Assembly (NCBI GenBank): GCA_958510875.1
Contig: OY294067.1
Span: 141,031,846 to 141,095,845 of the forward strand
Direction of reading: 5' to 3'
Length of the DNA: 64,000 nucleotides
DNA from: Endomychus coccineus
Lineage: Eukaryota > Arthropoda > Insecta > Coleoptera > Endomychidae
Part shown: piece after piece, positions 1-64,000 of the stretch
Layout: each line of letters starts with the position of its first letter
Position numbering within the stretch: the first letter of the stretch is position 1
Notes under the pieces: model-generated
The model's input: only the letters and a program-made list of their open reading frames with translations
The model's database searches: none
Told to the model about the DNA's origin: nothing
Program-made: the position numbers and the translations under genes

Positions 1-396
1 ATTGGCAATGTTGCAAAAAGCGGTTTTTCTTAAATAACTAAAAAACTATAGCTCGGACCGGAAAAAGTTAAATTAGAAAGTTGTAGGTATCAAATAGATC
101 TATCGATTCGTCCCATAATAATTATAAATATAATTAATCTTTTTCGAGTTATATCGAAAAAACCGTTGAAAATCGGGGTATCGAGAAGTCGTTAACTATT
201 ACGTTTTCATATGTATTGTTTCCTGTACATATAGCCCATGGCAAGCTAAGAGAGCACTTCTTTCTTAATTTGAAATTTTGATTATTTTTCAAATACGCCT
301 TATAATAATAAAATGTATTCAAATTTTTCTCTACTTTATTGGAGAATTGCCTCCTAATTAATTTTCTTCTTCTTCTTCTTCTTCTACTTCGATGTT
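1..396. repeat. Left inverted arm of the outer DNA element
   Basis: This stretch is the reverse complement, with scattered mismatches, of 14218-14612. The inner edge of both arms contains the final glutamate-rich codons of the nuclease gene (the run of GAA codons at about 361-385). The arm reaches the window edge, so the outer terminus and any target duplication cannot be seen. With the nuclease gene between the arms, this marks a TIR-bounded element of about 3.7 kb once the 10.9-kb insertion is subtracted. Confidence 0.75.
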
Positions 397-535
397 CTGG
401 TTAAGAAGACTGTCGAAAGCGTCAAGAGATTCTTCATTTAATTAGATGTTAGCAGGAGTTTCGAACTTTTCACATTGTGCTGAGTCACAATGTGTGCAAA
501 TACTCGTACATTTAAGAAATTTTTCTTTACAGCCA
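358..535 (-). pseudogene. 3' end of the FEN1-like nuclease gene, separated by an insertion
   Basis: Read on the minus strand, this piece continues the reading frame that stops at 11427 on the far side of the inserted element. It encodes a cysteine-rich stretch with cysteines at regular spacing (GCK, KCTSICTHC, AQC), then an acidic tail of about six glutamates ending at a TAA at 358-360. An in-frame TAA after PANI interrupts it about 30 codons before that end. The cysteine pattern recalls Tesmin/CXC-type metal-binding tails (family inference). The 6-bp CAGCCA at its inner edge is the duplicated target, so removing one copy and the insert restores one frame. It belongs with 11427-13104. Confidence 0.75.
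530..535. other. Target-site duplication, left copy (CAGCCA)
   Basis: CAGCCA is found directly outside the AGTAG terminus here and again at 11427-11432 outside the CTACT terminus. Six-base duplications are typical of Polinton/Maverick integration by a retroviral-type integrase. The two copies lie in the same codon context of the interrupted nuclease gene, so the duplication is not a chance match. Confidence 0.85.
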
Positions 536-669
536 AGTAGATGTGCTAGGACAGTTCGGGAGCAAAATCACCCTTTTTGCATGTAAATCTCCATAAGGAA
601 ATCTAAGGTTCATTTTACCGAAAACGGTCCCCTTCAAGGTCATCCACAATCACGCATGCGCAGTCATAT

Positions 670-920
670 CGATGGGGTGGTAGTCTATAGTTCTATGAAC
701 TAGTCATCTGTCTATGGTTCCCTCTAACTATGGTTCTGGAAGTCTGTCATCTATCTATGGTTCTTCCCTAACTATGGTCTGATGAAGTCGGTGAACTAGT
801 CATCTGTGTATGGTTCTACCCTAACTATGGTCTGGCGGAGTCTGTGAACTAATCATCTGTGTATGGTTCTTCCCTAACAATGGTCGGATGAAGTCAGTGA
901 ACTAATCGTCTGTGTACTCA
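670..920. repeat. Diverged ~60-bp tandem repeats in the left TIR
   Basis: Units share CATCTGTNTATGGTTC followed by CCCTAACTATGGTCTG and a GAAGTC..TGAACTA segment, repeated about four times with substitutions and truncations. The same block is mirrored in the right TIR at about 11042-11292. It contains no open frame of note. Subterminal repeats of this kind often bind transposase or replication proteins; that role is inference here. Confidence 0.7.
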
Positions 921-929
921 CATTCTACT

Positions 930-1255
930 GAAATGATTTTTCTACACACCGAGATTCGAACCCGGGAAATAAACTCTAAAGTAAGGCGGCTTAACCGCGG
1001 AGGATTTGAATCAATTTAATCTAGTATACAAACACTTCTATTGAAAATGAAATATTTTTTCTACACACACCGAGATTTGAACCTGGGAAATAAACTCTAA
1101 AGTAAGGCGGCTTAACCGCGGAGGATTTGAATCAATTTAATCTAGTATACAAACACTTCTGCTGAAAATGAAATATTTTTCTACACACGGGAATCGAACC
1201 CGAGAAATGAAATCCAAAGCCAGCTCCTTAACCGCTCAGCTATGGAGGAATTGAG
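930..1255 (-). repeat. Three tandem tRNA-like units in the left TIR
   Basis: On the minus strand three ~120-bp units each carry a B-box-like GGTTCGANTC or near variant followed by GTGTGTAGA. The innermost (about 1183-1254) also has an A-box-like TAGCTGAGCGG. A-box to B-box spacing fits a tRNA-derived Pol III promoter, but the acceptor and anticodon stems pair poorly, so these are tRNA-like or SINE-like units rather than working tRNA genes. The other two units keep the B box but have lost half of the A box. Confidence 0.6.
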
Positions 1256-1517
1256 AACAAGCGATTTTAATGTTGTAGATATAACCGCGGGGTATCCGGT
1301 CTGAGTGATAAGTGCGAGTATATTGCAGTCTATATGATGCAGGTATTTTGTTTTACATGACGTCAGTCATGCAGGTATGTCACGAAGCCTACAGCGAGGT
1401 ATGGAATGTGAGGCTGCTTCTTCATAGCGTCAGTCCTAGGGTTTTGAAATAGTGTTGTTTGTACATATCGTCAGTCACGTGATTTTTTGAAAGAGGCGGG
1501 TATTCATCGGAGGTATC

Positions 1518-1913
1518 ATGGGAGGGCTGCTGCTCCTTGAATGCATAGATGGAATGTTATATAGTATAGAAATGATATCTTCTACATTTCTCAAACGCGA
1601 TGTTTATAAGGAAATTACTTTCAAAACGTTTTTTCAAACAGCCTGTACCTTACTTGATTGCTATATTACAAAATGCGATCTCAATCATCTTGAACATATA
1701 GATATGTGGATATTATTTTCAGTATACAAAAATGGGGTTGGGGAGACTTCAAATAAGGTATGGAATGTGGGGTTGTTTAAACATAACGTCAGTCATATGA
1801 ATTTGAATGAAGCTGGCGCGGGCTCCAACGAGGCAGGTGTGTATGTGAGGTTATACAGAGTGTGCAGGTATAATGATGTCTATCAAGCAGGGCTTCAGAT
1901 ATGGTTGTGCTAA
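1518..1913 (+). CDS. 131-codon open frame inside the left TIR, doubtful gene
   Basis: The frame starts at an ATG and runs 131 codons with no recognisable domain, signal peptide or membrane segment. A copy lies in the right TIR on the opposite strand and differs only in the last four residues (IWLC here, ISLR there). Part of its DNA (about 1757-1800) is a diverged copy of 1396-1435, which lies outside the frame, so much of the region looks like repeat DNA. Being identical in both arms is explained by the inverted repeat and is not evidence of selection. I list it as possible only. Confidence 0.2.
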   Translation: MGGLLLLECIDGMLYSIEMISSTFLKRDVYKEITFKTFFQTACTLLDCYITKCDLNHLEHIDMWILFSVYKNGVGETSNKVWNVGLFKHNVSHMNLNEAGAGSNEAGVYVRLYRVCRYNDVYQAGLQIWLC

Positions 1914-2223
1914 ATCATCTCCAAGAGTAATGTATTCAACTTGAAATTATCGTAATGATGCGCGATCCTTCAATGTTAAAGTAGTTTCATAAGTTATCCG
2001 AAAGTAAAATGAATATATAAAATGTTTTTCCAAAATTAGTTCCGAAGTAAACATAATTCGTTATAATATTCATTCATGTATGTTACATAAATTATCCGAT
2101 ATAAATCAAATAAGTTTTGTGCCAGGTTGAACAATATTCACTATCATATTTTGCGGTAGAGCTACAGCTGGTTCGAGAGATAAGAAAGATACGCCGATCA
2201 CCTTCAAACGCGATGAGAATACT

Positions 2224-3414
2224 TTATTTTAAATCACACATGTAGTATGTATATATTCGAATCATATTGATTGTAAATCGGGTAAATCTGGTGTTTTTGG
2301 GGAAATTCAGGAAACTTTCCATCTCTAGTTTGACGTCAACTGTTGATGACTTTATAGCATCGTTTTGTTTTGAACAGTCAATCACAAAAATTGCTCTATT
2401 CTTGAATGCTATATAATCTAACATGGGTTCGCTTATTATTTTATTTGAAAATGATTTCTGGAAATCATAGTACATCTGGTATGCTTCCACGTATTGCTGG
2501 TCGGTGAAATTCAATTTCATTGCTTCATATGGATAACACTCTGAATTCAAGTATAATTTTACATTTAGCAAGTTTGTATTATCGAAATATGCACTGTGCT
2601 TAACAGGATTATTTTTTCGATCAGTTTGGAAAGCTAAAATCACATATCTGGGACGTTCCAAATTCATTGAAGTTTTAACAGCCCAAATGTCACGAGCGCT
2701 CTCCTTCATCAACGGATTTTCATGCAGATCCCAGCTGCGAAATGGAATCAAAATAGGCTTCTCAGCACTCAAATTCTCCAACATTTGAAATTCAACCTGA
2801 TCACTTGGAAACACATGTCGCACTTTTAATGCTATCGTCTTCACATTTATTTTAGCCGTTTTCGTGCCTGTGCTATTAGTATAGCAATCGTTATCGGTTC
2901 GAGACCTTATCAAGCGCAGCTTATGTTTTCCACTCAAGACTTTGTTATAGTCAATGAATAGGCCTAGTAGAAAATTCAACGGTATCCATAAATTGATTTT
3001 ATTATTGTAGACTGAACTCAATGCATCCTTAAATGACCATCCAGAAATAGCTAGAGGTATAGATTCATGTTTGGCATATGTTAGATAAGCTCTGATGGTG
3101 CTGACAATACCAGGATCACGTACTTTGTCTATCTCTTTTCCATTCAATTCATAACTAATATATTCGAAGAGAAACGCTCCGAAATTATTCGTTAGTTTAC
3201 ATTCACCATCACCACTTGCTTCTGGCTGGAATTCTGCCTCGATGAATAAAGCAGACGATGCCAAATCTACCAACACATCTTGTTGATTGATTAATATCTC
3301 AATTTCATCGCTGTTGCCAAAAGATGTTGTGTGTGGATAGTAGGTATGAGTTTCTTCCCGGATGATGTCTTCAATGAAGTTTGGCTCGTTGAATATTTGA
3401 AGTTTTTCCGACAT
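2224..3414 (-). CDS. Major capsid protein, double jelly-roll type
   Basis: This 396-residue protein is the best match in the element for a virion shell protein. It reads as mostly beta-rich sequence without membrane segments. Features seen include an N-terminal HTYYPHTTSFGNSDEIEI region, a DVLVDLASSALFIEAEF strand pair, and the FEYISYELNGKEIDKVRDP segment. This pattern belongs to a capsid family found in many invertebrate Polinton-like or adintovirus-like integrations (family recall, not a search). The ATG at 3414 is preferred to the TTG nine bases upstream. The start overlaps the small gene at 3371-3586, and the last ~19 codons lie inside the left TIR. The frame is open and full length, so this gene is not visibly broken. 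Confidence 0.72.
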   Translation of the reverse strand: MSEKLQIFNEPNFIEDIIREETHTYYPHTTSFGNSDEIEILINQQDVLVDLASSALFIEAEFQPEASGDGECKLTNNFGAFLFEYISYELNGKEIDKVRDPGIVSTIRAYLTYAKHESIPLAISGWSFKDALSSVYNNKINLWIPLNFLLGLFIDYNKVLSGKHKLRLIRSRTDNDCYTNSTGTKTAKINVKTIALKVRHVFPSDQVEFQMLENLSAEKPILIPFRSWDLHENPLMKESARDIWAVKTSMNLERPRYVILAFQTDRKNNPVKHSAYFDNTNLLNVKLYLNSECYPYEAMKLNFTDQQYVEAYQMYYDFQKSFSNKIISEPMLDYIAFKNRAIFVIDCSKQNDAIKSSTVDVKLEMESFLNFPKNTRFTRFTINMIRIYTYYMCDLK

Positions 3415-3586
3415 TGTAACCAAGGGACTTCAAAAAATTTATATTTTCCAATGATAGTGATGCAGAAGCAACCTTCTCCTTCTTCAATGACAGTGATGCA
3501 GGAGCAACCTTCTTCCTCGAGCTCGTTGTAGATAATGACTGATGACCACTATGGAGATGTCTTTTATTGCTAAAATCCAAACCCAT
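3371..3586 (-). CDS. Small basic protein, putative minor virion protein
   Basis: This 71-residue frame starts at an ATG and overlaps the start of the major capsid gene by 44 bases. It is rich in Ser, Lys and Arg and contains an internal duplication: KVAPASLSLKKE followed by KVASASLSLEN. The tail reads NINFLKSLGYNVG. A short basic protein just before the capsid gene, ending in a similar FLxSLG-type segment, is common in related integrations as I recall them, but its job is unknown. It could be a core or cementing protein. The duplicated repeat may reflect recent expansion. Confidence 0.45.
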   Translation of the reverse strand: MGLDFSNKRHLHSGHQSLSTTSSRKKVAPASLSLKKEKVASASLSLENINFLKSLGYNVGKTSNIQRAKLH

Positions 3587-3666
3587 GTTCTCAAGTGATG
3601 GCTACTGCAACCTTCTCAGTTGAATTCCTTTCATATAATGAGTGGTGGTGAGTATTGGATTATTAT

Positions 3667-4409
3667 TTATTGTTGTGAGCCATAATCCCTAGCGATCTTT
3701 TTCAATTCCAATCGTATAATAATTTCTTCTCCACGAAAATTTACCGGTTTCCAATTCTGATCTAAAATATTCAGCGTGATGTTATCGAAGGACTTATGCT
3801 GATGACCGGTAGATAAATAAGATTCTTCGGCTCTATATCAATGGAAAACCCAGGTGGTACAAGAGGTGAGAACTCATATATCGTATGAGCTATCTTATTG
3901 TTATAATATGCTCCTGCGGTTAAGTTACACTCTACGCGTATAGTTTGAACTTTGATTATGTTTATAGGTCGATCAGATACGTGTAGTTCGCGAGATGTCA
4001 ATTTCTTTTTGCTGAATCCCAACAGTTCGCTAATACTATCTTTAGGAATAAAATTCACTTCAAAATCACTCTTCAGCTCTGTGTGTAGAGTGTTGTTGTT
4101 AGATATTATTGATAATTTCCGGTCACGTTCTTCTTGCTTCACTCCTATCCCACAAACTGCACTTTGTATGAAATCCTCGATGTGTGTCAACTCGTAGGAC
4201 CCCGTAGGTATAGTAACTACTTTTTCCTCATCCTTCACATCTTCATAATAAAATTTATTAAAACCTTCTTCAATGTTCGGGATGCTATTGTACGTATGCA
4301 AACCAACAAGTGCGATAGAATAATATGAATGAGGATCTAGTTCTATAGGTGGGTGAAAATCTACAGATAGGCGGGAGCTCTTACCCGTGATAGTGAACGT
4401 CTGAGACAT
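3667..4409 (-). pseudogene. Minor capsid (penton-type) jelly-roll protein, frameshifted near its C-terminus
   Basis: From the ATG at 4409 the frame encodes about 213 residues: MSQTFTITGKSSRLSVDFHP, then a PPIELDPHSYYSIALVGLHT strand region, YNSIPNIEEG, and TIPTGSYELTHIEDFI. These fit the single jelly-roll penton or minor capsid protein that accompanies this type of major capsid. The frame stops at 3771, but the reading frame one step over stays open to a TAA at 3667-3669. It carries a typical C-terminal segment (NFRGEEIIIRLEL), so a one-base-type shift near 3815 splits the gene. The first ATG at 4427 is an alternative start. A TATA-like motif lies about 30 bases upstream. The break implies this copy cannot make a normal penton. 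Confidence 0.65.
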
Positions 4410-4436
4410 GATTGATGAAAACTTCATCAACAATCT

Positions 4437-4447
4437 ATTTATATACT
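4437..4447 (-). promoter_or_regulatory. TATA-like motif upstream of the minor capsid gene
   Basis: On the minus strand the sequence TTAGTATATAAATAG stands about 30 bases before the ATG at 4409. The same TAGTATATAAA core stands before the packaging ATPase gene at about 7476-7486. Repetition of the same motif before two genes supports a shared late-type promoter. Confidence 0.45.
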
Positions 4448-4463
4448 AATAAATGCTAATCGA

Positions 4464-4685
4464 TCACAACTGAAGAGTTAGAGAGGAATTCCAAATATAA
4501 CTGGCTACAATTATAAGTGTTATATTGCATGAAATATCGTGTTGACTGCAAACTTTATCGAATGAATTGATACCCTGAACCTCCTCAACCGTTCTTCTAG
4601 TTTTGCCTCTGGTATTGATTTGAAGTTCAAACGGGAGCTTGTTTATAAGCGTATTGGGAACACCTTCTCCTACGTACGCTTCCAT
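4464..4685 (-). pseudogene. Phospholipase-A2-like (parvovirus VP1-type) domain remnant
   Basis: The 73-residue frame begins at an ATG and contains NTLINKLPFEL (residues 11-21) and GINSFDKVCSQHDIS (38-52). This resembles the PLA2-like domain found in parvoviral VP1 and in several invertebrate Polinton-like integrations, where a His-Asp pair sits after the GIN..D segment. Here His49-Asp50 is kept, but the glycine-rich calcium loop expected between the two segments is not seen; residues 22-37 are charged instead. The remaining C-terminus is unrelated and hydrophobic. I infer an inactive or degenerate enzyme that in relatives may help virions cross endosomal membranes. It could also be an unrelated small protein. 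Confidence 0.45.
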
Positions 4686-4776
4686 ACAGACTGATGAGAA
4701 TTCAAGATTGCACCGTTATTTAACGAGGGGTGGGAGGAAGACCAAAGATCTCAAAATAATCTTTTTATTAATTTTC

Positions 4777-4983
4777 TCAATACAAAAGACTTAAGTATAA
4801 TCTTAACAATATATGTTTCAAATATCTCAATCTTGACTCTTGATTCATCGTCCTAGTCGTATTGCATATGCCTGGGCTTACGTCTTTCCACCTATATTGA
4901 AGTCCTTTTATGTATGTTCGACGCTGGTAAAAGTTCTTTCTTCTGTGCTCATGAAGCTCATGCAAAACTTGTTCTCTACTCAT
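4777..4983 (-). pseudogene. Possible N-terminal remnant of a retroviral-type integrase gene
   Basis: The 68-residue frame starts MSREQVLHELHEHRRKNF and continues RRTYIKGLQYRWKDV. In my recall, an arginine-rich ELH..RKNF..RR...KG...W segment directly precedes the rve catalytic core in integrases of invertebrate Maverick-like elements. After that point the frame runs into 30 unrelated residues and stops, with no D,D-35-E core in any frame nearby. A GTAAGC follows the codon for KD and could be a cryptic donor, but I find no second exon. If the assignment is right, the element has lost its integrase; if wrong, this is an orphan basic protein. Confidence 0.35.
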
Positions 4984-5000
4984 CTTATCAATGTGGAAAT

Positions 5001-5653
5001 CTAGTGTAGAATTAATTTTTTGGGTATATTCACAGGATTTGGAGATGTACGTTTCACAGAGCCCTGCTTTGTTGTTGTGGATGATGAGGGTCTCTTCTTA
5101 GAAGGTTCCACAGATGTCATCCGTCGTTCTAACGCCTCCACTTTACTAGTAATGTCATTTAGACGCATGTTCACACTGTTAAATGTGTTATTGATCTCTT
5201 TCAATTCATTTCTGTTTTCCCTCACACTATCACTGATTGTTTTATACTCTGATTTTATATAGATTCCATTTCATTATATTTATTCTGAATGTCCATCAGA
5301 TGTTTATCAATGTTGAGAATAACCTTCTCATTCGTTAAGTTATGTTCATCCAGGTCCTTGTTGATATCTTTGATCAAATTATCAACCCTAACATTGAAGG
5401 TATCTTTAAGACTGGTTTCCGTTTTCAGATTCAGTTTGTGTGTTAATTTATCAACATACACTTTATTTGCAACATCTCCATCATCATTCGGTGATTTTAC
5501 GTTGCACAATCTACGATTTTCCATATCATAACTCTCATCGCTCGTTAGGAATAATCCTTGCCCGTGAACTTGTTTGAAATTATTATTAAATACATTTGTA
5601 TCATATATCCACATGGAAGAGGAGGCTCTGCCAAACTTATCCATTGAAACCAT
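5001..5653 (-). pseudogene. Fibre-like coiled-coil protein split by a frameshift
   Basis: The first frame (5653 to 5255, 132 residues) starts at an ATG overlapping the end of the upstream gene by 17 bases. It contains the tail-fibre-like segment NVKSPNDDGDVANKVYVD (residues 51-68), followed by heptad-rich sequence. It ends at TAA 5255-5257. The second frame (5225 to 5001) has no ATG of its own near the start; its open frame extends upstream past 5257, overlapping the first. It continues the coiled coil (NNTFNSVNMRLNDITSKVEA) and ends in a basic Ser/Thr/Lys tail. A one-base-type shift between about 5225 and 5265 explains both. NxVxxPxDxxDAVNKxYV-like segments occur in trimeric phage and virus fibres, so a fibre or spike role is inferred. 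Confidence 0.5.
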
Positions 5654-6692
5654 CTTTATAACTGTGATGAATTTGTCTTACACCTGGTTTTTGTTCAATT
5701 ACCCCTGCCTCTATCAATTCTTCTATTATAGAGATTATCTCATTATGGTTACCGGCATGCGAGGATGCAACAAGAAGTCTCAGTCTATCCACCATTTCGT
5801 TAACGTCATCCCAATAAACATATTCGATAGGTTTCTCGTTATATTCAAGCATATCATTTTTGATATATGCACTTCCAGTGTATGTTTTGGTTCTGGGTCT
5901 TTTCATGGAATTAATCAAAGGTTTCAGTACATGTTTGTATTTTACTGTGTATCTTATTCGATCAGCTGGATCGTTATTACGTCTATGGGCACTAGTCATT
6001 TCCATCATTTGACTGTAATTTTTCCCATCTTGCACAGTGTAAGTATCAGGTAGAACATCTCTGTAAAATATCAAATTATACAGTCCTGTGGTACCCTTGA
6101 ACGGAGTAACCTTGATAATTATATTACTCTCACTATCAATTTCTATAGGTTGATTACCCATGAACCATTTGTCTAAAGTTGAATTATATTGCAAACCCAT
6201 TTTATCATCATATCTCTTAACATCATCATCCAATAGGAATCCTTCCAAGTAATAACGTGCTAATGTGGGGTATTGTTGCAAAAACTCCTCTGTAGCCGCT
6301 GCATTATCTTTCTTATGTTTTCTGAATTCTTCACGAATCTGATCGATAGTAGGTTCAGGTGTAAACACATCCTCCTCAGTATCTTGGGGGTTATATACGA
6401 ATTCTTCACCTTCAGTTACAATATTTGGGGTTGGTATGTTCTCCATTTGTGTTGCTGTAGAAAAAATACTTTTAGGTTTAACCAACGAATTTTGTTTGAT
6501 TATTTCAGCATTTCTCGCAATTTCCTCTAGGGGTTTAGATACATTCCTGAACATATTATCTAGAATCTCATCATTTTCGGCTTTACCCAATTTCACAGCC
6601 ATATATTTTTTCCTCACAACGTTTGCTAACTCCCAAATTTTTTTCTTCAATTGTCGTTTTTCCTTTAGCATGTTACTCACACCCACGTCCAT
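5637..6692 (-). CDS. Conserved element protein of unknown function (DUF8207-like)
   Basis: This 351-residue protein starts at ATG 6692. Residues ~1-50 are a basic, helical region (KEKRQLKKKIWELANVVRKK). A linker follows, and then a globular core with LQYNSTLDKWFMGNQPIEID, FKGTTGLYNLIFY and a THR-type motif region (MMEMTSAHRRNNDPADRIRY). This core is the pattern I recall as DUF8207, a family scattered through insect, cnidarian and other invertebrate genomes, always with capsid-type neighbours. No enzyme motif is visible. It lies between the ATPase and the fibre-like gene and overlaps the latter. A structural or assembly role is plausible. The frame is intact. A TATA-rich stretch (about 6720-6730) precedes it. 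Confidence 0.6.
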   Translation of the reverse strand: MDVGVSNMLKEKRQLKKKIWELANVVRKKYMAVKLGKAENDEILDNMFRNVSKPLEEIARNAEIIKQNSLVKPKSIFSTATQMENIPTPNIVTEGEEFVYNPQDTEEDVFTPEPTIDQIREEFRKHKKDNAAATEEFLQQYPTLARYYLEGFLLDDDVKRYDDKMGLQYNSTLDKWFMGNQPIEIDSESNIIIKVTPFKGTTGLYNLIFYRDVLPDTYTVQDGKNYSQMMEMTSAHRRNNDPADRIRYTVKYKHVLKPLINSMKRPRTKTYTGSAYIKNDMLEYNEKPIEYVYWDDVNEMVDRLRLLVASSHAGNHNEIISIIEELIEAGVIEQKPGVRQIHHSYKDGFNG

Positions 6693-6717
6693 GCTGAGCG
6701 GGTTGTCTATTTCAAAT

Positions 6718-6730
6718 GAAGGTATATATA
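6718..6730 (-). promoter_or_regulatory. TATA-like stretch upstream of the DUF8207-like gene
   Basis: The minus strand reads TGTATATATACC about 30-35 bases before the ATG at 6692, inside the 42-base gap that separates this gene from the ATPase stop codon. Its spacing matches the TATA-like motifs before the minor capsid and ATPase genes. Confidence 0.35.
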
Positions 6731-6734
6731 CATG

Positions 6735-7460
6735 TTAGATGTATATATAACTATCAAACCCTTTGCGATAACGTCCTTTGTTCATATCACAGTCTTTGTT
6801 TATCATAAGGAATCCATATTTATCTTTCCAACATACGCTACATATCTCTTTAAATTTCTCGAGTGACATGTCGGTACTTCCATGATCGGTGAATATATGT
6901 TTCAAATTGAGTTCATCCTGTTTGAAAATAATCAAGCAATTGGCATTGTCGCGCAATCCATGTTTTGGACATTTAGCAAAAGACTGACAAAGATAGAAAC
7001 TATCAATTGAGTTGTGTCTCCCTCTTGAAAAATAAGCACGAATTTTCTGCTGTTTCTCAAACATCACGTCATCGAATATTATGATTGAATTAGGCCTCGC
7101 TTCTGTGGGGTCTATGACCTCATCACTTTCGGTACAAGGAAAATATCCAAGCCCCTCAATGTTCTTCAATGTCTCCTTTAGTAACTGGTATTTTGGTTGG
7201 TGTAAAGACTTTGAATATATGTACACGTTTTCAAATTTCAGGCCGTTAGCATCTAACAATAGAGATAACATCACATTTGTTTTCCCACAATTACTTGGAC
7301 CACAGATTATTGTTCGTAGAGTATTAGGCAGCAAAGAGCTGTGACGTTGTGGTTGTTCAACATTCTCATTGCTTGAGCCTAAGTTCATAATACTCAACGA
7401 GTCTTTTTGCTTAACAATCTTCATCATGCCTGAAGGCGAATCGAAATCATACTGGAACAT
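6735..7460 (-). CDS. A32-like (FtsK/HerA) genome-packaging ATPase
   Basis: The 241-residue protein starts at ATG 7460. A Walker A loop, GPSNCGKT, is at residues 54-61, Walker B IIIFDD at 126-131, and a downstream polar motif CQSFAKCPKHGLRDNAN at 158-174 that fits the sensor region of A32-type ATPases. In viruses with double jelly-roll capsids this enzyme drives DNA into the procapsid, and it is one of the defining genes of Polintons and adintoviruses. The length is typical for a compact family member. The frame is intact, and a TATA-like motif sits just upstream. It is the first gene of the minus-strand series, next to the palindrome arrays that could act as its enhancer (inference). Confidence 0.85.
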   Translation of the reverse strand: MFQYDFDSPSGMMKIVKQKDSLSIMNLGSSNENVEQPQRHSSLLPNTLRTIICGPSNCGKTNVMLSLLLDANGLKFENVYIYSKSLHQPKYQLLKETLKNIEGLGYFPCTESDEVIDPTEARPNSIIIFDDVMFEKQQKIRAYFSRGRHNSIDSFYLCQSFAKCPKHGLRDNANCLIIFKQDELNLKHIFTDHGSTDMSLEKFKEICSVCWKDKYGFLMINKDCDMNKGRYRKGFDSYIYI

Positions 7461-7475
7461 ATGTTAATAAGCATT

Positions 7476-7486
7476 TGTTTATATAC
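7476..7486 (-). promoter_or_regulatory. TATA-like motif upstream of the packaging ATPase gene
   Basis: The minus strand reads CTAGTATATAAACAAATGC with the TATA core about 20 bases before the ATG at 7460. It shares TAGTATATAAA with the motif before the minor capsid gene. Confidence 0.45.
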
Positions 7487-7585
7487 TAGATGATGATGTT
7501 ATATTGTGTATGTCTGATCACGCGGTTAGGTACTTCTACGCTTCTGTCAAAATCATGTCTCAAATACATGTTAAATAGGCATGAA

Positions 7586-8215
7586 TGTTGAAACACGTGT
7601 CTGAATGTTGAAACACGTGTCTGAAACACGTGTCTGAATGTTGAAACACGTGTCTGAATGTTGAAACACGTGTCTGAATGCTGAAACACGTGTTTGAATG
7701 CTGAAACACGTGTCTGAATGTTGAAACACGTGTCTGAAACACGTGTCTGAATGCTGAAACACGTGTCTGAATGTTGAAACACGTGTCTGAAACACGTGTC
7801 TGAATGCTGAAACACGTGTCTGAATGCTGAAACACGTGTCTGAATGTTGAAACACGTGTCTGAAACACGTGTCTGAATGCTGAAACACGTGTCTGAAAGT
7901 TGAAACACGTGTCTGAATGCTGAAACACGTGTCTGAATGCTGAAACACGTGTCCGAATGTTGAAACACGTGTCTGAATGCTGAAACACGTTTCTGAATGT
8001 TGAAACACGTGTCTGAATGTTGAAACACGTGTCTGAATGCTGAAACACGTGTCTGAATGTTGAAACACGTGTCTGAAACACGTGTCTGAATGTTGAAACA
8101 CGTGTCTGAATGCTGAAACACGTGTCTGAATGCTGAAATACGTGTCTGAATGTTGAAACACGTGTCTGAAACACGTGTCTGAGTGTTGAAACACGTGTCT
8201 GAATGTTAAAGCATG
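7586..8215. repeat. Minisatellite with about 33 copies of a palindromic ACACGTGT core
   Basis: The array is built from a 13-bp core TGAAACACGTGTC and a 7-bp spacer TGAATGY, giving mostly 20-bp units with occasional 13-bp units where the spacer is missing. Almost every copy keeps the 8-bp palindrome ACACGTGT, which contains the E-box CACGTG; rare variants read ACACGTTT or ATACGTGT. Long open frames on the minus strand across it are by-products of the repeat period. Degenerate outlying copies occur at 8215-8250 and about 9160-9200. It lies immediately upstream of the ATPase promoter, where an enhancer or replication-origin role is possible. Confidence 0.9.
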
Positions 8216-8289
8216 TGTTGAATCATGCGATAAAACATGTGCATGAATGTATTACAAACATTATGATTATTCACATTTTATTCCTCATT

Positions 8290-8625
8290 AGCCCATCATA
8301 GTTCGTGAACGATGATGACGTCATCATCGTTCGTAAACTATGGTCGCCGGGTTGAATCAGTTACTGTCATTGGCTTGAAGCAGTGACGTCATCATCGTTC
8401 GTGAACGATGGTCGCCGGATTGAATCAGTTACTGTCATTGGCTTGAAGCAGTGACGTCATCATCGTTCGTGAACGATGGTCGCCGGATTGAATCATTTAC
8501 TGTCATTGGCTTGAAGCAGTGACGTCATCATCGTTCGTGAACGATGGTCGCCGGGTTGAATCAGTTACTGTCATTGGCTTGAAGCAGTGACGTCATCATC
8601 GTTCGTAAACTATGATCGCCGGATC
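8290..8625. repeat. 68-bp tandem array carrying TGACGTCA and a GTTC/GAAC hairpin
   Basis: Successive TGGTCGCCGG landmarks fall at 8341, 8409, 8477 and 8545, exactly 68 bp apart, with a degenerate fifth at 8613. Each unit contains the perfect palindrome TGACGTCA (a CRE-type site) followed by CATCGTTC-GT-GAACGATG, an inverted repeat with 8-bp arms. At the left edge these fuse into a perfect 26-bp palindrome (8307-8332). A lone related unit occurs at about 9122-9160. The copies are almost identical, so the array is young. Confidence 0.9.
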
Positions 8626-9679
8626 TTCAATTCAATAAAACACCACTTACTCGTCAAAATCCTTATGTATTTCGATACACATAAAGCTATAGTCTGATGT
8701 TCTCACCCACCCCAATTTGTATGCATCATATTGATTTTCCCTACATCAGCGGTAAATATTCTCTCTCTTATCTCGAGTGTTGAAGCTGATAAAGTTGTCA
8801 CATTCAGAATAACGAATATTCATTGATATCAAATCGTTGAAGCTTCTTTCTTCATGTGGGTTATCAATCTCAAACTTGAAGAATCTCAAATGAGTCTCTA
8901 CAGGTAATAATAGTCAAACATATTCATTTAGCCCCGACCAACACACAGGCCCTCGTAGGCTCCCAAATGATAACAATGTTGCATACAAAATAGCTTTAGG
9001 CAATAATCCGTTACATGGGAAATATCGATATTCTCAAATAAAAGGTAATAAAAGTGGGGTAATTTCTACAGCAGATATTTAACCTCAAAGATTCATCTGT
9101 TCAATGTTTGAGTCCTCATCGAACCATCATAGTTCGTGAACGATGGTGACGTCATAGGCTGTTGAATCACGTGCTAAACAAGTGTCTGAATGTTGATAAT
9201 GATCGCTTATGAAGAAGATACTATAGCTCTACTCAATATTCAGACTTTTATGAAGCATGTGTTTGAATGTCATATAGATTAGCGCTTATGAAGATATTCA
9301 TATGGTTATTATCATTATCCACATCTATTCCTCATCATAGTTCTACCTCTTGGGTGGTTGGGGAAATGAGTTCGATCTCTATAAAACTCCCTCGCATATA
9401 TGTTTCCCATTGAAATTGATTGAATTTTATAAAAAGCTAACTATCCTATGAAGAAATGTGTGTCGATGAAAAATGTTTTATTAGTATATTTTTGCATACT
9501 GAAAAAATTATATTAGCACATCTATATGTTTAAGATGATTAAAAATGTATTTTGTTATATAGCAATCGAGCTGTACAGACAGTTCGAATAATCATCGTGA
9601 TGCGTAACACCGCTTCGTCTAGATTCTGTATAGGTATTGGGCTACACCCAGCAGCAGCTAGATTTCGGGTCATATTATG
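8626..9679. other. Non-coding interior of the virus-like element
   Basis: No open frame or domain is visible on either strand. The stretch includes an outlier of each palindromic array (about 9122-9200). A segment at about 9484-9580 matches, with many differences, the part of the right TIR at about 10238-10330, so it is an old internal duplicate of TIR sequence. In autonomous relatives this is where polymerase or integrase genes would be expected. Confidence 0.7.
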
Positions 9680-10046
9680 CGATTTACAATCAATATGATT
9701 CGAATATATACATACTACATGTGTGATTTAAAATAAAGTATTCTCATCGCGTTTGAAGGTGATCGGCGTATCTTTCTTATCTCTCGAACCAGCTGTAGCT
9801 CTACCGCAAAATATGATAGTGAATATTGTTCAACCTGGCACAAAACTTATTTGATTTATATCGGATAATTTATGTAACATACATGAATGAATATTATAAC
9901 GAATTATGTTTACTCCGGAACTAATTTTGGAAAAACATTTTATATATTCATTTTACTTTCGGATAACTTATGAAACTACTTTAACATTGAAGGATCGCGC
10001 ATCATTACGATAATTTCAAGTTGAATACATTACTCTTGGAGATGAT

Positions 10047-10442
10047 TTAGCGCAAACTTATCTGAAGCCCTGCTTGATAGACATCATTATACCTGCACAC
10101 TCTGTATAACCTCACATACACACCTGCCTCGTTGGAGCCCGCGCCAGCTTCATTCAAATTCATATGACTGACGTTATGTTTAAACAACCCCACATTCCAT
10201 ACCTTATTTGAAGTCTCCCCAACCCCATTTTTGTATACTGAAAATAATATCCACATATCTATATGTTCAAGATGATTGAGATCGCATTTTGTAATATAGC
10301 AATCAAGTAAGGTACAGGCTGTTTGAAAAAACGTTTTGAAAGTAATTTCCTTATAAACATCGCGTTTGAGAAATGTAGAAGATATCATTTCTATACTATA
10401 TAACATTCCATCTATGCATTCAAGGAGCAGCAGCCCTCCCAT
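10047..10442 (-). CDS. 131-codon open frame inside the right TIR, doubtful gene
   Basis: Second copy of the frame at 1518-1913, identical over 127 residues and differing at the end (ISLR instead of IWLC). No domain is recognised. See the left copy for the reasons to doubt that it is a gene. Confidence 0.2.
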   Translation of the reverse strand: MGGLLLLECIDGMLYSIEMISSTFLKRDVYKEITFKTFFQTACTLLDCYITKCDLNHLEHIDMWILFSVYKNGVGETSNKVWNVGLFKHNVSHMNLNEAGAGSNEAGVYVRLYRVCRYNDVYQAGLQISLR

Positions 10443-10710
10443 GATACCTCCGATGAATACCCGCCTCTTTCAAAAAATCACGTGACTGACGATATGTACA
10501 AACAACACTATTTCAAAACCCTAGGACTGACGCTATGAAGAAGCAGCCTCACATTCCATACCTCGCTGTAGGCTTCGTGACATACCTGCATGACTGACGT
10601 CATGTAAAACAAAATACCTGCATCATATAGACTGCAATATACTCGCACTTATCACTCAGACCGGATACCCCGCGGTTATATCTACAACATTAAAATCGCT
10701 TGTTCTCAAT

Positions 10711-11025
10711 TCCTCCATAGCTGAGCGGTTAAGGAGCTGGCTTTGGATTTCATTTCTCGGGTTCGATTCCCGTGTGTAGAAAAATATTTCATTTTCAGCA
10801 GAAGTGTTTGTATACTAGATTAAATTGATTCAAATTCTCCGCGGTTAAGCCGCCTTACTTTAGAGTTTATTTCCCAGGTTCAAATCTCGGTGTGTGTAGA
10901 AAAAATATTTCATTTTCAGTAGAAGTGTTTGTATACTAGATTAAATTGATTCAAATCCTCCGCGGTTAAGCCGCCTTACTTTAGAGTTTATTTCCCGGGT
11001 TCGAATCTCGGTGTGTAGAAAAATC
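10711..11025 (+). repeat. Three tandem tRNA-like units in the right TIR
   Basis: The first unit (10711-10782) has an A-box-like TAGCTGAGCGG at 10718-10728 and a consensus B box GGTTCGATTCC at 10760-10770, with a well-paired T arm (CGGG/CCCG). Its acceptor ends do not pair well and no anticodon stem forms. Units two and three keep GGTTCAAATCT and GGTTCGAATCT and have a GCGGTTAAGCCGC hairpin where the D arm would be. They are probably Pol III promoter-like relics, not tRNA genes. Confidence 0.6.
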
Positions 11026-11041
11026 GTTTCAGTAGAATGTG

Positions 11042-11292
11042 AGTACACAGACGATTAGTTCACTGACTTCATCCGACCATTGTTAGGGAAGAACCATACA
11101 CAGATGATTAGTTCACAGACTCCGCCAGACCATAGTTAGGGTAGAACCATACACAGATGACTAGTTCACCGACTTCATCAGACCATAGTTAGGGAAGAAC
11201 CATAGATAGATGACAGACTTCCAGAACCATAGTTAGAGGGAACCATAGACAGATGACTAGTTCATAGAACTATAGACTACCTACCCCATCGA
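11042..11292. repeat. Diverged ~60-bp tandem repeats in the right TIR
   Basis: Mirror image of the block at 670-920, with units sharing GAACCATACACAGATGA and GACCATAGTTAGGG. The two blocks match each other closely across arms, while units within a block differ, so the repeats are older than the last homogenisation of the arms. Confidence 0.7.
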
Positions 11293-11426
11293 TATGACTG
11301 CGCATGCGTGATTGTGGATGACCTTGAAGGGGACCGTTTTCGGTAAAATGAACCTTAGATTTCCTTATGGAGATTTACATGCAAAAAAGGGTGATTTTGC
11401 TCCCGAACTGTCCTAGCACATCTACT

Positions 11427-11432
11427 CAGCCA
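11427..11432. other. Target-site duplication, right copy (CAGCCA)
   Basis: This is the partner of 530-535. It lies in the codons for the VCGC part of the nuclease tail and directly abuts the CTACT terminus of the inserted element. Confidence 0.85.
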
Positions 11433-13104
11433 CATACTTTCGTTTTGCAACCAGTCGCACAGGTACATGATATTTTTTTCATTATTTCGTCCGGTATCAA
11501 CGGTTCCTCATTATAAACTGGCATCGATACATTATCTGCAACTTTCCATCCCCGGTGAGTTATGTCTTTATCGTTGCCCAACCATTTTTGCAATTGCAAG
11601 TAGACTCTGAAGGCATGTTGTCTGGCGGCTGCTTCAGTAGGAGGAAGATTTTCTAATTGAAATGAAGCTCGAGCTGTTGATCGTTTGAAAGATTCAAAGC
11701 GATGTTTATTAAGCGTGCCATCTTTCTTATTGTAATATAGCAAAAAAATTATTTGGCACATATTCCTAGCTATTTCTTCAGGAAGAGCATTATCTTTATA
11801 GAAAACATCTAGTAATTGAAGGTAATCCGGATTAAAATTCAATATTTTCAATAATTTGTTCTTCCCTTGTTTGTACATCGAAGAAACTGTATCACAGCCC
11901 GATACGGCGTGAAGAGATGCTACATATTTTGATAATTCTGGATATTTAAAGCTTGTGTTAGAGTACCATCGATCTACTTCTCGTCCTTTTCCTTTTTTCA
12001 AAAAGAAAATCTTTCTTGTACTGAGAACCAACTGAGTTAAAAGTACAATCAAATCTACATCTTCTCCAAGTACGATAATGTTATTTACTGCACTCAAATT
12101 CGCCGCAGTTTCAATAATAAGTGAATCAGCATCCTCTTCTGCTATTTAAGTTTCAAATCCAGCATTTTGTAATTCAACAGAAAGCATACTTATTAGCCTT
12201 TTCTTGTTTTTATTGTTTGTCAAAAAAGTTGCTTGCTTGTCGGAGATTTTTGTATTTTTATCAAAATAATATTCTTGAGATACATTGTCACGTTGCCGCC
12301 TCATTCTTTCTCATGTTTTTAAATTACTGCTTGTGTCCTCGGGATATCCATCGAATACTATTATTGCTTTCTTATATTTATGTACATATTGTACATATTT
12401 ATTAATAATTTCTTGGGCAAGTATGTTGCGTTGCCAAACAACACGATGAAGCAAACTGCCGCCATCTAAGACATAAATGTCATTTTCGTTTGTCTCTGGA
12501 GGCTGCGGCAAACACTCAAAATTGTCATAAAAACTTGATTTTGCCGTTTTGCGCATTCCATTTTCATCAAACAGAGAGAGTGGAAATGGCGCGAGTTCAT
12601 ATTGCAGATATTTTTTCATATCTTCTTGATTTTTCAAGTTCAATGAAATTCGCTGAAAAATTAACAGCGGATTTATTACGACGACATCGTCTTGAATTTT
12701 TATACTGAATGTCATGGAGCGAAGAGAGCGAACTTTATTTTTTGATGAAGCTTTTACACTTCCAAATGATTTTCCAATGTAGGTCTGCAATATTTTCATT
12801 CCTTTTTCCCGTGCATTATGACAATTTATACTTTCATTGCCGACTACTCCAGAATGAATAGACATTACAAAGTTGGATTCAACGAATGGATCGTACTTTT
12901 CGAAAAATTCATTGATTTTCTGCAAATCTGCCGCGTCTCTTTTTATTCTTGAAGTACGTGTGTCTACATGTTGCTCCGATGTTGAGAACGAAACGTTGCA
13001 AAATTTCTCTATTTCATTACATACTTCAGTTTTTGTGCAACTGTCAAAAAAACTTGACATTTCTGCATCTCTATTGATGCGTAAATATTTACTTTTTTTC
13101 ACTG
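11427..13104 (-). pseudogene. FEN1/XPG-like nuclease gene of the outer element, interrupted
   Basis: The minus-strand frame covers about 560 codons up to the insertion. The N-terminal half ends in an XPG-N-like region (YVLDGGSLLHRVVW; AIIVFDGYPED). The second half has an XPG-I-like acidic pair (EEDADSLI and VLGEDVDLIVLL) and a helix-hairpin-like segment LHAVSGCDTVSSMYKQGK, comparable to the GCD..IxGIGxK part of FEN1. These are the metal-binding positions of flap endonucleases. The tail is cysteine-rich and continues at 358-535. Two in-frame stops (TGA at 12311-12313; TAA near 12148) interrupt it, so it is a pseudogene apart from the insertion. The start is uncertain: there is no ATG at the beginning, and TTTTGGCAG at about 13102 could be a splice acceptor. 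I recall the family as multicopy in invertebrate genomes; its role in a transposon is unknown. Confidence 0.7.
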
Positions 13105-13108
13105 CCAA

Positions 13109-14217
13109 AATAATTCACAAAATAAACATGAAATATTACTTTATGAATGATTTATTTATATCAGAGTCAATTATTAATTGTTTATTTATCATAAAACAAT
13201 TTCATTTATTGGAATAATAATTGATAGTAAAGTTTGAACAATTACTCCCAACATGTTGAAATTGAAGCAACTACGAGCAAACACAGTCAAACACGCGGCG
13301 TGCCAACAAACCGTTCCTATAGTAACGACACAAAAAGACCACTGGATGCTGTGAAATTATATTGGAAGTATTTATTTTTAATATATTTCAGGCTGTAAAT
13401 TCACATTCACAGTTGTACAAAAAATGTTGTTTGTATTTCGTGTATAAAATTCATGTTTTCATGGCACATTCGAGAGAATTTTTGGCCTCGACCTGCGGTC
13501 TCGGTCAAAAATTAACACTGTCATGTGCCATAAAAAAAAAAACACTCATTTTACGCACTTAATACAAAAATAACTATTCGAAAATAAATAATAGGTATAT
13601 TTTGCTTCTAAGGCGAAAATAAATACGATATTCGTGTTTGCTTTGAACGCACTAAATCAGTTTTCAGTGCGAGCGCGCAATGCTTCCCCCACTCCGCCTC
13701 ACGCTCCAGCAGCCGCGCACGCTTAGCTTTGTTACTCAATTTCTAATACTATGAATCAATAAAACATATCCAAATATTTTTTTATTGAAAATGTGGGTAT
13801 TTAACATCAACCTCCATAAAACACATTTCTGTAGAATGTGTATTGCGTCTTACAGATTTTTTTGAAATAAAAAAATTATCGCTGGTCCAGAAGATCGTAG
13901 GTGAAAAATTTTTTTGCCAATACGTAAAAAAATGTTAGAAATCGATTTCCGTCAAAGACATTTCTCTAAAATTAAAATTATAAAACTAATCTGAAAAAAA
14001 CGTTAAAAAAAAATGACATTTTTCAAAAGTCTTTTTTTCACCCTAAAAATTGGAAAAATCGCTACGTTTCTTCAATAAAATTATAGCACAACTCTTCATA
14101 AAGAAAATAAGCCCAAAATTGTTACTCCAGGACCATTTCCTGAGAAGATCTAGCCAATTTATGAGAGGCTCTTTTTTTTAGAAAAATCGATATATTTTGA
14201 AAAAAAATCAAAATTTC
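13109..14217. other. Non-coding 5' part of the outer element
   Basis: AT-rich sequence with no supported gene. It may hold an upstream exon and promoter of the nuclease gene. A GC-richer patch lies at about 13660-13740. Confidence 0.5.
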
Positions 14218-14612
14218 AACATCGAAGTAGAAGAAGAAGAAGAAAATGAATTAGGAGGCAATTCTCCAATAAAGTAGAGAAAAATTTGAATACATTTTAT
14301 TATTATAAGGCGTATTTGAAAAATAATCAAAATTTCAAATTAAGAAAGAAGTGCTCTCTTAGCTTGCCATGGGCTATATGTAGAGGAAACAATACATATG
14401 AAAACGTAATAGTTAACGACTTCTCGATACCCCGATTTTTAACGGTTTTTTCGATATAACTCGAAAAAGATGAATGATATTTATAATTATTATAGGACGA
14501 ATCGATAGATCTATTCAATACCTACAACTTTCTCATTTAAATTTTTCCGATCCGAGCTATAGTTTCTTAATTAATTGAGAAAAAACACTTTTTGCAACTT
14601 TGAGAATTTTTT
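14218..14612. repeat. Right inverted arm of the outer DNA element
   Basis: Reverse complement of 1-396 with modest divergence. Its inner edge includes the acidic-tail codons of the nuclease gene in the opposite orientation, so the inverted repeat extends into the end of the coding region. Similarity fades after about 14602 but an imperfect match continues to about 14612, where the left arm meets the window edge. Confidence 0.75.
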
Positions 14613-15784
14613 AGGTTATGTTCGCCATTTCGAATCGAGTTGCATTAATCAGAAACTCACCTTTAAATTCAATTTCCTATACGCTCATATTTTTTTTCCA
14701 GGTATTAATTTCTGCACGCATTTCTGTCTATTGCTTGGACTAATTATATGTATTTAATAATAGAAATAAGGTTGTATTCTGTACTTGAGGGATTTTAGGT
14801 AATCTCGTATACCTAGGGATGGACGATTCTTATACTACACGCAGCTCAAGAATAGAGCTTACATTGCATATATTTGGTGCTGGATTACTATCTTCACATC
14901 TGGATGAAGGTCACTTGGTGGTTTCTTGTGCTTTATATTCTAATTTCTCAAGCTATATTTCTACATAATTGTCTTGGAACATAATATGGGTTAAATTTGG
15001 GAGAAAGTTGTGATATTGATTAGATGACTAAGGTTGATCAAGCAGTCCTCACAAAACAGAATCAATTCCATCAGCTCGATAGACTTTGCCCAACGTTTCT
15101 CAACTTATAAGGTCGTCCAAAAAGTATATCAAAATAGCCATCTGTTTCTGCAATGACCTCGTTAGTCGTGATTCATTTTCCGCAAGGAAATAAAGGCAGA
15201 GGGGACCACATTTTGTAAATGCAGTGGATGTGACAATTCGAAGCTACACAGGTGTATACCCGTACATTTTCTCATTTCTCCGCTCAATCGGTCCCATAAC
15301 GCCACAAATACATATTGTTCGTCGTTTTTCCAAGTAGTCGATGTTGACGGTTCTGCGTGCATCCTGAAAAATCGTAGTTCAAACCTTACCGGCCGATTTT
15401 TTCGGAGCCGGATAGCCTCTAGAAACCCAGTGAAATTCTTCAGGATTAAAACTGAAAGGGGCCAAACCATTCATTGAATCCACACGATTGCGGTTATTCT
15501 CTATTGTAAGCAAATGGAGTACCCATCATGCCGATATCTTTTATTGTTTCTCCGAGAAAAATTGGAATCCTTGAACTACATAATGTAACATGCATGTGAC
15601 CACAAGTTTGCGTACTGACTGTGACCGTCTTTCTCGGGAAGAGATAATTTTTCTTGTTACACGGAAAAGTAGAAAGGGGTCACCACCGGGATGAGTGATC
15701 CAGGGTCGTATATTTCCCGTTGAATGAAATATGACAGATATGAATTGATTGATTCCTCAACAGTAAAACAGATGTTTATATATA

Positions 15785-16390
15785 CAGGGTGTCCTCGAAC
15801 TGCGTGGCAAAAATAAAACCGAAGATTCTTTGATTCGAAAAAAATTTGATGAGCCTTTTTACTTTTGCCTCAAGTGTCTTGTTTACCCGGTAGAGGGCTT
15901 CAAAATTGCAAAAATAATTTTGTTTTTTCGGTGTAACTTGAGAACGTGATGAAGAACTTTTACAATATTTGGCAGGTGAGTTACTGTCAATAATGGCCAT
16001 TTTTGAGAGTGGAGCACAGAGCCTTAGAGACCATAGAAATGGCTCAAACTTGAGGATGTAACGGGAAAAGTGTCCAGAACTTTTTCGTGGTCAATGTTAT
16101 TCACTCGATATTTTTTATGTAGATAGCTTATCTAATTTGAAAACTTTTCTTACTCTTAGAAAATTTTGATAAAATCAACGGATTAGCTTGAAAAAATTAA
16201 TTTTCGAGTCTCTGCAATTTTGGCTTACTAATTTTACTTGATTAAAATACCTTAGTTGCCTTTGCTTTTCTAATGTCATTTTGGCATTTGAAGAATTTAT
16301 TCTCAAAACTGTCAGTCAGTTTTTACTTTGCTTTCCGTAAAAATTTTATAAAATTATGGCTCAAAATTTCACTAACACTGAAATGGTTGA
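15785..16390. repeat. Left TIR of the mariner-type element
   Basis: Inverted copy of 17514-18116 with a small number of substitutions and short indels. One is a four-base CAGT duplication near 16315 present only on this side. It contains the putative promoter and the first codons of the transposase. Confidence 0.85.
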
Positions 16391-17404
16391 TATGTTATTG
16401 ATTTATGGACTTTGTCGTTGCAATGGCCGGAGAAGGGAAAGATATCCGCATCGCAGAATTCCAAATCGGCAAACCTTCGCGAAACTGGCAAATTTGAAGC
16501 AAATCGCAGAGAAACTGGACGCAGACGGACAAGAAGGACGTTAGAGCTCGAAGAAGCGATACTGGAAGCGGTTGAAACTGAACCTGGGATAAGCACACTA
16601 CGTTTGGGACTTCGTATTGGAGCCTCAAAATCATTAGTTCATAATGTACTGAAAGAAGAACTGTTGTATCCCTATCATATTAAAACAGTTCAAGACTTAT
16701 TGTCCATGGATCCAGGTCATCGGCTAGATTTCTGTCGGCTTATTGTCCAAAGACAAAACGCAAACCCCAATTCTTGTAGAAGAATTCTGTTCACGGACGA
16801 AGATACTTTCACGAGATGTGGTCTTTTTAACCTCCATAATGAACATTTCTATGCTGATGAAAATCCTCATGAAACGGAAGTTACATATTTTCAGAATCAA
16901 ACTAAAATCAATGTTTGGGTTGGAATTGTGGATAACTTTATTATTGGCCCTACCGTTATACCCGATCGATTGAACGGGGAGAACTACTTGAACTTTTTGG
17001 AACAAAGGCTACTTGAACTGTTGGAAGACTTGCCCTTACACATTCGTCGTGGCCTGGTTTATCCATGATGGTGCACCTCCTCATTTCACATTAGCTGTAA
17101 GGTGACTTTGAATGCGGAATATCCAGATCGCTGGATAGGTAGAGGACACGATGCACCAGTGAACTGGCCGGCCCGCTCCCCTGTTTTGACGCCCTGCGAC
17201 TTCTTTCTATGGGGCGCTTTGAAGTCGAAAGTTTATGCAGCTCCAGTAAACACACGAGAGGAATTGTTGCAACGAATTAATCATGAAGCGGATTTATTGA
17301 AGAATGATCCTGAAGTACTAGCCAGAGTTCAATCCAATTTCTTGAAACGAATTAATTTGTGTATTCAGAAAAATGGGCAACATTTCGAACAATTGATGCC
17401 TTAG
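16356..17404 (+). pseudogene. Mariner-type DDD transposase, at least three frameshifts
   Basis: The gene starts at ATG 16356 (MAQNFTNTEMVDMLLIYGLC) and encodes a helix-turn-helix N-terminus, then a DDE/D catalytic domain. Frames change near 16440-16500, near 17055 and near 17100. Catalytic positions seen are FTDEDTF (first D, about 16797), IHDGAPPHF (second D, 17067-17069) and PCDFFLWG (third D, 17198-17200). Counting across the last one-base shift, about 43 residues separate the second and third D. This is nearer DD41D-type than the DD34D of classical mariner. WIGRGHDAPVNW replaces a shorter segment usual in relatives, adding two residues. The product would cut and join element ends in the nucleus; this copy cannot. 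Confidence 0.8.
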
Positions 17405-17513
17405 CGATTTCCCAAAAAGTTTTGTTGTTTCTTTTAATTTAGCATTTGTTTTTCCTAAATAATCACATCGTTTCCCCATTTCTATTGTTCTTATTATTCG
17501 TGTTTTACCGAGA

Positions 17514-18116
17514 TATTAACCATTTCAGTGTTAGTGAAATTTTGAGCCATAATTTTATAAAATTTTTACCCAAAGCAAAGTAAAAACTGACAGTTTTGAG
17601 AATAAATTCTCCAAATGCCAAAATGACATTAGAAAAGCAAAGGCAACTAAGGTATTTTAATTAAGTAAAATTAGTAAGCCAAAATTGCAGACTCGAAAAT
17701 TATTTTTTTCAAGCTAATCCGTTGATTTTATCAAAATTTTCTGAGAGTAAGAAAAGTTTTCAAATTAGATAAGCTATCTACATAAAAAATATCGAGTGAA
17801 TTACATTGACCACAAAAAAGTTCTGGACACTTTTCCCGTTACATCCTCAAGTTTGAGCCATTTCTATGGTCTCTAAGGCTCTATGCTCCGCTCTCAAAAA
17901 CTGCTATTATTGACAGTAACTCATCTGCCAAATATTGTAAAAGTCCTCCATCACGTTCTCAAGTTATACCGAAAAAACAAAATTATTTTTGCAACTTTGA
18001 AGCCCTCTACCGGCTAAACAAGACACTTGAGGCAAAAGTAAAAAATGCTCATCAAATTTTTTTCGAATCAAAGAATCTGCGGTTTCATTTTTGCCACACA
18101 GTTCGAGGACACCCTG
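17514..18116. repeat. Right TIR of the mariner-type element
   Basis: Inverted copy of 15785-16390. It reaches inward far enough to include a reversed copy of the transposase start codon and the next dozen codons (about 17514-17556). Confidence 0.85.
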
Positions 18117-18309
18117 TATACAGTTTATTAAAGGAACTGATGGATTGTCAATAATATATGTATTTGACCTAGTCGGGCTAGTTTGTAACAATTTAAACAA
18201 TCGGAAGTTCTAGAATCTAATTCAAATCAGAATTTCTATTCGCGTGAAACAGTTGTTTACTTCGAACAGATGATCTTCGAGAAAAAAAAAGGAGACGCCA
18301 AGTAGTGTA

Positions 18310-18457
18310 CGTTTGGAACGTTGACTCGCAATAAGAAACCAGCCGAATAGTTCTTTAGTATCTGTAGCGCTGTCGACCCAGGTGGTGCATTGATTTCGAA
18401 TCGTGGTAATTTACGAGTTTGCTCATAATATTCGAGTTCTTTACGGATCGGGTCAAT
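18310..18457 (-). other. Possible orphan exon
   Basis: On the minus strand an AG acceptor preceded by a pyrimidine-poor TATTTATGTTTAG is followed by about 50 open codons (GIDPIRKELEYYEQTRKLPR, then EINAPPGSTALQILKN). A weak GTACAC donor follows VNVPN. Amino-acid composition looks protein-like, but I do not recognise the sequence and see no neighbouring exon. It could be a captured exon within the inverted-repeat element or chance. Confidence 0.2.
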
Positions 18458-18479
18458 TCCTAAACATAAATAATATATT

Positions 18480-18715
18480 GTTCGGTTTCCGTTACTTGTA
18501 GTTAGTCGTAGGGATGTCAAGTTTTTTTTCCTCAACACAAATAATAAATTATTCGGTTTTTGGTAAATGAGATCCTGTGGTCAAACGGTCTGTTTTCCCC
18601 AACACAAATAATAAATTATTCGGTTTTCGGTATTTGTATTTAGTCGTAGGGATGTCAGGTCTTTTCCTCAACACAAATAATAAATTATTCGGTTTTTGGT
18701 AGTCAGTTGAAACTG
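18480..18715. repeat. Three to four ~66-bp tandem copies
   Basis: CAACACAAATAATAAATTAT followed by TCGGTTTTNGGT recurs at about 18533, 18600 and 18667, with a partial copy at about 18463. GTCGTAGGGATGTCA alternates with it in two units. The array sits just inside the right inverted repeat of the unclassified element. Confidence 0.65.
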
Positions 18716-18802
18716 GAGTTAGTTTGTAGTATAGGAATCTTCCATCCCTATACGAAATAACCTAAAATCCCCAAATCATAGAATGCGACCTTATTTCTAT
18801 TA

Positions 18803-21654
18803 GTAATGTTATGAAGCATATATTGATAACTCGTAACTGACCCACTAACAATATGTTTACTTACATATTGTTTAGCACAAGATAACCTTGACATACAGAA
18901 CAGGGTATCTCGAGGTAGTTATTGATGAATCGATGTATATGCTAAGACTAGATTAACTAGGACGTAATAACAATAACATCACATTAGATTATTACATATA
19001 TCATAAGTAGAACATAAGCATATGATATTGTAATCAGAAATCATTGTATCATTTAACTCATCGTGTACATTAGTATTTTGTACTATTATTATTTCGTAGA
19101 GCAAGACATTAAGTCGCAATGACGTCGAGCTCTACATTAAGTGAAGTATAGCTTTATAAGTGTGTGTTTCCATTCCTATGCCTCCACCAGGACCACGGGT
19201 CAGCTTAGGGCAAACCGCCCGACTTTAAGAGCTGATCCCACAAGTTGTAGAATATTTAACTTCGGACTTGGTCAAAGTATATGAGTGGATTCTACGGAGC
19301 GCGGACGGAGTTTATAATGAAAAATAAAAATAAATTCTCGGTAATTAACAGAGTTGAATTAATTTGAACGGTCGGTAATAATATATCGGAAACGTAGCGG
19401 CATAGCGGTCGGACGGCTGATTCTTCAATCCCTTTCGTGTGAAATCCGTTCTCCTTTTATACTGGTTTTGTGCCAAAAGAAATAAAACGTCAGAGGTGGC
19501 CTGAGATTCTGGCAGTTAGCGGTGAATTGAATAAGAATTCCCTTATCTCCTATTAGCTTCAACTTTTTCTACATAGGATGTACAAAACTTTGACGCGTTA
19601 GAATCTCAGCCTCGTTGGTGTTATTTATTTTTAACCAGAGGAGTACAATAAATTATAAGTAACGAGGGCACTTCGTTACATGATTCATCAATCATATCGT
19701 GGATGTTGTCATTTCTGGCGTAGTCGCCTCTTGGATGTACCGAACGACGTTAATCTTACGACCACGTCTAACACATTAACCTCCCAATCATAAGTCTTTA
19801 AACGCTTTGATTTCTTTTTTTTTTGTCTTACAAATGAAAGTCTTTATGGACACAAAATTCGTTTTATCCATTGTTCGGAGATAATAAAAGTTCAATTGAG
19901 TGTAAAAAATGAAACTCGTGATGGATATGGACAAACACTTGACTGCAGCTTATTTATAGATGGTACTTTTAAACCATACATAAATCTTGATAGTATTGAG
20001 TGACTGCCGGTGGCCGCCCACCATAGCCATTATTTGCTTCTTTTGTAAAACCATATAATCGTATAGCCTGCTCCTAATCACAAGATTTGCTTACACCGCT
20101 TACACTCAATTTGTACTATAATTAATAGATTAGGCCATATTAACACTGCACATAAGCGATTGATCGGTCGAAAGGCTGTTCTAATATAATATTAGTAAAA
20201 TACTGTAGAGAGTCCTACCTATATTTATGAAAGAGTTTTTTTATCCAAGAACTTCAGTTTTTCATCAGCGATGCAACTGTATGAATATTGGAAAATGTTA
20301 CTTGTGAATTTCTATTGATGCAATTATAGATTGATACCTACAGATAAGAATATTTTTATCGAATTTCATTGTTTTTTTAAAAATTTTAACGAGAAATTAT
20401 TTTTGTCGAATAGCGTTTGTCTTCATGATAAATTTGTTGTTGTTGGTATTTTGATAGAAGGGATTGATTGTAACGTTATAAAATGTATAGTAAAACAACA
20501 ACAATTTTGATTGAAAGAACGAGCTCGCGAAACTGCCTAAATAAACGGATTTGTTATATCATTTCACTGTTCCGCTTTTTCAAAATGCATTTTCAACAAA
20601 TGTTGAATCAACTTAGTGCATCTTTAGTTTGGGGTTTTTTCTTTGGTTAACAACAAATTCATTGATGGTACATTTGGAACTTGTATTCGTCATGCTTGTT
20701 CTAAACTATTTTAATTATTGAATAAAATGAACAAAGATGTTTCGATGGGTTCTCCTCCCAAATTGAAGAAAATAGTTGAATCTTATCTCGGAACCACCAA
20801 AATCTCGTACTACGTAGCCTTCTTAATTTACAAACATAAAATACCATGTACTTTTATTAATTTGCATAAGGTTATCATGATACTAATAACCGTTGGTCAA
20901 TTCCAACTTGTAGAAGCTAAAATGTACTAGAATTTGCGTATCGCTTCAGAATTCGTCAGTGTCGCGGAATAGAAATTTATTTATAGATGATATAGAGATT
21001 GAAATAGATTGTTGAAATTATTTTGGACATTCCAAACATATTTAGGATTGTATAGAAATCTTCCAAAGTTCAATAGAGCATTCTATCAAAAATTATTCTA
21101 AAAAATTGAATCAAGTTTATAGTAGCTTCGGAAGCTTATCGGACTTATCGCAAATTCTATTAGCGTTTTGATAAGTTTCTATTTTTGTTTAAATCACCAA
21201 AAAATGTGTTCTAATAACCAATTAAATATTCACCTTGTAACAATGAAAATTGCATATCCGTTACCTCCAAGCGATTTGCTATAGAACCCAGTACTCGAAT
21301 TTTATACGATGCCAATACTAACATTTACCTATGTCTGTCATCATGTTTTGATTAATTATTCATTAATTTACTATTGAACACGGAACGTTGCAATTTGATC
21401 TCGAATCACCCCCAAACGATTACAATTAATTTCAAATCGATGTACGTCAGCTATCGTTATTTCGGCAGACTAGAGATGCGGACTATACCCCCATGACGCA
21501 ATAATTTCGATAAGCGCATATTCGCTCCAAATGACGACAAAGAAGAACTAAAGAAGTGCCTACAAAGATTTCTACAATGTTGTTTGTGTGGCAAACTTGA
21601 GTTCACATTAGGACCATGCTGCTTCAGCATGCCTGCGGATTGATCCCTTAGAGC
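18803..21654. other. No recognisable gene
   Basis: AT-rich sequence with only short open frames. A GC-richer patch at about 19180-19780 (GACCACGGGTCAGCTTAGGG and downstream) resembles an LTR or leader fragment but I could not pair it with anything in the window. Confidence 0.4.
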
Positions 21655-23454
21655 TGTAACGAACTGGGTACGTTACGAGATTATTATATAGAACTCTTTA
21701 AAGAACAGAGTAGAATTCTCTTCGGCGAGGAAACTTGTCATATGATATTTAAAGATATCTGCCGCTTAATAAAACAGAGATTATTGAGACTACCATTCCT
21801 GATATGAGATGTCACTATATATCGCGGAGTGGGAATGTAGGATAGCGGAAATCGAAGAGAATTCATTGTGTTGTTAACCTTTAATAGGGTAAGTCGAGTT
21901 ATATTTCATATTCTTTGCATACATTTCTTGATTTTTGGCTTCTGAAATATGATGCACATCGGGTTACAGATAATTTGATTTAGTTGTTATTAAACGCCTG
22001 GATGTAAAGTACCCGCGTGTGATTATATTTCAGAGGAATTTTCTCGACTTGCTCTAATAAAACACACAATCAAATTTGCATCTAGCATGATCCCAGGTTT
22101 ATCATTTCCATCATTATCGGGATTGTTTTAGTCGCTGTATAGAATTACTCTGACGAGTCGTGAGCAGCTGTTGCAGTCAATATTTAATTTCCACCTTTTA
22201 CTTGAACCTGTAATTTGAGCACATGTTAGTTGCGCGATCCTGTAGATCGCCATTTTGTTAACCTAGTACTTGATACATAGGGTGGTCTTATTAGACCCAC
22301 GTGCCGTAAAGGTTGTTAAGGGTGAAATAACCTAATTACTGCTTATTAGGTATATATATATATTTTTGACACTGTCACGCCGTTAGGGAGTGATTACAGT
22401 TTACAGTATCAATCCACGTGTATAATTCATTTCAAGCAAACCAGAATTTTATGCTAACTAGCAAATTTTCAACCGTTCAACTAATATTTTTTCAGATATA
22501 AATTTAATTATTATTCTTTTAGTCACATGTTAACTTTTTTGCTAATTTTAAAATTCAATTGTAATTGTTTATTTCTTTCAGATTAAATCAAAATCTTGCC
22601 TAAATCGATATCTCTTCAAGATATCCATTTTGTACTAGTGTTCTCGCAATTTGGGAAAGATAACATTATCGGTTGTGGAATCACTTGGTTATTCCAACCG
22701 ACGGTGTTGCTTGTCCTTCTGATCTCAAGTCAGGTACTGTTCGTTCTTTGAATTTACAGGGTTTGAACGTCTGAGGTTCCTCACCCCTTCACTCCCAGGC
22801 GGTATAGTGACTTTCCTGACAGGACCGACTTCCAGTTCCTACGAGTTCCAAGGAGGGTAACATTTTCTTGTTTGAATGACCATAATTTCATTCTCTGATT
22901 TTGTTGTTTATCCGAAGTTGTATTCCACTAATTTTTATAGAATCATTCGAGGTATACTGTAAGTCCTCTTATTGGAAAATTAGTTCTTTTCAATTTAATA
23001 ATTGATTTAATTTATTAATTGTTTTATTATAATTCACTTTATGTTACAAATCAATTTAATTTAATAATCGTTTACTCAAAATTTCATTTATGTTACGATT
23101 TGATTTAATTTAATAATTGTTTCTACGAATTCAATACTATTTATGTTTCCAATTGGAATTCTAAAAATTTGTAATTTACATTTTGTTATAATTCAAATTC
23201 CGTGGAATATACGAATTGTTAAGTTGAACTTGTATTGTTTTTCTGAATTTCCATCGACTGTTTAACCATCTCGTAGTGCTTGTATTCTTGACTGTGAATT
23301 CATTCAGTTTTATAGTTTTTTTTTCAAGCAGTTGGCGATCGGGCAATTCACCAGTCTTGAATCACAAGGCACGTTTCACTACGAGCCCTGAGAGTAATTA
23401 ATTTAAATTGAGCTAGCTGGGCCAATTAAAACCGACCCAAGCGGGTCCGTTTCA
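21655..23454 (+). repeat. LTR of an Osvaldo-like Ty3/gypsy element, plus orientation
   Basis: The sequence begins TGTAACGAACTGG and ends GGTCCGTTTCA. It is a diverged relative, in reverse orientation, of the LTRs at 39991-41771 and 48756-50074. Matching stretches include the GTATTCCACTAATTTTTATAG segment, the AAGGAGGGTAACATTT segment and the AGTCTTGAATCACAAGGCAC end. At 1.8 kb it is close to the 1.78-kb copy, so that is probably the full LTR length. It is followed by a primer-binding site, so it is a 5' LTR rather than a solo LTR, but no coding region follows. Confidence 0.75.
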
Positions 23455-23455
23455 C

Positions 23456-23472
23456 TGGCGCCCAACATAGAT
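23456..23472 (+). other. Primer-binding site after the 1.8-kb LTR
   Basis: TGGCGCCCAACATAGAT starts one base after the LTR end, the usual position of a tRNA 3'-end complement that primes minus-strand DNA synthesis. Confidence 0.6.
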
Positions 23473-25020
23473 GGGCTGCCGTTTCACATCCGTTTCAGAG
23501 CTTAGACTAATTGTTAAATAGGTACCTACTCTCTCAAGTTTATACCGTATAATGCTAGATAAGTTTGCTAACGTGTCGTCAAGACTTGTAATATTACGAA
23601 AATCTTTTACATTTAGTACCATGCTTAGCATGCATTCATGGGCTATTGTAATAAACTATTCCTATATGTATAAACGTCACTTCCGTTTCCGGAAAATGTT
23701 CTTGCAATCAAAAAGGGCTACCCTGATCTTTGTGTGAGAAAACTCGTGATTATGTGCATTTGACCCTCGTCTACCTCACTTGCCACCGGAATATTGAACA
23801 ACAGAAGTAAGGTCTTGGAAATTTTACAATTCCAAAATGTATTACAAAATAAATAATACTAATGTTGATAAAATGTAATTTAATTATCCAACTGAAAATA
23901 GTATTATAGATGACAATATGTTATTTAACAAATGGAAATATATTGAAACTTGAATTGAATGAATTTATATGAATATATTATGTTGGTTGATATCTTGTAA
24001 CTTCAAGAGTACACATGCCTGTAAATTATCAGCTTTAATATATTGTATTGAAATTTGAGTCTTACCGTTATATTCTCCATGTTTTAATGAATATAATTAG
24101 ATACTTCTGGTAAACTTCATGTAATGTAAATTTAGATATTTATGTTTATCTTAATCCTGCTACTGATCATAAAGAATATAGATCCAAAAAATTATTTGTA
24201 ACTTACGAATTCAAATTAATAGGTAAATTTATGGTAAACAGGGTTATGAAATAGTGAATGACTTCTTTTCGCATGTCAAATTTAATTTTATCCCATACAT
24301 TCATATGCCTTGATATGCGAAAAACAATGTGATTGAATAACTTGAACAATTAAAAATAATTATTTCCCCACAAAATCGATATGATTAATTTATGAAAATT
24401 GTATGAATTTTTTCTGATTAAAGGTGTACGAACTCTTCTATCATATAGGTAAGCAGCATTTAAAAATTAAATTGGAGTGATTAGAAACATAATGACGTAG
24501 AGCCGTACAATTAGCACAATCGCCTTTACGGACTCCTGCTCTGTAGGGACAGAATATATTACTAGCCTTTTCTGATGATCTGGGGCGTGGTGAGAGCGTT
24601 ATTCATATTGAAATAGCACAATAGCATTTTTTGAAATTAACTTGTTTCGATATTACTACTACTATACTACTACTACTGGTGTCTCACTGAACAACCCTCG
24701 TTGAGCCATTAAAAAATTCAAAGTATCTCTCAGAGTTAAATATTAGTGAGAAATCAATATTGCAACTTTTATGAATCTTTCGAGTTCAGACATATCTTTC
24801 TCCTGAACCATATGTAAGCATTACAACGCAGACACGTTTGTAAAGTCCGTTAAAAAATCAGTTACAATATTCCTGACTGGGACGACATAATTGATAGAAG
24901 GACATCAAATGGCATGTGATGTATTCGTCATTTCATACCTAATAGTTCCAAATCATATTTTGGTAAATTTTGTTTGTAATTGATCATGTTTGCAAGACTT
25001 GCCGTTGGTAAATTTTGTGA
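23473..25020. other. No recognisable gene
   Basis: AT-rich DNA. Only the first part could be leader of the LTR element; no gag or pol similarity is visible in any frame. Confidence 0.4.
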
Positions 25021-25024
25021 ACGG

Positions 25025-25242
25025 CTTTATGTTTCTTATTCACAGAAACACGTTTTTAAAAAGTTTATTAATATTTATTAAATGAATTTCATAATATAAA
25101 ATATACGTGTTAATTGTTTCAAGTCTATGTCGATTCTGTTTTTTGTTCATGTCTCATGCCAGTGAATTCCGAGATTTGCCATAATAACGCTGATGCTGGA
25201 GTCAGCGGAATATCGTGGGAACGGGAATCACCTTACATAACT
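25025..25242 (-). repeat. 3' LTR of the errantivirus
   Basis: Identical by eye to 32129-32346. In element orientation it starts AGTTATGTAAGG, as LTRs of this group often do, and ends CATAAAG. A purine-rich stretch (TTTTAGGGATGGAGG in element orientation) abuts it on the inside and should prime plus-strand synthesis. A short open frame across it is not a gene. Confidence 0.9.
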
Positions 25243-25251
25243 CCTCCATCC

Positions 25252-26907
25252 CTAAAAGGAACTCGAGGGTGGAATCACTTGAGTTTCGTCGAGAGCCAAC
25301 CTATGGCTTTCTTGAGTTTCCGCTCTATCTAACCGTTTTGTGATTTCTTGTCTGAATTTGTAGAATAAGTAGACTAGAATGCAAATGGTTAATGTCGCGA
25401 TGCTTCCTAAAGACCACAGGGAATATTTCTTATGAAGATTCAAATTTTCGAGGGGTTCTTCTTCTTCTTCTTGTAATTGCAGTTGATGTAATTTGTCAAG
25501 GGAAGTCCTTTCCAATAGTAATTTCTCGACGTGGAGAGTTGGTAACTTAACTAGTTTTATATCTTCTAAGGTTATGGGATTCCCTATTATGGTGCCCTTT
25601 TCATTTTTATAACTGTAAGTCGGTGTTGCAATGGAACATCCTGGTGGGATGGTGAATAAATAGGTTCCTTTCAGTATAGCCACGTTGTCTTCTTGGCAAT
25701 CAGCTTGAATTTTTTGGGATTCTGGGAAAATTCCGATGTAATGTGCCTCGTTTATTTCTTCTATAATTTGTTGTTTTACGTGGACTGGAACTTGGTGACA
25801 GTTGGTTAAAGTTGTTTCGGTTGACAATAGCGATGTTATACAGTCTAGGTTTTCCCGAAGAGGTAGCAAGTGGTTTCTCTTGCACAAGTAGTTTGGCATA
25901 AGGTCGATGCACTCTTCGTCGTGGTACTGGTACTCCATGTTGCTCAGGGTAAGGTAGGAAGAGGGTGGAATTATGATGGATTGATTTTTGTTTGGTATTG
26001 AGTAGAGGTGATAATGGTCAAAAATGTTTGGGTGAACTAAAGGAAAATCAAGTGAAAATATCATTTTCTCGTTAGTCATAAAGACATATACTTCTACTAT
26101 CCTGTAATAATTTAGATATTCTTCTTCGTGGAAAAGTAATTGTGAATTGTCATGAGATTTATGCAAATCATTTATAATTTCTTTTAAATCGCTGGGTGTA
26201 ACAATACTATGATGTAAAGTTTTTAAATAAGCAAAACTTACAGCATTTTCGATTTCAGAAATAAAGCTCAAGAGTGAATCTAAATTGAATTTGATCTGGT
26301 CTAATATGTTATATATTTCTAAATAATGAGAATAGGATGATTCATTAATGGCCTTTCTCAATTCCTCGATTTTTTGTTCAATTAGATTCTGATTGTGTGT
26401 AATGGCTGTCATTGTTTCATTGATATTGTTCATTAACTTTGAAGTCAGTGATATATGTTTATTTACCTTTTTTATAATTTTATTCTGACTGGTTTCTAGT
26501 TTGGAAATACTACCATAAATTTCTTTCGCGTCTCCTTGATCTAAATTTCCTGTGAAGAATTTTATTAAAGAGCCAGCAGGGTTGATTAGGCCTCTCTTTG
26601 GTCTTCCTTTTGGAAAGAGTGAATTAAATTTTTTATTAACCGTATTTACTTCATTTTTTAAATGTGTGTAGACGTTATACAAGTCGTCTACGCTGGAATT
26701 TGTTCTATTGATTAATTTACCCACTTGATCATAACGAGTAGTTATTGATTGGACTTGGTATCTCAAATGGTCAATTTGAATGTAATGGAGAAAAGTATGG
26801 GATGCGATTTTGATTCTAGCAGTTCCCAATTTAAAGGGAAGGATACCAGGGTTATCTTTGAGGTTATGAATCTGAACTTTCTGTGCCGTTATCGAAGGAA
26901 GTATCAT
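25252..26907 (-). CDS. env: Envelope fusion glycoprotein, baculovirus-F-like
   Basis: The 551-residue frame from the ATG at 26907 encodes a class I-type envelope precursor related to baculovirus F and gypsy Env. A furin-type site RPKR lies at about residue 102-105. It is followed by a fusion-peptide-like GLINPAGSLIKFFTGNLD. Long heptad-rich helices follow (about 120-260). A membrane anchor (SIATLTICILVYLFYKF) lies about 33 residues from the end and is followed by a charged cytoplasmic tail. The N-terminus is too short for a full signal peptide, and TTTTACAG at about 26914-26921 looks like a splice acceptor, so a leader is probably added from an upstream exon. The frame overlaps the end of pol by about 44 bases. 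Confidence 0.85.
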   Translation of the reverse strand: MILPSITAQKVQIHNLKDNPGILPFKLGTARIKIASHTFLHYIQIDHLRYQVQSITTRYDQVGKLINRTNSSVDDLYNVYTHLKNEVNTVNKKFNSLFPKGRPKRGLINPAGSLIKFFTGNLDQGDAKEIYGSISKLETSQNKIIKKVNKHISLTSKLMNNINETMTAITHNQNLIEQKIEELRKAINESSYSHYLEIYNILDQIKFNLDSLLSFISEIENAVSFAYLKTLHHSIVTPSDLKEIINDLHKSHDNSQLLFHEEEYLNYYRIVEVYVFMTNEKMIFSLDFPLVHPNIFDHYHLYSIPNKNQSIIIPPSSYLTLSNMEYQYHDEECIDLMPNYLCKRNHLLPLRENLDCITSLLSTETTLTNCHQVPVHVKQQIIEEINEAHYIGIFPESQKIQADCQEDNVAILKGTYLFTIPPGCSIATPTYSYKNEKGTIIGNPITLEDIKLVKLPTLHVEKLLLERTSLDKLHQLQLQEEEEEPLENLNLHKKYSLWSLGSIATLTICILVYLFYKFRQEITKRLDRAETQESHRLALDETQVIPPSSSF

Positions 26908-29900
26908 CAACCTGTAAAAGTGGATTATCAGTCATTTTTCTTGGTGGCTTGAATACTTGTTTGTGGTAGGTATTTTGAGTGGTGGTAGCAGTTAATTCAT
27001 TAGATTTCAATATATGTTCGGGTCGATAAGGTGGTTTTGTTTTTGACTGTCTGTCTGTTAATTTTCGATAACCCATTCGACCTGGTTCGATATCAGGAGG
27101 ATCGTTACGTTTTTCGTTAATTTTTGAAATTAGGTTTGATTTTTGTTGGGCCATGTTGTCATGAAGTTTTTTATATAAATCGGACATTATCTGCTTGTGG
27201 TCATCGACAGCTTGACTGTTCGAATGGAATTCATTATCAATATCTATTGAGTCTTTTAATTCTAAATGACCTAATATTAGATCGACTGGTTTTTTCTTAG
27301 TGGCTGTGTGAATGGAATTATTGTATCCTAGAACAGCATACATTAATTTTTCGAAGGGATTTATTTTTGGTTTAGTCAATGTGAGAGTACGCATATGTTC
27401 AATTAGAGTTGAATGGAACCTCTCAACGATTGCATTACTGTTAGGATTCAATGGTAATGTGTAGTGCCAGTTGATTTTGTGAACATTTGAAAAATCTTTC
27501 AGAAGTGTCTGTTTGAATTCAGTTCCGTTATCAGATATTATATTTTCTGGAATTTTATAGGTTGTAATAAACTGTAGGAGAGACTGATATACATGTAGTC
27601 CAGATAGGCTTGGTAAGATATACGCTTGTCCAAATCGTGAAAAACTATCACAGATTGTTAAAGCTATTGAATTTTCAAATTTGAACGTGTCTATATGAAT
27701 AGTTTCAAACGGTTTTTTGGGGGTAGGAGTCAATTGTAGTTTTATTAGAGGTGGATGTCGTTCATATTTGACTTGTTGGCAAATAGAACAGTTATTGATA
27801 TATTTTCTGACGTCGTCATTCAATTTAGGCCAATAATATTTTAATTTGATTTCATTGATTGTTTCATGAATGCCTCTATGATTTGTAATACCTTCATGGA
27901 TAGACTTTATTAGATTTTGTTGCCTATTTTCCGTAGTAACGTCAACTAAGAGTTTGTTGGATTTTAAAATTTTGAAGGCGGCATTTTTGAAAATCTGTGG
28001 AAGGAAAGTACACATTTCTTTATATAAATTTTGATTTTCATCATTCTGAAAGTAAACAGTATATTGTCTTTTGGGACTACCGAATTCTTTCAAGAACTCT
28101 ATTACTTGTTTTCGAAAACTTTCTTTCGTTACATAAATGTACCATCTTGTTCGATTCACAGGGTCTTTGAATATCCTTTTTGTTTCTAATCTAGGGTTTT
28201 CATGAACTTCAATAATAAATAATTGACAGAGAAAATAATTTACTGGCTTATCGGTAATTTTAATTTCCAATATGGGATTTTCGGCACTAGTATGGATTGT
28301 TTCGTCATCATTGTTTTCATCGGGGTCTACTTGTTCGATCATTGAAATGTTGTCTGGTTGGTTACTTGTTGAAGGTTCATTAGTATTATCAAGGATTGGA
28401 TTTTTATTGTATTCTTGCATATATTGTAATATAGGGGGAATATTATCTTGTACGTCTGTCGGATAAATTTCTACTCTAGATAGGGCGTCGGCATTAGTGT
28501 TCGTCTTTCCTTTTTTATATATAATTGTGTAGTCAAATTCTTCAAGTTTCAGTCTCCATCGGACCAAACGGGAATTTGGTTCCTTCAAGGACATAAGCCA
28601 TTGAAGCGGTTTGTGATCGCATAGAATTTTGAATGACCTGCCGAACAGATATGGCCTGAAGTATTTAGTGCCCCAAACGATAGCTAAGAGTTCTTTCTCT
28701 ATAGTTGAATAGTTACGTTCTGAGTCGTTTAGTGTTCGTGATGCAAAGGCAATAGGCTTGTCGGCCCCTATGGGTCCTTGAGATAGGATTGCGCTTATAG
28801 CAACGTTGCTAGCGTCTGTTGTCAAATTAAAGTCCTTGGTGAAGTCGGGATATTGAAGGATTGGATCATTAGTTAATAAGGATTTACAGTCTTCAAATGT
28901 TTTGATATAAATAGGATCGTTAATATTTATCTGGGCTCCTTTTTTCAAACATGTAGTGAATGGTTTTGTAATTTTAGCGAAATTTTGAATGAATTTCCTG
29001 TAATAGCCCAGGAGTCCGAGAAATCCTTTGATTTCTTTGGTTGTTTTAGGAATTGGGTAGTTTATGATTGCTTTAATTTTGTCTGGGTTTGGTTTGATGC
29101 CCTCTGGGGTGATAATGTGACCTAAGAACGCGACCTCTTTTCTCAGAAATTCTGACTTATCGAGCTGCACTTTTAGATTACTTTCTCTCAATCTCTGAAA
29201 TACGAGTTTGAGGTTTACCATATGCTCTTGTAGGGATGTCGAGAATATAATGATATCGTCTATGTAAACAAAACAAATAACATTCTGTAAACCTTTCAAT
29301 ACATTATCCATTACTCTTTGGAAAGTGGAGGGAGCATTCTTTAACCCAAATGGCATGCGCAAGTATTCATAATGTCCGTTCTCTACATTGAACGCTGTTT
29401 TTCTTATATCATCAGAACACATCTCTATTTGATGAAAGCCGCTCGTTAAATCTAATGTAGTGAAATACTGGCATCTGCCTAATTTGTCAAGAATGTCGGA
29501 AATGTTAGGGATAGGATATCGGTCGTCAATTGTTTTGTCATTGATCTTTCGATAGTCAACCACGATGCGCCACTTTTTCTTGCCGGATGCATCTAATTTT
29601 TTCGGGACTATCCAGATAGGGGATGACCATGGAGAGTCACTGGGTCTGATGATACCTTGTTTAAGCATTTCATTGACTTGTTTTTCAACCTCTGGTTTAT
29701 GAATGAATGGATATCGATAAGATTTTGTATAGATTGGTGTCTCATCTGTAGTATTTATTTTATGTTTTACCTGGTTAGTGAAAGTTAATTCAGAATTTTC
29801 ACGGTGAAAAATGTCAGAATACGATTGGATTAGATTCATGAGTTGATTTTTTTCTTCAAGGTTCATATGTTCTGTACGAATAAATGGTGTCATATCATAC

Positions 29901-30616
29901 TTGGGTGTGTTATCATGATACATGTCTTGTATGGTCATATGGAATAGTTCGAAATTATTTTTGTCGAAAGCTGTGACTGGTACGGGAGAATACAAGAAAA
30001 TTTCTTGTACGTCACTGGTGTTATTACAAATTTCAACAGGAGCATATCCGGAATGAGCTGTTGTCAGACATTCGCGGATTTTACAATGGAAAATTTCTGT
30101 TTCAGGAATAGTTATATTGCCTTCAGGTAATGTTACTGGAATTTTCGCGGATTCGATTGAGAATGGTTCTAGTCTTGCGAAAAATAGGAGTTTTCCTTTT
30201 GTTTCGTAATGACTTAAAGGAAGTTCTACAATAGGTATTTTTAGAAGGGAGTTTTGAATGTCTAGTTGTACATCAAAAGCTTTCAGAGTATCATACCCTA
30301 TTAAACCGTTGAAAAAATGATGAAATTTGAACAGGTAAAATTTAATTTTTTTGTTTGAATTAAACTCACTGAAAGCAGGGATTTCTGCGCAATAGTTTTC
30401 ATAAGTAGTTTGAAATATAGAAGAGATAGTGAACGGTTCCTTTTTTATATAGTCGTGAAAATAGTTTTTAGCAATTTCAGGATCTAGAAAAGATTTTGTA
30501 GCTCCAGTATCTATTAACAATTTCAAAGGTGGGTTCGAAATTTTGATATATGGAAGATCTTTCTGATCATAAAGTGAATGTATTTCTATGTGATGGGCTC
30601 TTGAGATTCCGTCAAC
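26864..30616 (-). CDS. pol: Errantivirus Pol polyprotein: protease, RT, RNase H, integrase
   Basis: Numbered from LKLLIDTGA at 30526, the open frame has about 1,220 residues; it extends upstream to overlap gag. Protease carries LIDTGA (4-9). Reverse transcriptase has the LDLTSGFHQ segment (~360) and YIDD at 421-424. RNase H has TTDAS (~570) and a CDHKPLQW (~636). Integrase has the zinc-binding H..H..C..C in HEGITNHRGIHETIN and NNCSICQQ, and D,D-E residues in HIDTF (~946), ISDNGTEF (~999) and IVERFHS (~1035). No stop or shift is seen. It has no start codon of its own, so it should be made by -1 frameshifting from gag. The spacer between RNase H and integrase (~700-860) recurs as a relic at 60974-61430. 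Confidence 0.9.
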   Translation of the reverse strand, partial: VDGISRAHHIEIHSLYDQKDLPYIKISNPPLKLLIDTGATKSFLDPEIAKNYFHDYIKKEPFTISSIFQTTYENYCAEIPAFSEFNSNKKIKFYLFKFHHFFNGLIGYDTLKAFDVQLDIQNSLLKIPIVELPLSHYETKGKLLFFARLEPFSIESAKIPVTLPEGNITIPETEIFHCKIRECLTTAHSGYAPVEICNNTSDVQEIFLYSPVPVTAFDKNNFELFHMTIQDMYHDNTPKYDMTPFIRTEHMNLEEKNQLMNLIQSYSDIFHRENSELTFTNQVKHKINTTDETPIYTKSYRYPFIHKPEVEKQVNEMLKQGIIRPSDSPWSSPIWIVPKKLDASGKKKWRIVVDYRKINDKTIDDRYPIPNISDILDKLGRCQYFTTLDLTSGFHQIEMCSDDIRKTAFNVENGHYEYLRMPFGLKNAPSTFQRVMDNVLKGLQNVICFVYIDDIIIFSTSLQEHMVNLKLVFQRLRESNLKVQLDKSEFLRKEVAFLGHIITPEGIKPNPDKIKAIINYPIPKTTKEIKGFLGLLGYYRKFIQNFAKITKPFTTCLKKGAQININDPIYIKTFEDCKSLLTNDPILQYPDFTKDFNLTTDASNVAISAILSQGPIGADKPIAFASRTLNDSERNYSTIEKELLAIVWGTKYFRPYLFGRSFKILCDHKPLQWLMSLKEPNSRLVRWRLKLEEFDYTIIYKKGKTNTNADALSRVEIYPTDVQDNIPPILQYMQEYNKNPILDNTNEPSTSNQPDNISMIEQVDPDENNDDETIHTSAENPILEIKITDKPVNYFLCQLFIIEVHENPRLETKRIFKDPVNRTRWYIYVTKESFRKQVIEFLKEFGSPKRQYTVYFQNDENQNLYKEMCTFLPQIFKNAAFKILKSNKLLVDVTTENRQQNLIKSIHEGITNHRGIHETINEIKLKYYWPKLNDDVRKYINNCSICQQVKYERHPPLIKLQLTPTPKKPFETIHIDTFKFENSIALTICDSFSRFGQAYILPSLSGLHVYQSLLQFITTYKIPENIISDNGTEFKQTLLKDFSNVHKINWHYTLPLNPNSNAIVERFHSTLIEHMRTLTLTKPKINPFEKLMYAVLGYNNSIHTATKKKPVDLILGHLELKDSIDIDNEFHSNSQAVDDHKQIMSDLYKKLHDNMAQQKSNLISKINEKRNDPPDIEPGRMGYRKLTDRQSKTKPPYRPEHILKSNELTATTTQNTYHKQVFKPPRKMTDNPLLQVDDTSFDNGTESSDS
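26913..26921 (-). promoter_or_regulatory. Probable splice acceptor for env mRNA
   Basis: The minus strand reads CCACTTTTACAG directly before GTTGATG, a few bases upstream of the env start. Errantivirus env is known to be expressed from a spliced subgenomic RNA. The matching donor near gag could not be fixed. Confidence 0.45.
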
Positions 30617-31944
30617 TGAAAATTTGGATTCAATTCGACATTTTCTGCCGATTGATATTGTGTTTCATAATTTTCATCTTGAGAATATGTTGTTTCATAG
30701 GAAGTGCTTGATTCAGTTTGAAAATCTGCAACCGGGTGTTGATAGTCATAGTATTGATTATCGGAATTAATTTGTTCGTCGTAATAGTTTGGCTCTAGAT
30801 TATAAAGTTCTTCTGAAGTAAAAGTCTGTTTTGGTTGTGAATATGCGTTATATGGGGTGTCATTTCTGGTTCTTGGGAAAGTTCCGTGTGAAATTCCACT
30901 CATGGGTATTGGTCGAACTGCCTGATTTTGTGTATTTGATTTCGAAATATTAGTCGGATTTTGGGAAGTTCTTTGGTTTCCAAAAACTTGTCTGTTTGAA
31001 AAATATCTTTGTGGAAGGGCTGGCCTTGGATGTATTTGAATGGGACCTCGTGGGAAATTGTTTCCAGTATTTAATCGAGGTGCATAGCTCGGGGGTGATT
31101 GGGAATTAGCATGGGGATAATTTTGGTAGTTGTTTTGAAAATGATTTACGTGTCCCTGATTATATTTGGGATTCGGGTTGGATTTATTTGATTGATATTG
31201 GTTACCAATTGGTTTTTGTAAATAACGAATATTAGTTTCTGAAATAATATATTGCCTAGCTTCTGCCAAGTCATTTGGTTTCATTGCCCTAATTGTTGAA
31301 CCTAGTGGTTCTTTTAAACCGGCGAGAAATAGTTTCAAAGCATGAGTGTTATAAAATGTTTTCTTCACATGTTTTGTATCTTGATTAATTTCATGTGTAT
31401 CTAAGTAATTGTGAAGAGCGCTTAAGTTAGACATAATACGAGTATAAAATTGTAATGGTGTTTCGTTATTAGTTTGCCGTAACTGATCCAGATCAAATAA
31501 CAATCCATTTTCATCGCTTTGATCACCGAAATGAGCAATTAAAGCTGATTTCACTGATTGCCAATCTTTAGCTATACAAATACTATATACTTCTCGAGCC
31601 TTACCTATTAATTTTGCATAAATTCCATAAATAAGAGTAGTATTTTGAACGTTATTTTGATTTGTGGGGTTTGGATCCCAATATGTATTAATTAGAGTAT
31701 TAGCAGTATCTAAATATGATGATAATTCTAACGGATTTCCGTCAAATTTGGGAACTATCTCTAAAAGTCTGCTATCAAAATTTGGCGTTACCATTTTGGC
31801 TGTATTATTTTTTGAAATATTTAAATTAGAGAATGATATGTTAATATCCAAATCTAAGTTTGAACTATTAAATGCAATATTTTCTATATCTAACTCGCAA
31901 TCGATATCTTCACTTGAATGAGATGAATGCGAGGAGAATGACAT
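30586..31944 (-). CDS. gag: Errantivirus Gag
   Basis: From ATG 31944 the frame encodes 452 residues. The N-terminus is Ser/acidic rich. A helical capsid-like core follows (residues ~50-220), including the FDGNPLELSSYLDTANTLI and LDQLRQTNNETPLQFYTRIM segments that fit the gypsy-type capsid fold. The C-terminal half is low in complexity, rich in Asn, Gln, Tyr and Pro, with no CCHC knuckle, as is usual for errantivirus Gag. The stop at 30586 lies 33 bases downstream of a slippery heptamer. A 13-codon in-frame extension upstream of the ATG lacks an ATG start. Confidence 0.85.
   Translation of the reverse strand: MSFSSHSSHSSEDIDCELDIENIAFNSSNLDLDINISFSNLNISKNNTAKMVTPNFDSRLLEIVPKFDGNPLELSSYLDTANTLINTYWDPNPTNQNNVQNTTLIYGIYAKLIGKAREVYSICIAKDWQSVKSALIAHFGDQSDENGLLFDLDQLRQTNNETPLQFYTRIMSNLSALHNYLDTHEINQDTKHVKKTFYNTHALKLFLAGLKEPLGSTIRAMKPNDLAEARQYIISETNIRYLQKPIGNQYQSNKSNPNPKYNQGHVNHFQNNYQNYPHANSQSPPSYAPRLNTGNNFPRGPIQIHPRPALPQRYFSNRQVFGNQRTSQNPTNISKSNTQNQAVRPIPMSGISHGTFPRTRNDTPYNAYSQPKQTFTSEELYNLEPNYYDEQINSDNQYYDYQHPVADFQTESSTSYETTYSQDENYETQYQSAENVELNPNFQLTESQEPIT
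30619..30625 (-). promoter_or_regulatory. Putative -1 ribosomal frameshift site between gag and pol
   Basis: In the gag frame the minus strand reads CCA AAT TTT CAG, giving the canonical X XXY YYZ heptamer A AAT TTT. After a one-base slip back, the pol frame is open through to the protease. Gag ends 11 codons later. This matches the -1 frameshifting known for gypsy-type elements. Confidence 0.65.
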
Positions 31945-32110
31945 AGAACAGTAAAAGAAATATAGGAAATAGGAAATGAGCAACTTACATTAAAATAGTT
32001 ACTTTCATCTTCTTCTCCACTTCAACCAAGTTTTCCACGATGGATCTTAGGTTCTTCCGAATAAACAGTTGGGACTGACGGGTTATTTGCGATAAATGCC
32101 CTTTCAGAAA

Positions 32111-32128
32111 TCCTCGTCGACTGCGCCA
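32111..32128 (-). other. Errantivirus primer-binding site
   Basis: In element orientation TGGCGCAGTCGACGAGGA directly follows the 5' LTR. It fits a tRNA 3'-end complement and defines the LTR edge at 32129. Confidence 0.75.
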
Positions 32129-32346
32129 CTTTATGTTTCTTATTCACAGAAACACGTTTTTAAAAAGTTTATTAATATTTATTAAATGAATTTCATAATA
32201 TAAAATATACGTGTTAATTGTTTCAAGTCTATGTCGATTCTGTTTTTTGTTCATGTCTCATGCCAGTGAATTCCGAGATTTGCCATAATAACGCTGATGC
32301 TGGAGTCAGCGGAATATCGTGGGAACGGGAATCACCTTACATAACT
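32129..32346 (-). repeat. 5' LTR of the errantivirus
   Basis: Identical by eye to 25025-25242 over 218 bp. It is followed on the plus strand by the target duplication ACGG. It should carry the promoter, but I could not fix a TATA or Inr element with confidence. Confidence 0.9.
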
Positions 32347-32350
32347 ACGG

Positions 32351-33394
32351 TCAATTTTATGGAGAGCGATACCAAATTTGTTATATGGATTATTTTTGGC
32401 GAATGTAATATATTCCCCCGTTCCTTCTACACCAAACTATTAAAATTATAACAAGTATCTGCAAAAGAACCCAGGAAAGGTTATTGCAGTTCCTATAGTG
32501 AGATTTTTAGAGGATTGAATTCCAGGTTATAGTTCGTAATTATATTGATCGAATCAGCTTGTGTTAAGAGGGAACAATCAAACTATTGGAAATTATGAGA
32601 GACATTTTTTTATCAAAATATGTGAAATAGTCACGGATGCCTAAACACACCATATATATTCAAAACATAATAATTCGAGAATAGTATCTCAAAATTCAAA
32701 CAAGATTGAAAAAAATAAGTTGTCATTGTTAACCATACGCCTTGTACATTGTAGAATATTTATCTTTTCGTAGATGATGATTTTGTGTGTTCCCCAGGTG
32801 ATTATAAATACTCATATAGCCGAATGATTCTAGCTGTTATTTAAGAAAATATACGAACGTCAATTTCAACAAGGATTCTGTTAACATAAAGTTCTGATCA
32901 AGAACGGAAAGCCTGTGTAGTGTGTAGTGTTTAGTACACTTTAACGTTATCTACATTACAACCGACCTCTTCTGCAGTGAAGATTCAATGAAATCTCGAG
33001 TAGTGTGAACTCCAGAAAACTAATAAGAATCGGGAGAACACTAGGCTTCATATTTTAGATGGTATCTAAAATCGATACATACAGATCCGTTTGTACAATA
33101 AAGAAACTGTCAACAAAATCGCACACTCTGTTTTAGAAAATCAAATATCAATAGGAAAGCCCTACCTGGAATTTTTCGCAAGTATTTTGAAGTATTTTCT
33201 GACATTTTAGAAAACCTTAAAATACTGAGACTTTTAGATTCTGGCCCGAGTTAGGAAGGTGTTTTCTATGTCAAGTGACCGTAGATGACAAGACAAGACA
33301 GTTCGTCCAAGATCCACCGCTGAATTCACTGCAATGAACTTAGCACCAGCTGTTGAGTTTGTTCGAGATCTGCTGTACTATAATTTGTATAATT
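32351..33394. other. No recognisable gene
   Basis: AT-rich DNA with no domain in any frame. Confidence 0.4.
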
Positions 33395-34110
33395 ATAAAC
33401 AATTCATTGAGATTGGGAAGTAACCAGAGTGGTATCTATTCACACAAAAGTTGATCCTACAGCATTGAAAAATTATGGCCCTATCAGCATACTACCTGCA
33501 TTTTCAAAAATGTTTGAATCAGCTATGTGTCTTGGTAATTAACATTTTTATCGAAAACGAACTGCGAATGGTTGATAAGCAACATGGGTAAATGGGTATA
33601 TAAAACAGAAACCGACATAAATTTAAGTATTTTATATGCAAAGGACAATGACGAGTTCTCTACTGGCTTGTTTCGGGACTTGCCAAAGGGGTACGATTTG
33701 AATCACTATTACAAAAATTGATGTATGAAAATACGAGACTGTCCTTATCATGACTTGAGTCCTGAGACATGAGAAATTAACATACGTGTTCTACATGGTA
33801 CAATGTTATTGTTATTTACTAAATGATTTAACGGTAAAAAAGGAATAATAATTGTTCTATTCCAAGTTGATCATATGATACCAATCTTCACTCATCAGCT
33901 CCTGATTATCCGAACCCTAACCAGTAGGGCAACTTCAAGCTTAGAGCAAAGACAAATGGTATATCACACAAACACTAAACGCCGATAAAGCTTATGTAAT
34001 AATTTTCAAAATTGTTAAGGTTCGAATAGAAACTCTAGAAGAAGTAGATTTAAATAATAGGTTCTACCATTACTTATTCATCGGTAACTGAGCTCTTGGA
34101 TTTTTATGTG
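33395..34110 (+). pseudogene. Old LINE reverse-transcriptase relic
   Basis: In one frame from about 33414 the translation reads WEVTRVVSIHTKVDPTALKN followed by YGPISILPAFSKMFES. This matches the finger region of CR1/L2/Jockey-type reverse transcriptases. Further on, in other frames, GLFRDLPKGYDLNH (about 33670-33710) fits the motif with the first catalytic aspartate. About 33955-34010 fits the region after the catalytic centre. Multiple stops and shifts show that it is long dead. Its orientation is opposite to the intact LINE at 35315-39900. Confidence 0.5.
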
Positions 34111-34900
34111 GATCTAACATGAGAGGAAACAATTCTTCTGGGGTATAGACATAAATTTACACGAGCAACAAGGAACCCAATGATATGATAATACCACATA
34201 AACAAGAGAGACGTACTGCTGTGCGCCCCTCCTCTTACCCCACCGGACGCGTTAACTGACCACAATATCCTATCCCTTCCTCGAGCGAGTCGAGGAGAAA
34301 CTGTAATGCTCTCTCAACATATAGCAAGCTATTCTTTACGCTCTCATGAAACCACCATACCCAAGATCAATACTTTCCGATACTGTATACCATGCGATAG
34401 GCTCAGATATGGCATATTATTTTTTATCAGGGACAGGAGATAATGAAATCACTCAACAACGGGTCCTAAGTAGGGATGGCCGATTTTAAATCGATTCAAA
34501 GGTGTCGCGATGTATCGGAAAAAAACTGAATCGATCCAAACCTTCTGGATGATTTGAAATTTTAGATGTAATAGTAGATTTCTGTTTTGTAACGCCGTCT
34601 ATAACTATGAATGAATCTCTGTATCAGTTATTTCGGCTGTCCCAATCTAATTCAGGCGCGCTAAAAATCGATACGTTCTCTTTTGGCGTCACAGCCGTGA
34701 GGAGGGCTGCAGGGCGTGATAGAAAAAACCAATACAATTCTTTCGATGAGAAGTGAAGTAAGCGACGAGCAATTGTTGCAATCAACCTATGTGAATACAG
34801 ATTCTAGCTTGTTAAAAGACGGTTGAACAGGGTAAAAATACAGGGGTTTAACTAAATCGCCCAGACTATTTACGCTACTTTAAAAGTTGTACTCACAATA
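34111..34900. other. No recognisable gene
   Basis: Unassigned DNA. TAGGGATGGCCGATTTTAAA at about 34472 resembles the ends of hAT-type elements, but no matching right end was found. Confidence 0.35.
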
Positions 34901-34907
34901 ATCATAA

Positions 34908-34966
34908 AGAGAGAGAGAGAAATAAAGAAAGGGATAGAGAAAGAGAGAGAGAGGGAGATATATATG
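34908..34966. repeat. (AG)n-rich microsatellite
   Basis: Interrupted GA repeat with AAAT and GGGAT interruptions, ending in a short TATATAT. Confidence 0.8.
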
Positions 34967-35238
34967 AGGCCACTACCTAAGAAAGTTCCGCGAACTGGTG
35001 ATCTATAAGTTCCCTAATCACTTACACTTATGTAATAATATGATATACAAGAAGTACATTTCTTGTTTCTAAAAACACATCAACCTGATGATAATAATAA
35101 TAGATAATTCGTAGTTTAAATTTCACTACATGCTTAAAACCAAAGTATCTTTGATTTGGATTGAATATGATATCGTTTCTGAGTCAAGCTATTTATTTCG
35201 AATATCGATTTTAACATCACATTTGTTTTAGACAACCC

Positions 35239-35314
<76 letters not shown>
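35239..35314. repeat. (TA)n microsatellite at the 3' side of a LINE
   Basis: About 38 TA units in an unbroken run, directly followed by ATAAGATAAGATAAAGATAA, the 3' tail of the minus-strand LINE. Confidence 0.9.
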
Positions 35315-35316
<2 letters not shown>

Positions 35317-35493
35317 ATAAGATAAAGATAAGATAAGATAAAGTTTATTGTGTTAATACTACAAATACAACAGTTTAAAATTAATGTAAATACATGGATT
35401 ACAAGACACAAAATGGCAAGTGTTAAAATTCAGCGAAGATGTAAATTTAAAATAAATCACAGTTATTTGATGGAAAGTACCGTTTGATATTGG

Positions 35494-38235
35494 TTACATT
35501 TCAATTGTTTTCAAATCTAAGAACTCATATATGGAATAAAATGCATTTGTTGTGAGAAATTTTTTGATGGTGATCTTAAATTTACTTAACTCTAGATTTC
35601 GAACATGGTTAGGACATTTGTTGAACATTTTAAATGACAAAAAATTAGGGCCCGTTTGTGATCTACTCAACCTAAAGCGGTTTGGACGAATGTCTAATTT
35701 ATTGCGCGTGTTATGATCATGAAAGTTACAATTTAAAGATACTTGGTCGGATTGATGAAGCTTATATGCATGTAAAAGGCATTCCAGTATAAGTAGACTT
35801 GGACAAGTTAAAATTTTTAGATTTTTGAAAGTGCTTTTGCAACATTCTCTGTAGCCTTTATTCCCCAGGATTCTAATAGCTTGCCTTTGTAACCTAAAAA
35901 TCCTCCCCACTTCAGAGCTATGTCCCCACAATATTATACCGTATCTAACATGGGATTCAAAAGTTGCAAAGTAAGTGGTACGCAGTACATTGGTGGATAG
36001 TGAATTGGAAAGATTCCTTAAGACAAATAGTTTTTTTTTTAATATACCTGCAAGATGATCTATATGAGCTGACCATTTTAGGCTTACGTCAACAAAGATG
36101 CCCAAAAATTTGGCGTGTGCACCTTTGTCAATCTGTACTGTGGTGTGTTTCAGAGTAAACATAAGTTTTATAGTCTTTTCTTGATTAATGGCTAGTTGAT
36201 TTGCTGAGAACCACTCACAGGCCCTCGACTCCACCCTCTCACCCAGAGCCGTCACATTATCCTCGTTAGCATCGGAAACTGACATGGTATTGTCGTCCGC
36301 AAAAAGTTCAACAATTGCATCTGGCAAGTAGTCGGGGAGATCGTTGATGAATATGAGAAACAACAAGGGCCCAATTATAGAGCCCTGCGGCACCCCCACT
36401 TCCACCAACGACCCCTCCGAGTACCTGCCGCTTACAAATACTTTGAAATATCGATTTGACGGATAGGATTTAATCAGATCTAAGCTTTTTCCAACAAAAC
36501 CATATTTCTCCAGTTTGCTCAGTAGCATCGGGTGAGAAACACAGTCAAAGGCCTTTGAGAGATCTAAGAAAATAGATAATGAGTGTAACCCTAGTTCAAA
36601 GCAATCAAGAGTTGATTGAATGAAATGTAAAATGGCATCAATGGTGTTTTTGTTTTTTCTAAAGCCAAATTGAAACTGAGAAAGGAGAGATCTTGTTTCA
36701 AAATATTCTATCATTTGCTGACATATAATTTTTTCAATAACTTTGGAAAAAGTGGGAAGGAGTGATATAGGGCGATAATTTTCGGCCCTGTTTGTGTCAC
36801 CCTTTTTGTGCAATGGAACTACTTTTGAAAGTTTTAAGCAGTCTGGAAACACACCCCGATTCAGACACATGTTTACCAGTTTTGTCAGCGGTAAAACCAA
36901 ATTACTCACATTTCGTTTTAGATGACATGGAGAAAGTCCAAAAATATCAGATGCTTTGCTGTTTTTTAGTGATAAGATTGTATCGCGAATTTTGATTGGA
37001 GATACTTCAGAAAAAGAAAAATTTAAGTGGTTTGGTAGAACTTTGAGAAAACAATCTTCAAAACATTTTGCTAAGGGTGATATTTTATTAATAATTTTCT
37101 TTGGTACCTCACTAAAGTATTTCTGAAAAGTATAAGCAGAGATATCATGATTTTCGAATTTTTTTGCACCATTCCTTTTTTTATTTACGAGCGACCACAT
37201 AGTTTTTTGTTTGTTACTAGAATCTAGTATAATTTTATCATTTGCTTCTACTTTAGCTGACTTTAAAGCTTGGTTATATTTTGAACGAAGTTTATTGCGC
37301 GACAATTTGAGTGCATCGGTTTTATAAAAATTGTACATGTGATTAATAAGTTCTAATTGGGTTCTCATCATTTTTAGGTCATTTGTGAACCATTTTATGC
37401 CTGAGTCTTGACTTTTTCCTTTTATTATCTTTTCAGGAAAAGAAATGAGGTAAGAATCTACAATATTTTCCTGGAATATTCTAAAACATTGATCTACATC
37501 ACCCTCACTATTCAAAAAATCCCATGTTAGATTATTCAAGATACTGTGCATGACATCAAAGCCATGGGCAGTAAGAGGTCTGCACTTAAAACTTGTACTT
37601 GAGTTTGCGTTGCCTGGTAAATGTAGGCAAACCTCTTGTGCCATGTGGTCTGACATGTCAGTTCTTATCACAGCTGCTGTACCAATAAGTTCAAAGTTAA
37701 TGAAAATGTTATCTATGCAATTTGTATTCCTAGTGGGTTCGTGAATCAACTGTGTGAATCCAAAAGTATGGAGTAGATCACAAAAAGCAGTTGCATATTT
37801 GTCAGGAGAGCTGAAAGATAAGTTAAAATCACCACAACAAATTATCTTTTCATTCATATTAAAGGATGATAATATTTTATTCACTGTCTCATAGAAATGT
37901 TCAAAGTTGCCAGTAGATGAGCGGTAAAATGTTAAAATTATGATGTTGATATTTATAAGCCGCACTGCAGCCACTTCACATGCAAGTTCAATTGAAAGAT
38001 TATTTATTTCATGTAAGCAATGAAAGTATGATTCCTTTGTTAATATTAAAACACCACCATGTATATGATCCACACGAGAAAAGGAGGATGCAGTGTACCA
38101 ATCCTCTATTAGTAGTCCTGATGCTTCTGATGGTGTAAGCCATGATTCAGTCAGACAAGCTACTGTATATTTTGGATTTGTGGTTAGAAATGCTTCAATA
38201 TTATTCAGTTTGTTTTTAATGCATTGGATGTTCAT
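35494..38235 (-). CDS. LINE ORF2: APE-type endonuclease and reverse transcriptase
   Basis: The frame from ATG 38235 has 913 residues. The apurinic-type endonuclease shows LTESWL (~28-33), CGDFNLSF (~138-145) and SDHMAQEV (~194-201). The reverse transcriptase shows YRPISLLPTFSKVIE, FQFGFRKNKNTIDAI, FLDLSKAFD with its first catalytic aspartate, GVPQGSIIGPLLFLIFIND, and LFADDNTMSV with the catalytic DD. A conserved C-terminal region follows with no RNase H. The open frame continues upstream of the ATG into the end of ORF1 (in frame as KITCLNLLHM), so the true start could be further upstream or made by re-initiation. The protein would nick target DNA and copy the element RNA in place. Confidence 0.88.
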   Translation of the reverse strand: MNIQCIKNKLNNIEAFLTTNPKYTVACLTESWLTPSEASGLLIEDWYTASSFSRVDHIHGGVLILTKESYFHCLHEINNLSIELACEVAAVRLININIIILTFYRSSTGNFEHFYETVNKILSSFNMNEKIICCGDFNLSFSSPDKYATAFCDLLHTFGFTQLIHEPTRNTNCIDNIFINFELIGTAAVIRTDMSDHMAQEVCLHLPGNANSSTSFKCRPLTAHGFDVMHSILNNLTWDFLNSEGDVDQCFRIFQENIVDSYLISFPEKIIKGKSQDSGIKWFTNDLKMMRTQLELINHMYNFYKTDALKLSRNKLRSKYNQALKSAKVEANDKIILDSSNKQKTMWSLVNKKRNGAKKFENHDISAYTFQKYFSEVPKKIINKISPLAKCFEDCFLKVLPNHLNFSFSEVSPIKIRDTILSLKNSKASDIFGLSPCHLKRNVSNLVLPLTKLVNMCLNRGVFPDCLKLSKVVPLHKKGDTNRAENYRPISLLPTFSKVIEKIICQQMIEYFETRSLLSQFQFGFRKNKNTIDAILHFIQSTLDCFELGLHSLSIFLDLSKAFDCVSHPMLLSKLEKYGFVGKSLDLIKSYPSNRYFKVFVSGRYSEGSLVEVGVPQGSIIGPLLFLIFINDLPDYLPDAIVELFADDNTMSVSDANEDNVTALGERVESRACEWFSANQLAINQEKTIKLMFTLKHTTVQIDKGAHAKFLGIFVDVSLKWSAHIDHLAGILKKKLFVLRNLSNSLSTNVLRTTYFATFESHVRYGIILWGHSSEVGRIFRLQRQAIRILGNKGYRECCKSTFKNLKILTCPSLLILECLLHAYKLHQSDQVSLNCNFHDHNTRNKLDIRPNRFRLSRSQTGPNFLSFKMFNKCPNHVRNLELSKFKITIKKFLTTNAFYSIYEFLDLKTIEM

Positions 38236-38327
38236 ATGTAATAGATTTAAACAGGTTATCTTCTCAGGTGTATTTTTGCTTGAAGGTTGTTTTACAGTTT
38301 TGTGAGTTTTATTTATTTTATTGGTAC

Positions 38328-39491
38328 CTAAGCTGTTAACCGTTTTATGTTTTTTGTTTGTATTATCTCATTTCCAGGGTATTTTTTGGCAAAATAGAAG
38401 CGATTTACTACACAACCTTCTGGCCAAAAATCTGGATCCTTACATGATGATTCCATATGAAGAGGAATGCCGACTTTAAAAGAATTGTATGTATGTAGCT
38501 CACCTGTGGGTTGCATAAATTCAATTTTTACGTCAATTTCTTTGTTTGTACCTTTAAAATAGTTGGTCAAGTCCTCTACTGTTACATCTTTTGCTAGCCT
38601 GGACACAAAGGACCACAGTCTTCGTTGAACCACCGCTAGATTAGATTTCCCAATACCTCTAATGAGCTGGTGCCTCCCGCTTCTGGCAGGTATGTTGTGA
38701 CTGTGAAGTTTGACTGGGGTTACTACATTGTGCTTAGGATCACTGGCTCTGGTGTTATTCCTCCTTCTTTTACCTACTTCAATAAATTCATCATTAGTTT
38801 CTATATTGCTTATAATCTCATCTATATCAATATCATTTGACTTCATCTCCATCTTTCTTTCAGTTTTAGACTTGTTATGGAAATTTTTAGGTTGTGAAGA
38901 TTTAGTTTGCTGGTTGTTTGACTCTGATGCAACTTGAGCATATGTTGCAGTGTTTTTATTGGTTTGTGTTAGTGAATCTTTAAGAGAATCTAGTTTCCCC
39001 ACAAATTCTGTTTTGATCTGATCAAATCTGCAATTAAATTCTTTACTGATTTTATCATACATTTCATTGATGCAGTTTATGTCAGAGTGCGGTTGAACAT
39101 TATTTCCTTTATTTATTTCTGATTCTAACTGTTTTATTTCATATTCTAAAGTAATAACTTTATCTTCAAGTTCTGTATTTACTTTTGTTAATAATTTAAT
39201 TTTTTTCTGCAATTTTTCATATTCATCAAAGTTTATATTTGTATTTACTTTTTCTCTCAATTTTTCATTTTCTTTTTTTATAGATCTGTTAGTTTCCATT
39301 ATTTTAATGATATCTGCTTTATTATCCAAGCAACTTGGGCAGAAGAAAATCACTCGCCGTTCCCTCAGTGGATAACATCTGGATTCTGAACTGCTGATGC
39401 GTCCACATGGGCAGCATAAAACTATACCGCAACAATCACATTTAAAGTGTGATTTGTTGTCACCTGTACTGGAACATTTTTCACAATTCAT
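38328..39491 (-). CDS. LINE ORF1: PHD-like zinc finger, coiled coil, RNA-binding domain
   Basis: This 387-residue protein begins MNCEKCSSTGDNKSHFKCDC. It has a Cys-rich N-terminus (CEKC, CDCCGIVLCCPCG, FFCPSC) that fits a PHD- or RING-like finger over residues 1-60. A long heptad coiled coil (~75-140) and a polar linker follow. The C-terminal domain contains RRLWSFVSRLAKDVTVEDLT and VKIEFMQPTGELHTYNSFKV, resembling the RRM-like nucleic-acid-binding domain of LINE ORF1 proteins. It is probably a nucleic-acid chaperone that packages LINE RNA. Its stop at 38328 overlaps the upstream extension of the ORF2 frame. Confidence 0.75.
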   Translation of the reverse strand: MNCEKCSSTGDNKSHFKCDCCGIVLCCPCGRISSSESRCYPLRERRVIFFCPSCLDNKADIIKIMETNRSIKKENEKLREKVNTNINFDEYEKLQKKIKLLTKVNTELEDKVITLEYEIKQLESEINKGNNVQPHSDINCINEMYDKISKEFNCRFDQIKTEFVGKLDSLKDSLTQTNKNTATYAQVASESNNQQTKSSQPKNFHNKSKTERKMEMKSNDIDIDEIISNIETNDEFIEVGKRRRNNTRASDPKHNVVTPVKLHSHNIPARSGRHQLIRGIGKSNLAVVQRRLWSFVSRLAKDVTVEDLTNYFKGTNKEIDVKIEFMQPTGELHTYNSFKVGIPLHMESSCKDPDFWPEGCVVNRFYFAKKYPGNEIIQTKNIKRLTA

Positions 39492-39903
39492 TCTAGAGGA
39501 ATTGCGTGAAATAGTGCATCCCTAATTTGGGACGCCACTGGAATTAAAATGTTTTTTCAGGTTTCAGCTGACACAGATTAATTAAGAATTGTGCAATATA
39601 TGTTTTTTGTGTGGCCAACTGGATTCGTTTTTAATACTTATAAAAAGCTGGAGTGTGAACACATGTTTGAATCTGCATTAATGTCTTCAATTAGCAATTT
39701 TATATTTACTTGGTTTGATCTACAAATTTGTTATATATCACTTATTTAACACTTACAATTTATATTTCACAATTGAGTTCACACTTTTAGGAATAATTTG
39801 GTATAAAATTTGGAATTTTTTGTACACTTGAAACCTTTAAAATATATAATGAATAACAGACCGAGCGGTTCCGTATATACGAGCATCAGCATTGCTTAAT
39901 AAA

Positions 39904-39904
<1 letters not shown>

Positions 39905-39990
<86 letters not shown>
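39905..39990. repeat. (TA)n microsatellite between the LINE 5' side and a gypsy LTR
   Basis: About 43 TA units with one TG interruption, starting after AATAAAATAA and ending directly at the TGAAACG start of the gypsy LTR. Confidence 0.9.
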
Positions 39991-39991
<1 letters not shown>

Positions 39992-41771
39992 GAAACGAAC
40001 CGCTTAGCGTCGGTTTTTAATGGCCCAACTAGCTCAAATTAAAGTAATTAATCTCAGGGCTCGTAGTGAAACGTGCCCTGTGATTCTAGACTGGTGAATT
40101 GCCCTGAGCGCCAACTGCTTAATAAAAACTACAAAAATAAGTGAATTCACAGTCAAGAATACAGGCACTACGAGATGGATGATAGTTGATGAAAATTCAG
40201 AAAAATAATACAAGTTCAACTTAACAATTTGATTTATTCCAAACGGAATTTGGTAATAAATTAAAGAAGGTACAATTTTGGTATTACATAAAATAAAATT
40301 GAATTTTGAATATTCACAAAAATGAAATTAATTACTTGGTACAATTCAAATACACAAAATAAATGAGCATCAATTTTAGTTAAGACATTGAAATCAAATA
40401 TTTAATTGAAAAAAATTATCGAATACTGAGAATTAACGTGAACCTCGAAATGGGTTCTATAAAATTAGTGGAATACAACTTCAGTTAAATAACAAAGATC
40501 AGAGAAATGAAAATATGGTCATTCAAACTAAAAACTGTTACCCTCCTTGGAACTTGATGGAACTGGAAGTCGGTCCTGTCAGGAAATTCACTAGAACGTC
40601 TCGGAAAGAAGGAATGAGGCACCCCAGTCGTTCAAATCCTGTAATGTCAAAGAACGAACAGTACCTGACCCAAGTTCAAAGGGACGAGTAACAGTCAATC
40701 GGAATAACCATGCGATTCCACAACTGATTATGTTATCTCCCCAAATTGTAAAAGCACTATTACAAAATTGAAATCTTGAAGAGATATCAATTTAAACAAC
40801 AATCTAAAATAATGTGAAAGAATTAGTTACTACAATTGGTACTTAAATTAGCAAACAATTAAAAAGTGACTATAAGAATAGTAATTAAAATGTGACTGTA
40901 AGAATAATAATTAAAATGTGACTGAAAGAATAATAATTAAAATGTGACTGAACGAATTATAATTAAAATGTGACTGAAAGAATAATAATTAAAATGTTGG
41001 AATTTGTCAGTTAGCACAAATCTGAATTACTTGAATTGAATTGCATATAGGAATAGATGTTGTAATTTATACTACAACCCACACGAGCGCAACAGTCCTG
41101 TTGATTATGTATTCAATAAGCAGTAATTGAATACCTACTTTATGATAATCCCAACAACATTTACGGCACGTTTAAGTCAAAAGACAACTCTGTATACTCG
41201 TGTACCATGTGCTATTGTGGGGTTAAAAACAAAGGGAACAAAGAAATATTATCTCAGTAATCTGCCTACGTCCCGCTAGATTGTCTATGTACAAAAATTA
41301 CAACAATTATTGCACTAATGGAAAAGATTATCTCTGAATTATGCTAAATACAAATTGATTGTGTGGAACCCTGCAGTAAGTCGAGCAACCTTCCACTGAA
41401 ATATAATCACATTCAGGTACTGAACATCCAGTAGTCTAATTACAGAACCAAATCAAATTATATGGTGCCTGATGTGAATTATATTCCAATAGCAAAAATT
41501 AAGAAAATGAAAGCAAAACCAAAGGATTATTGGATCTCGACTTACCCAGTATGAAGTTCACACGACAATGCACGCTTGAGACTTCTGTTCTCATATCAAC
41601 CCCTCTTCGCGATACTCGCGTTACCGAACCTGCGGCAACTAATTCCAATAATCGATGTTATTGAACGCACAGGTGTCTCTGAGATATCATATGACAAATT
41701 TCCTACCCGAAAAGAAATCTAATCTGTTCATTGCAGTGTTCTTTAATTCACGTAACGGCGAACCCGTTACA
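39991..41771 (-). repeat. 3' LTR of the gypsy element (1.78 kb)
   Basis: Plus-strand ends are TGAAACGAACC and GAACCCGTTACA. It contains five ~27-bp tandem units (AATTAAAATGTGACTGAAAG with variants) at about 40862-41000. About 0.5 kb near 41215-41735 is missing from the 5' LTR. Similarity of its length to the 1.8-kb LTR at 21655 indicates this is the full form. Confidence 0.85.
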
Positions 41772-44261
41772 TTCCCCCTCTACCACGAGAAAAATGTTTG
41801 AAGTGAAGCTTCAAAAATTTTTTAAGAGAATACCAAATCGGTCTTGACATAGAGACTGGATGACCAATTCCAGAATCACGATACTCAGAAGAGTTTTGAC
41901 CAATTCCAATATTACAATACTCGAACGAGTTTTTTGGTCCTCACATAAATATTGGTTGAACAATTTCAATATTACAATACTCGAAAGAAAAAGTAAAAAC
42001 TTAAAATGAAAATTAAAATGTTCTACACATTTTATAATAATGTAACATTCATAATCGTTTAGTTAGAAATTCACCGCAATACATAAACTAAAAAAACTAC
42101 AGGATAGCTGTGGAGTCGCAGTGTGCTCATTGATCGGCCCCATGCGGAATCCAAACGTCCCCGGCAGGAAACCTAACCTCGGACACTAGTAACGCCCCAG
42201 CTGGACTAAGTCCACTACAGAATCCCATTCCTTAAGAGCCCTCGGCAACCAAGCAATAAAAAGAAATAGTTTTCAGAATGAAGAAGAGAAAGATATGGAA
42301 TTTGGTCCCACGGTCTAGAATGCCTAAATGAAAGAAGAGTAGGAGTAAAAGTAAATAAAAAATAATAATAGCTCAGAAGGTTCGGCCACCAAGACGTACC
42401 CCGCCCCCAAGGCCTTTCTAAGGGGGCCCATTCACCCCGAAACTACCGGTCGCCACCCGTCTGCGCTATCGCATGGTCCTTCCGCTCCAGCACCCCCTCT
42501 GGTTCACACAACGTCCTCTTAATATCAAAAAAAAACTATGTATCCTGATCCCTTCCAACCTAACCCTAAGCGGGTAATTGTGGATGCCCATATGAAAAAT
42601 TAACATACTACACAACAACAAAAAAATGTACCTACGTACATTAATCCCTATTATAAGGTAACTCGACCTAATTGGTAATTTTATCTGTAACTATACGAAA
42701 ATTTCACAGACATACAGTTTCACCGTAGTTCCCACGCCGCTGAGATACAAAAAGCATTACCATTTCAAAGACAATAGCAAAATATTCTATTTAGTTATCT
42801 TAGCAGCTACTATCAACTATAAATTATACTTTGTCCATACTAAAAATGTGAAATTATCTTGAAAATCACTTGCTAATCTAACCTTCTCTTCAAAAAAACA
42901 GCTCAGAACCGGACTCTATCCTTATGTCATCATGTCATGCCTTGAATTAATGAAATTTCTTCATAAAGGAAGAAATACCAACGGAAAACGACATAATATG
43001 ATCTCTTCCTAACGGAAGAATCCGCCAAGGAGTGTGTAACACCTCGCTTGCCGACGTTATTTAATAACAAATGAAATGTTGAGAAATATTTTTTATTTTA
43101 CTTAAATAAACAAAGTATTTGTTTACTGGTATGATGAACTAGTGGTGTGAGAAAAGGGTTTCGTGTGAACAACGTAGCACACAAGTCAATATAGTTATAA
43201 TTGATAGGAGGAGAAAAAAAATTAGTAGCTGCATGTTAGTGAACTGAGTTCACAATAGTGAATAGATGTTTTCACAAAGTTATCCCACGCATAAGTGTAG
43301 GTCCAATTTAAAGTCCCCTACACTCCGGACTAAATTGATTAACAATCAATACAATATTACTTGTATATCAAAAAAATGAAATGGTAATGAGAGACTAACC
43401 AATAATGTCGAATCAATAAAATACTATATCACAACTCTATGAATAAAGGTAAAATTTCAATTTTCAAAAAAAAATACTGAATTTAATTTAAATAATTCCA
43501 ATCTTTGAGTCAACAGACTCCTTTAAAGTTTAGTTACCTTAAAAAAAACTACAGATACTTGAGAGCTTATTTCTGAAATTATACGTTTTCCAGACAATAA
43601 CTCCTTCAAAATTAGTCCAATCTTACGTGTTGTAAACACTAAGAGAATAGACTCCAAAAGAAAGTACTAGAGTTTATTTCCAAACATGACATAACATGGA
43701 CCTGCGGATCCCAAATTAGCTTATGCAATTATTGAAAAACGAACTCGTAAAGTGGAAATCTTAAACTTCCAAATCCACCCACTTTTCAGGGTGATCAAGT
43801 CCTAAAAATGGTGGTTTCAATACAACAACTATATAAAAATAATGTATCCGATAAAGTTAAGGTAAGCTAATGAGAATAAATTGGACTATACTAAAATGAA
43901 AGAAAACAAAACTTAGAAATCTGGCAATCAAAGTAAAACAATGATACTTAGCGTTATCCGTGCAGAAGAAAGAGCGATGCAGATCGGAGCAACAGGGAAC
44001 CCCCGCAGATCACCAATAGTTTGCAGCTTCCATAACATTATTCATCTACTGTGGCAATCAAGGGCGGTAACTTTCCCAAAACTGACAGTCATAAATGCAA
44101 ATTCAATGTCCACCGCAGAATTAGCGACCTGCTAGGAACCCTATCTCTCATCACTGGAACTCTCATCCTCCTGTTCAGAATCGTCATTGCACAGGTCTTC
44201 TTTTATATCCTTTACATGCCAGTTTCCCAAATTCTGTTTATCTTCATTCTGTAACTCGTAA
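41772..44261. other. Internal 3' non-coding region of the gypsy element
   Basis: About 2.5 kb between pol and the 3' LTR without a recognisable frame on either strand. In some relatives an env-like gene lies here, but I see none. A GC-rich patch with CCCCGCCCCCAAGG lies at about 42400. Confidence 0.5.
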
Positions 44262-47212
44262 ACTAAGAAGAAATTATTTTGGTTACGACACATGGTATAT
44301 ATTTAGTAGCCAGTTTAGCTGAAAAGAAATTCGCTGCGTTGGACTGAACAAAATTTCTTTTCCAAACTTTATCACCCACCTTGAATGATACTGGGCGTTT
44401 TTCTTAAATTGTAATGCTTTTTGTATCCCTTATATGCCGTCACAATGTTTTGTCTTACCTCATTGAAGACATTAGGTAATGATTCAATATCTGATTGTCT
44501 ATGAATCTTGTTAGAAACATTAAGAATGTCGTTATCTCTCACTTTTCCGTAGAAATCGCCAGAAATAGGAATTTGACGCGCAAAGATTGAAAATGCAGGG
44601 CTGAACCCTGTAGAATCATGCTTTGTTAAGCGTAACGCTTGCGTTAATTGAGAAATGTTAGCATCCCAATCCCTATGATTATCGTGTATAAACGAAGAAA
44701 TAGCGGTAATTAAAACTGTATTAACTCTTTCGCTATTATTAACTTGTGGGTGATAACGGGCATTTAACCAATGTTTCTGAACTTTGTAATCAGCAAGGAA
44801 TTTTAAAAACTGCCTGGATGTGAATTGGCTTGCATTATCAGATAATAAAATCTGGCATACCCCAAAAGTAAGGAAAACTTGATTTTCCAAAAATTTAATA
44901 ACAGAAGCCGAAGTGGCTTTTGCACAAGGATAGATAAACACATATTTAGTGAACCAATCTACCGCAACCAAAATATATTGATTACCACGTTTAGAACGGA
45001 GTAAAGGGCCTAAATAATCTATACTCAATAACTGCATTGGGAAGTCAATATTTTTCATTTGCCCCATTAAGCCGTGTCTTTGTACATTGGGACTCTTATG
45101 AGCAGCGCAAATTTTACAATTCTTTACATATCGAATTACATCCTGTCTCATTCGAGGCCAATAATACTGTTCACATATTCTGTACATAGTTTTCGAAATC
45201 CCAAAATGGGCGGCTGTAGGAACACAATGAAACTGTTCAAATATTTTAAGTCTGTTTGCCGTTGGAACTACTAATTTCCATTCCGTTGAATTAGAAGATA
45301 CACACGTAGGAAGTTTGACGTGTTTATACAAACCGTTACCAACAACTTTAAAATCAGGGTACTGATCGGGATTATTGGGTACTTTATTTAACATGTCCGT
45401 GTACCATTTGTCCGGAATGAGTTCATGATCACTGATTACATTTATATTAGGTACGTCCCTAGACAAATAATCTGGCACAACCATTTGTGATCCTGGCCTA
45501 TGGCGTATATATAAATCAAACTGAGACAATTTTAAAGCCCATCTACCCAAACGACCAATCGGATCTTTCAAATTATGTAACCAAACTAAACTGGCGTGAT
45601 CAGTGTAACAAACAACCCTTGTACCCTCTATAAAACAACGAAATTTAGATAATGCAAACAGAACAGCTAATAATTCTCTTTCGGAAACCGTATATTTTCT
45701 TTCTGCTTTACTTAAAGTTCGGCTAGCATACGCTACTGGATGTTGTAAACCATTATGTTCCTGAAAAAGTACACAACCTAACCCGACGTCGCTAGCGTCG
45801 CTTTGAATAGAAAATGATTTAGAAAAATCTGGACTTCTGAGTACTGGAGCCGACGTTAGGCGTCGCTTCAACTCTTGAAAAGAAGACTCAGCTTCAGGAG
45901 TCCAAGTAATTGGTTGATGCTTTTTCTTACTTTTAATAAGTTCTGTGATAGGAGCTGTTAGAGTAGAACAATCTTCAATAAATCTGCGATAAAATGAAAT
46001 TAATCCCAACAGCCTCCGAGCTTGAGTGGATGTTTTTGGGGAAGAAAGAAGAGTAACGGCCTCAACAAATTCACCACTAGGGCGCAATCCCTCGCTATCT
46101 ACTATAAAACCCAAAAATTTTAGAGAAGGTCTGCAAAATTCACATTTTTCAGCATTAACTGCAAGGTTAGCAAATTTGATTTTTTCATAAACTTTATGTA
46201 ACACCTGAATATGTTCTTCAAAGGTAGTAGTAGCGATGATTATATCATCTAAATAGGGATAAACTAGATGGCTAATACTTTCATAAATTAAAAAATCTAT
46301 AAGGCGTTGCATTGTTGCCGGAGCATTAGTCAAACCAAACGGCATTACGCAGAATTCATAAAGACCTTTGCCTGGAATACCAAAGGCAGTGTATTTACGT
46401 GAATTTTCCTCCAAAGGAATGTTCCAAAAAGCTTTTTTCAAATCTAATGTCGTAAGATAATTCGCGCCTTGCAATTTGCTTAAAATGGTGTCAATTAAAG
46501 GTAGAGGGTATGCATCCCTTGTGGTTAACTTGTTTAAGTGTCTACTATCTAAACAAGCCCGATAAGAATTATCTTTCTCCTTTACCAAAAGCATTGGGCT
46601 TCTATAAGGTGAAGAAGAAGGTTGGATTACACCAAGCCTCAACATCTCATCAATTGCCGAATTTAAATGGTTCTGTAAAGCAGGAGAAAAAGGATATCGT
46701 CTTTTTCTAAAAGGTTCTGTTTAGGACACAGTAATGGTATGTTCAATTAAAGAAGTACGTCCTATTTCCGACAAAGAAAGTTGTCCAAAGAGTTCAATTT
46801 TTGATTGAAGTTCTGTATTTTGCAACGCATTTGAAGAATCATAACTATGTATTGCAGTAACATGATTTGAACTTACTGTAGGTTCAATGTTCCAAATAGA
46901 ATTACCAAAGTCGACCTTAATATTGTGATATTTACAAAACTCTATACCCAATATTACTGCTTGTTGTATAGATGGAATTACGTTAAATTTAACAAAAGTC
47001 TGAATATTATTAAACGAAATAGGGACGTCAACTATTCCCAAGACAGGTTGATGTAAACCATCAGCGGTTGTTACTACATTGACATTGTTATCCCTACTTA
47101 TTGACAATTTATATTTTTCAAGAATGAAATTACCCTCTGAACCAATAACATCAATGTTAGAACCTGTGTCCAACAATGCAGGAAAAGAATCCTCAAAAAC
47201 TTTAATGTTCAA
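44262..47212 (-). pseudogene. pol: Gypsy Pol: protease, RT, RNase H, integrase, broken
   Basis: The frame from about 47212 begins with protease (FPALLDTGSNIDVIGSE), ends at an in-frame TAA (46721-46723) and resumes in the same frame. The RT part has DSRHLNKLT, LDLKKAFWNIPLEE and YLDDIII. RNase H has QSDASDVGLG and YTDHASLVW. Integrase has HFGISKTMYRICEQYYWP..NCKIC zinc finger, LSIDYLGP, LLSDNASQF and NNSERVNT for the catalytic triad. Near 44395 a shift cuts off the C-terminus. In the other frame a GDKVWKRNF-type domain continues to a stop near 44262. The Osvaldo-like assignment rests on RT wording and LTR length and is tentative. Confidence 0.82.
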
Positions 47213-47334
47213 ATAAGGTCTATTGTCATTGAGTAATTAAAAAAAAACTGGAGAAACCATTTTAGGGGAACAATTCTTTTTAATTGAAACCAACCACTTT
47301 TCCCATTCAACGCTGTCGAAGGTTCCTTTTACTT

Positions 47335-48571
47335 TCATCTGTTTTGATTTGTGGAAGTACCTGGGTTTTGTTTTGAAGTCGAAGCCATAGCCAGGCCTGT
47401 AGGCTTCGACGCCACGTTTTTTGACTTACATCTTTTACAAGATGTACTAACTATGTTAGGTACTCCACACCGAAAACAAAAAGTTTTTCTAGGGGCAGAA
47501 CAAGATGTATACTTGTGCCCTTGAGAACGACAATTCCAACAAACAACTGGAGAAATAGTTTGTAAAGCATTGACTGTAGGCCTAAACTTAATTTTAGGTA
47601 CATTTTCCTGTACAACGCTTTGGCTTTTAAAACGAAGCTCGAAATCTTCTATTTGTCTACAATTCACTTTTAAATCATTTATTGATGTTATATTATGTAA
47701 TGTAAATTGATTTAAAATGTGGGGTTGTAAGTTAGACATAACTTGTTCTAGTCTCGTTTCTTCATTAGGACAAATTTCAAGCCTGGAGAATAATTTTTCT
47801 ACCGGAGCTATGTACAAACTGCATTTTTCTCCTGAAAGTTGTTTGCGGTTTCTGATTTGATTCCATATTCCAAAGTCAAGGTATTTAGGCAAGAATTTTG
47901 CTTTTAATACTTCAATTAATTCCATCCACGATGAAACAGAAGATCTAACGGATCTAAACCAATCCAAGGCATCACCCTTGAAAAGATCAACAGCTGAAGA
48001 AAAAAGGTCTTCCTCTGTTAAACCTCGAGTCTCTCTCAATTCTTCTACTCTATCCAAAAAATCATAAACTTTTGATGATCTCCTGATCCATCAAAAAATA
48101 AGTCCCATTTGAAAACAAGAACTTTGGGACGATACGAAGGTATTCCAAAGTTAATTGGAGAAGTCGGAGTAGAACTACCTTGAGCTTGACCAACAGGTCG
48201 AAGTTTAACAGCATAATCTCCTTCTAGAGCAAGTACATCAACTGCTAATTTATCTTCAAGAGTCCTATCATTTAAAGATTCAGGGTTGAGCCTGTCTATG
48301 CGAGAAGACAAGCGGTTAAGCCTAGTTTCAATTCTTCTAGCATTGTCCCCTGGTTCACCCTGAACCCTATCAATTGCTTCCTTAATGTCTTTAACTCTGA
48401 AATTTCTGGAATACTTTCTACAAATTCGAATTCATCTTTAATTGACGTTAAACTTCTATCATGTTGTTCCCTATGCAAACAACCTCTCAAAAGCTTTCGT
48501 TTAGTATTAGTGTCACCGTCAGTAGCTAATTCATAAGATAACTCTTTCGTTTTCAAAAAATTAGGCTCCAT
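47335..48571 (-). pseudogene. gag: Gypsy Gag in three frames
   Basis: Frames 48571-48296, 48311-48045 and 48057-47335 run end to end, so at least two shifts are present. The last frame holds the capsid-like core (DLFKGDALDWFRSV; WNQIRNRKQLSGEKC) and a C-terminal zinc knuckle region (CWNCRSQGHKYTSC, then CFRCG...SCKRC). Presence of CCHC knuckles distinguishes it from the errantivirus Gag in this window. Confidence 0.75.
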
Positions 48572-48736
48572 AATCAGAAAATTTGATAAAATCGATAATA
48601 ATTCAGAAGATAAACGCCAATAAATTCAGTGCAAATTCAACCAAATCAATAAAAGTGAGATTAAATAATAAATGACCAATTTTTCACCTCAAATATATAT
48701 TTCTCTTGATAACCATCAACTTTGTTCAAGACCACG

Positions 48737-48754
48737 TTAAGAAAATGGGCGCCA
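48737..48754 (-). other. Gypsy primer-binding site
   Basis: In element orientation TGGCGCCCATTTTCTTAA follows the 5' LTR after a single C. It shares TGGCGCCCA with the site at 23456, supporting kinship of the two elements. Confidence 0.65.
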
Positions 48755-48755
48755 G

Positions 48756-50074
48756 TGAAACGAACCGCTCAGCGTCGGTTTTTAATGGCCCAACCAGCTC
48801 AAATTAAAGTAATTAATCTCAGGGCTCGTAGTGAAACGTGCCCTGTGATTCTAGACTGGTGAATTGCCCTGAGCGCCAACTGCTTAATAATAACTACAAA
48901 AATGAGTGAATTCACAGTCAAGAATACAGGCACTACGAGATGGATGATGGTTGATGGAAATTCAGAAAAATAATACAAGTTCAACTTAACAATTTGATTT
49001 ATTCCAAACGGAATTTGGTAATAAATTAAAGAAGGTACAATTTTGGTATTACATAAAATAAAATTAAATTTTGAATATTCACAAAAATGAAATTAAATAC
49101 TTGGTACAATTTAAACACACAAAATAAATGAACATCAATTTTAGTTAAGAGATTGAAATCAAATATTTAATTGAAAAAAATTATCGAATACTGAGAATTA
49201 ACGTGAACCTCGAAATGGGTTCTATAAAATTAGTGGAATACAACTTCAGTTAAATCACACAGATCAGAGAAATGAAAATATGGTCATTCAAACTAAAAAA
49301 TGTTACCCTCCTTGGAACTTGATGGAACTGGGAGTCGGTCCTGTCAGGAAATTCACTAAACCGTCTAGGAAAGGAGGAATGAGGCACCTCAGTCGTTCAA
49401 ACCCTGTAACTTTAAAGAACGAACAGTACCTGACCTAAGTTCAAAGGAACGAGTAACACAGTCAATCGGAATAACCATGCGATTCCACAACTGATTATGT
49501 GAACTCCTCAAATTGTAAAAACACTATTACAAAATTGAAATCTTGAAGAGATATCAATTTAAACAACAATCTAAAATAATATGAAAGAATTAGTTACTAC
49601 AATTGGTACTTAAATTAGCAAACAATTAAAAAGTGACTATAAGAGTAATAATCAAAATGTGACTGTAAGAATAATAATTAAAATGTGACTGGAAGAATAA
49701 TAATTAAAATGTGACTGAACGAATTATAATTAAAATGTGACTGAAAGAATGATAATTAAAATGTTGGAATTTGTCAGTTAGCACAAATCTGAATTACTTG
49801 AATTGAATTGCATATAAAAATAGATGTTGTAATTTATACTACAACCCACACGAGCGCAACAGTCCTGTTGATTATGTATTCAATAAGCAGTAATTGAATA
49901 CCTACTTTATGATAATCCCAACAACATTTACAGCACGTTTAAGTCAAAAGACAACTCTGTATACTCGTGTACCAGAACTACAAAATGGCGATTCAAAATA
50001 AATCACTCAAACTACCATGTGCTAATCTGTTCATTACAGTGTTCTTTAATTCACGTAACGGCGAACCCGTTACA
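48756..50074 (-). repeat. 5' LTR of the gypsy element (1.32 kb, internally deleted)
   Basis: Same ends as the 3' LTR. It carries the five ~27-bp tandem units at about 49627-49763. Close to 49975-50035 it has a 40-bp segment not in the other LTR and lacks about 0.5 kb, so one LTR was rearranged after insertion. Confidence 0.85.
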
Positions 50075-50439
50075 ATATCGAATGAAATATATTCTGTATT
50101 GTTGGAGCAACCACAATGCGTAGGGAGTGATGATAATGATAATTCTAAACAAGGAACGTCGAGATTGGATAATAATATTAATATCGCCAATACAAAGACA
50201 TTCGAGAATTTCTAATCAAAAACTACTATAATACCAGTGTTTCATTAATTACGATAATCGGATACGTTGATGTATAGAGTAGAGAACAATTTAATATTAA
50301 AGATACTTACGTTAAGAATATGGAGAAGACACATAAAATTCCATGTAATTATTACAATACCAACCATTAAACACAATTGATTCAAATCTACTAAATGTTC
50401 TGATAACGTTATACTTGAATGCAATCACATCACGAAACC
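50075..50439. other. No recognisable gene
   Basis: Short AT-rich flank after the gypsy element. Confidence 0.4.
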
Positions 50440-50447
50440 ATTTCATC

Positions 50448-50717
50448 CAAAGAGTTATATATATATAGAGTAGACTACTAAGCCTTTCACTGGTAAGATG
50501 ATGGACATTCTGTCCTTCTCGCACATGTACTGCCCTCTCACTCGCACGATGTGCGCGCGTTATAGTTATTCTTGTATTCTTATACTCCTCGTGATAGAAG
50601 GTGAGACCATGCGAGTGAGAGCGCACTACATGTGCGAGGACAGAATGTCCATTCAACTTACCAGCGCTTTCCTATGCTTGACACACTACTTGTCTACTCT
50701 ATATATAGAACTCTTTG
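50448..50717. mobile_element. hAT-like foldback MITE
   Basis: The 270-bp sequence begins CAAAGAGTT and ends AACTCTTTG, with arms of about 100 bp that match in inverted order (TATATATAGAGTAGAC, GCTGGTAAG-like, ATGGACATTCTGTCC, TCGCACATGTA, CTCTCACTCGCA). The flanks ATTTCATC (50440-50447) and ATTTCAAC (50718-50725) agree at 7 of 8 positions, fitting an 8-bp hAT-type duplication. No coding capacity is present. Confidence 0.7.
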
Positions 50718-50725
50718 ATTTCAAC

Positions 50726-51783
50726 AGTGTATAACTAATTACGTTTTACTGGACGTCACACAACAATACAACCTTATTATCTACGAATGTAATTCGCGTA
50801 TGCTAAAACTTTAGGATAAGGTGGTAATCGGAATCACAACCATTATGTCCCAAAACAATAACATTTTTTGAATTCCTTGCGTCGGGTCAAGATGTGGCCA
50901 ACGAACGGGGAAATCAGATCGTCACATCTGAGAACTTATTGACGAACATCGCATTTTAAGCAAATTTCAGAGTTATTTTTCATACATTCGTCTCAAAATT
51001 GTCGAAAAACACAAATCATTCCTATGAATTACACGCAATCGAGTGTTTGGCTGCTGTAAAAGTATTTGTCGGCAATAATTATATCATACCATAAGTCTTC
51101 AACATAGCTCTAACGTTTTAATTTTTTAACATACCAACCTAGTAGATGTTCCTTGAATCAATCACCGTAGACCAATAATCAGAGGGATATTGTTGAACCC
51201 TTCATAAGTTTCGGAATTGTTTGACCCTGTATTTTTCCTCTGGCCAACCATATTTTATCAAGCTCACGATCTTCATTCACATAGGCTGAAGCAGCTATCA
51301 AGGCAAGAGGTAGACACTAGTTATCCTTATTCTTGATTGCAACAAGTTCTCTTCGTTTGAAGAGTTGTTATGAAAGAAAAAACAGTTTAATAATAGAAAA
51401 AACACTCACGTTATCTACATTACAATACACTTTCAATAAATCTCAGGTACGATTCGTTTTTTAATCGACTACATAGTCAATTTCATATATCTAAATCTAT
51501 AATACATTTATTATTATTATTGTTATTATTTTTATTCTTTACCAGAATCTTTTGCTCTTGATCATGGCACAAGGTTTGAAATGACTACATTTTAAACACA
51601 CTATTAGGTACTCATTGTACAGGGAGATATTTGAAAAAATTGTCATTTGTGTTGAGTTCTTGTGTGTTATTTAAATGTTAATCATCGATCATTCCAAAGT
51701 TAAGCTTGAGGGTATCTTTGTAATTTGAGCGAATAAACTATTCATCTATCTATCATAAAATACAAACAAAAGATGGCATGAAT

Positions 51784-51785
<2 letters not shown>
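50726..51785. other. No recognisable gene
   Basis: Unassigned AT-rich DNA with short open frames only. Confidence 0.4.

Positions 51786-51850
<65 letters not shown>
51786..51850. repeat. (TC)n microsatellite
   Basis: About 32 uninterrupted TC units. Confidence 0.95.
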
Positions 51851-51851
<1 letters not shown>

Positions 51852-52429
51852 AAATGATGTTAGCATAGGTGGAAATGTGAAACTTGAGGTTATTGCACTG
51901 GCACATCAAAATAATGAATATTACCTCACTGCCTTAAACACTAGTTCCTTTGAACAAGGCACATTCATAATAATATAGAATTATCCACTTCATCAGTATG
52001 TCGAATAGTTTTCTCCCATATTTCTGGTTCGACTTTTGTGTTTGTTCTAGACTCATCCATATACCAAATCGTAGTGCTTTGGCGTGCGGCCATTTTCTCA
52101 TTCCTCCCTCGACGGGACGATGACCCCGAAATGGTGCTTCTGTCTCGAGGTCAGGCTGCCCCTAAATAGACGGGATTGATCTGCAGTCTATCTCTTTATG
52201 GAAATATCGCAGCTAAGGCTGTAGACCGCCATCATTGCAAGATTACCATTGTCATTGATAGGGGTGGCACGCCCAGCAAGGCCCTCAATGCTGCGGTCGG
52301 TGTACTCTTCCTCGTGGATGAAATCCCTTTGAGGAAGAGTCCCTGTACTCTGTCCAGAAGCTTCTGGGCTGTAACCAGTTCGATTATTTTCCACCATTGT
52401 AAGATTCCCGGTAAAACAGATACTTAACT
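51851..52429. other. No recognisable gene
   Basis: A 70-codon minus frame at 52188-52397 has protein-like composition (EEEYTDRSIEGLAGRATPIN) but matches nothing I know. It may be a relic of a retroelement. Confidence 0.3.
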
Positions 52430-53190
52430 AGTCAGTTTTAACCGTTTAATTGCCCAACTAGCTCGTTATGGAAATATCTCAGGGTCTATCGTAATGAAAC
52501 GTATTCTTCGATTCCCAATTGACAGTTGTACCCGGAGCGCCAACAGCTTTACTTATAAGATAAGAAAAACAACCTCAATCAAGAATCACCGGCATTACAA
52601 TGGTGTTAGATAGATGTTGTTGAATAGAGAAAATAAAAGAAATAGATCAACTTGACAAAAAATTGCTTTATTTACCAATTGAATAATTAATAACAAATTA
52701 AATATAATTTGAGGTTGATATGAACAATGAATAATGCCAAGTGAAATTTGACTTATGAACAGATTAAATTTGAATAAATCACTTATCAAAATACAATAAT
52801 TTGTGAGGATCAGCAAAATAGATAACTCTGAAAATTTAATTAATTCTGCAAAAAAAATAAATGTACCCTCCTTTGTATTTGTTGTAACTTGTGTACTGCA
52901 TACTACAAAGCTCGGCCCGGTAATTCTGTACTCACGTAGGGGAAAAACAGAAGAAACGTCTCAGCCGTTTAACCCTGAAAATAATACAATACGAAACAGA
53001 AATGACCCAAATGCAAAGCGAGGGAAACACACAGCAAAACAACAAATTAACATCGTCACTGTATGCCATTATCTTCAACAAATTCAAAGAGAAAAAATCA
53101 ACCATAACGAATGACAAGAGGCTACTAATTCTAAGCAAAAAACCACCAGGAAGTAGAATTAGAGACAAACAATCGAATCCCTACTTGCTG
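52430..53190 (-). repeat. Diverged gypsy LTR fragment
   Basis: From TTTAATTGCCCAACTAGCTC onward the sequence follows, with many changes, the LTR at 39991-41771. Shared features are ATCTCAGGG..TCGTAATGAAACG, GAGCGCCAAC, the CAAGAATCACCGGCATTACA segment, and the TACCCTCCTTTG and CGTCTCAGCCGTTTAACCCT segments. It is in the same orientation as that element, lacks both ends and has no coding part. Confidence 0.65.
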
Positions 53191-53316
53191 TGAAAAATAA
53201 TATATCAATTCCACATTAGTTAAGTGAAACAATTTATTAAAACTGATAATAGTGTTATCAACTTATTTTATAGCGGCAACTCATAAAGTGCTAGTTTTAT
53301 TTCTTAGTACTGTGCA

Positions 53317-54674
53317 ATGTCAAACAGAAAACCTCCTGATAAGGGAGGCGGTAACGTTTTTGGAGACGATGAGGATATGGAAACGATTTCTGATAATATT
53401 CAACCAATAACCCCGAAAAGTACTTTAGATAATAATTTAATTCAATTTTCAAATAATTGCAAATCGCAAGGTAACAAATCTATTCGAGGAGATTCGCAAA
53501 TATCAAATTCTATAACGTTAGATAAAGATAATAGCGCAGAAAAGAAAACGCGATTAAGATTCGAGGCGACAGACCCAGCACCTTTTTCGTTTATATTGAA
53601 ATTAAACAAGGCAATATAGGAAATTTACATCCTATATCAGTCGGTAGAATCATTCACTTTAGTGATGAAAATATAGCTAGGTACATTTTGAATTGTCATC
53701 GACTAGGTCGTAACAGAATTAAAATTGAACTAAGAACGGCTAAAAGTGTAAATGCATTAATTGATGCACACTTCTTGAAAGATGAAGGTTTAGAAGCCTA
53801 CGTCCCTCAATATCTGGTCCGTAGACAGGGTGTTGTTCGGGGAATTGATAAGGATATTAAAGCGGAAGAACTAAAGTCCGTTTTTACGCCGATTTTAGGG
53901 GAATACTGTAAAATACTTGATGTATCGAGGTTAAATAGAAGGGTAGTCAATAATGATACTGTTGTTTATGAGCCAACAACTAGTGTCCTAATCCAATTTA
54001 GAGGTTCAAACATTCCAAATAAAATTTCTATATATAGTGTAGTAAAAGAAGTCTTTCCTTTTATTCAAAAAGTAGTACAGTGTCGCCAATGCTTACGTTA
54101 CGGCCATGTAGCCTCTATGTGTAGAAGTAAAATTCGGTGTGCCAAATGCGGTAATGAAGGACATAAAGAGGATCAATGTATAAAGACGACTGCTATATGC
54201 GTTCATTGCAAAAATAATCATAAATCACTTGATGCTACTTGTCCAGAGTACACAAAACAAAAATCAATTAAACAGATTATGGGTACAAAAAATGTTTCTT
54301 TCAAGGAGGCTCAGATCGAATTTAAAAAAAGTTATGCAAATATCACTGCACAAATCAATTCAGAGAATAATTCTGTAACTATATCCAACCAAATCTCCCA
54401 TGATATGATCAGATTCGGTAATATGGATAAGGACAGTTCGCCAAAGAAACGCAAGTTCGGAAATAATACAAGGTTGTTGCACAAACAAATTCTGAATGAG
54501 CCGGCATATAAATCTGACAACGGAGTATGTTTAAAAAATTCGCAATCACAAATTGATGCAAATCTGTCCCAAGATTTGTTGTTCAATGCAATTATCGATG
54601 TTGTCAAGGAATGCTCAAATAATATTTTATTTAATAATGGGTTTTTGGAAAAATTAAAAGAAAACTATTTCTAG
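53317..54674 (+). pseudogene. I-clade LINE ORF1, frameshifted
   Basis: The first frame (ATG 53317 to 53619) is a polar N-terminus. A shift near 53610 moves the reading to the frame that ends at 54674. The second part carries an RRM-like stretch and three zinc knuckles: CRQCLRYGHVASMC, CAKCGNEGHKEDQC and CVHCKNNHKSLDATC. This knuckle set is characteristic of ORF1 proteins of I and Jockey group LINEs, which coat element RNA. Confidence 0.8.
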
Positions 54675-54680
54675 TGTTTA

Positions 54681-57600
54681 ATGAAAATGTATAAAATTAT
54701 CCAATTGAATTGTCGATCAGTCATAGCAAAGAAAAATATTCTTGAAAATTATCTTTATACGAATAATGTGGATATTGCCACTCTATCTGAAACTTGGTTT
54801 AAGCCTTCAACTTTGGTAAATTTTACAGGGTATAATCTATTTCGATTAGATAGAACTGATGGGAAGGCAGGTGTCGCCATTCTAGTTAAAAAATATATCA
54901 ATTGTGTACGTAATAATTTTCCGGCATGTAAAAATATCATGTGCATATCAGTTTCAGTTCAACTTCCAAAATCATTCAACAGTTCCATAAATATATATTC
55001 AGTCTACATAAAACCAAATACATTAATAAGCGAATATGAATGTATTCAATTTCTTCTCAACATTAAAAGCCCTTGCCTTCTCTCGGGTAATTCTAATTTA
55101 CATCATATTTCATTGGGATGTTCATATAATCAGGTATCAGCCACATATTTCTTGAATGCTATAGAAGATTCCGATCTATGTTTACTAAAATGATGGATCG
55201 TATACTAAAATGCACTATCCTAATGCAGCCGCTTCAGCAGTAGATATTTCCTTAGTAAGTTCCTGTCTAAGAAAAAAAATTGTATGGCAAGTAGAAAAAG
55301 AAACTTTGGGATCGGATCATTATATCATCCACTTAGATATTCAATTTCTCACCCAACATTTGAACAACGATGAGTTTATATTCGACCATCATTTGGAAAA
55401 CAGGATATATAACATGAAGCTAGGAAGAATATAAACATATTCTCTCTAAGCTACCTGTAAACGATAGTACTAATAATAATTCTTACGAAACCTTATTGCT
55501 AATTCTCGAAGATGCCAGATCAAAGTCCTTCGCTCTAAATTTATTTAAAAAAAATTCTGCAAACCATGGTGGAATGTAGAATGTAAAAACGCAGTTTACG
55601 ATCGAAAAATTGTTTTCAACAATTATTTAAAACAGTCAGATCTTAATAATTTCTTGATATACCAGGAAAAGGACGCGAAGGTAAAACGAGTCATTAACAG
55701 TGCTAAGAGGTCATCTTGGGAATATTTTTGCGATAATCTAAACAAATCTACAAGTATTAAAACAATTTGGCAGGAAATTAAAAAAATTGAATCAATATCT
55801 CAAGACACCACAAGCTTCACAATCACAAATAAAGAATGGACTCAGGAATTCATAAACAAAATAGCGCCTCCTAGCACATATGAACCTTTTGAATCGCATG
55901 ATTGTAGGGCCATTTCAAATAGGGATCCTTTACTTAATTAATTTTCTATCTTTGAATTACTCCGTTGTTTAAAATCTAACTCTAACAGTTCACTAGGTAT
56001 TGATGGAATTCACTATAGTATGCTCTACAATCTCCCTACTAACATGTGTAAGAAATTATTAACAATCTACAACAATATACTATCTTGTGGTAAAATTCCG
56101 GATCAGTGGAAAGATATCTTGGTCGTCCCTATATTAAAACCGAAGAAGGACCAGGATAAGTGTGAATCATATCGTCCAATTTCATTAACATCTTGTCTTT
56201 TTAAGACATTTGAACGCTTAATAAAAAACAGGCTCGAATTTTGGCTAGAATCTCAAAATAAGCTTCCTTTTACTCAGGATGGATTCAGAAAAGGACACTC
56301 TACCTATGATAGCATGGTACATTCAACTGCAGATATATATTGAACGCTTCAGGGCAAAAAATACGTGTCCGCTGCTTTTCTAGACATCTCCTCTGCTTAC
56401 GATAAGGTAAATTTAAATATATTGGGAGTTAAATTGTTAAAATTAGGAATACCTGAAAAATTTAGCACATTTATTAAAAATATGTACATCAACCAACGTG
56501 TATTCCTCAAAATAAACAATGAACTATGTCCTCATAAAACAACCTCTCATGGATTATTGCAGGGTAGTATTTTATCACCTATATTATATATTATCTACGT
56601 ACATGAAATGGAACTCCTATTCAAATCAGATTCATGTATCTTTATTCTACAGTATGCAGATGATGTGTGTATTTACTGTATTCATTCCAAGATTGAAACT
56701 TGCTTTCTCCTATTGCAAGACGCCTTGAAATCGTTAAGCATTTATCTTTTCCAGTAGGTCTTCAGAAAAATCAAAAATATGCATATTCACCAGTAGAACA
56801 TTAAATATCCCTTTCCAAATATCGTTAAATGAGATTTCTATTCCAATAGTGAATGAAGTATATTTTCTAGGTATTTACCTAGATAAAAAACTCTTATGGC
56901 GTTCTCAAATAAATAATGTTATTAGTAGATGTGAGAAAGGTCTGAATATTCTTAAATTCGTATGTCACTCTAATTGGGGATGTGATCCTCGAATAGCCTT
57001 ATTATTCTATAAAAACTTTATCAGATCAGTCATTAATTACCGATCAATTTTATATGGCAGTGCTGCAAAAACTCACCTCAAAAAACTTGATACTATACAA
57101 TATAAATGTATTAGATTATGCTGTGGATACCTTAGAAACACACCTGTGGACGTCATGCTACAGGAAGTAGCGGAGCCCCCTCTCAGTATTAGAAGAAATT
57201 TCTTGACTTTTAAATTTATAGGCAAAAAATATAGCTCCTCTGCATCTGTTATTAATAAAATTCATCAGCTGTTCACTCTTAGCTTAACACACTCATTTTG
57301 GATAAGTAGAAAAGTTCCTCTGTTGGTTTCGAGCTATGAAGAATTTTTGGAGTACCGAAAATGTATTTTCCACGATAACAAACTTTCACTTTTCAATCAA
57401 CTATTTTTTTCCTTTCAACCTATCAATGTAGTTATTCCTAATTATAATGTTCTCAACGAAATAATCAGAGAAGCCCATTTTCGTGAGCTCATCCATAGTG
57501 AATTCAGTGGCCATTACCAAATATTCACGGATGCTTCGAAATCAAAAAATGGTCCTACAGGATATGGTGTGCTAGACGTTCAATTAAACCATAGCATAGT

Positions 57601-58252
57601 TAAAAGAGTAAACCATTATTTTTCAGTTTATAATTCCGAACTGCTTGCTATCTGGGAAGCTTTAAAATATATAAATGATAATGCTAATATAACAAATAAG
57701 AAAATTGTCATCATTTCGGATAGCTTGAGTAGCCTAAATATCCTTAAATCACTCAGAATATCATCTAACACTTCTTATATTGTATTCAAAATACTAGAAA
57801 TAACTGAAGCCATATCTGAAAAAAAGTTAGATATTTCATTTCTATGGGTGAAAGCACATTGCGGAATTGAACATAACGAAGCTGTAGATAAGTTGGCTAA
57901 GAGTAGTTGGCATCTTCAAAATATAGAGCCATTCAAGGTTCTCATCGAAGATATGTTTAATATAATCAAAGGTTCTTACATCCAAAAATGGAATGTACAA
58001 TTAAAAAGTAATCGCACGGGCTCGACTTACAAGCAATTTTGCATCAAAATTCCTTCTAAACTCTGGCTTAACAACATTCAAATTGATAGATGCATTACAA
58101 AAACGTTCATTAAAACAATTTGCAGAATGCGTTCTGGGCATGCACTATATCCCAAATACTTACACAAAATTGGTATCAATAATAATAACTTATGCGTCTG
58201 TAATGAAGAAGGTACTCTGAACCATGTTATTCTGGACTCAATAAGGACCTGA
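54681..58252 (+). pseudogene. I-clade LINE ORF2: endonuclease, RT and RNase H, many breaks
   Basis: Starting at ATG 54681 (MKMYKIIQLNCRSV), the endonuclease is read to a stop at 55193. Pieces follow in changing frames at 55210-55434, 55654-55941, 56020-56343 (YRPISLTSCLFKTFE), 56365-56757 (FLDISSAYDKV; LLQGSILSPILYIIY; YADDVCIY) and 56849-58252. The last piece carries RNase H (FTDASKSKNGPTGYGV; NSELLAIWEAL; ISDSLSSL; WVKAHCGIEHNEAVDKLAK). At least six stops or shifts are present, so it is dead. RNase H in ORF2 supports the I clade. Confidence 0.85.
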
Positions 58253-58400
58253 ATAATGTCTTTTTAAATCAAGTGCACAAAACGAATCTACCACATCCCC
58301 TTGATATTAATTCCATTTTATTTTGTGATGAGCTCTCAACGCTTTTATGTCTTTTTAACCGTATCAACATGCTTAATTTAAATTTGTAGCAGCTTATATA

Positions 58401-59180
58401 GGATATTATCGTTGTAATAGGCTATCCCGTAGTAAATCCTTAAGATATGTTTCTTTATATTATCCAAGACAGTACTCCTATGTTTGTTATATGTAGTCAC
58501 CATGATATGTCGCTTGGTGCAGAAGACAATGTGTCCCTGTTCTTCCTTTTTGTTTATCTGGGGGTAACACGCTTATCAATAAGCACTCTTTCTAGGCTAG
58601 CTAGAGTAGGTATATTATAACTAATATAAAATTAAAATCTTGTTGAATGGCTACTTCTATTAAGGCCAATAAAATATATCAATTCGCTATGGTCAAAATA
58701 GTCATAGTCAGATAATCAAAGAATTGAATAGATACTTTAAATTCAGATAATAGTGTTCTACAAATAGATAATTCAAATTCAGATAGTATTTTACATTTAC
58801 GAAATAGATGATTTTAAATTCAGGTAACAGATTCATGGATTAATTACGATAATAGTTATTTTAACAAAATCTAATTTCAAAAACAATTAAACAACTAAAT
58901 TGATTCATAAAGTATCAAGACAACATTATTATCAATTATCAATTGAACAGATTAATAAAGGATCAATACACCATTAATAATCCAGGTATCATTGTGTTAA
59001 CACTTTCCTTTATTGTCAATGTCAACATTCAAAATTATTATATTTTCATAGACAACCATATTATAATACAAATAACAAAAAATTAAATAAGTAAATCAAT
59101 TATCAAAATATATCTGTAACATATCTTTCCCTCAGTAATTGTTCTCCATAAACAATTACTCTGAAATTCTTCTAGTCTTT
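58401..59180. other. No recognisable gene
   Basis: AT-rich DNA between the I-clade LINE and the BEL relic. Repeated TTCAGATAATA-like phrases occur at 58735-58830. Confidence 0.4.
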
Positions 59181-60970
59181 CTACTTCTCTTTTCCTCTAA
59201 CATTCAATACACATAGTCTGGAAACAGGTCGTCGTAGTTGATTTCCATTCACCGTGATGACATCTACTACTCTGATTCTCCCATCTTTTGCTGGATAAAG
59301 TTGTATTATTTTCCCTTTCATCCAAACATTCCTAGGGCCATTTGAGTCGACAATTGAAACAATATCTCCAATTTTGACGGCTCTTTGATCCTTATACGAC
59401 TTACTGCGATTGACTAGAAATGAAAAATATTCTTTAGTCCACCTAAGACAGAATAAGTCAACGATTTTCTGTGCCGATTTCCATTTTGAAATTAGATCGA
59501 TACTTTTAACATCAACTTCTGATCATGGCAAAGTATTACACGACTGTCCGATGAGGAAATGATTCGGTGTCAAAGCTTCTTGGTCGTCAGGGTCTACAGA
59601 TACATGAGTCAATGGTCTTGGATTGAGAATATTCTCCACTTCAGTAAAAACTGTCCTCAGAACGTGCTCTTCCGGATATTTAGTTTTCAATACTTCTTTG
59701 ATGTTTTTCTTGATAGATTGAATTAGCATTTCCCAGGAACCTTCCATATTCGGTGCGTAGGCATTCCAAAACCATTTTATCGATTTTAAAGAACGAAACT
59801 GCATTATATCAGATCGATTCAGCTTCTCAAGATTTTCAGATATTTCTCGTTCTGCTCCTTTGAAACAAGTTCCATTATCACTACAAACTTCTTCTGGAAA
59901 TTAAGGCCTACATCCAAATTGTCGAACAGTATGAATAAAACCGTCAGTGCTCAAATTGTTGGCGATTTCTAAATGGATTGCCCTGGTTACCATTCAGGTA
60001 AATATTACACCCCATGTCTTAACATGGCTTCTCTTAACTGTTATCTGGATTGGTCCAAAATAGTCTACGCCAATTTGCACAAAAGGTCTAATAGTCGGTT
60101 CTAAACGACAAGTCGGAAGCTGCCCATTAAAGGAATCTTCGGCAATGATTTTTACACTTCTGGTAATTAGCCCAACAACTTCGAACAGCTTGTCTCATTC
60201 TACGAATTCATTTTTTTTCGTAAATTGTTAATAACAGTTTCTTGTCCATGATGATTCACTTCCTCGTGGTGAAACTGCATGATCAATTTGGTTATTTCAT
60301 GTTTTGGGTCCAAAATTATGGGATGCTTCATGTTATCATTAAGTCTTGTCGAGTTAGTCAGTCTTTTTCCCAATCGTATCAGTTTCTCTTCTGGGTTATA
60401 GGTAAGTTGAACATGTACAACTTACTCGATGGTGATAGATTCTGAGTTTTTGATAAAAGTCTACTTCTTGTTCAAATGAATCTTCTTGAATTTTTCTAAA
60501 AAGTAAATTCTCTGCTCATTTGATTTCATCCACGACAAGTTCACCATACTTTTTTTTGTTTTTCTCTCAATTTTCGATAAATCCTTTTATCCATGCTGTT
60601 GTTCTTGAAAGCATTCCTAATTACGTTGACAAAAACAAATTCTGTCTTTTCTTCTGTGTCATTCATATCTACAGATGAATTTTGAAAATTGTCTTTTGGC
60701 CAGAACTCAGGTAATTTCGAGAGAAATGAAGGTCCATTGATCCACCTACTGTCTGATGTACATTCTGGTTTATCGTTATATTTTGTAGCTTCATCTGCCA
60801 CATTTTCCTTGGATCCAACAAATTTCCATTCACTACTATTTGTCAAGTCCTGAATTTCTCCCAAACGTTGAGCCACAAATAATTTGAAGCGACGTGCTTC
60901 TGAACGAATCCAATATAGAACCGTCTTCGAGTCTGTTCAATAAAACGTTTGATTTAAAGTCAACATCAAA
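59181..60970 (-). pseudogene. BEL/Pao pol relic: RNase H end, integrase, C-terminal domain
   Basis: Reading the minus strand from 60970: TDSKTVLYWIRSEARRFKLF and AQRLGEIQDLT fit the RNase H/connection region of BEL/Pao Pol. Then comes a WINGPSFLSKLPEFWP segment, an integrase core with DYFGPIQ and CSDNGTCFKG, and NMEGSWEMLIQSIKKNIKEV. NPRPLTHVS..ALTPNHFLIG and a C-terminal DUF5641-like domain follow, ending at TAG 59181-59183. In-frame stops near 60925, 60000 and 59905, plus at least one shift, kill it. No LTR is attached. Confidence 0.75.
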
Positions 60971-60973
60971 TTA

Positions 60974-61430
60974 TAGATTTTGTTGCCTATTTTCTGTAGT
61001 AACGTCAACTAAGAATTTATTGGATTTAAAAATTTTGAAGGCGGCATTTTTGAAAATCTGTGGAAGGAAAGTACACATTTCTTTATATAAATTTTGATTT
61101 TCATCATTCTGAAGTAAACAGTATATTGTCTTTTAGGACTACCGAATTCTTTCAAGAACTCTATTACTTGTTTTCGAAAACTTTCTTTTGTTATATAAAT
61201 GTACCATCTTGTTCGATTCACAGGATCTTTGAATATCCTTTTTGTTTCTAATCTAGGGTTTTCATAAACTTGAATGATAAATAATTGACAGAGAAAATAG
61301 TTTACTGGTTTATCGGTAATTTTAATTTCCAATATGGGACTTTCTGCACTAGTATGTATTGTTTCGTCGTCATTATTTTCATCGGGGTCTACTTGTCCGA
61401 TAATTGAAATGTTGTCTCGTTGGTTACTTG
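60974..61430 (-). pseudogene. Fragment of errantivirus pol
   Basis: This piece matches 27908-28368 of the intact errantivirus at high identity, covering only the spacer between RNase H and integrase (KITDKPVNYFLCQLFII; FKDPVNRTRWYIY). A one-base deletion near 61110 breaks the frame. It has no LTRs, abuts a BEL relic on one side and a LINE tail on the other, and lies in the same orientation as both. Confidence 0.85.
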
Positions 61431-64000
61431 GATGGATGGATGGATTTTGATGTGAAGGGTGTATAATTATACTGGCACTTAGGCCTCTGAACTGGGCCCA
61501 TTGTGCCACCCCTTCAAGGCGAAGGCCCCTGTCCCTCCTCAGCTATCGAGCCATCCAATCGCGTTGATCAGCCCGAGGACTGCACCGGGTGGAGCGTCGC
61601 CAATGTTGGCCAGATTCGGCCAGGGGTCCCCCAAAATGGCATCTCTTATCGATGAGAGCGCCGGGCAGTGACAAATGACATGTTCCGCTGTCTCATCCTC
61701 TTCGTAGCATCCTCGACATATGGGGTCGACAACGACTCCCATCGTGTGAAGATGTTTATTTAGTCGGCAGTGTCCTGTCCATATCCCTACGAGTCTTCTA
61801 AGATTGTATATTGTCAGTCGTAGGCAGAACTTTGCATTTTTTGGGGTTCGGTGCTTTTATAGCAGTATGTGCCTGTCTACAGCTATAATTCGATATCCAT
61901 CGTTCGGCATGCCGTTTTAGGGTATCTTCTTTTATCAAAGCAGTCAGAGTGCTTGAGGTTGGCGGCAAGAAGGGCTCTGGTCCGAATAGTGTTTGTCCGG
62001 AGCCTTTTCGCGCCAGCCTGTCCGCTTCTTGATTTCCTTGATTTCCATTATGTCCTTTCACCCAGGTGAGTTGAACATCATTATACTGTGACAGATTTTC
62101 GAGGGTGCTGTGGCACTCCCAAACTAAACCTGAGTTAACCTTTTGGCTACTAAGGGCTTGTAGTGCTGCTCTGCTGTCTGTCATGATCCGTATTCGTTTG
62201 CCGGCGGTATTTTTGTCCGCCGCTATTCTAGCTCCTTGAGTCACTGCAACTAGCTCCGTTTGGAACACTGTAGCATGAGATCCTAGAGGTATGTATTCGC
62301 GTGGGTCAAGTTCTTCGGAGAATATTCCAGAACCTGATCCCCCGCTATTTTCGGAGCCGTCCGTAAACATGTTTATGTAAGGCTTTGTTTCGTCGTTTCT
62401 GTCTAAATCGATGTGATAGTGTTTGGTGAAGATAAACTTCGCCGGTGTGCGGTCCGCTTGCGCTCCAAATAAAGGTATCCTCACGGACGCCTCCTCGAGA
62501 ATGAAAGCATGACCACCTCCTCTTTTCACATTCCACAAATTTCCATTCCGCAGTATTAGAGCCGCTCCCAGCGCCATCTCCTGTACAAAGAGGTCCAGGG
62601 GAGGCAAATTGAGAATAGTCTCTATGGCTGCAATTGGTGTAGTTCTCATAGCCCCAGTCACTGCCAAGCACACACGTCTTTGCACCCGACTGATGTGAGC
62701 TATTTCATTTACTTGTCGGGTTCTGGGCCACCAGACAAGTGCTCCGTAGCAGAGCATGGGTCTAATGACAGCCGTATATAGCCACAGGGTAATCTTAAGG
62801 GACAAGCCTCATGAGCGCCCCATCACCCTACGACATTGCCAAAAAGCCGCACATGCTTTGCTGACTTTTACCTCGAGGTGTCGATGCCAGTTTAGCTTGC
62901 TGTCAAGCACGATACCTAGGTACTTGACCTCATTTGCCAACCTCAGCTGGGTACCTTTAAGCTTTGGTAGGACCATCTGGTCCAGCTTTCGTTTCTTTGT
63001 GAACAGAACTAGCTCTGTCTTTGTGGGGTTCACTGACAGAGAGCATTCTTTGCACCAGTCTTCAATTATCTTGAGAACGCTCTGCATTAGTTCACAGAGT
63101 ACTCCAAGATAAAGTCCTGTAAGCAGGATCGTAAGATCATCTGCGTATCCGATGGTGTAGTAGCCCAACTCATTGAGTCGCCGAAGTAGGTTGTCAACTA
63201 ATATGATCCATATTAGCGGCGATAGTACTCCGCCCTGCGGACAGCCCCTACTTGCGATACCCCTTACGGGCTCCTACAGTTACTTGAATTGCTCTCCATT
63301 CGAGGATATGGCGGGTCAAACCACTTAAAGCGGGGGCCACTCCATGTTCCTCTAGGGCAGTGCTTATGCTATCAAAGAATGGTTGATCAAAAGCACCCTC
63401 GATGTCTATGAACAAACCCAGGGCGAACATTTTGTTCTCCATAGATCTCTCAATTCTGCTAACTACGGAATGTAGTGCTGAATCGGTCGATCTACTCGGA
63501 ATGAACGCGTGTTGGTTGGGGTGCAGTGGATGAATCATCAACGCCGTGTCCCTTATCTCTCTGTCGCTCAACCCTTCTAATGTCTTCAGCAAGAATGACG
63601 TCAGACTGATTGGCCTATTTGATTTAGCCTAAGAATAGTCGCTTTTCCCTGGCTTTGGGATAAAAACTACAGGTACTTCCCTCCATTTTTTGGGGATGTA
63701 TCTAAAAACGACGCAAGCCCGAAAGATTCGTACCAGGTGATCTAGTATGTCTTCCAGCCCCCACTGGAGGAGGGCTGGATACACGCCATCTACTCCGGGT
63801 GACTTGAAGGGAAGACAAGTTTTGACTGCCCAGGCTACTTTGTCGGCGCTCACCGTCTGGCTCGCCACAGCCCAATCTCCTTCAACAGGTGTTGGGGTAG
63901 CATAGTGAGGCCAGTTCCCACCGGGTTCCAAAAGTGCAGCCTGGAAAGTGTGTGTTCAAAAGAAGTTCAGCAGTGTCGGCTAGGTTGGCAGTGAAGGTGC
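61431..64000 (-). pseudogene. R1/LOA-type LINE ORF2 (RT and RNase H), broken, runs off the window
   Basis: Minus-strand pieces read, from the window edge: FKSPGVDGVYPALLQ and VVFIPKPGKSDYS (63931-63629). Next is AFIPSRSTDSALHSVVSRIE with FIDIEGAFD (63592-63248). A CPQGGVLSPL segment follows, leading into YADDLTILL (63168-62809). RNase H is at 62805-61798 (FTDGSENSGGSGSGIF; ELVAVTQGARIA; MTDSRAALQAL; WVKGHNGNQGNQEADRLARK). A C-terminal zinc finger (CRGCYEEDETAEHVICHC) is at 61742-61539. Several shifts separate them. The 3' end is a (GGAT)n-type repeat at 61430-61445. The 5' part lies beyond 64000. Confidence 0.82.

What the first reader, a model, noticed from the sequence alone, without database searches (positions are those of the whole stretch)
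536..11426. A 10.9-kb capsid-encoding element whose insertion site can be read codon by codon
The element interrupts a minus-strand reading frame. The right flank ends KTKVCG and the left flank resumes GCKEKF in the same frame, with CAGCCA duplicated. Taking out the insert and one CAGCCA restores one continuous cysteine-rich tail. This fixes the ends (AGTAG/CTACT) and a 6-bp duplication without any comparison to other genomes. It also shows that a retroviral-type integrase placed a virus-like DNA here. The element combines very long TIRs with a capsid and packaging module.
Basis: partly seen in the sequence, partly recalled or inferred. Interest (0 to 1): 0.9.

Follow-up and report, generated by a model that had tools for sequence, protein, structure and literature searches.

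The report
Capsid half of a split Polinton
An integrated, partly decayed virus-like DNA (a Polinton) carries only the shell-building genes, while a matching DNA polymerase sits on separate elements of the same genome with the same ends, which suggests a virus-like element whose genome is divided in two.

Summary
The insert is an arthropod Polinton (Maverick): double-jelly-roll capsid protein (fold predicted), minor capsid candidate, A32 ATPase, DUF8207 protein. Polymerase is absent; integrase and protease survive only as remnants. In the same 906-Mb genome I grouped TIR matches into 27 elements. Twenty carry capsid-set genes; four carry a family-B polymerase instead, one only DNA of that second type, two are unresolved. 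None was seen with both, but only nine capsid-type and two polymerase-type elements were read nearly through. One capsid-type sister keeps a retroviral-type integrase core. Both types share TIRs from the first base (89-95% identical) and show 6-bp duplications. Capsid genes look under purifying selection (median dN/dS 0.15-0.44; noncoding control 0.71). Best reading: one segment of a two-part (bipartite) Polinton family; this copy is a dead deletion derivative. Main rival: an unsampled one-piece master. The whole-genome polymerase search did not complete.

The parts
530..535 (.). Left copy of the 6-bp target duplication CAGCCA
536..2280 (.). Left terminal inverted repeat, begins AGTAGA; shortened on its inner side by a deletion of about 1.34 kb relative to sister C4:620766
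2224..3417 (-). Double-jelly-roll major capsid protein ORF; from residue 378 on it no longer matches relatives (its last codons are TIR sequence)
3667..3837 (-). C-terminal piece of the minor capsid protein in another frame (frameshifted here)
   Evidence: alignment with 30 of the 322 relatives; single frame of 257-259 codons in several sisters
3771..4409 (-). Minor capsid (penton-like) candidate, main piece, starting at MSQTF
   Evidence: 322 relatives with E <= 0.001
4477..4527 (-). Remnant of the adenovirus-like protease C-terminus (weak)
   Evidence: 5 of 3000 random segments score as high; longer protease-like ORF in sister C2:84.05
4635..4715 (-). Remnant of the N-terminus of a basic protein
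   Evidence: 62% over 29 aa to the L052 ORF, E 4e-5
4885..4980 (-). Remnant of the integrase N-terminus; core missing
   Evidence: tblastn of sister piece L059:3287-3670, 84.5% over 71 aa, of which about the last 32 are integrase and the rest upstream sequence
5001..5270 (-). Fibre-like coiled-coil protein, second piece (one frame of about 225 codons in several sisters)
5255..5653 (-). Fibre-like protein, first piece; short match to phage tail-fibre families
   Evidence: PHROG E 3.8e-4 over 32 residues
5637..6692 (-). DUF8207-type protein (PF26634 precomputed on its relatives), function unknown
   Evidence: 233 relatives; no PDB fold match at E <= 0.001; best BFVD match a Cotesia bracovirus DUF8207 protein
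6735..7460 (-). A32-type packaging ATPase
   Evidence: Pox_A32 6.4e-6, above cut-off
7582..8223 (.). 20-bp tandem repeat array; this spacer is shared with a polymerase-type element
   Evidence: L045
8316..8624 (.). 68-bp tandem repeat array
9680..11426 (.). Right terminal inverted repeat, ends TCTACT; in sister copies the TIR continues inward (2.1-3.4 kb)
11427..11432 (.). Right copy of the target duplication CAGCCA
11433..13108 (-). Interrupted nuclease-like pseudogene (resumes at 529 going down)

Best explanation
The insert is a non-autonomous, deletion-bearing copy of the capsid-coding type of a Polinton family that exists in this genome as two element types with the same long TIRs. SHOWN: one type carries ATPase, DUF8207 protein, fibre-like protein, minor and major capsid protein and, in one sister, an integrase core, a basic protein and a protease-like ORF. 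The other type carries a family-B DNA polymerase (1,267 codons, open in one copy), a GNAT acetyltransferase and, in the copy read through, a zinc-finger-like ORF. Ends of both types are AGTAG/CTACT; perfect 6-bp duplications are shown for five capsid-type copies (this one included) and one polymerase-type copy. INFERRED: the polymerase copies both types from the shared ends, the integrase inserts both with 6-bp staggered cuts, and the capsid proteins package both, so that the two types together act as a bipartite virus or virus-like transposon. The integrase core is missing in 16 of the 17 capsid-type copies in which that place was fetched; a common ancestral loss is inferred. This copy also lost about 1.34 kb (MCP tail plus inner left TIR) and has split fibre and minor capsid genes, so it looks dead as a virus although its ends are complete.
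For: Capsid module. Sister integrase and remnants: (rve 5.5e-12; Chromo 9.7e-5, just under its cut-off). Polymerase: PF03175 E 3.3e-29 on residues 561-1106, open frame in C3:99350744-99368921. Shared ends: outermost 1.3-1.4 kb of the window element against polymerase-type C2:81.66 94.6% and C3:99.35 89-90%; C1:128.33 91% over the outermost 535 bases; the tandem-repeat spacer is shared at 92%. Cargo of 27 grouped elements: 20 capsid type, 4 with polymerase matches, 1 with second-type DNA only, 2 unresolved, 0 with both. Selection: median dN/dS ATPase 0.15, MCP 0.22, minor CP 0.27, DUF8207 0.37, fibre 0.44, control 0.71; polymerase 0.12 from one pair. Duplications.
Against: Only part of the copies was seen: 40 of 1,255 first-look candidates were scored, and the whole-genome polymerase search did not complete in any of 12 tries. 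Only 9 capsid-type and 2 polymerase-type elements were read nearly through (one of the latter, C1:128.33, with a 1.6-kb gap); 11 capsid-type and 3 second-type elements were sampled by single stretches and assigned by nearness to one TIR arm. No polymerase-type copy with an integrase was found, and the one integrase core found is split between frames. Deletion derivatives of a one-piece master would look similar. C1:187.67 lies next to capsid-type DNA (L062:1-508); I read it as nested because an AGTAGG end starts at 513, but a fused copy is not excluded. The selection control is itself below 1 in 44 of 55 pairs, pairs are not independent, and some rows come from the same element.
Confidence: 0.6

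Rival explanations
1. Both types are deletion derivatives of an ordinary one-piece Polinton master (polymerase, integrase and capsids in one element) that was not sampled or is lost from this assembly; they spread with its enzymes.
For: Known Mavericks carry all core genes in one element (vertebrates, PMC8097293, passages; Drosophila-associated adintovirus 1, PMC8363768, passage). Gene losses are common here. Both types share TIR and right-hand spacer as if cut from one genome.
Against: 0 of 25 classified elements were seen with both modules (most of them sampled in part). The polymerase-type copies share the same acetyltransferase neighbour (protein 95-96% in two; DNA 91% in a third), so they form a lineage. 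Capsid genes on elements without polymerase seem to stay under purifying selection.
Confidence: 0.3
2. Capsid-type elements are satellites that use enzymes of several unrelated Polintons and need no particular partner.
For: A different Polinton-like set (27-39% identity for ATPase, DUF8207 and MCP) lies beside polymerase-type element C1:128.33 (L046). Outer ends of copies differ (AGTAGA... against AGTAGG...).
Against: A polymerase type with matching TIRs over more than 1.3 kb is present, and a capsid-type sister has an integrase core of its own.
Confidence: 0.08
3. Assembly join or chance resemblance.
Against: Perfect duplication, exact TIR ends and five other elements with the same end structure; no N in the window.
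Confidence: 0.01

Closest known systems
Polintons / Mavericks (vertebrate set of PMC8097293; passages read)
   Same: 6-bp target duplications, AGT-type end motif, DJR capsid protein, minor capsid protein, ATPase; in one sister integrase core and protease-like ORF
   Different: There intact elements are 12.7-24.6 kb with TIRs of 46-1,447 bp and hold polymerase and capsid modules together; here 10.9 kb (three sisters with fixed ends 12.26-12.53 kb), TIRs 1.75 kb (sisters 2.1-3.4 kb), and the polymerase is on another element
Maverick-type genes in Cotesia sesamiae bracovirus (BFVD R9XLG5, R9XLH4); Dupuy et al. 2011 seen only as a reference-list entry
   Same: First-ranked viral structure matches of both the MCP (E 2.6e-16) and the DUF8207 protein (E 7.4e-13)
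   Different: TM-scores are low (0.39 and 0.35) and the wasp locus itself was not examined
Adintoviruses of insects (PMC8363768; passages read)
   Same: Insect-associated Polinton-like DNA with capsid and ATPase genes
   Different: Adintovirus 1 is a single 14.5-kb contig with polymerase and integrase together
Bidnaviruses / Vesanto virus (PMC8363768 passages; the two-segment make-up of bidnaviruses is recalled); Acheta domesticus segmented densovirus (PMC10267136, search listing only)
   Same: Insect DNA viruses with genes divided between segments; the bidnavirus polymerase is of Polinton origin (PMC11071308, passage)
   Different: Single-stranded DNA and parvovirus-type capsids, not a DJR capsid or integrated TIR elements

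Membership tests
Polinton/Maverick | 6-bp target site duplication | tested here: met
   of 8 elements with fixed ends: 6 perfect (window included), one 5 of 6, one 3 of 6
Polinton/Maverick | TIRs with AGT-type end motif | tested here: met
   AGTAGA or AGTAGG, 5 of 6 bases of the vertebrate (AGT)2 motif (PMC8097293)
Polinton/Maverick | DJR major capsid protein | tested here: met
   tail lost in this copy
Polinton/Maverick | single-jelly-roll minor capsid protein | tested here: inconclusive
   conserved family beside the MCP; fold not predicted; profile hit to adiponectin (jelly-roll fold recalled) at E 1e-4
Polinton/Maverick | A32/FtsK-type packaging ATPase | tested here: met
   Pox_A32 6.4e-6
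Polinton/Maverick | retroviral-type integrase in the element | tested here: not met
   only an N-terminal remnant here; core (rve 5.5e-12) in sister C2:84.05
Polinton/Maverick | adenovirus-like protease in the element | tested here: not met
   weak remnant only; the sister has a protease-like ORF, Peptidase_C5 E 0.014, under the cut-off, 53% to the N-terminal part of P0244
Polinton/Maverick | protein-primed family-B polymerase in the same element | tested here: not met
   no hit here or in 8 sisters read nearly through; present on separate elements with the same TIRs. Protein priming itself was not tested. So: a non-autonomous member of a Polinton family, not a complete Polinton
Bipartite virus | both parts needed and packaged | not testable with these tools
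   sequence only

The most novel reading that the evidence does not exclude
A bipartite double-jelly-roll DNA virus (segmented Polinton): one segment builds the particle and carries the integrase, the other carries the polymerase; both are integrated separately by the same integrase through shared 2-3 kb TIRs and are kept by mutual dependence. Two searches (open-access PMC, titles and abstract starts seen) listed no description of a segmented Polinton.
Probability: 0.5. Interest if true: 0.9.

Novelty: new variant of a known kind. Interest (0 to 1): 0.74.

Why it matters
Polintons are thought to lie near the origin of several eukaryotic DNA virus groups and are described as one-piece genomes. 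A family divided into a capsid element and a polymerase element with common ends would show how a double-stranded DNA virus can become segmented, and would recall bidnaviruses, which took their polymerase from Polintons (PMC11071308, passage). It would also mean that some 'polymerase-less' capsid loci in insect genomes are segments and not debris.

Tried and rejected
Copy-back origin of the long TIR. I first read the near-match between the MCP truncation point (2286) and the TIR inner end (2280) as an inverted copy of the right end capping a broken left end. Sister copies refute it: their TIRs are longer (2.1-3.4 kb), and the sequence missing here lies between MCP and TIR in sister C4:620766, so this is a plain deletion with a few filler bases.

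tRNA genes: ARAGORN (whole window) and Rfam at E <= 1 (left arm) found none, though consensus A and B boxes are in the TIR. The pattern scans found no relatives of MCP, DUF8207, ATPase, nuclease piece or polymerase in IMG/VR, none of the MCP in GTDB contigs, and no copy of the TIR end in either; polymerase against phage records: no match. PDB sequence searches of MCP, ATPase, nuclease piece, DUF8207 profile, the 106-aa piece and polymerase gave nothing useful. Pfam at E <= 10 on six ORF pieces and at E <= 0.01 on three more between 8560 and 9727 showed no integrase or polymerase. Pfam missed the polymerase over its full length and found it in the catalytic part. Empty nuclease site: not reached.
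Full report
OBSERVATION. The insert at 536-11426 is real. The arms 536-2280 and 11426-9680 are 99.5% identical over 1,747 columns, end exactly at AGTAGA/TCTACT, and are flanked by CAGCCA on both sides. The minus-strand frame continues across the site as stated, but the interrupted frame is a pseudogene: two in-frame stops right of the insert, one left of it before its apparent end. It also sits between outer inverted repeats (6-384 and 14602-14224, 95%), so it is probably part of another, older mobile element.

DAMAGE IN THIS COPY. From residue 378 on the MCP loses its similarity to the 120 listed relatives (mean 2.7 identical of 20, against 11.8 in the block before); a loose tail motif is found in 115 of these 120. 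Sister C4:620766 shows why: about 1.34 kb, comprising the MCP tail and the inner part of the left TIR, is missing here, with a few filler bases at the joint. The C-terminus of the minor capsid protein lies in another frame and the fibre-like gene is split, while several sisters have these frames open. Between fibre and minor capsid gene only remnants remain: an integrase N-terminus, the start of a basic protein and a weak protease tail. Sister C2:84.05 has there, in about 1.6 kb more DNA, an integrase core (rve 5.5e-12), a chromodomain-like piece, a basic protein and a protease-like ORF. Its integrase is split between frames. Remnants like the window's were matched in 15 other capsid-type copies; the core was seen in one of 17 (a further core-like hit in L022 lies outside the element). 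I describe this only and mended nothing.

THE FAMILY. The window lies at C1:141031846-141095845 of a 906-Mb assembly. A 751-base TIR probe gave 79 matches (40 of 1,255 candidates scored, so a lower bound). I grouped them by hand into 27 elements: 13 with both arms (this one included) and 14 seen by one arm. TIRs of the ten sister pairs examined align over 2.06 to 3.43 kb at 98.0-99.7% (longest match each; some run to the end of the fetched stretch), so very long TIRs belong to the family. Of the window and seven other elements whose ends I could fix, six have a perfect 6-bp duplication, one has 5 of 6 and one 3 of 6. I could not fix the outer ends of C3:105.99, C3:92.54, C1:182.9, C1:129.98 (N beside it) and C2:84.05, and did not try the rest. 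One copy is inserted in another copy of the family at the site that is window 5091-5096.

TWO TYPES. Twenty elements carry genes of the capsid set. Element C3:99350744-99368921 (18,178 bp, duplication AAGTTA, ends AGTAGA/TCTACT) has none at E <= 1e-8. It carries an open frame of 1,267 codons whose catalytic part is DNA_pol_B_2 (3.3e-29), a GNAT acetyltransferase (1.3e-5, above cut-off) and a C2H2-like ORF (7e-4, under cut-off). C1:128.33 carries the same polymerase at 87-94% identity with a broken frame; C1:187.67 and C2:81.66 its start and the acetyltransferase; C5:51.98 only matching non-polymerase DNA in the one stretch fetched. C1:181.5 and C5:45.13 stay unresolved. No element was seen with both sets. 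The window and eight sisters were read nearly through, as were two polymerase-type elements (C1:128.33 with a 1.6-kb gap); the others were sampled by stretches of about 3-5 kb beside one arm, so their absences are not tested.

SHARED ENDS. The outermost 1.3-1.4 kb of the window element is 94.6% identical to polymerase-type C2:81.66 and 89-90% to C3:99.35, from the first base. By contrast three capsid-type sisters with fixed ends gave no match of 120 bp or more in the window's outer 640 bases and match further in: the arms seem to have recombined between lineages. The tandem-repeat spacer inside the right TIR is shared with polymerase-type C1:128.33 (92%).

SELECTION. Between copies median dN/dS is 0.15 (ATPase, 86 pairs), 0.22 (MCP, 70), 0.27 (minor CP, 86), 0.37 (DUF8207, 148), 0.44 (fibre, 118), 0.12 (polymerase, 1 pair), against 0.71 in a noncoding control (55 pairs, 44 of them below 1). 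Pairs are not independent, some rows come from one element, and pairs with dS <= 0.01 or at most 60 codons were dropped. The pattern suggests that capsid genes were maintained while copies without polymerase multiplied.

MECHANISM. Shown: two cargo types, common ends, 6-bp duplications, an integrase core in one capsid-type sister, a polymerase in the other type. Inferred: polymerase and integrase act on both types through the common ends and the capsid packages both. Alternative: an unseen one-piece master supplies everything. End structure and duplication size fit Polinton integration (PMC8097293, passages).

COMPARISON. Intact vertebrate Mavericks are 12.7-24.6 kb with TIRs of 46-1,447 bp and their core genes in one element (PMC8097293). 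Polinton-like viruses mostly lack pPolB and RVE integrase but encode other replication proteins (PMC11071308); I recognised none in this element. Polymerase-less defective copies as such are to be expected (96% of vertebrate loci are degraded, PMC8097293); what is unusual is a separate polymerase lineage with the same TIRs. In two literature searches no title or abstract start described a segmented Polinton; most subscription papers are not covered.

VERDICT. Observation right; interpretation right in outline but incomplete. This copy looks dead; its family is the interesting thing.

Noticed in passing
window about 10710-10790 and its mirror about 1190-1250; two further units in each arm: tRNA-like sequence with consensus Pol III A and B boxes in the TIR (A-B pair in 0 of 1000 shuffles; three B boxes per arm, 0 of 1000); not recognised by ARAGORN or Rfam at E <= 1
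   Followed up: partly
window 1518-1913(+) and 10047-10442(-); L013:2163-2546, L014:2125-2505: A 131-codon ORF inside each TIR arm, kept as 126-127 codons in the TIRs of polymerase-type element C3:99.35; 12 of 1000 shuffles give as long an ORF
   Followed up: partly
window 25025-32346: Gypsy-type provirus with identical 218-bp LTRs, 4-bp duplication ACGG and open gag-like, pol and Baculo_F-type envelope ORFs (4.4e-25): a recent errantivirus-like insertion
   Followed up: partly
window 39991-49974: Second LTR element with 1.2-kb LTRs 96.6% identical and an RT-integrase ORF
   Followed up: no
L046:1377-5459 (C1:128343376-128347458): A different, divergent Polinton-like set (ATPase, DUF8207, MCP, protease-like matches, 27-59% identity) beside polymerase-type element C1:128.33
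   Followed up: no
L062:1-513 (C1:187667500-187668012): Replication-type element C1:187.67 begins beside capsid-type DNA (equivalent of window 3949-4456, start of the minor capsid gene): nested insertion or fused copy
   Followed up: partly
window 6-384 and 14224-14602: Inverted repeats (95%) around the nuclease-like pseudogene with a cysteine-rich tail; resembles an Academ-type transposon from memory, not tested
   Followed up: partly
P0018 residues 400-613: A Molorchus minor gene model runs from the MCP into a further ORF, so in a relative a gene may follow the MCP
   Followed up: no
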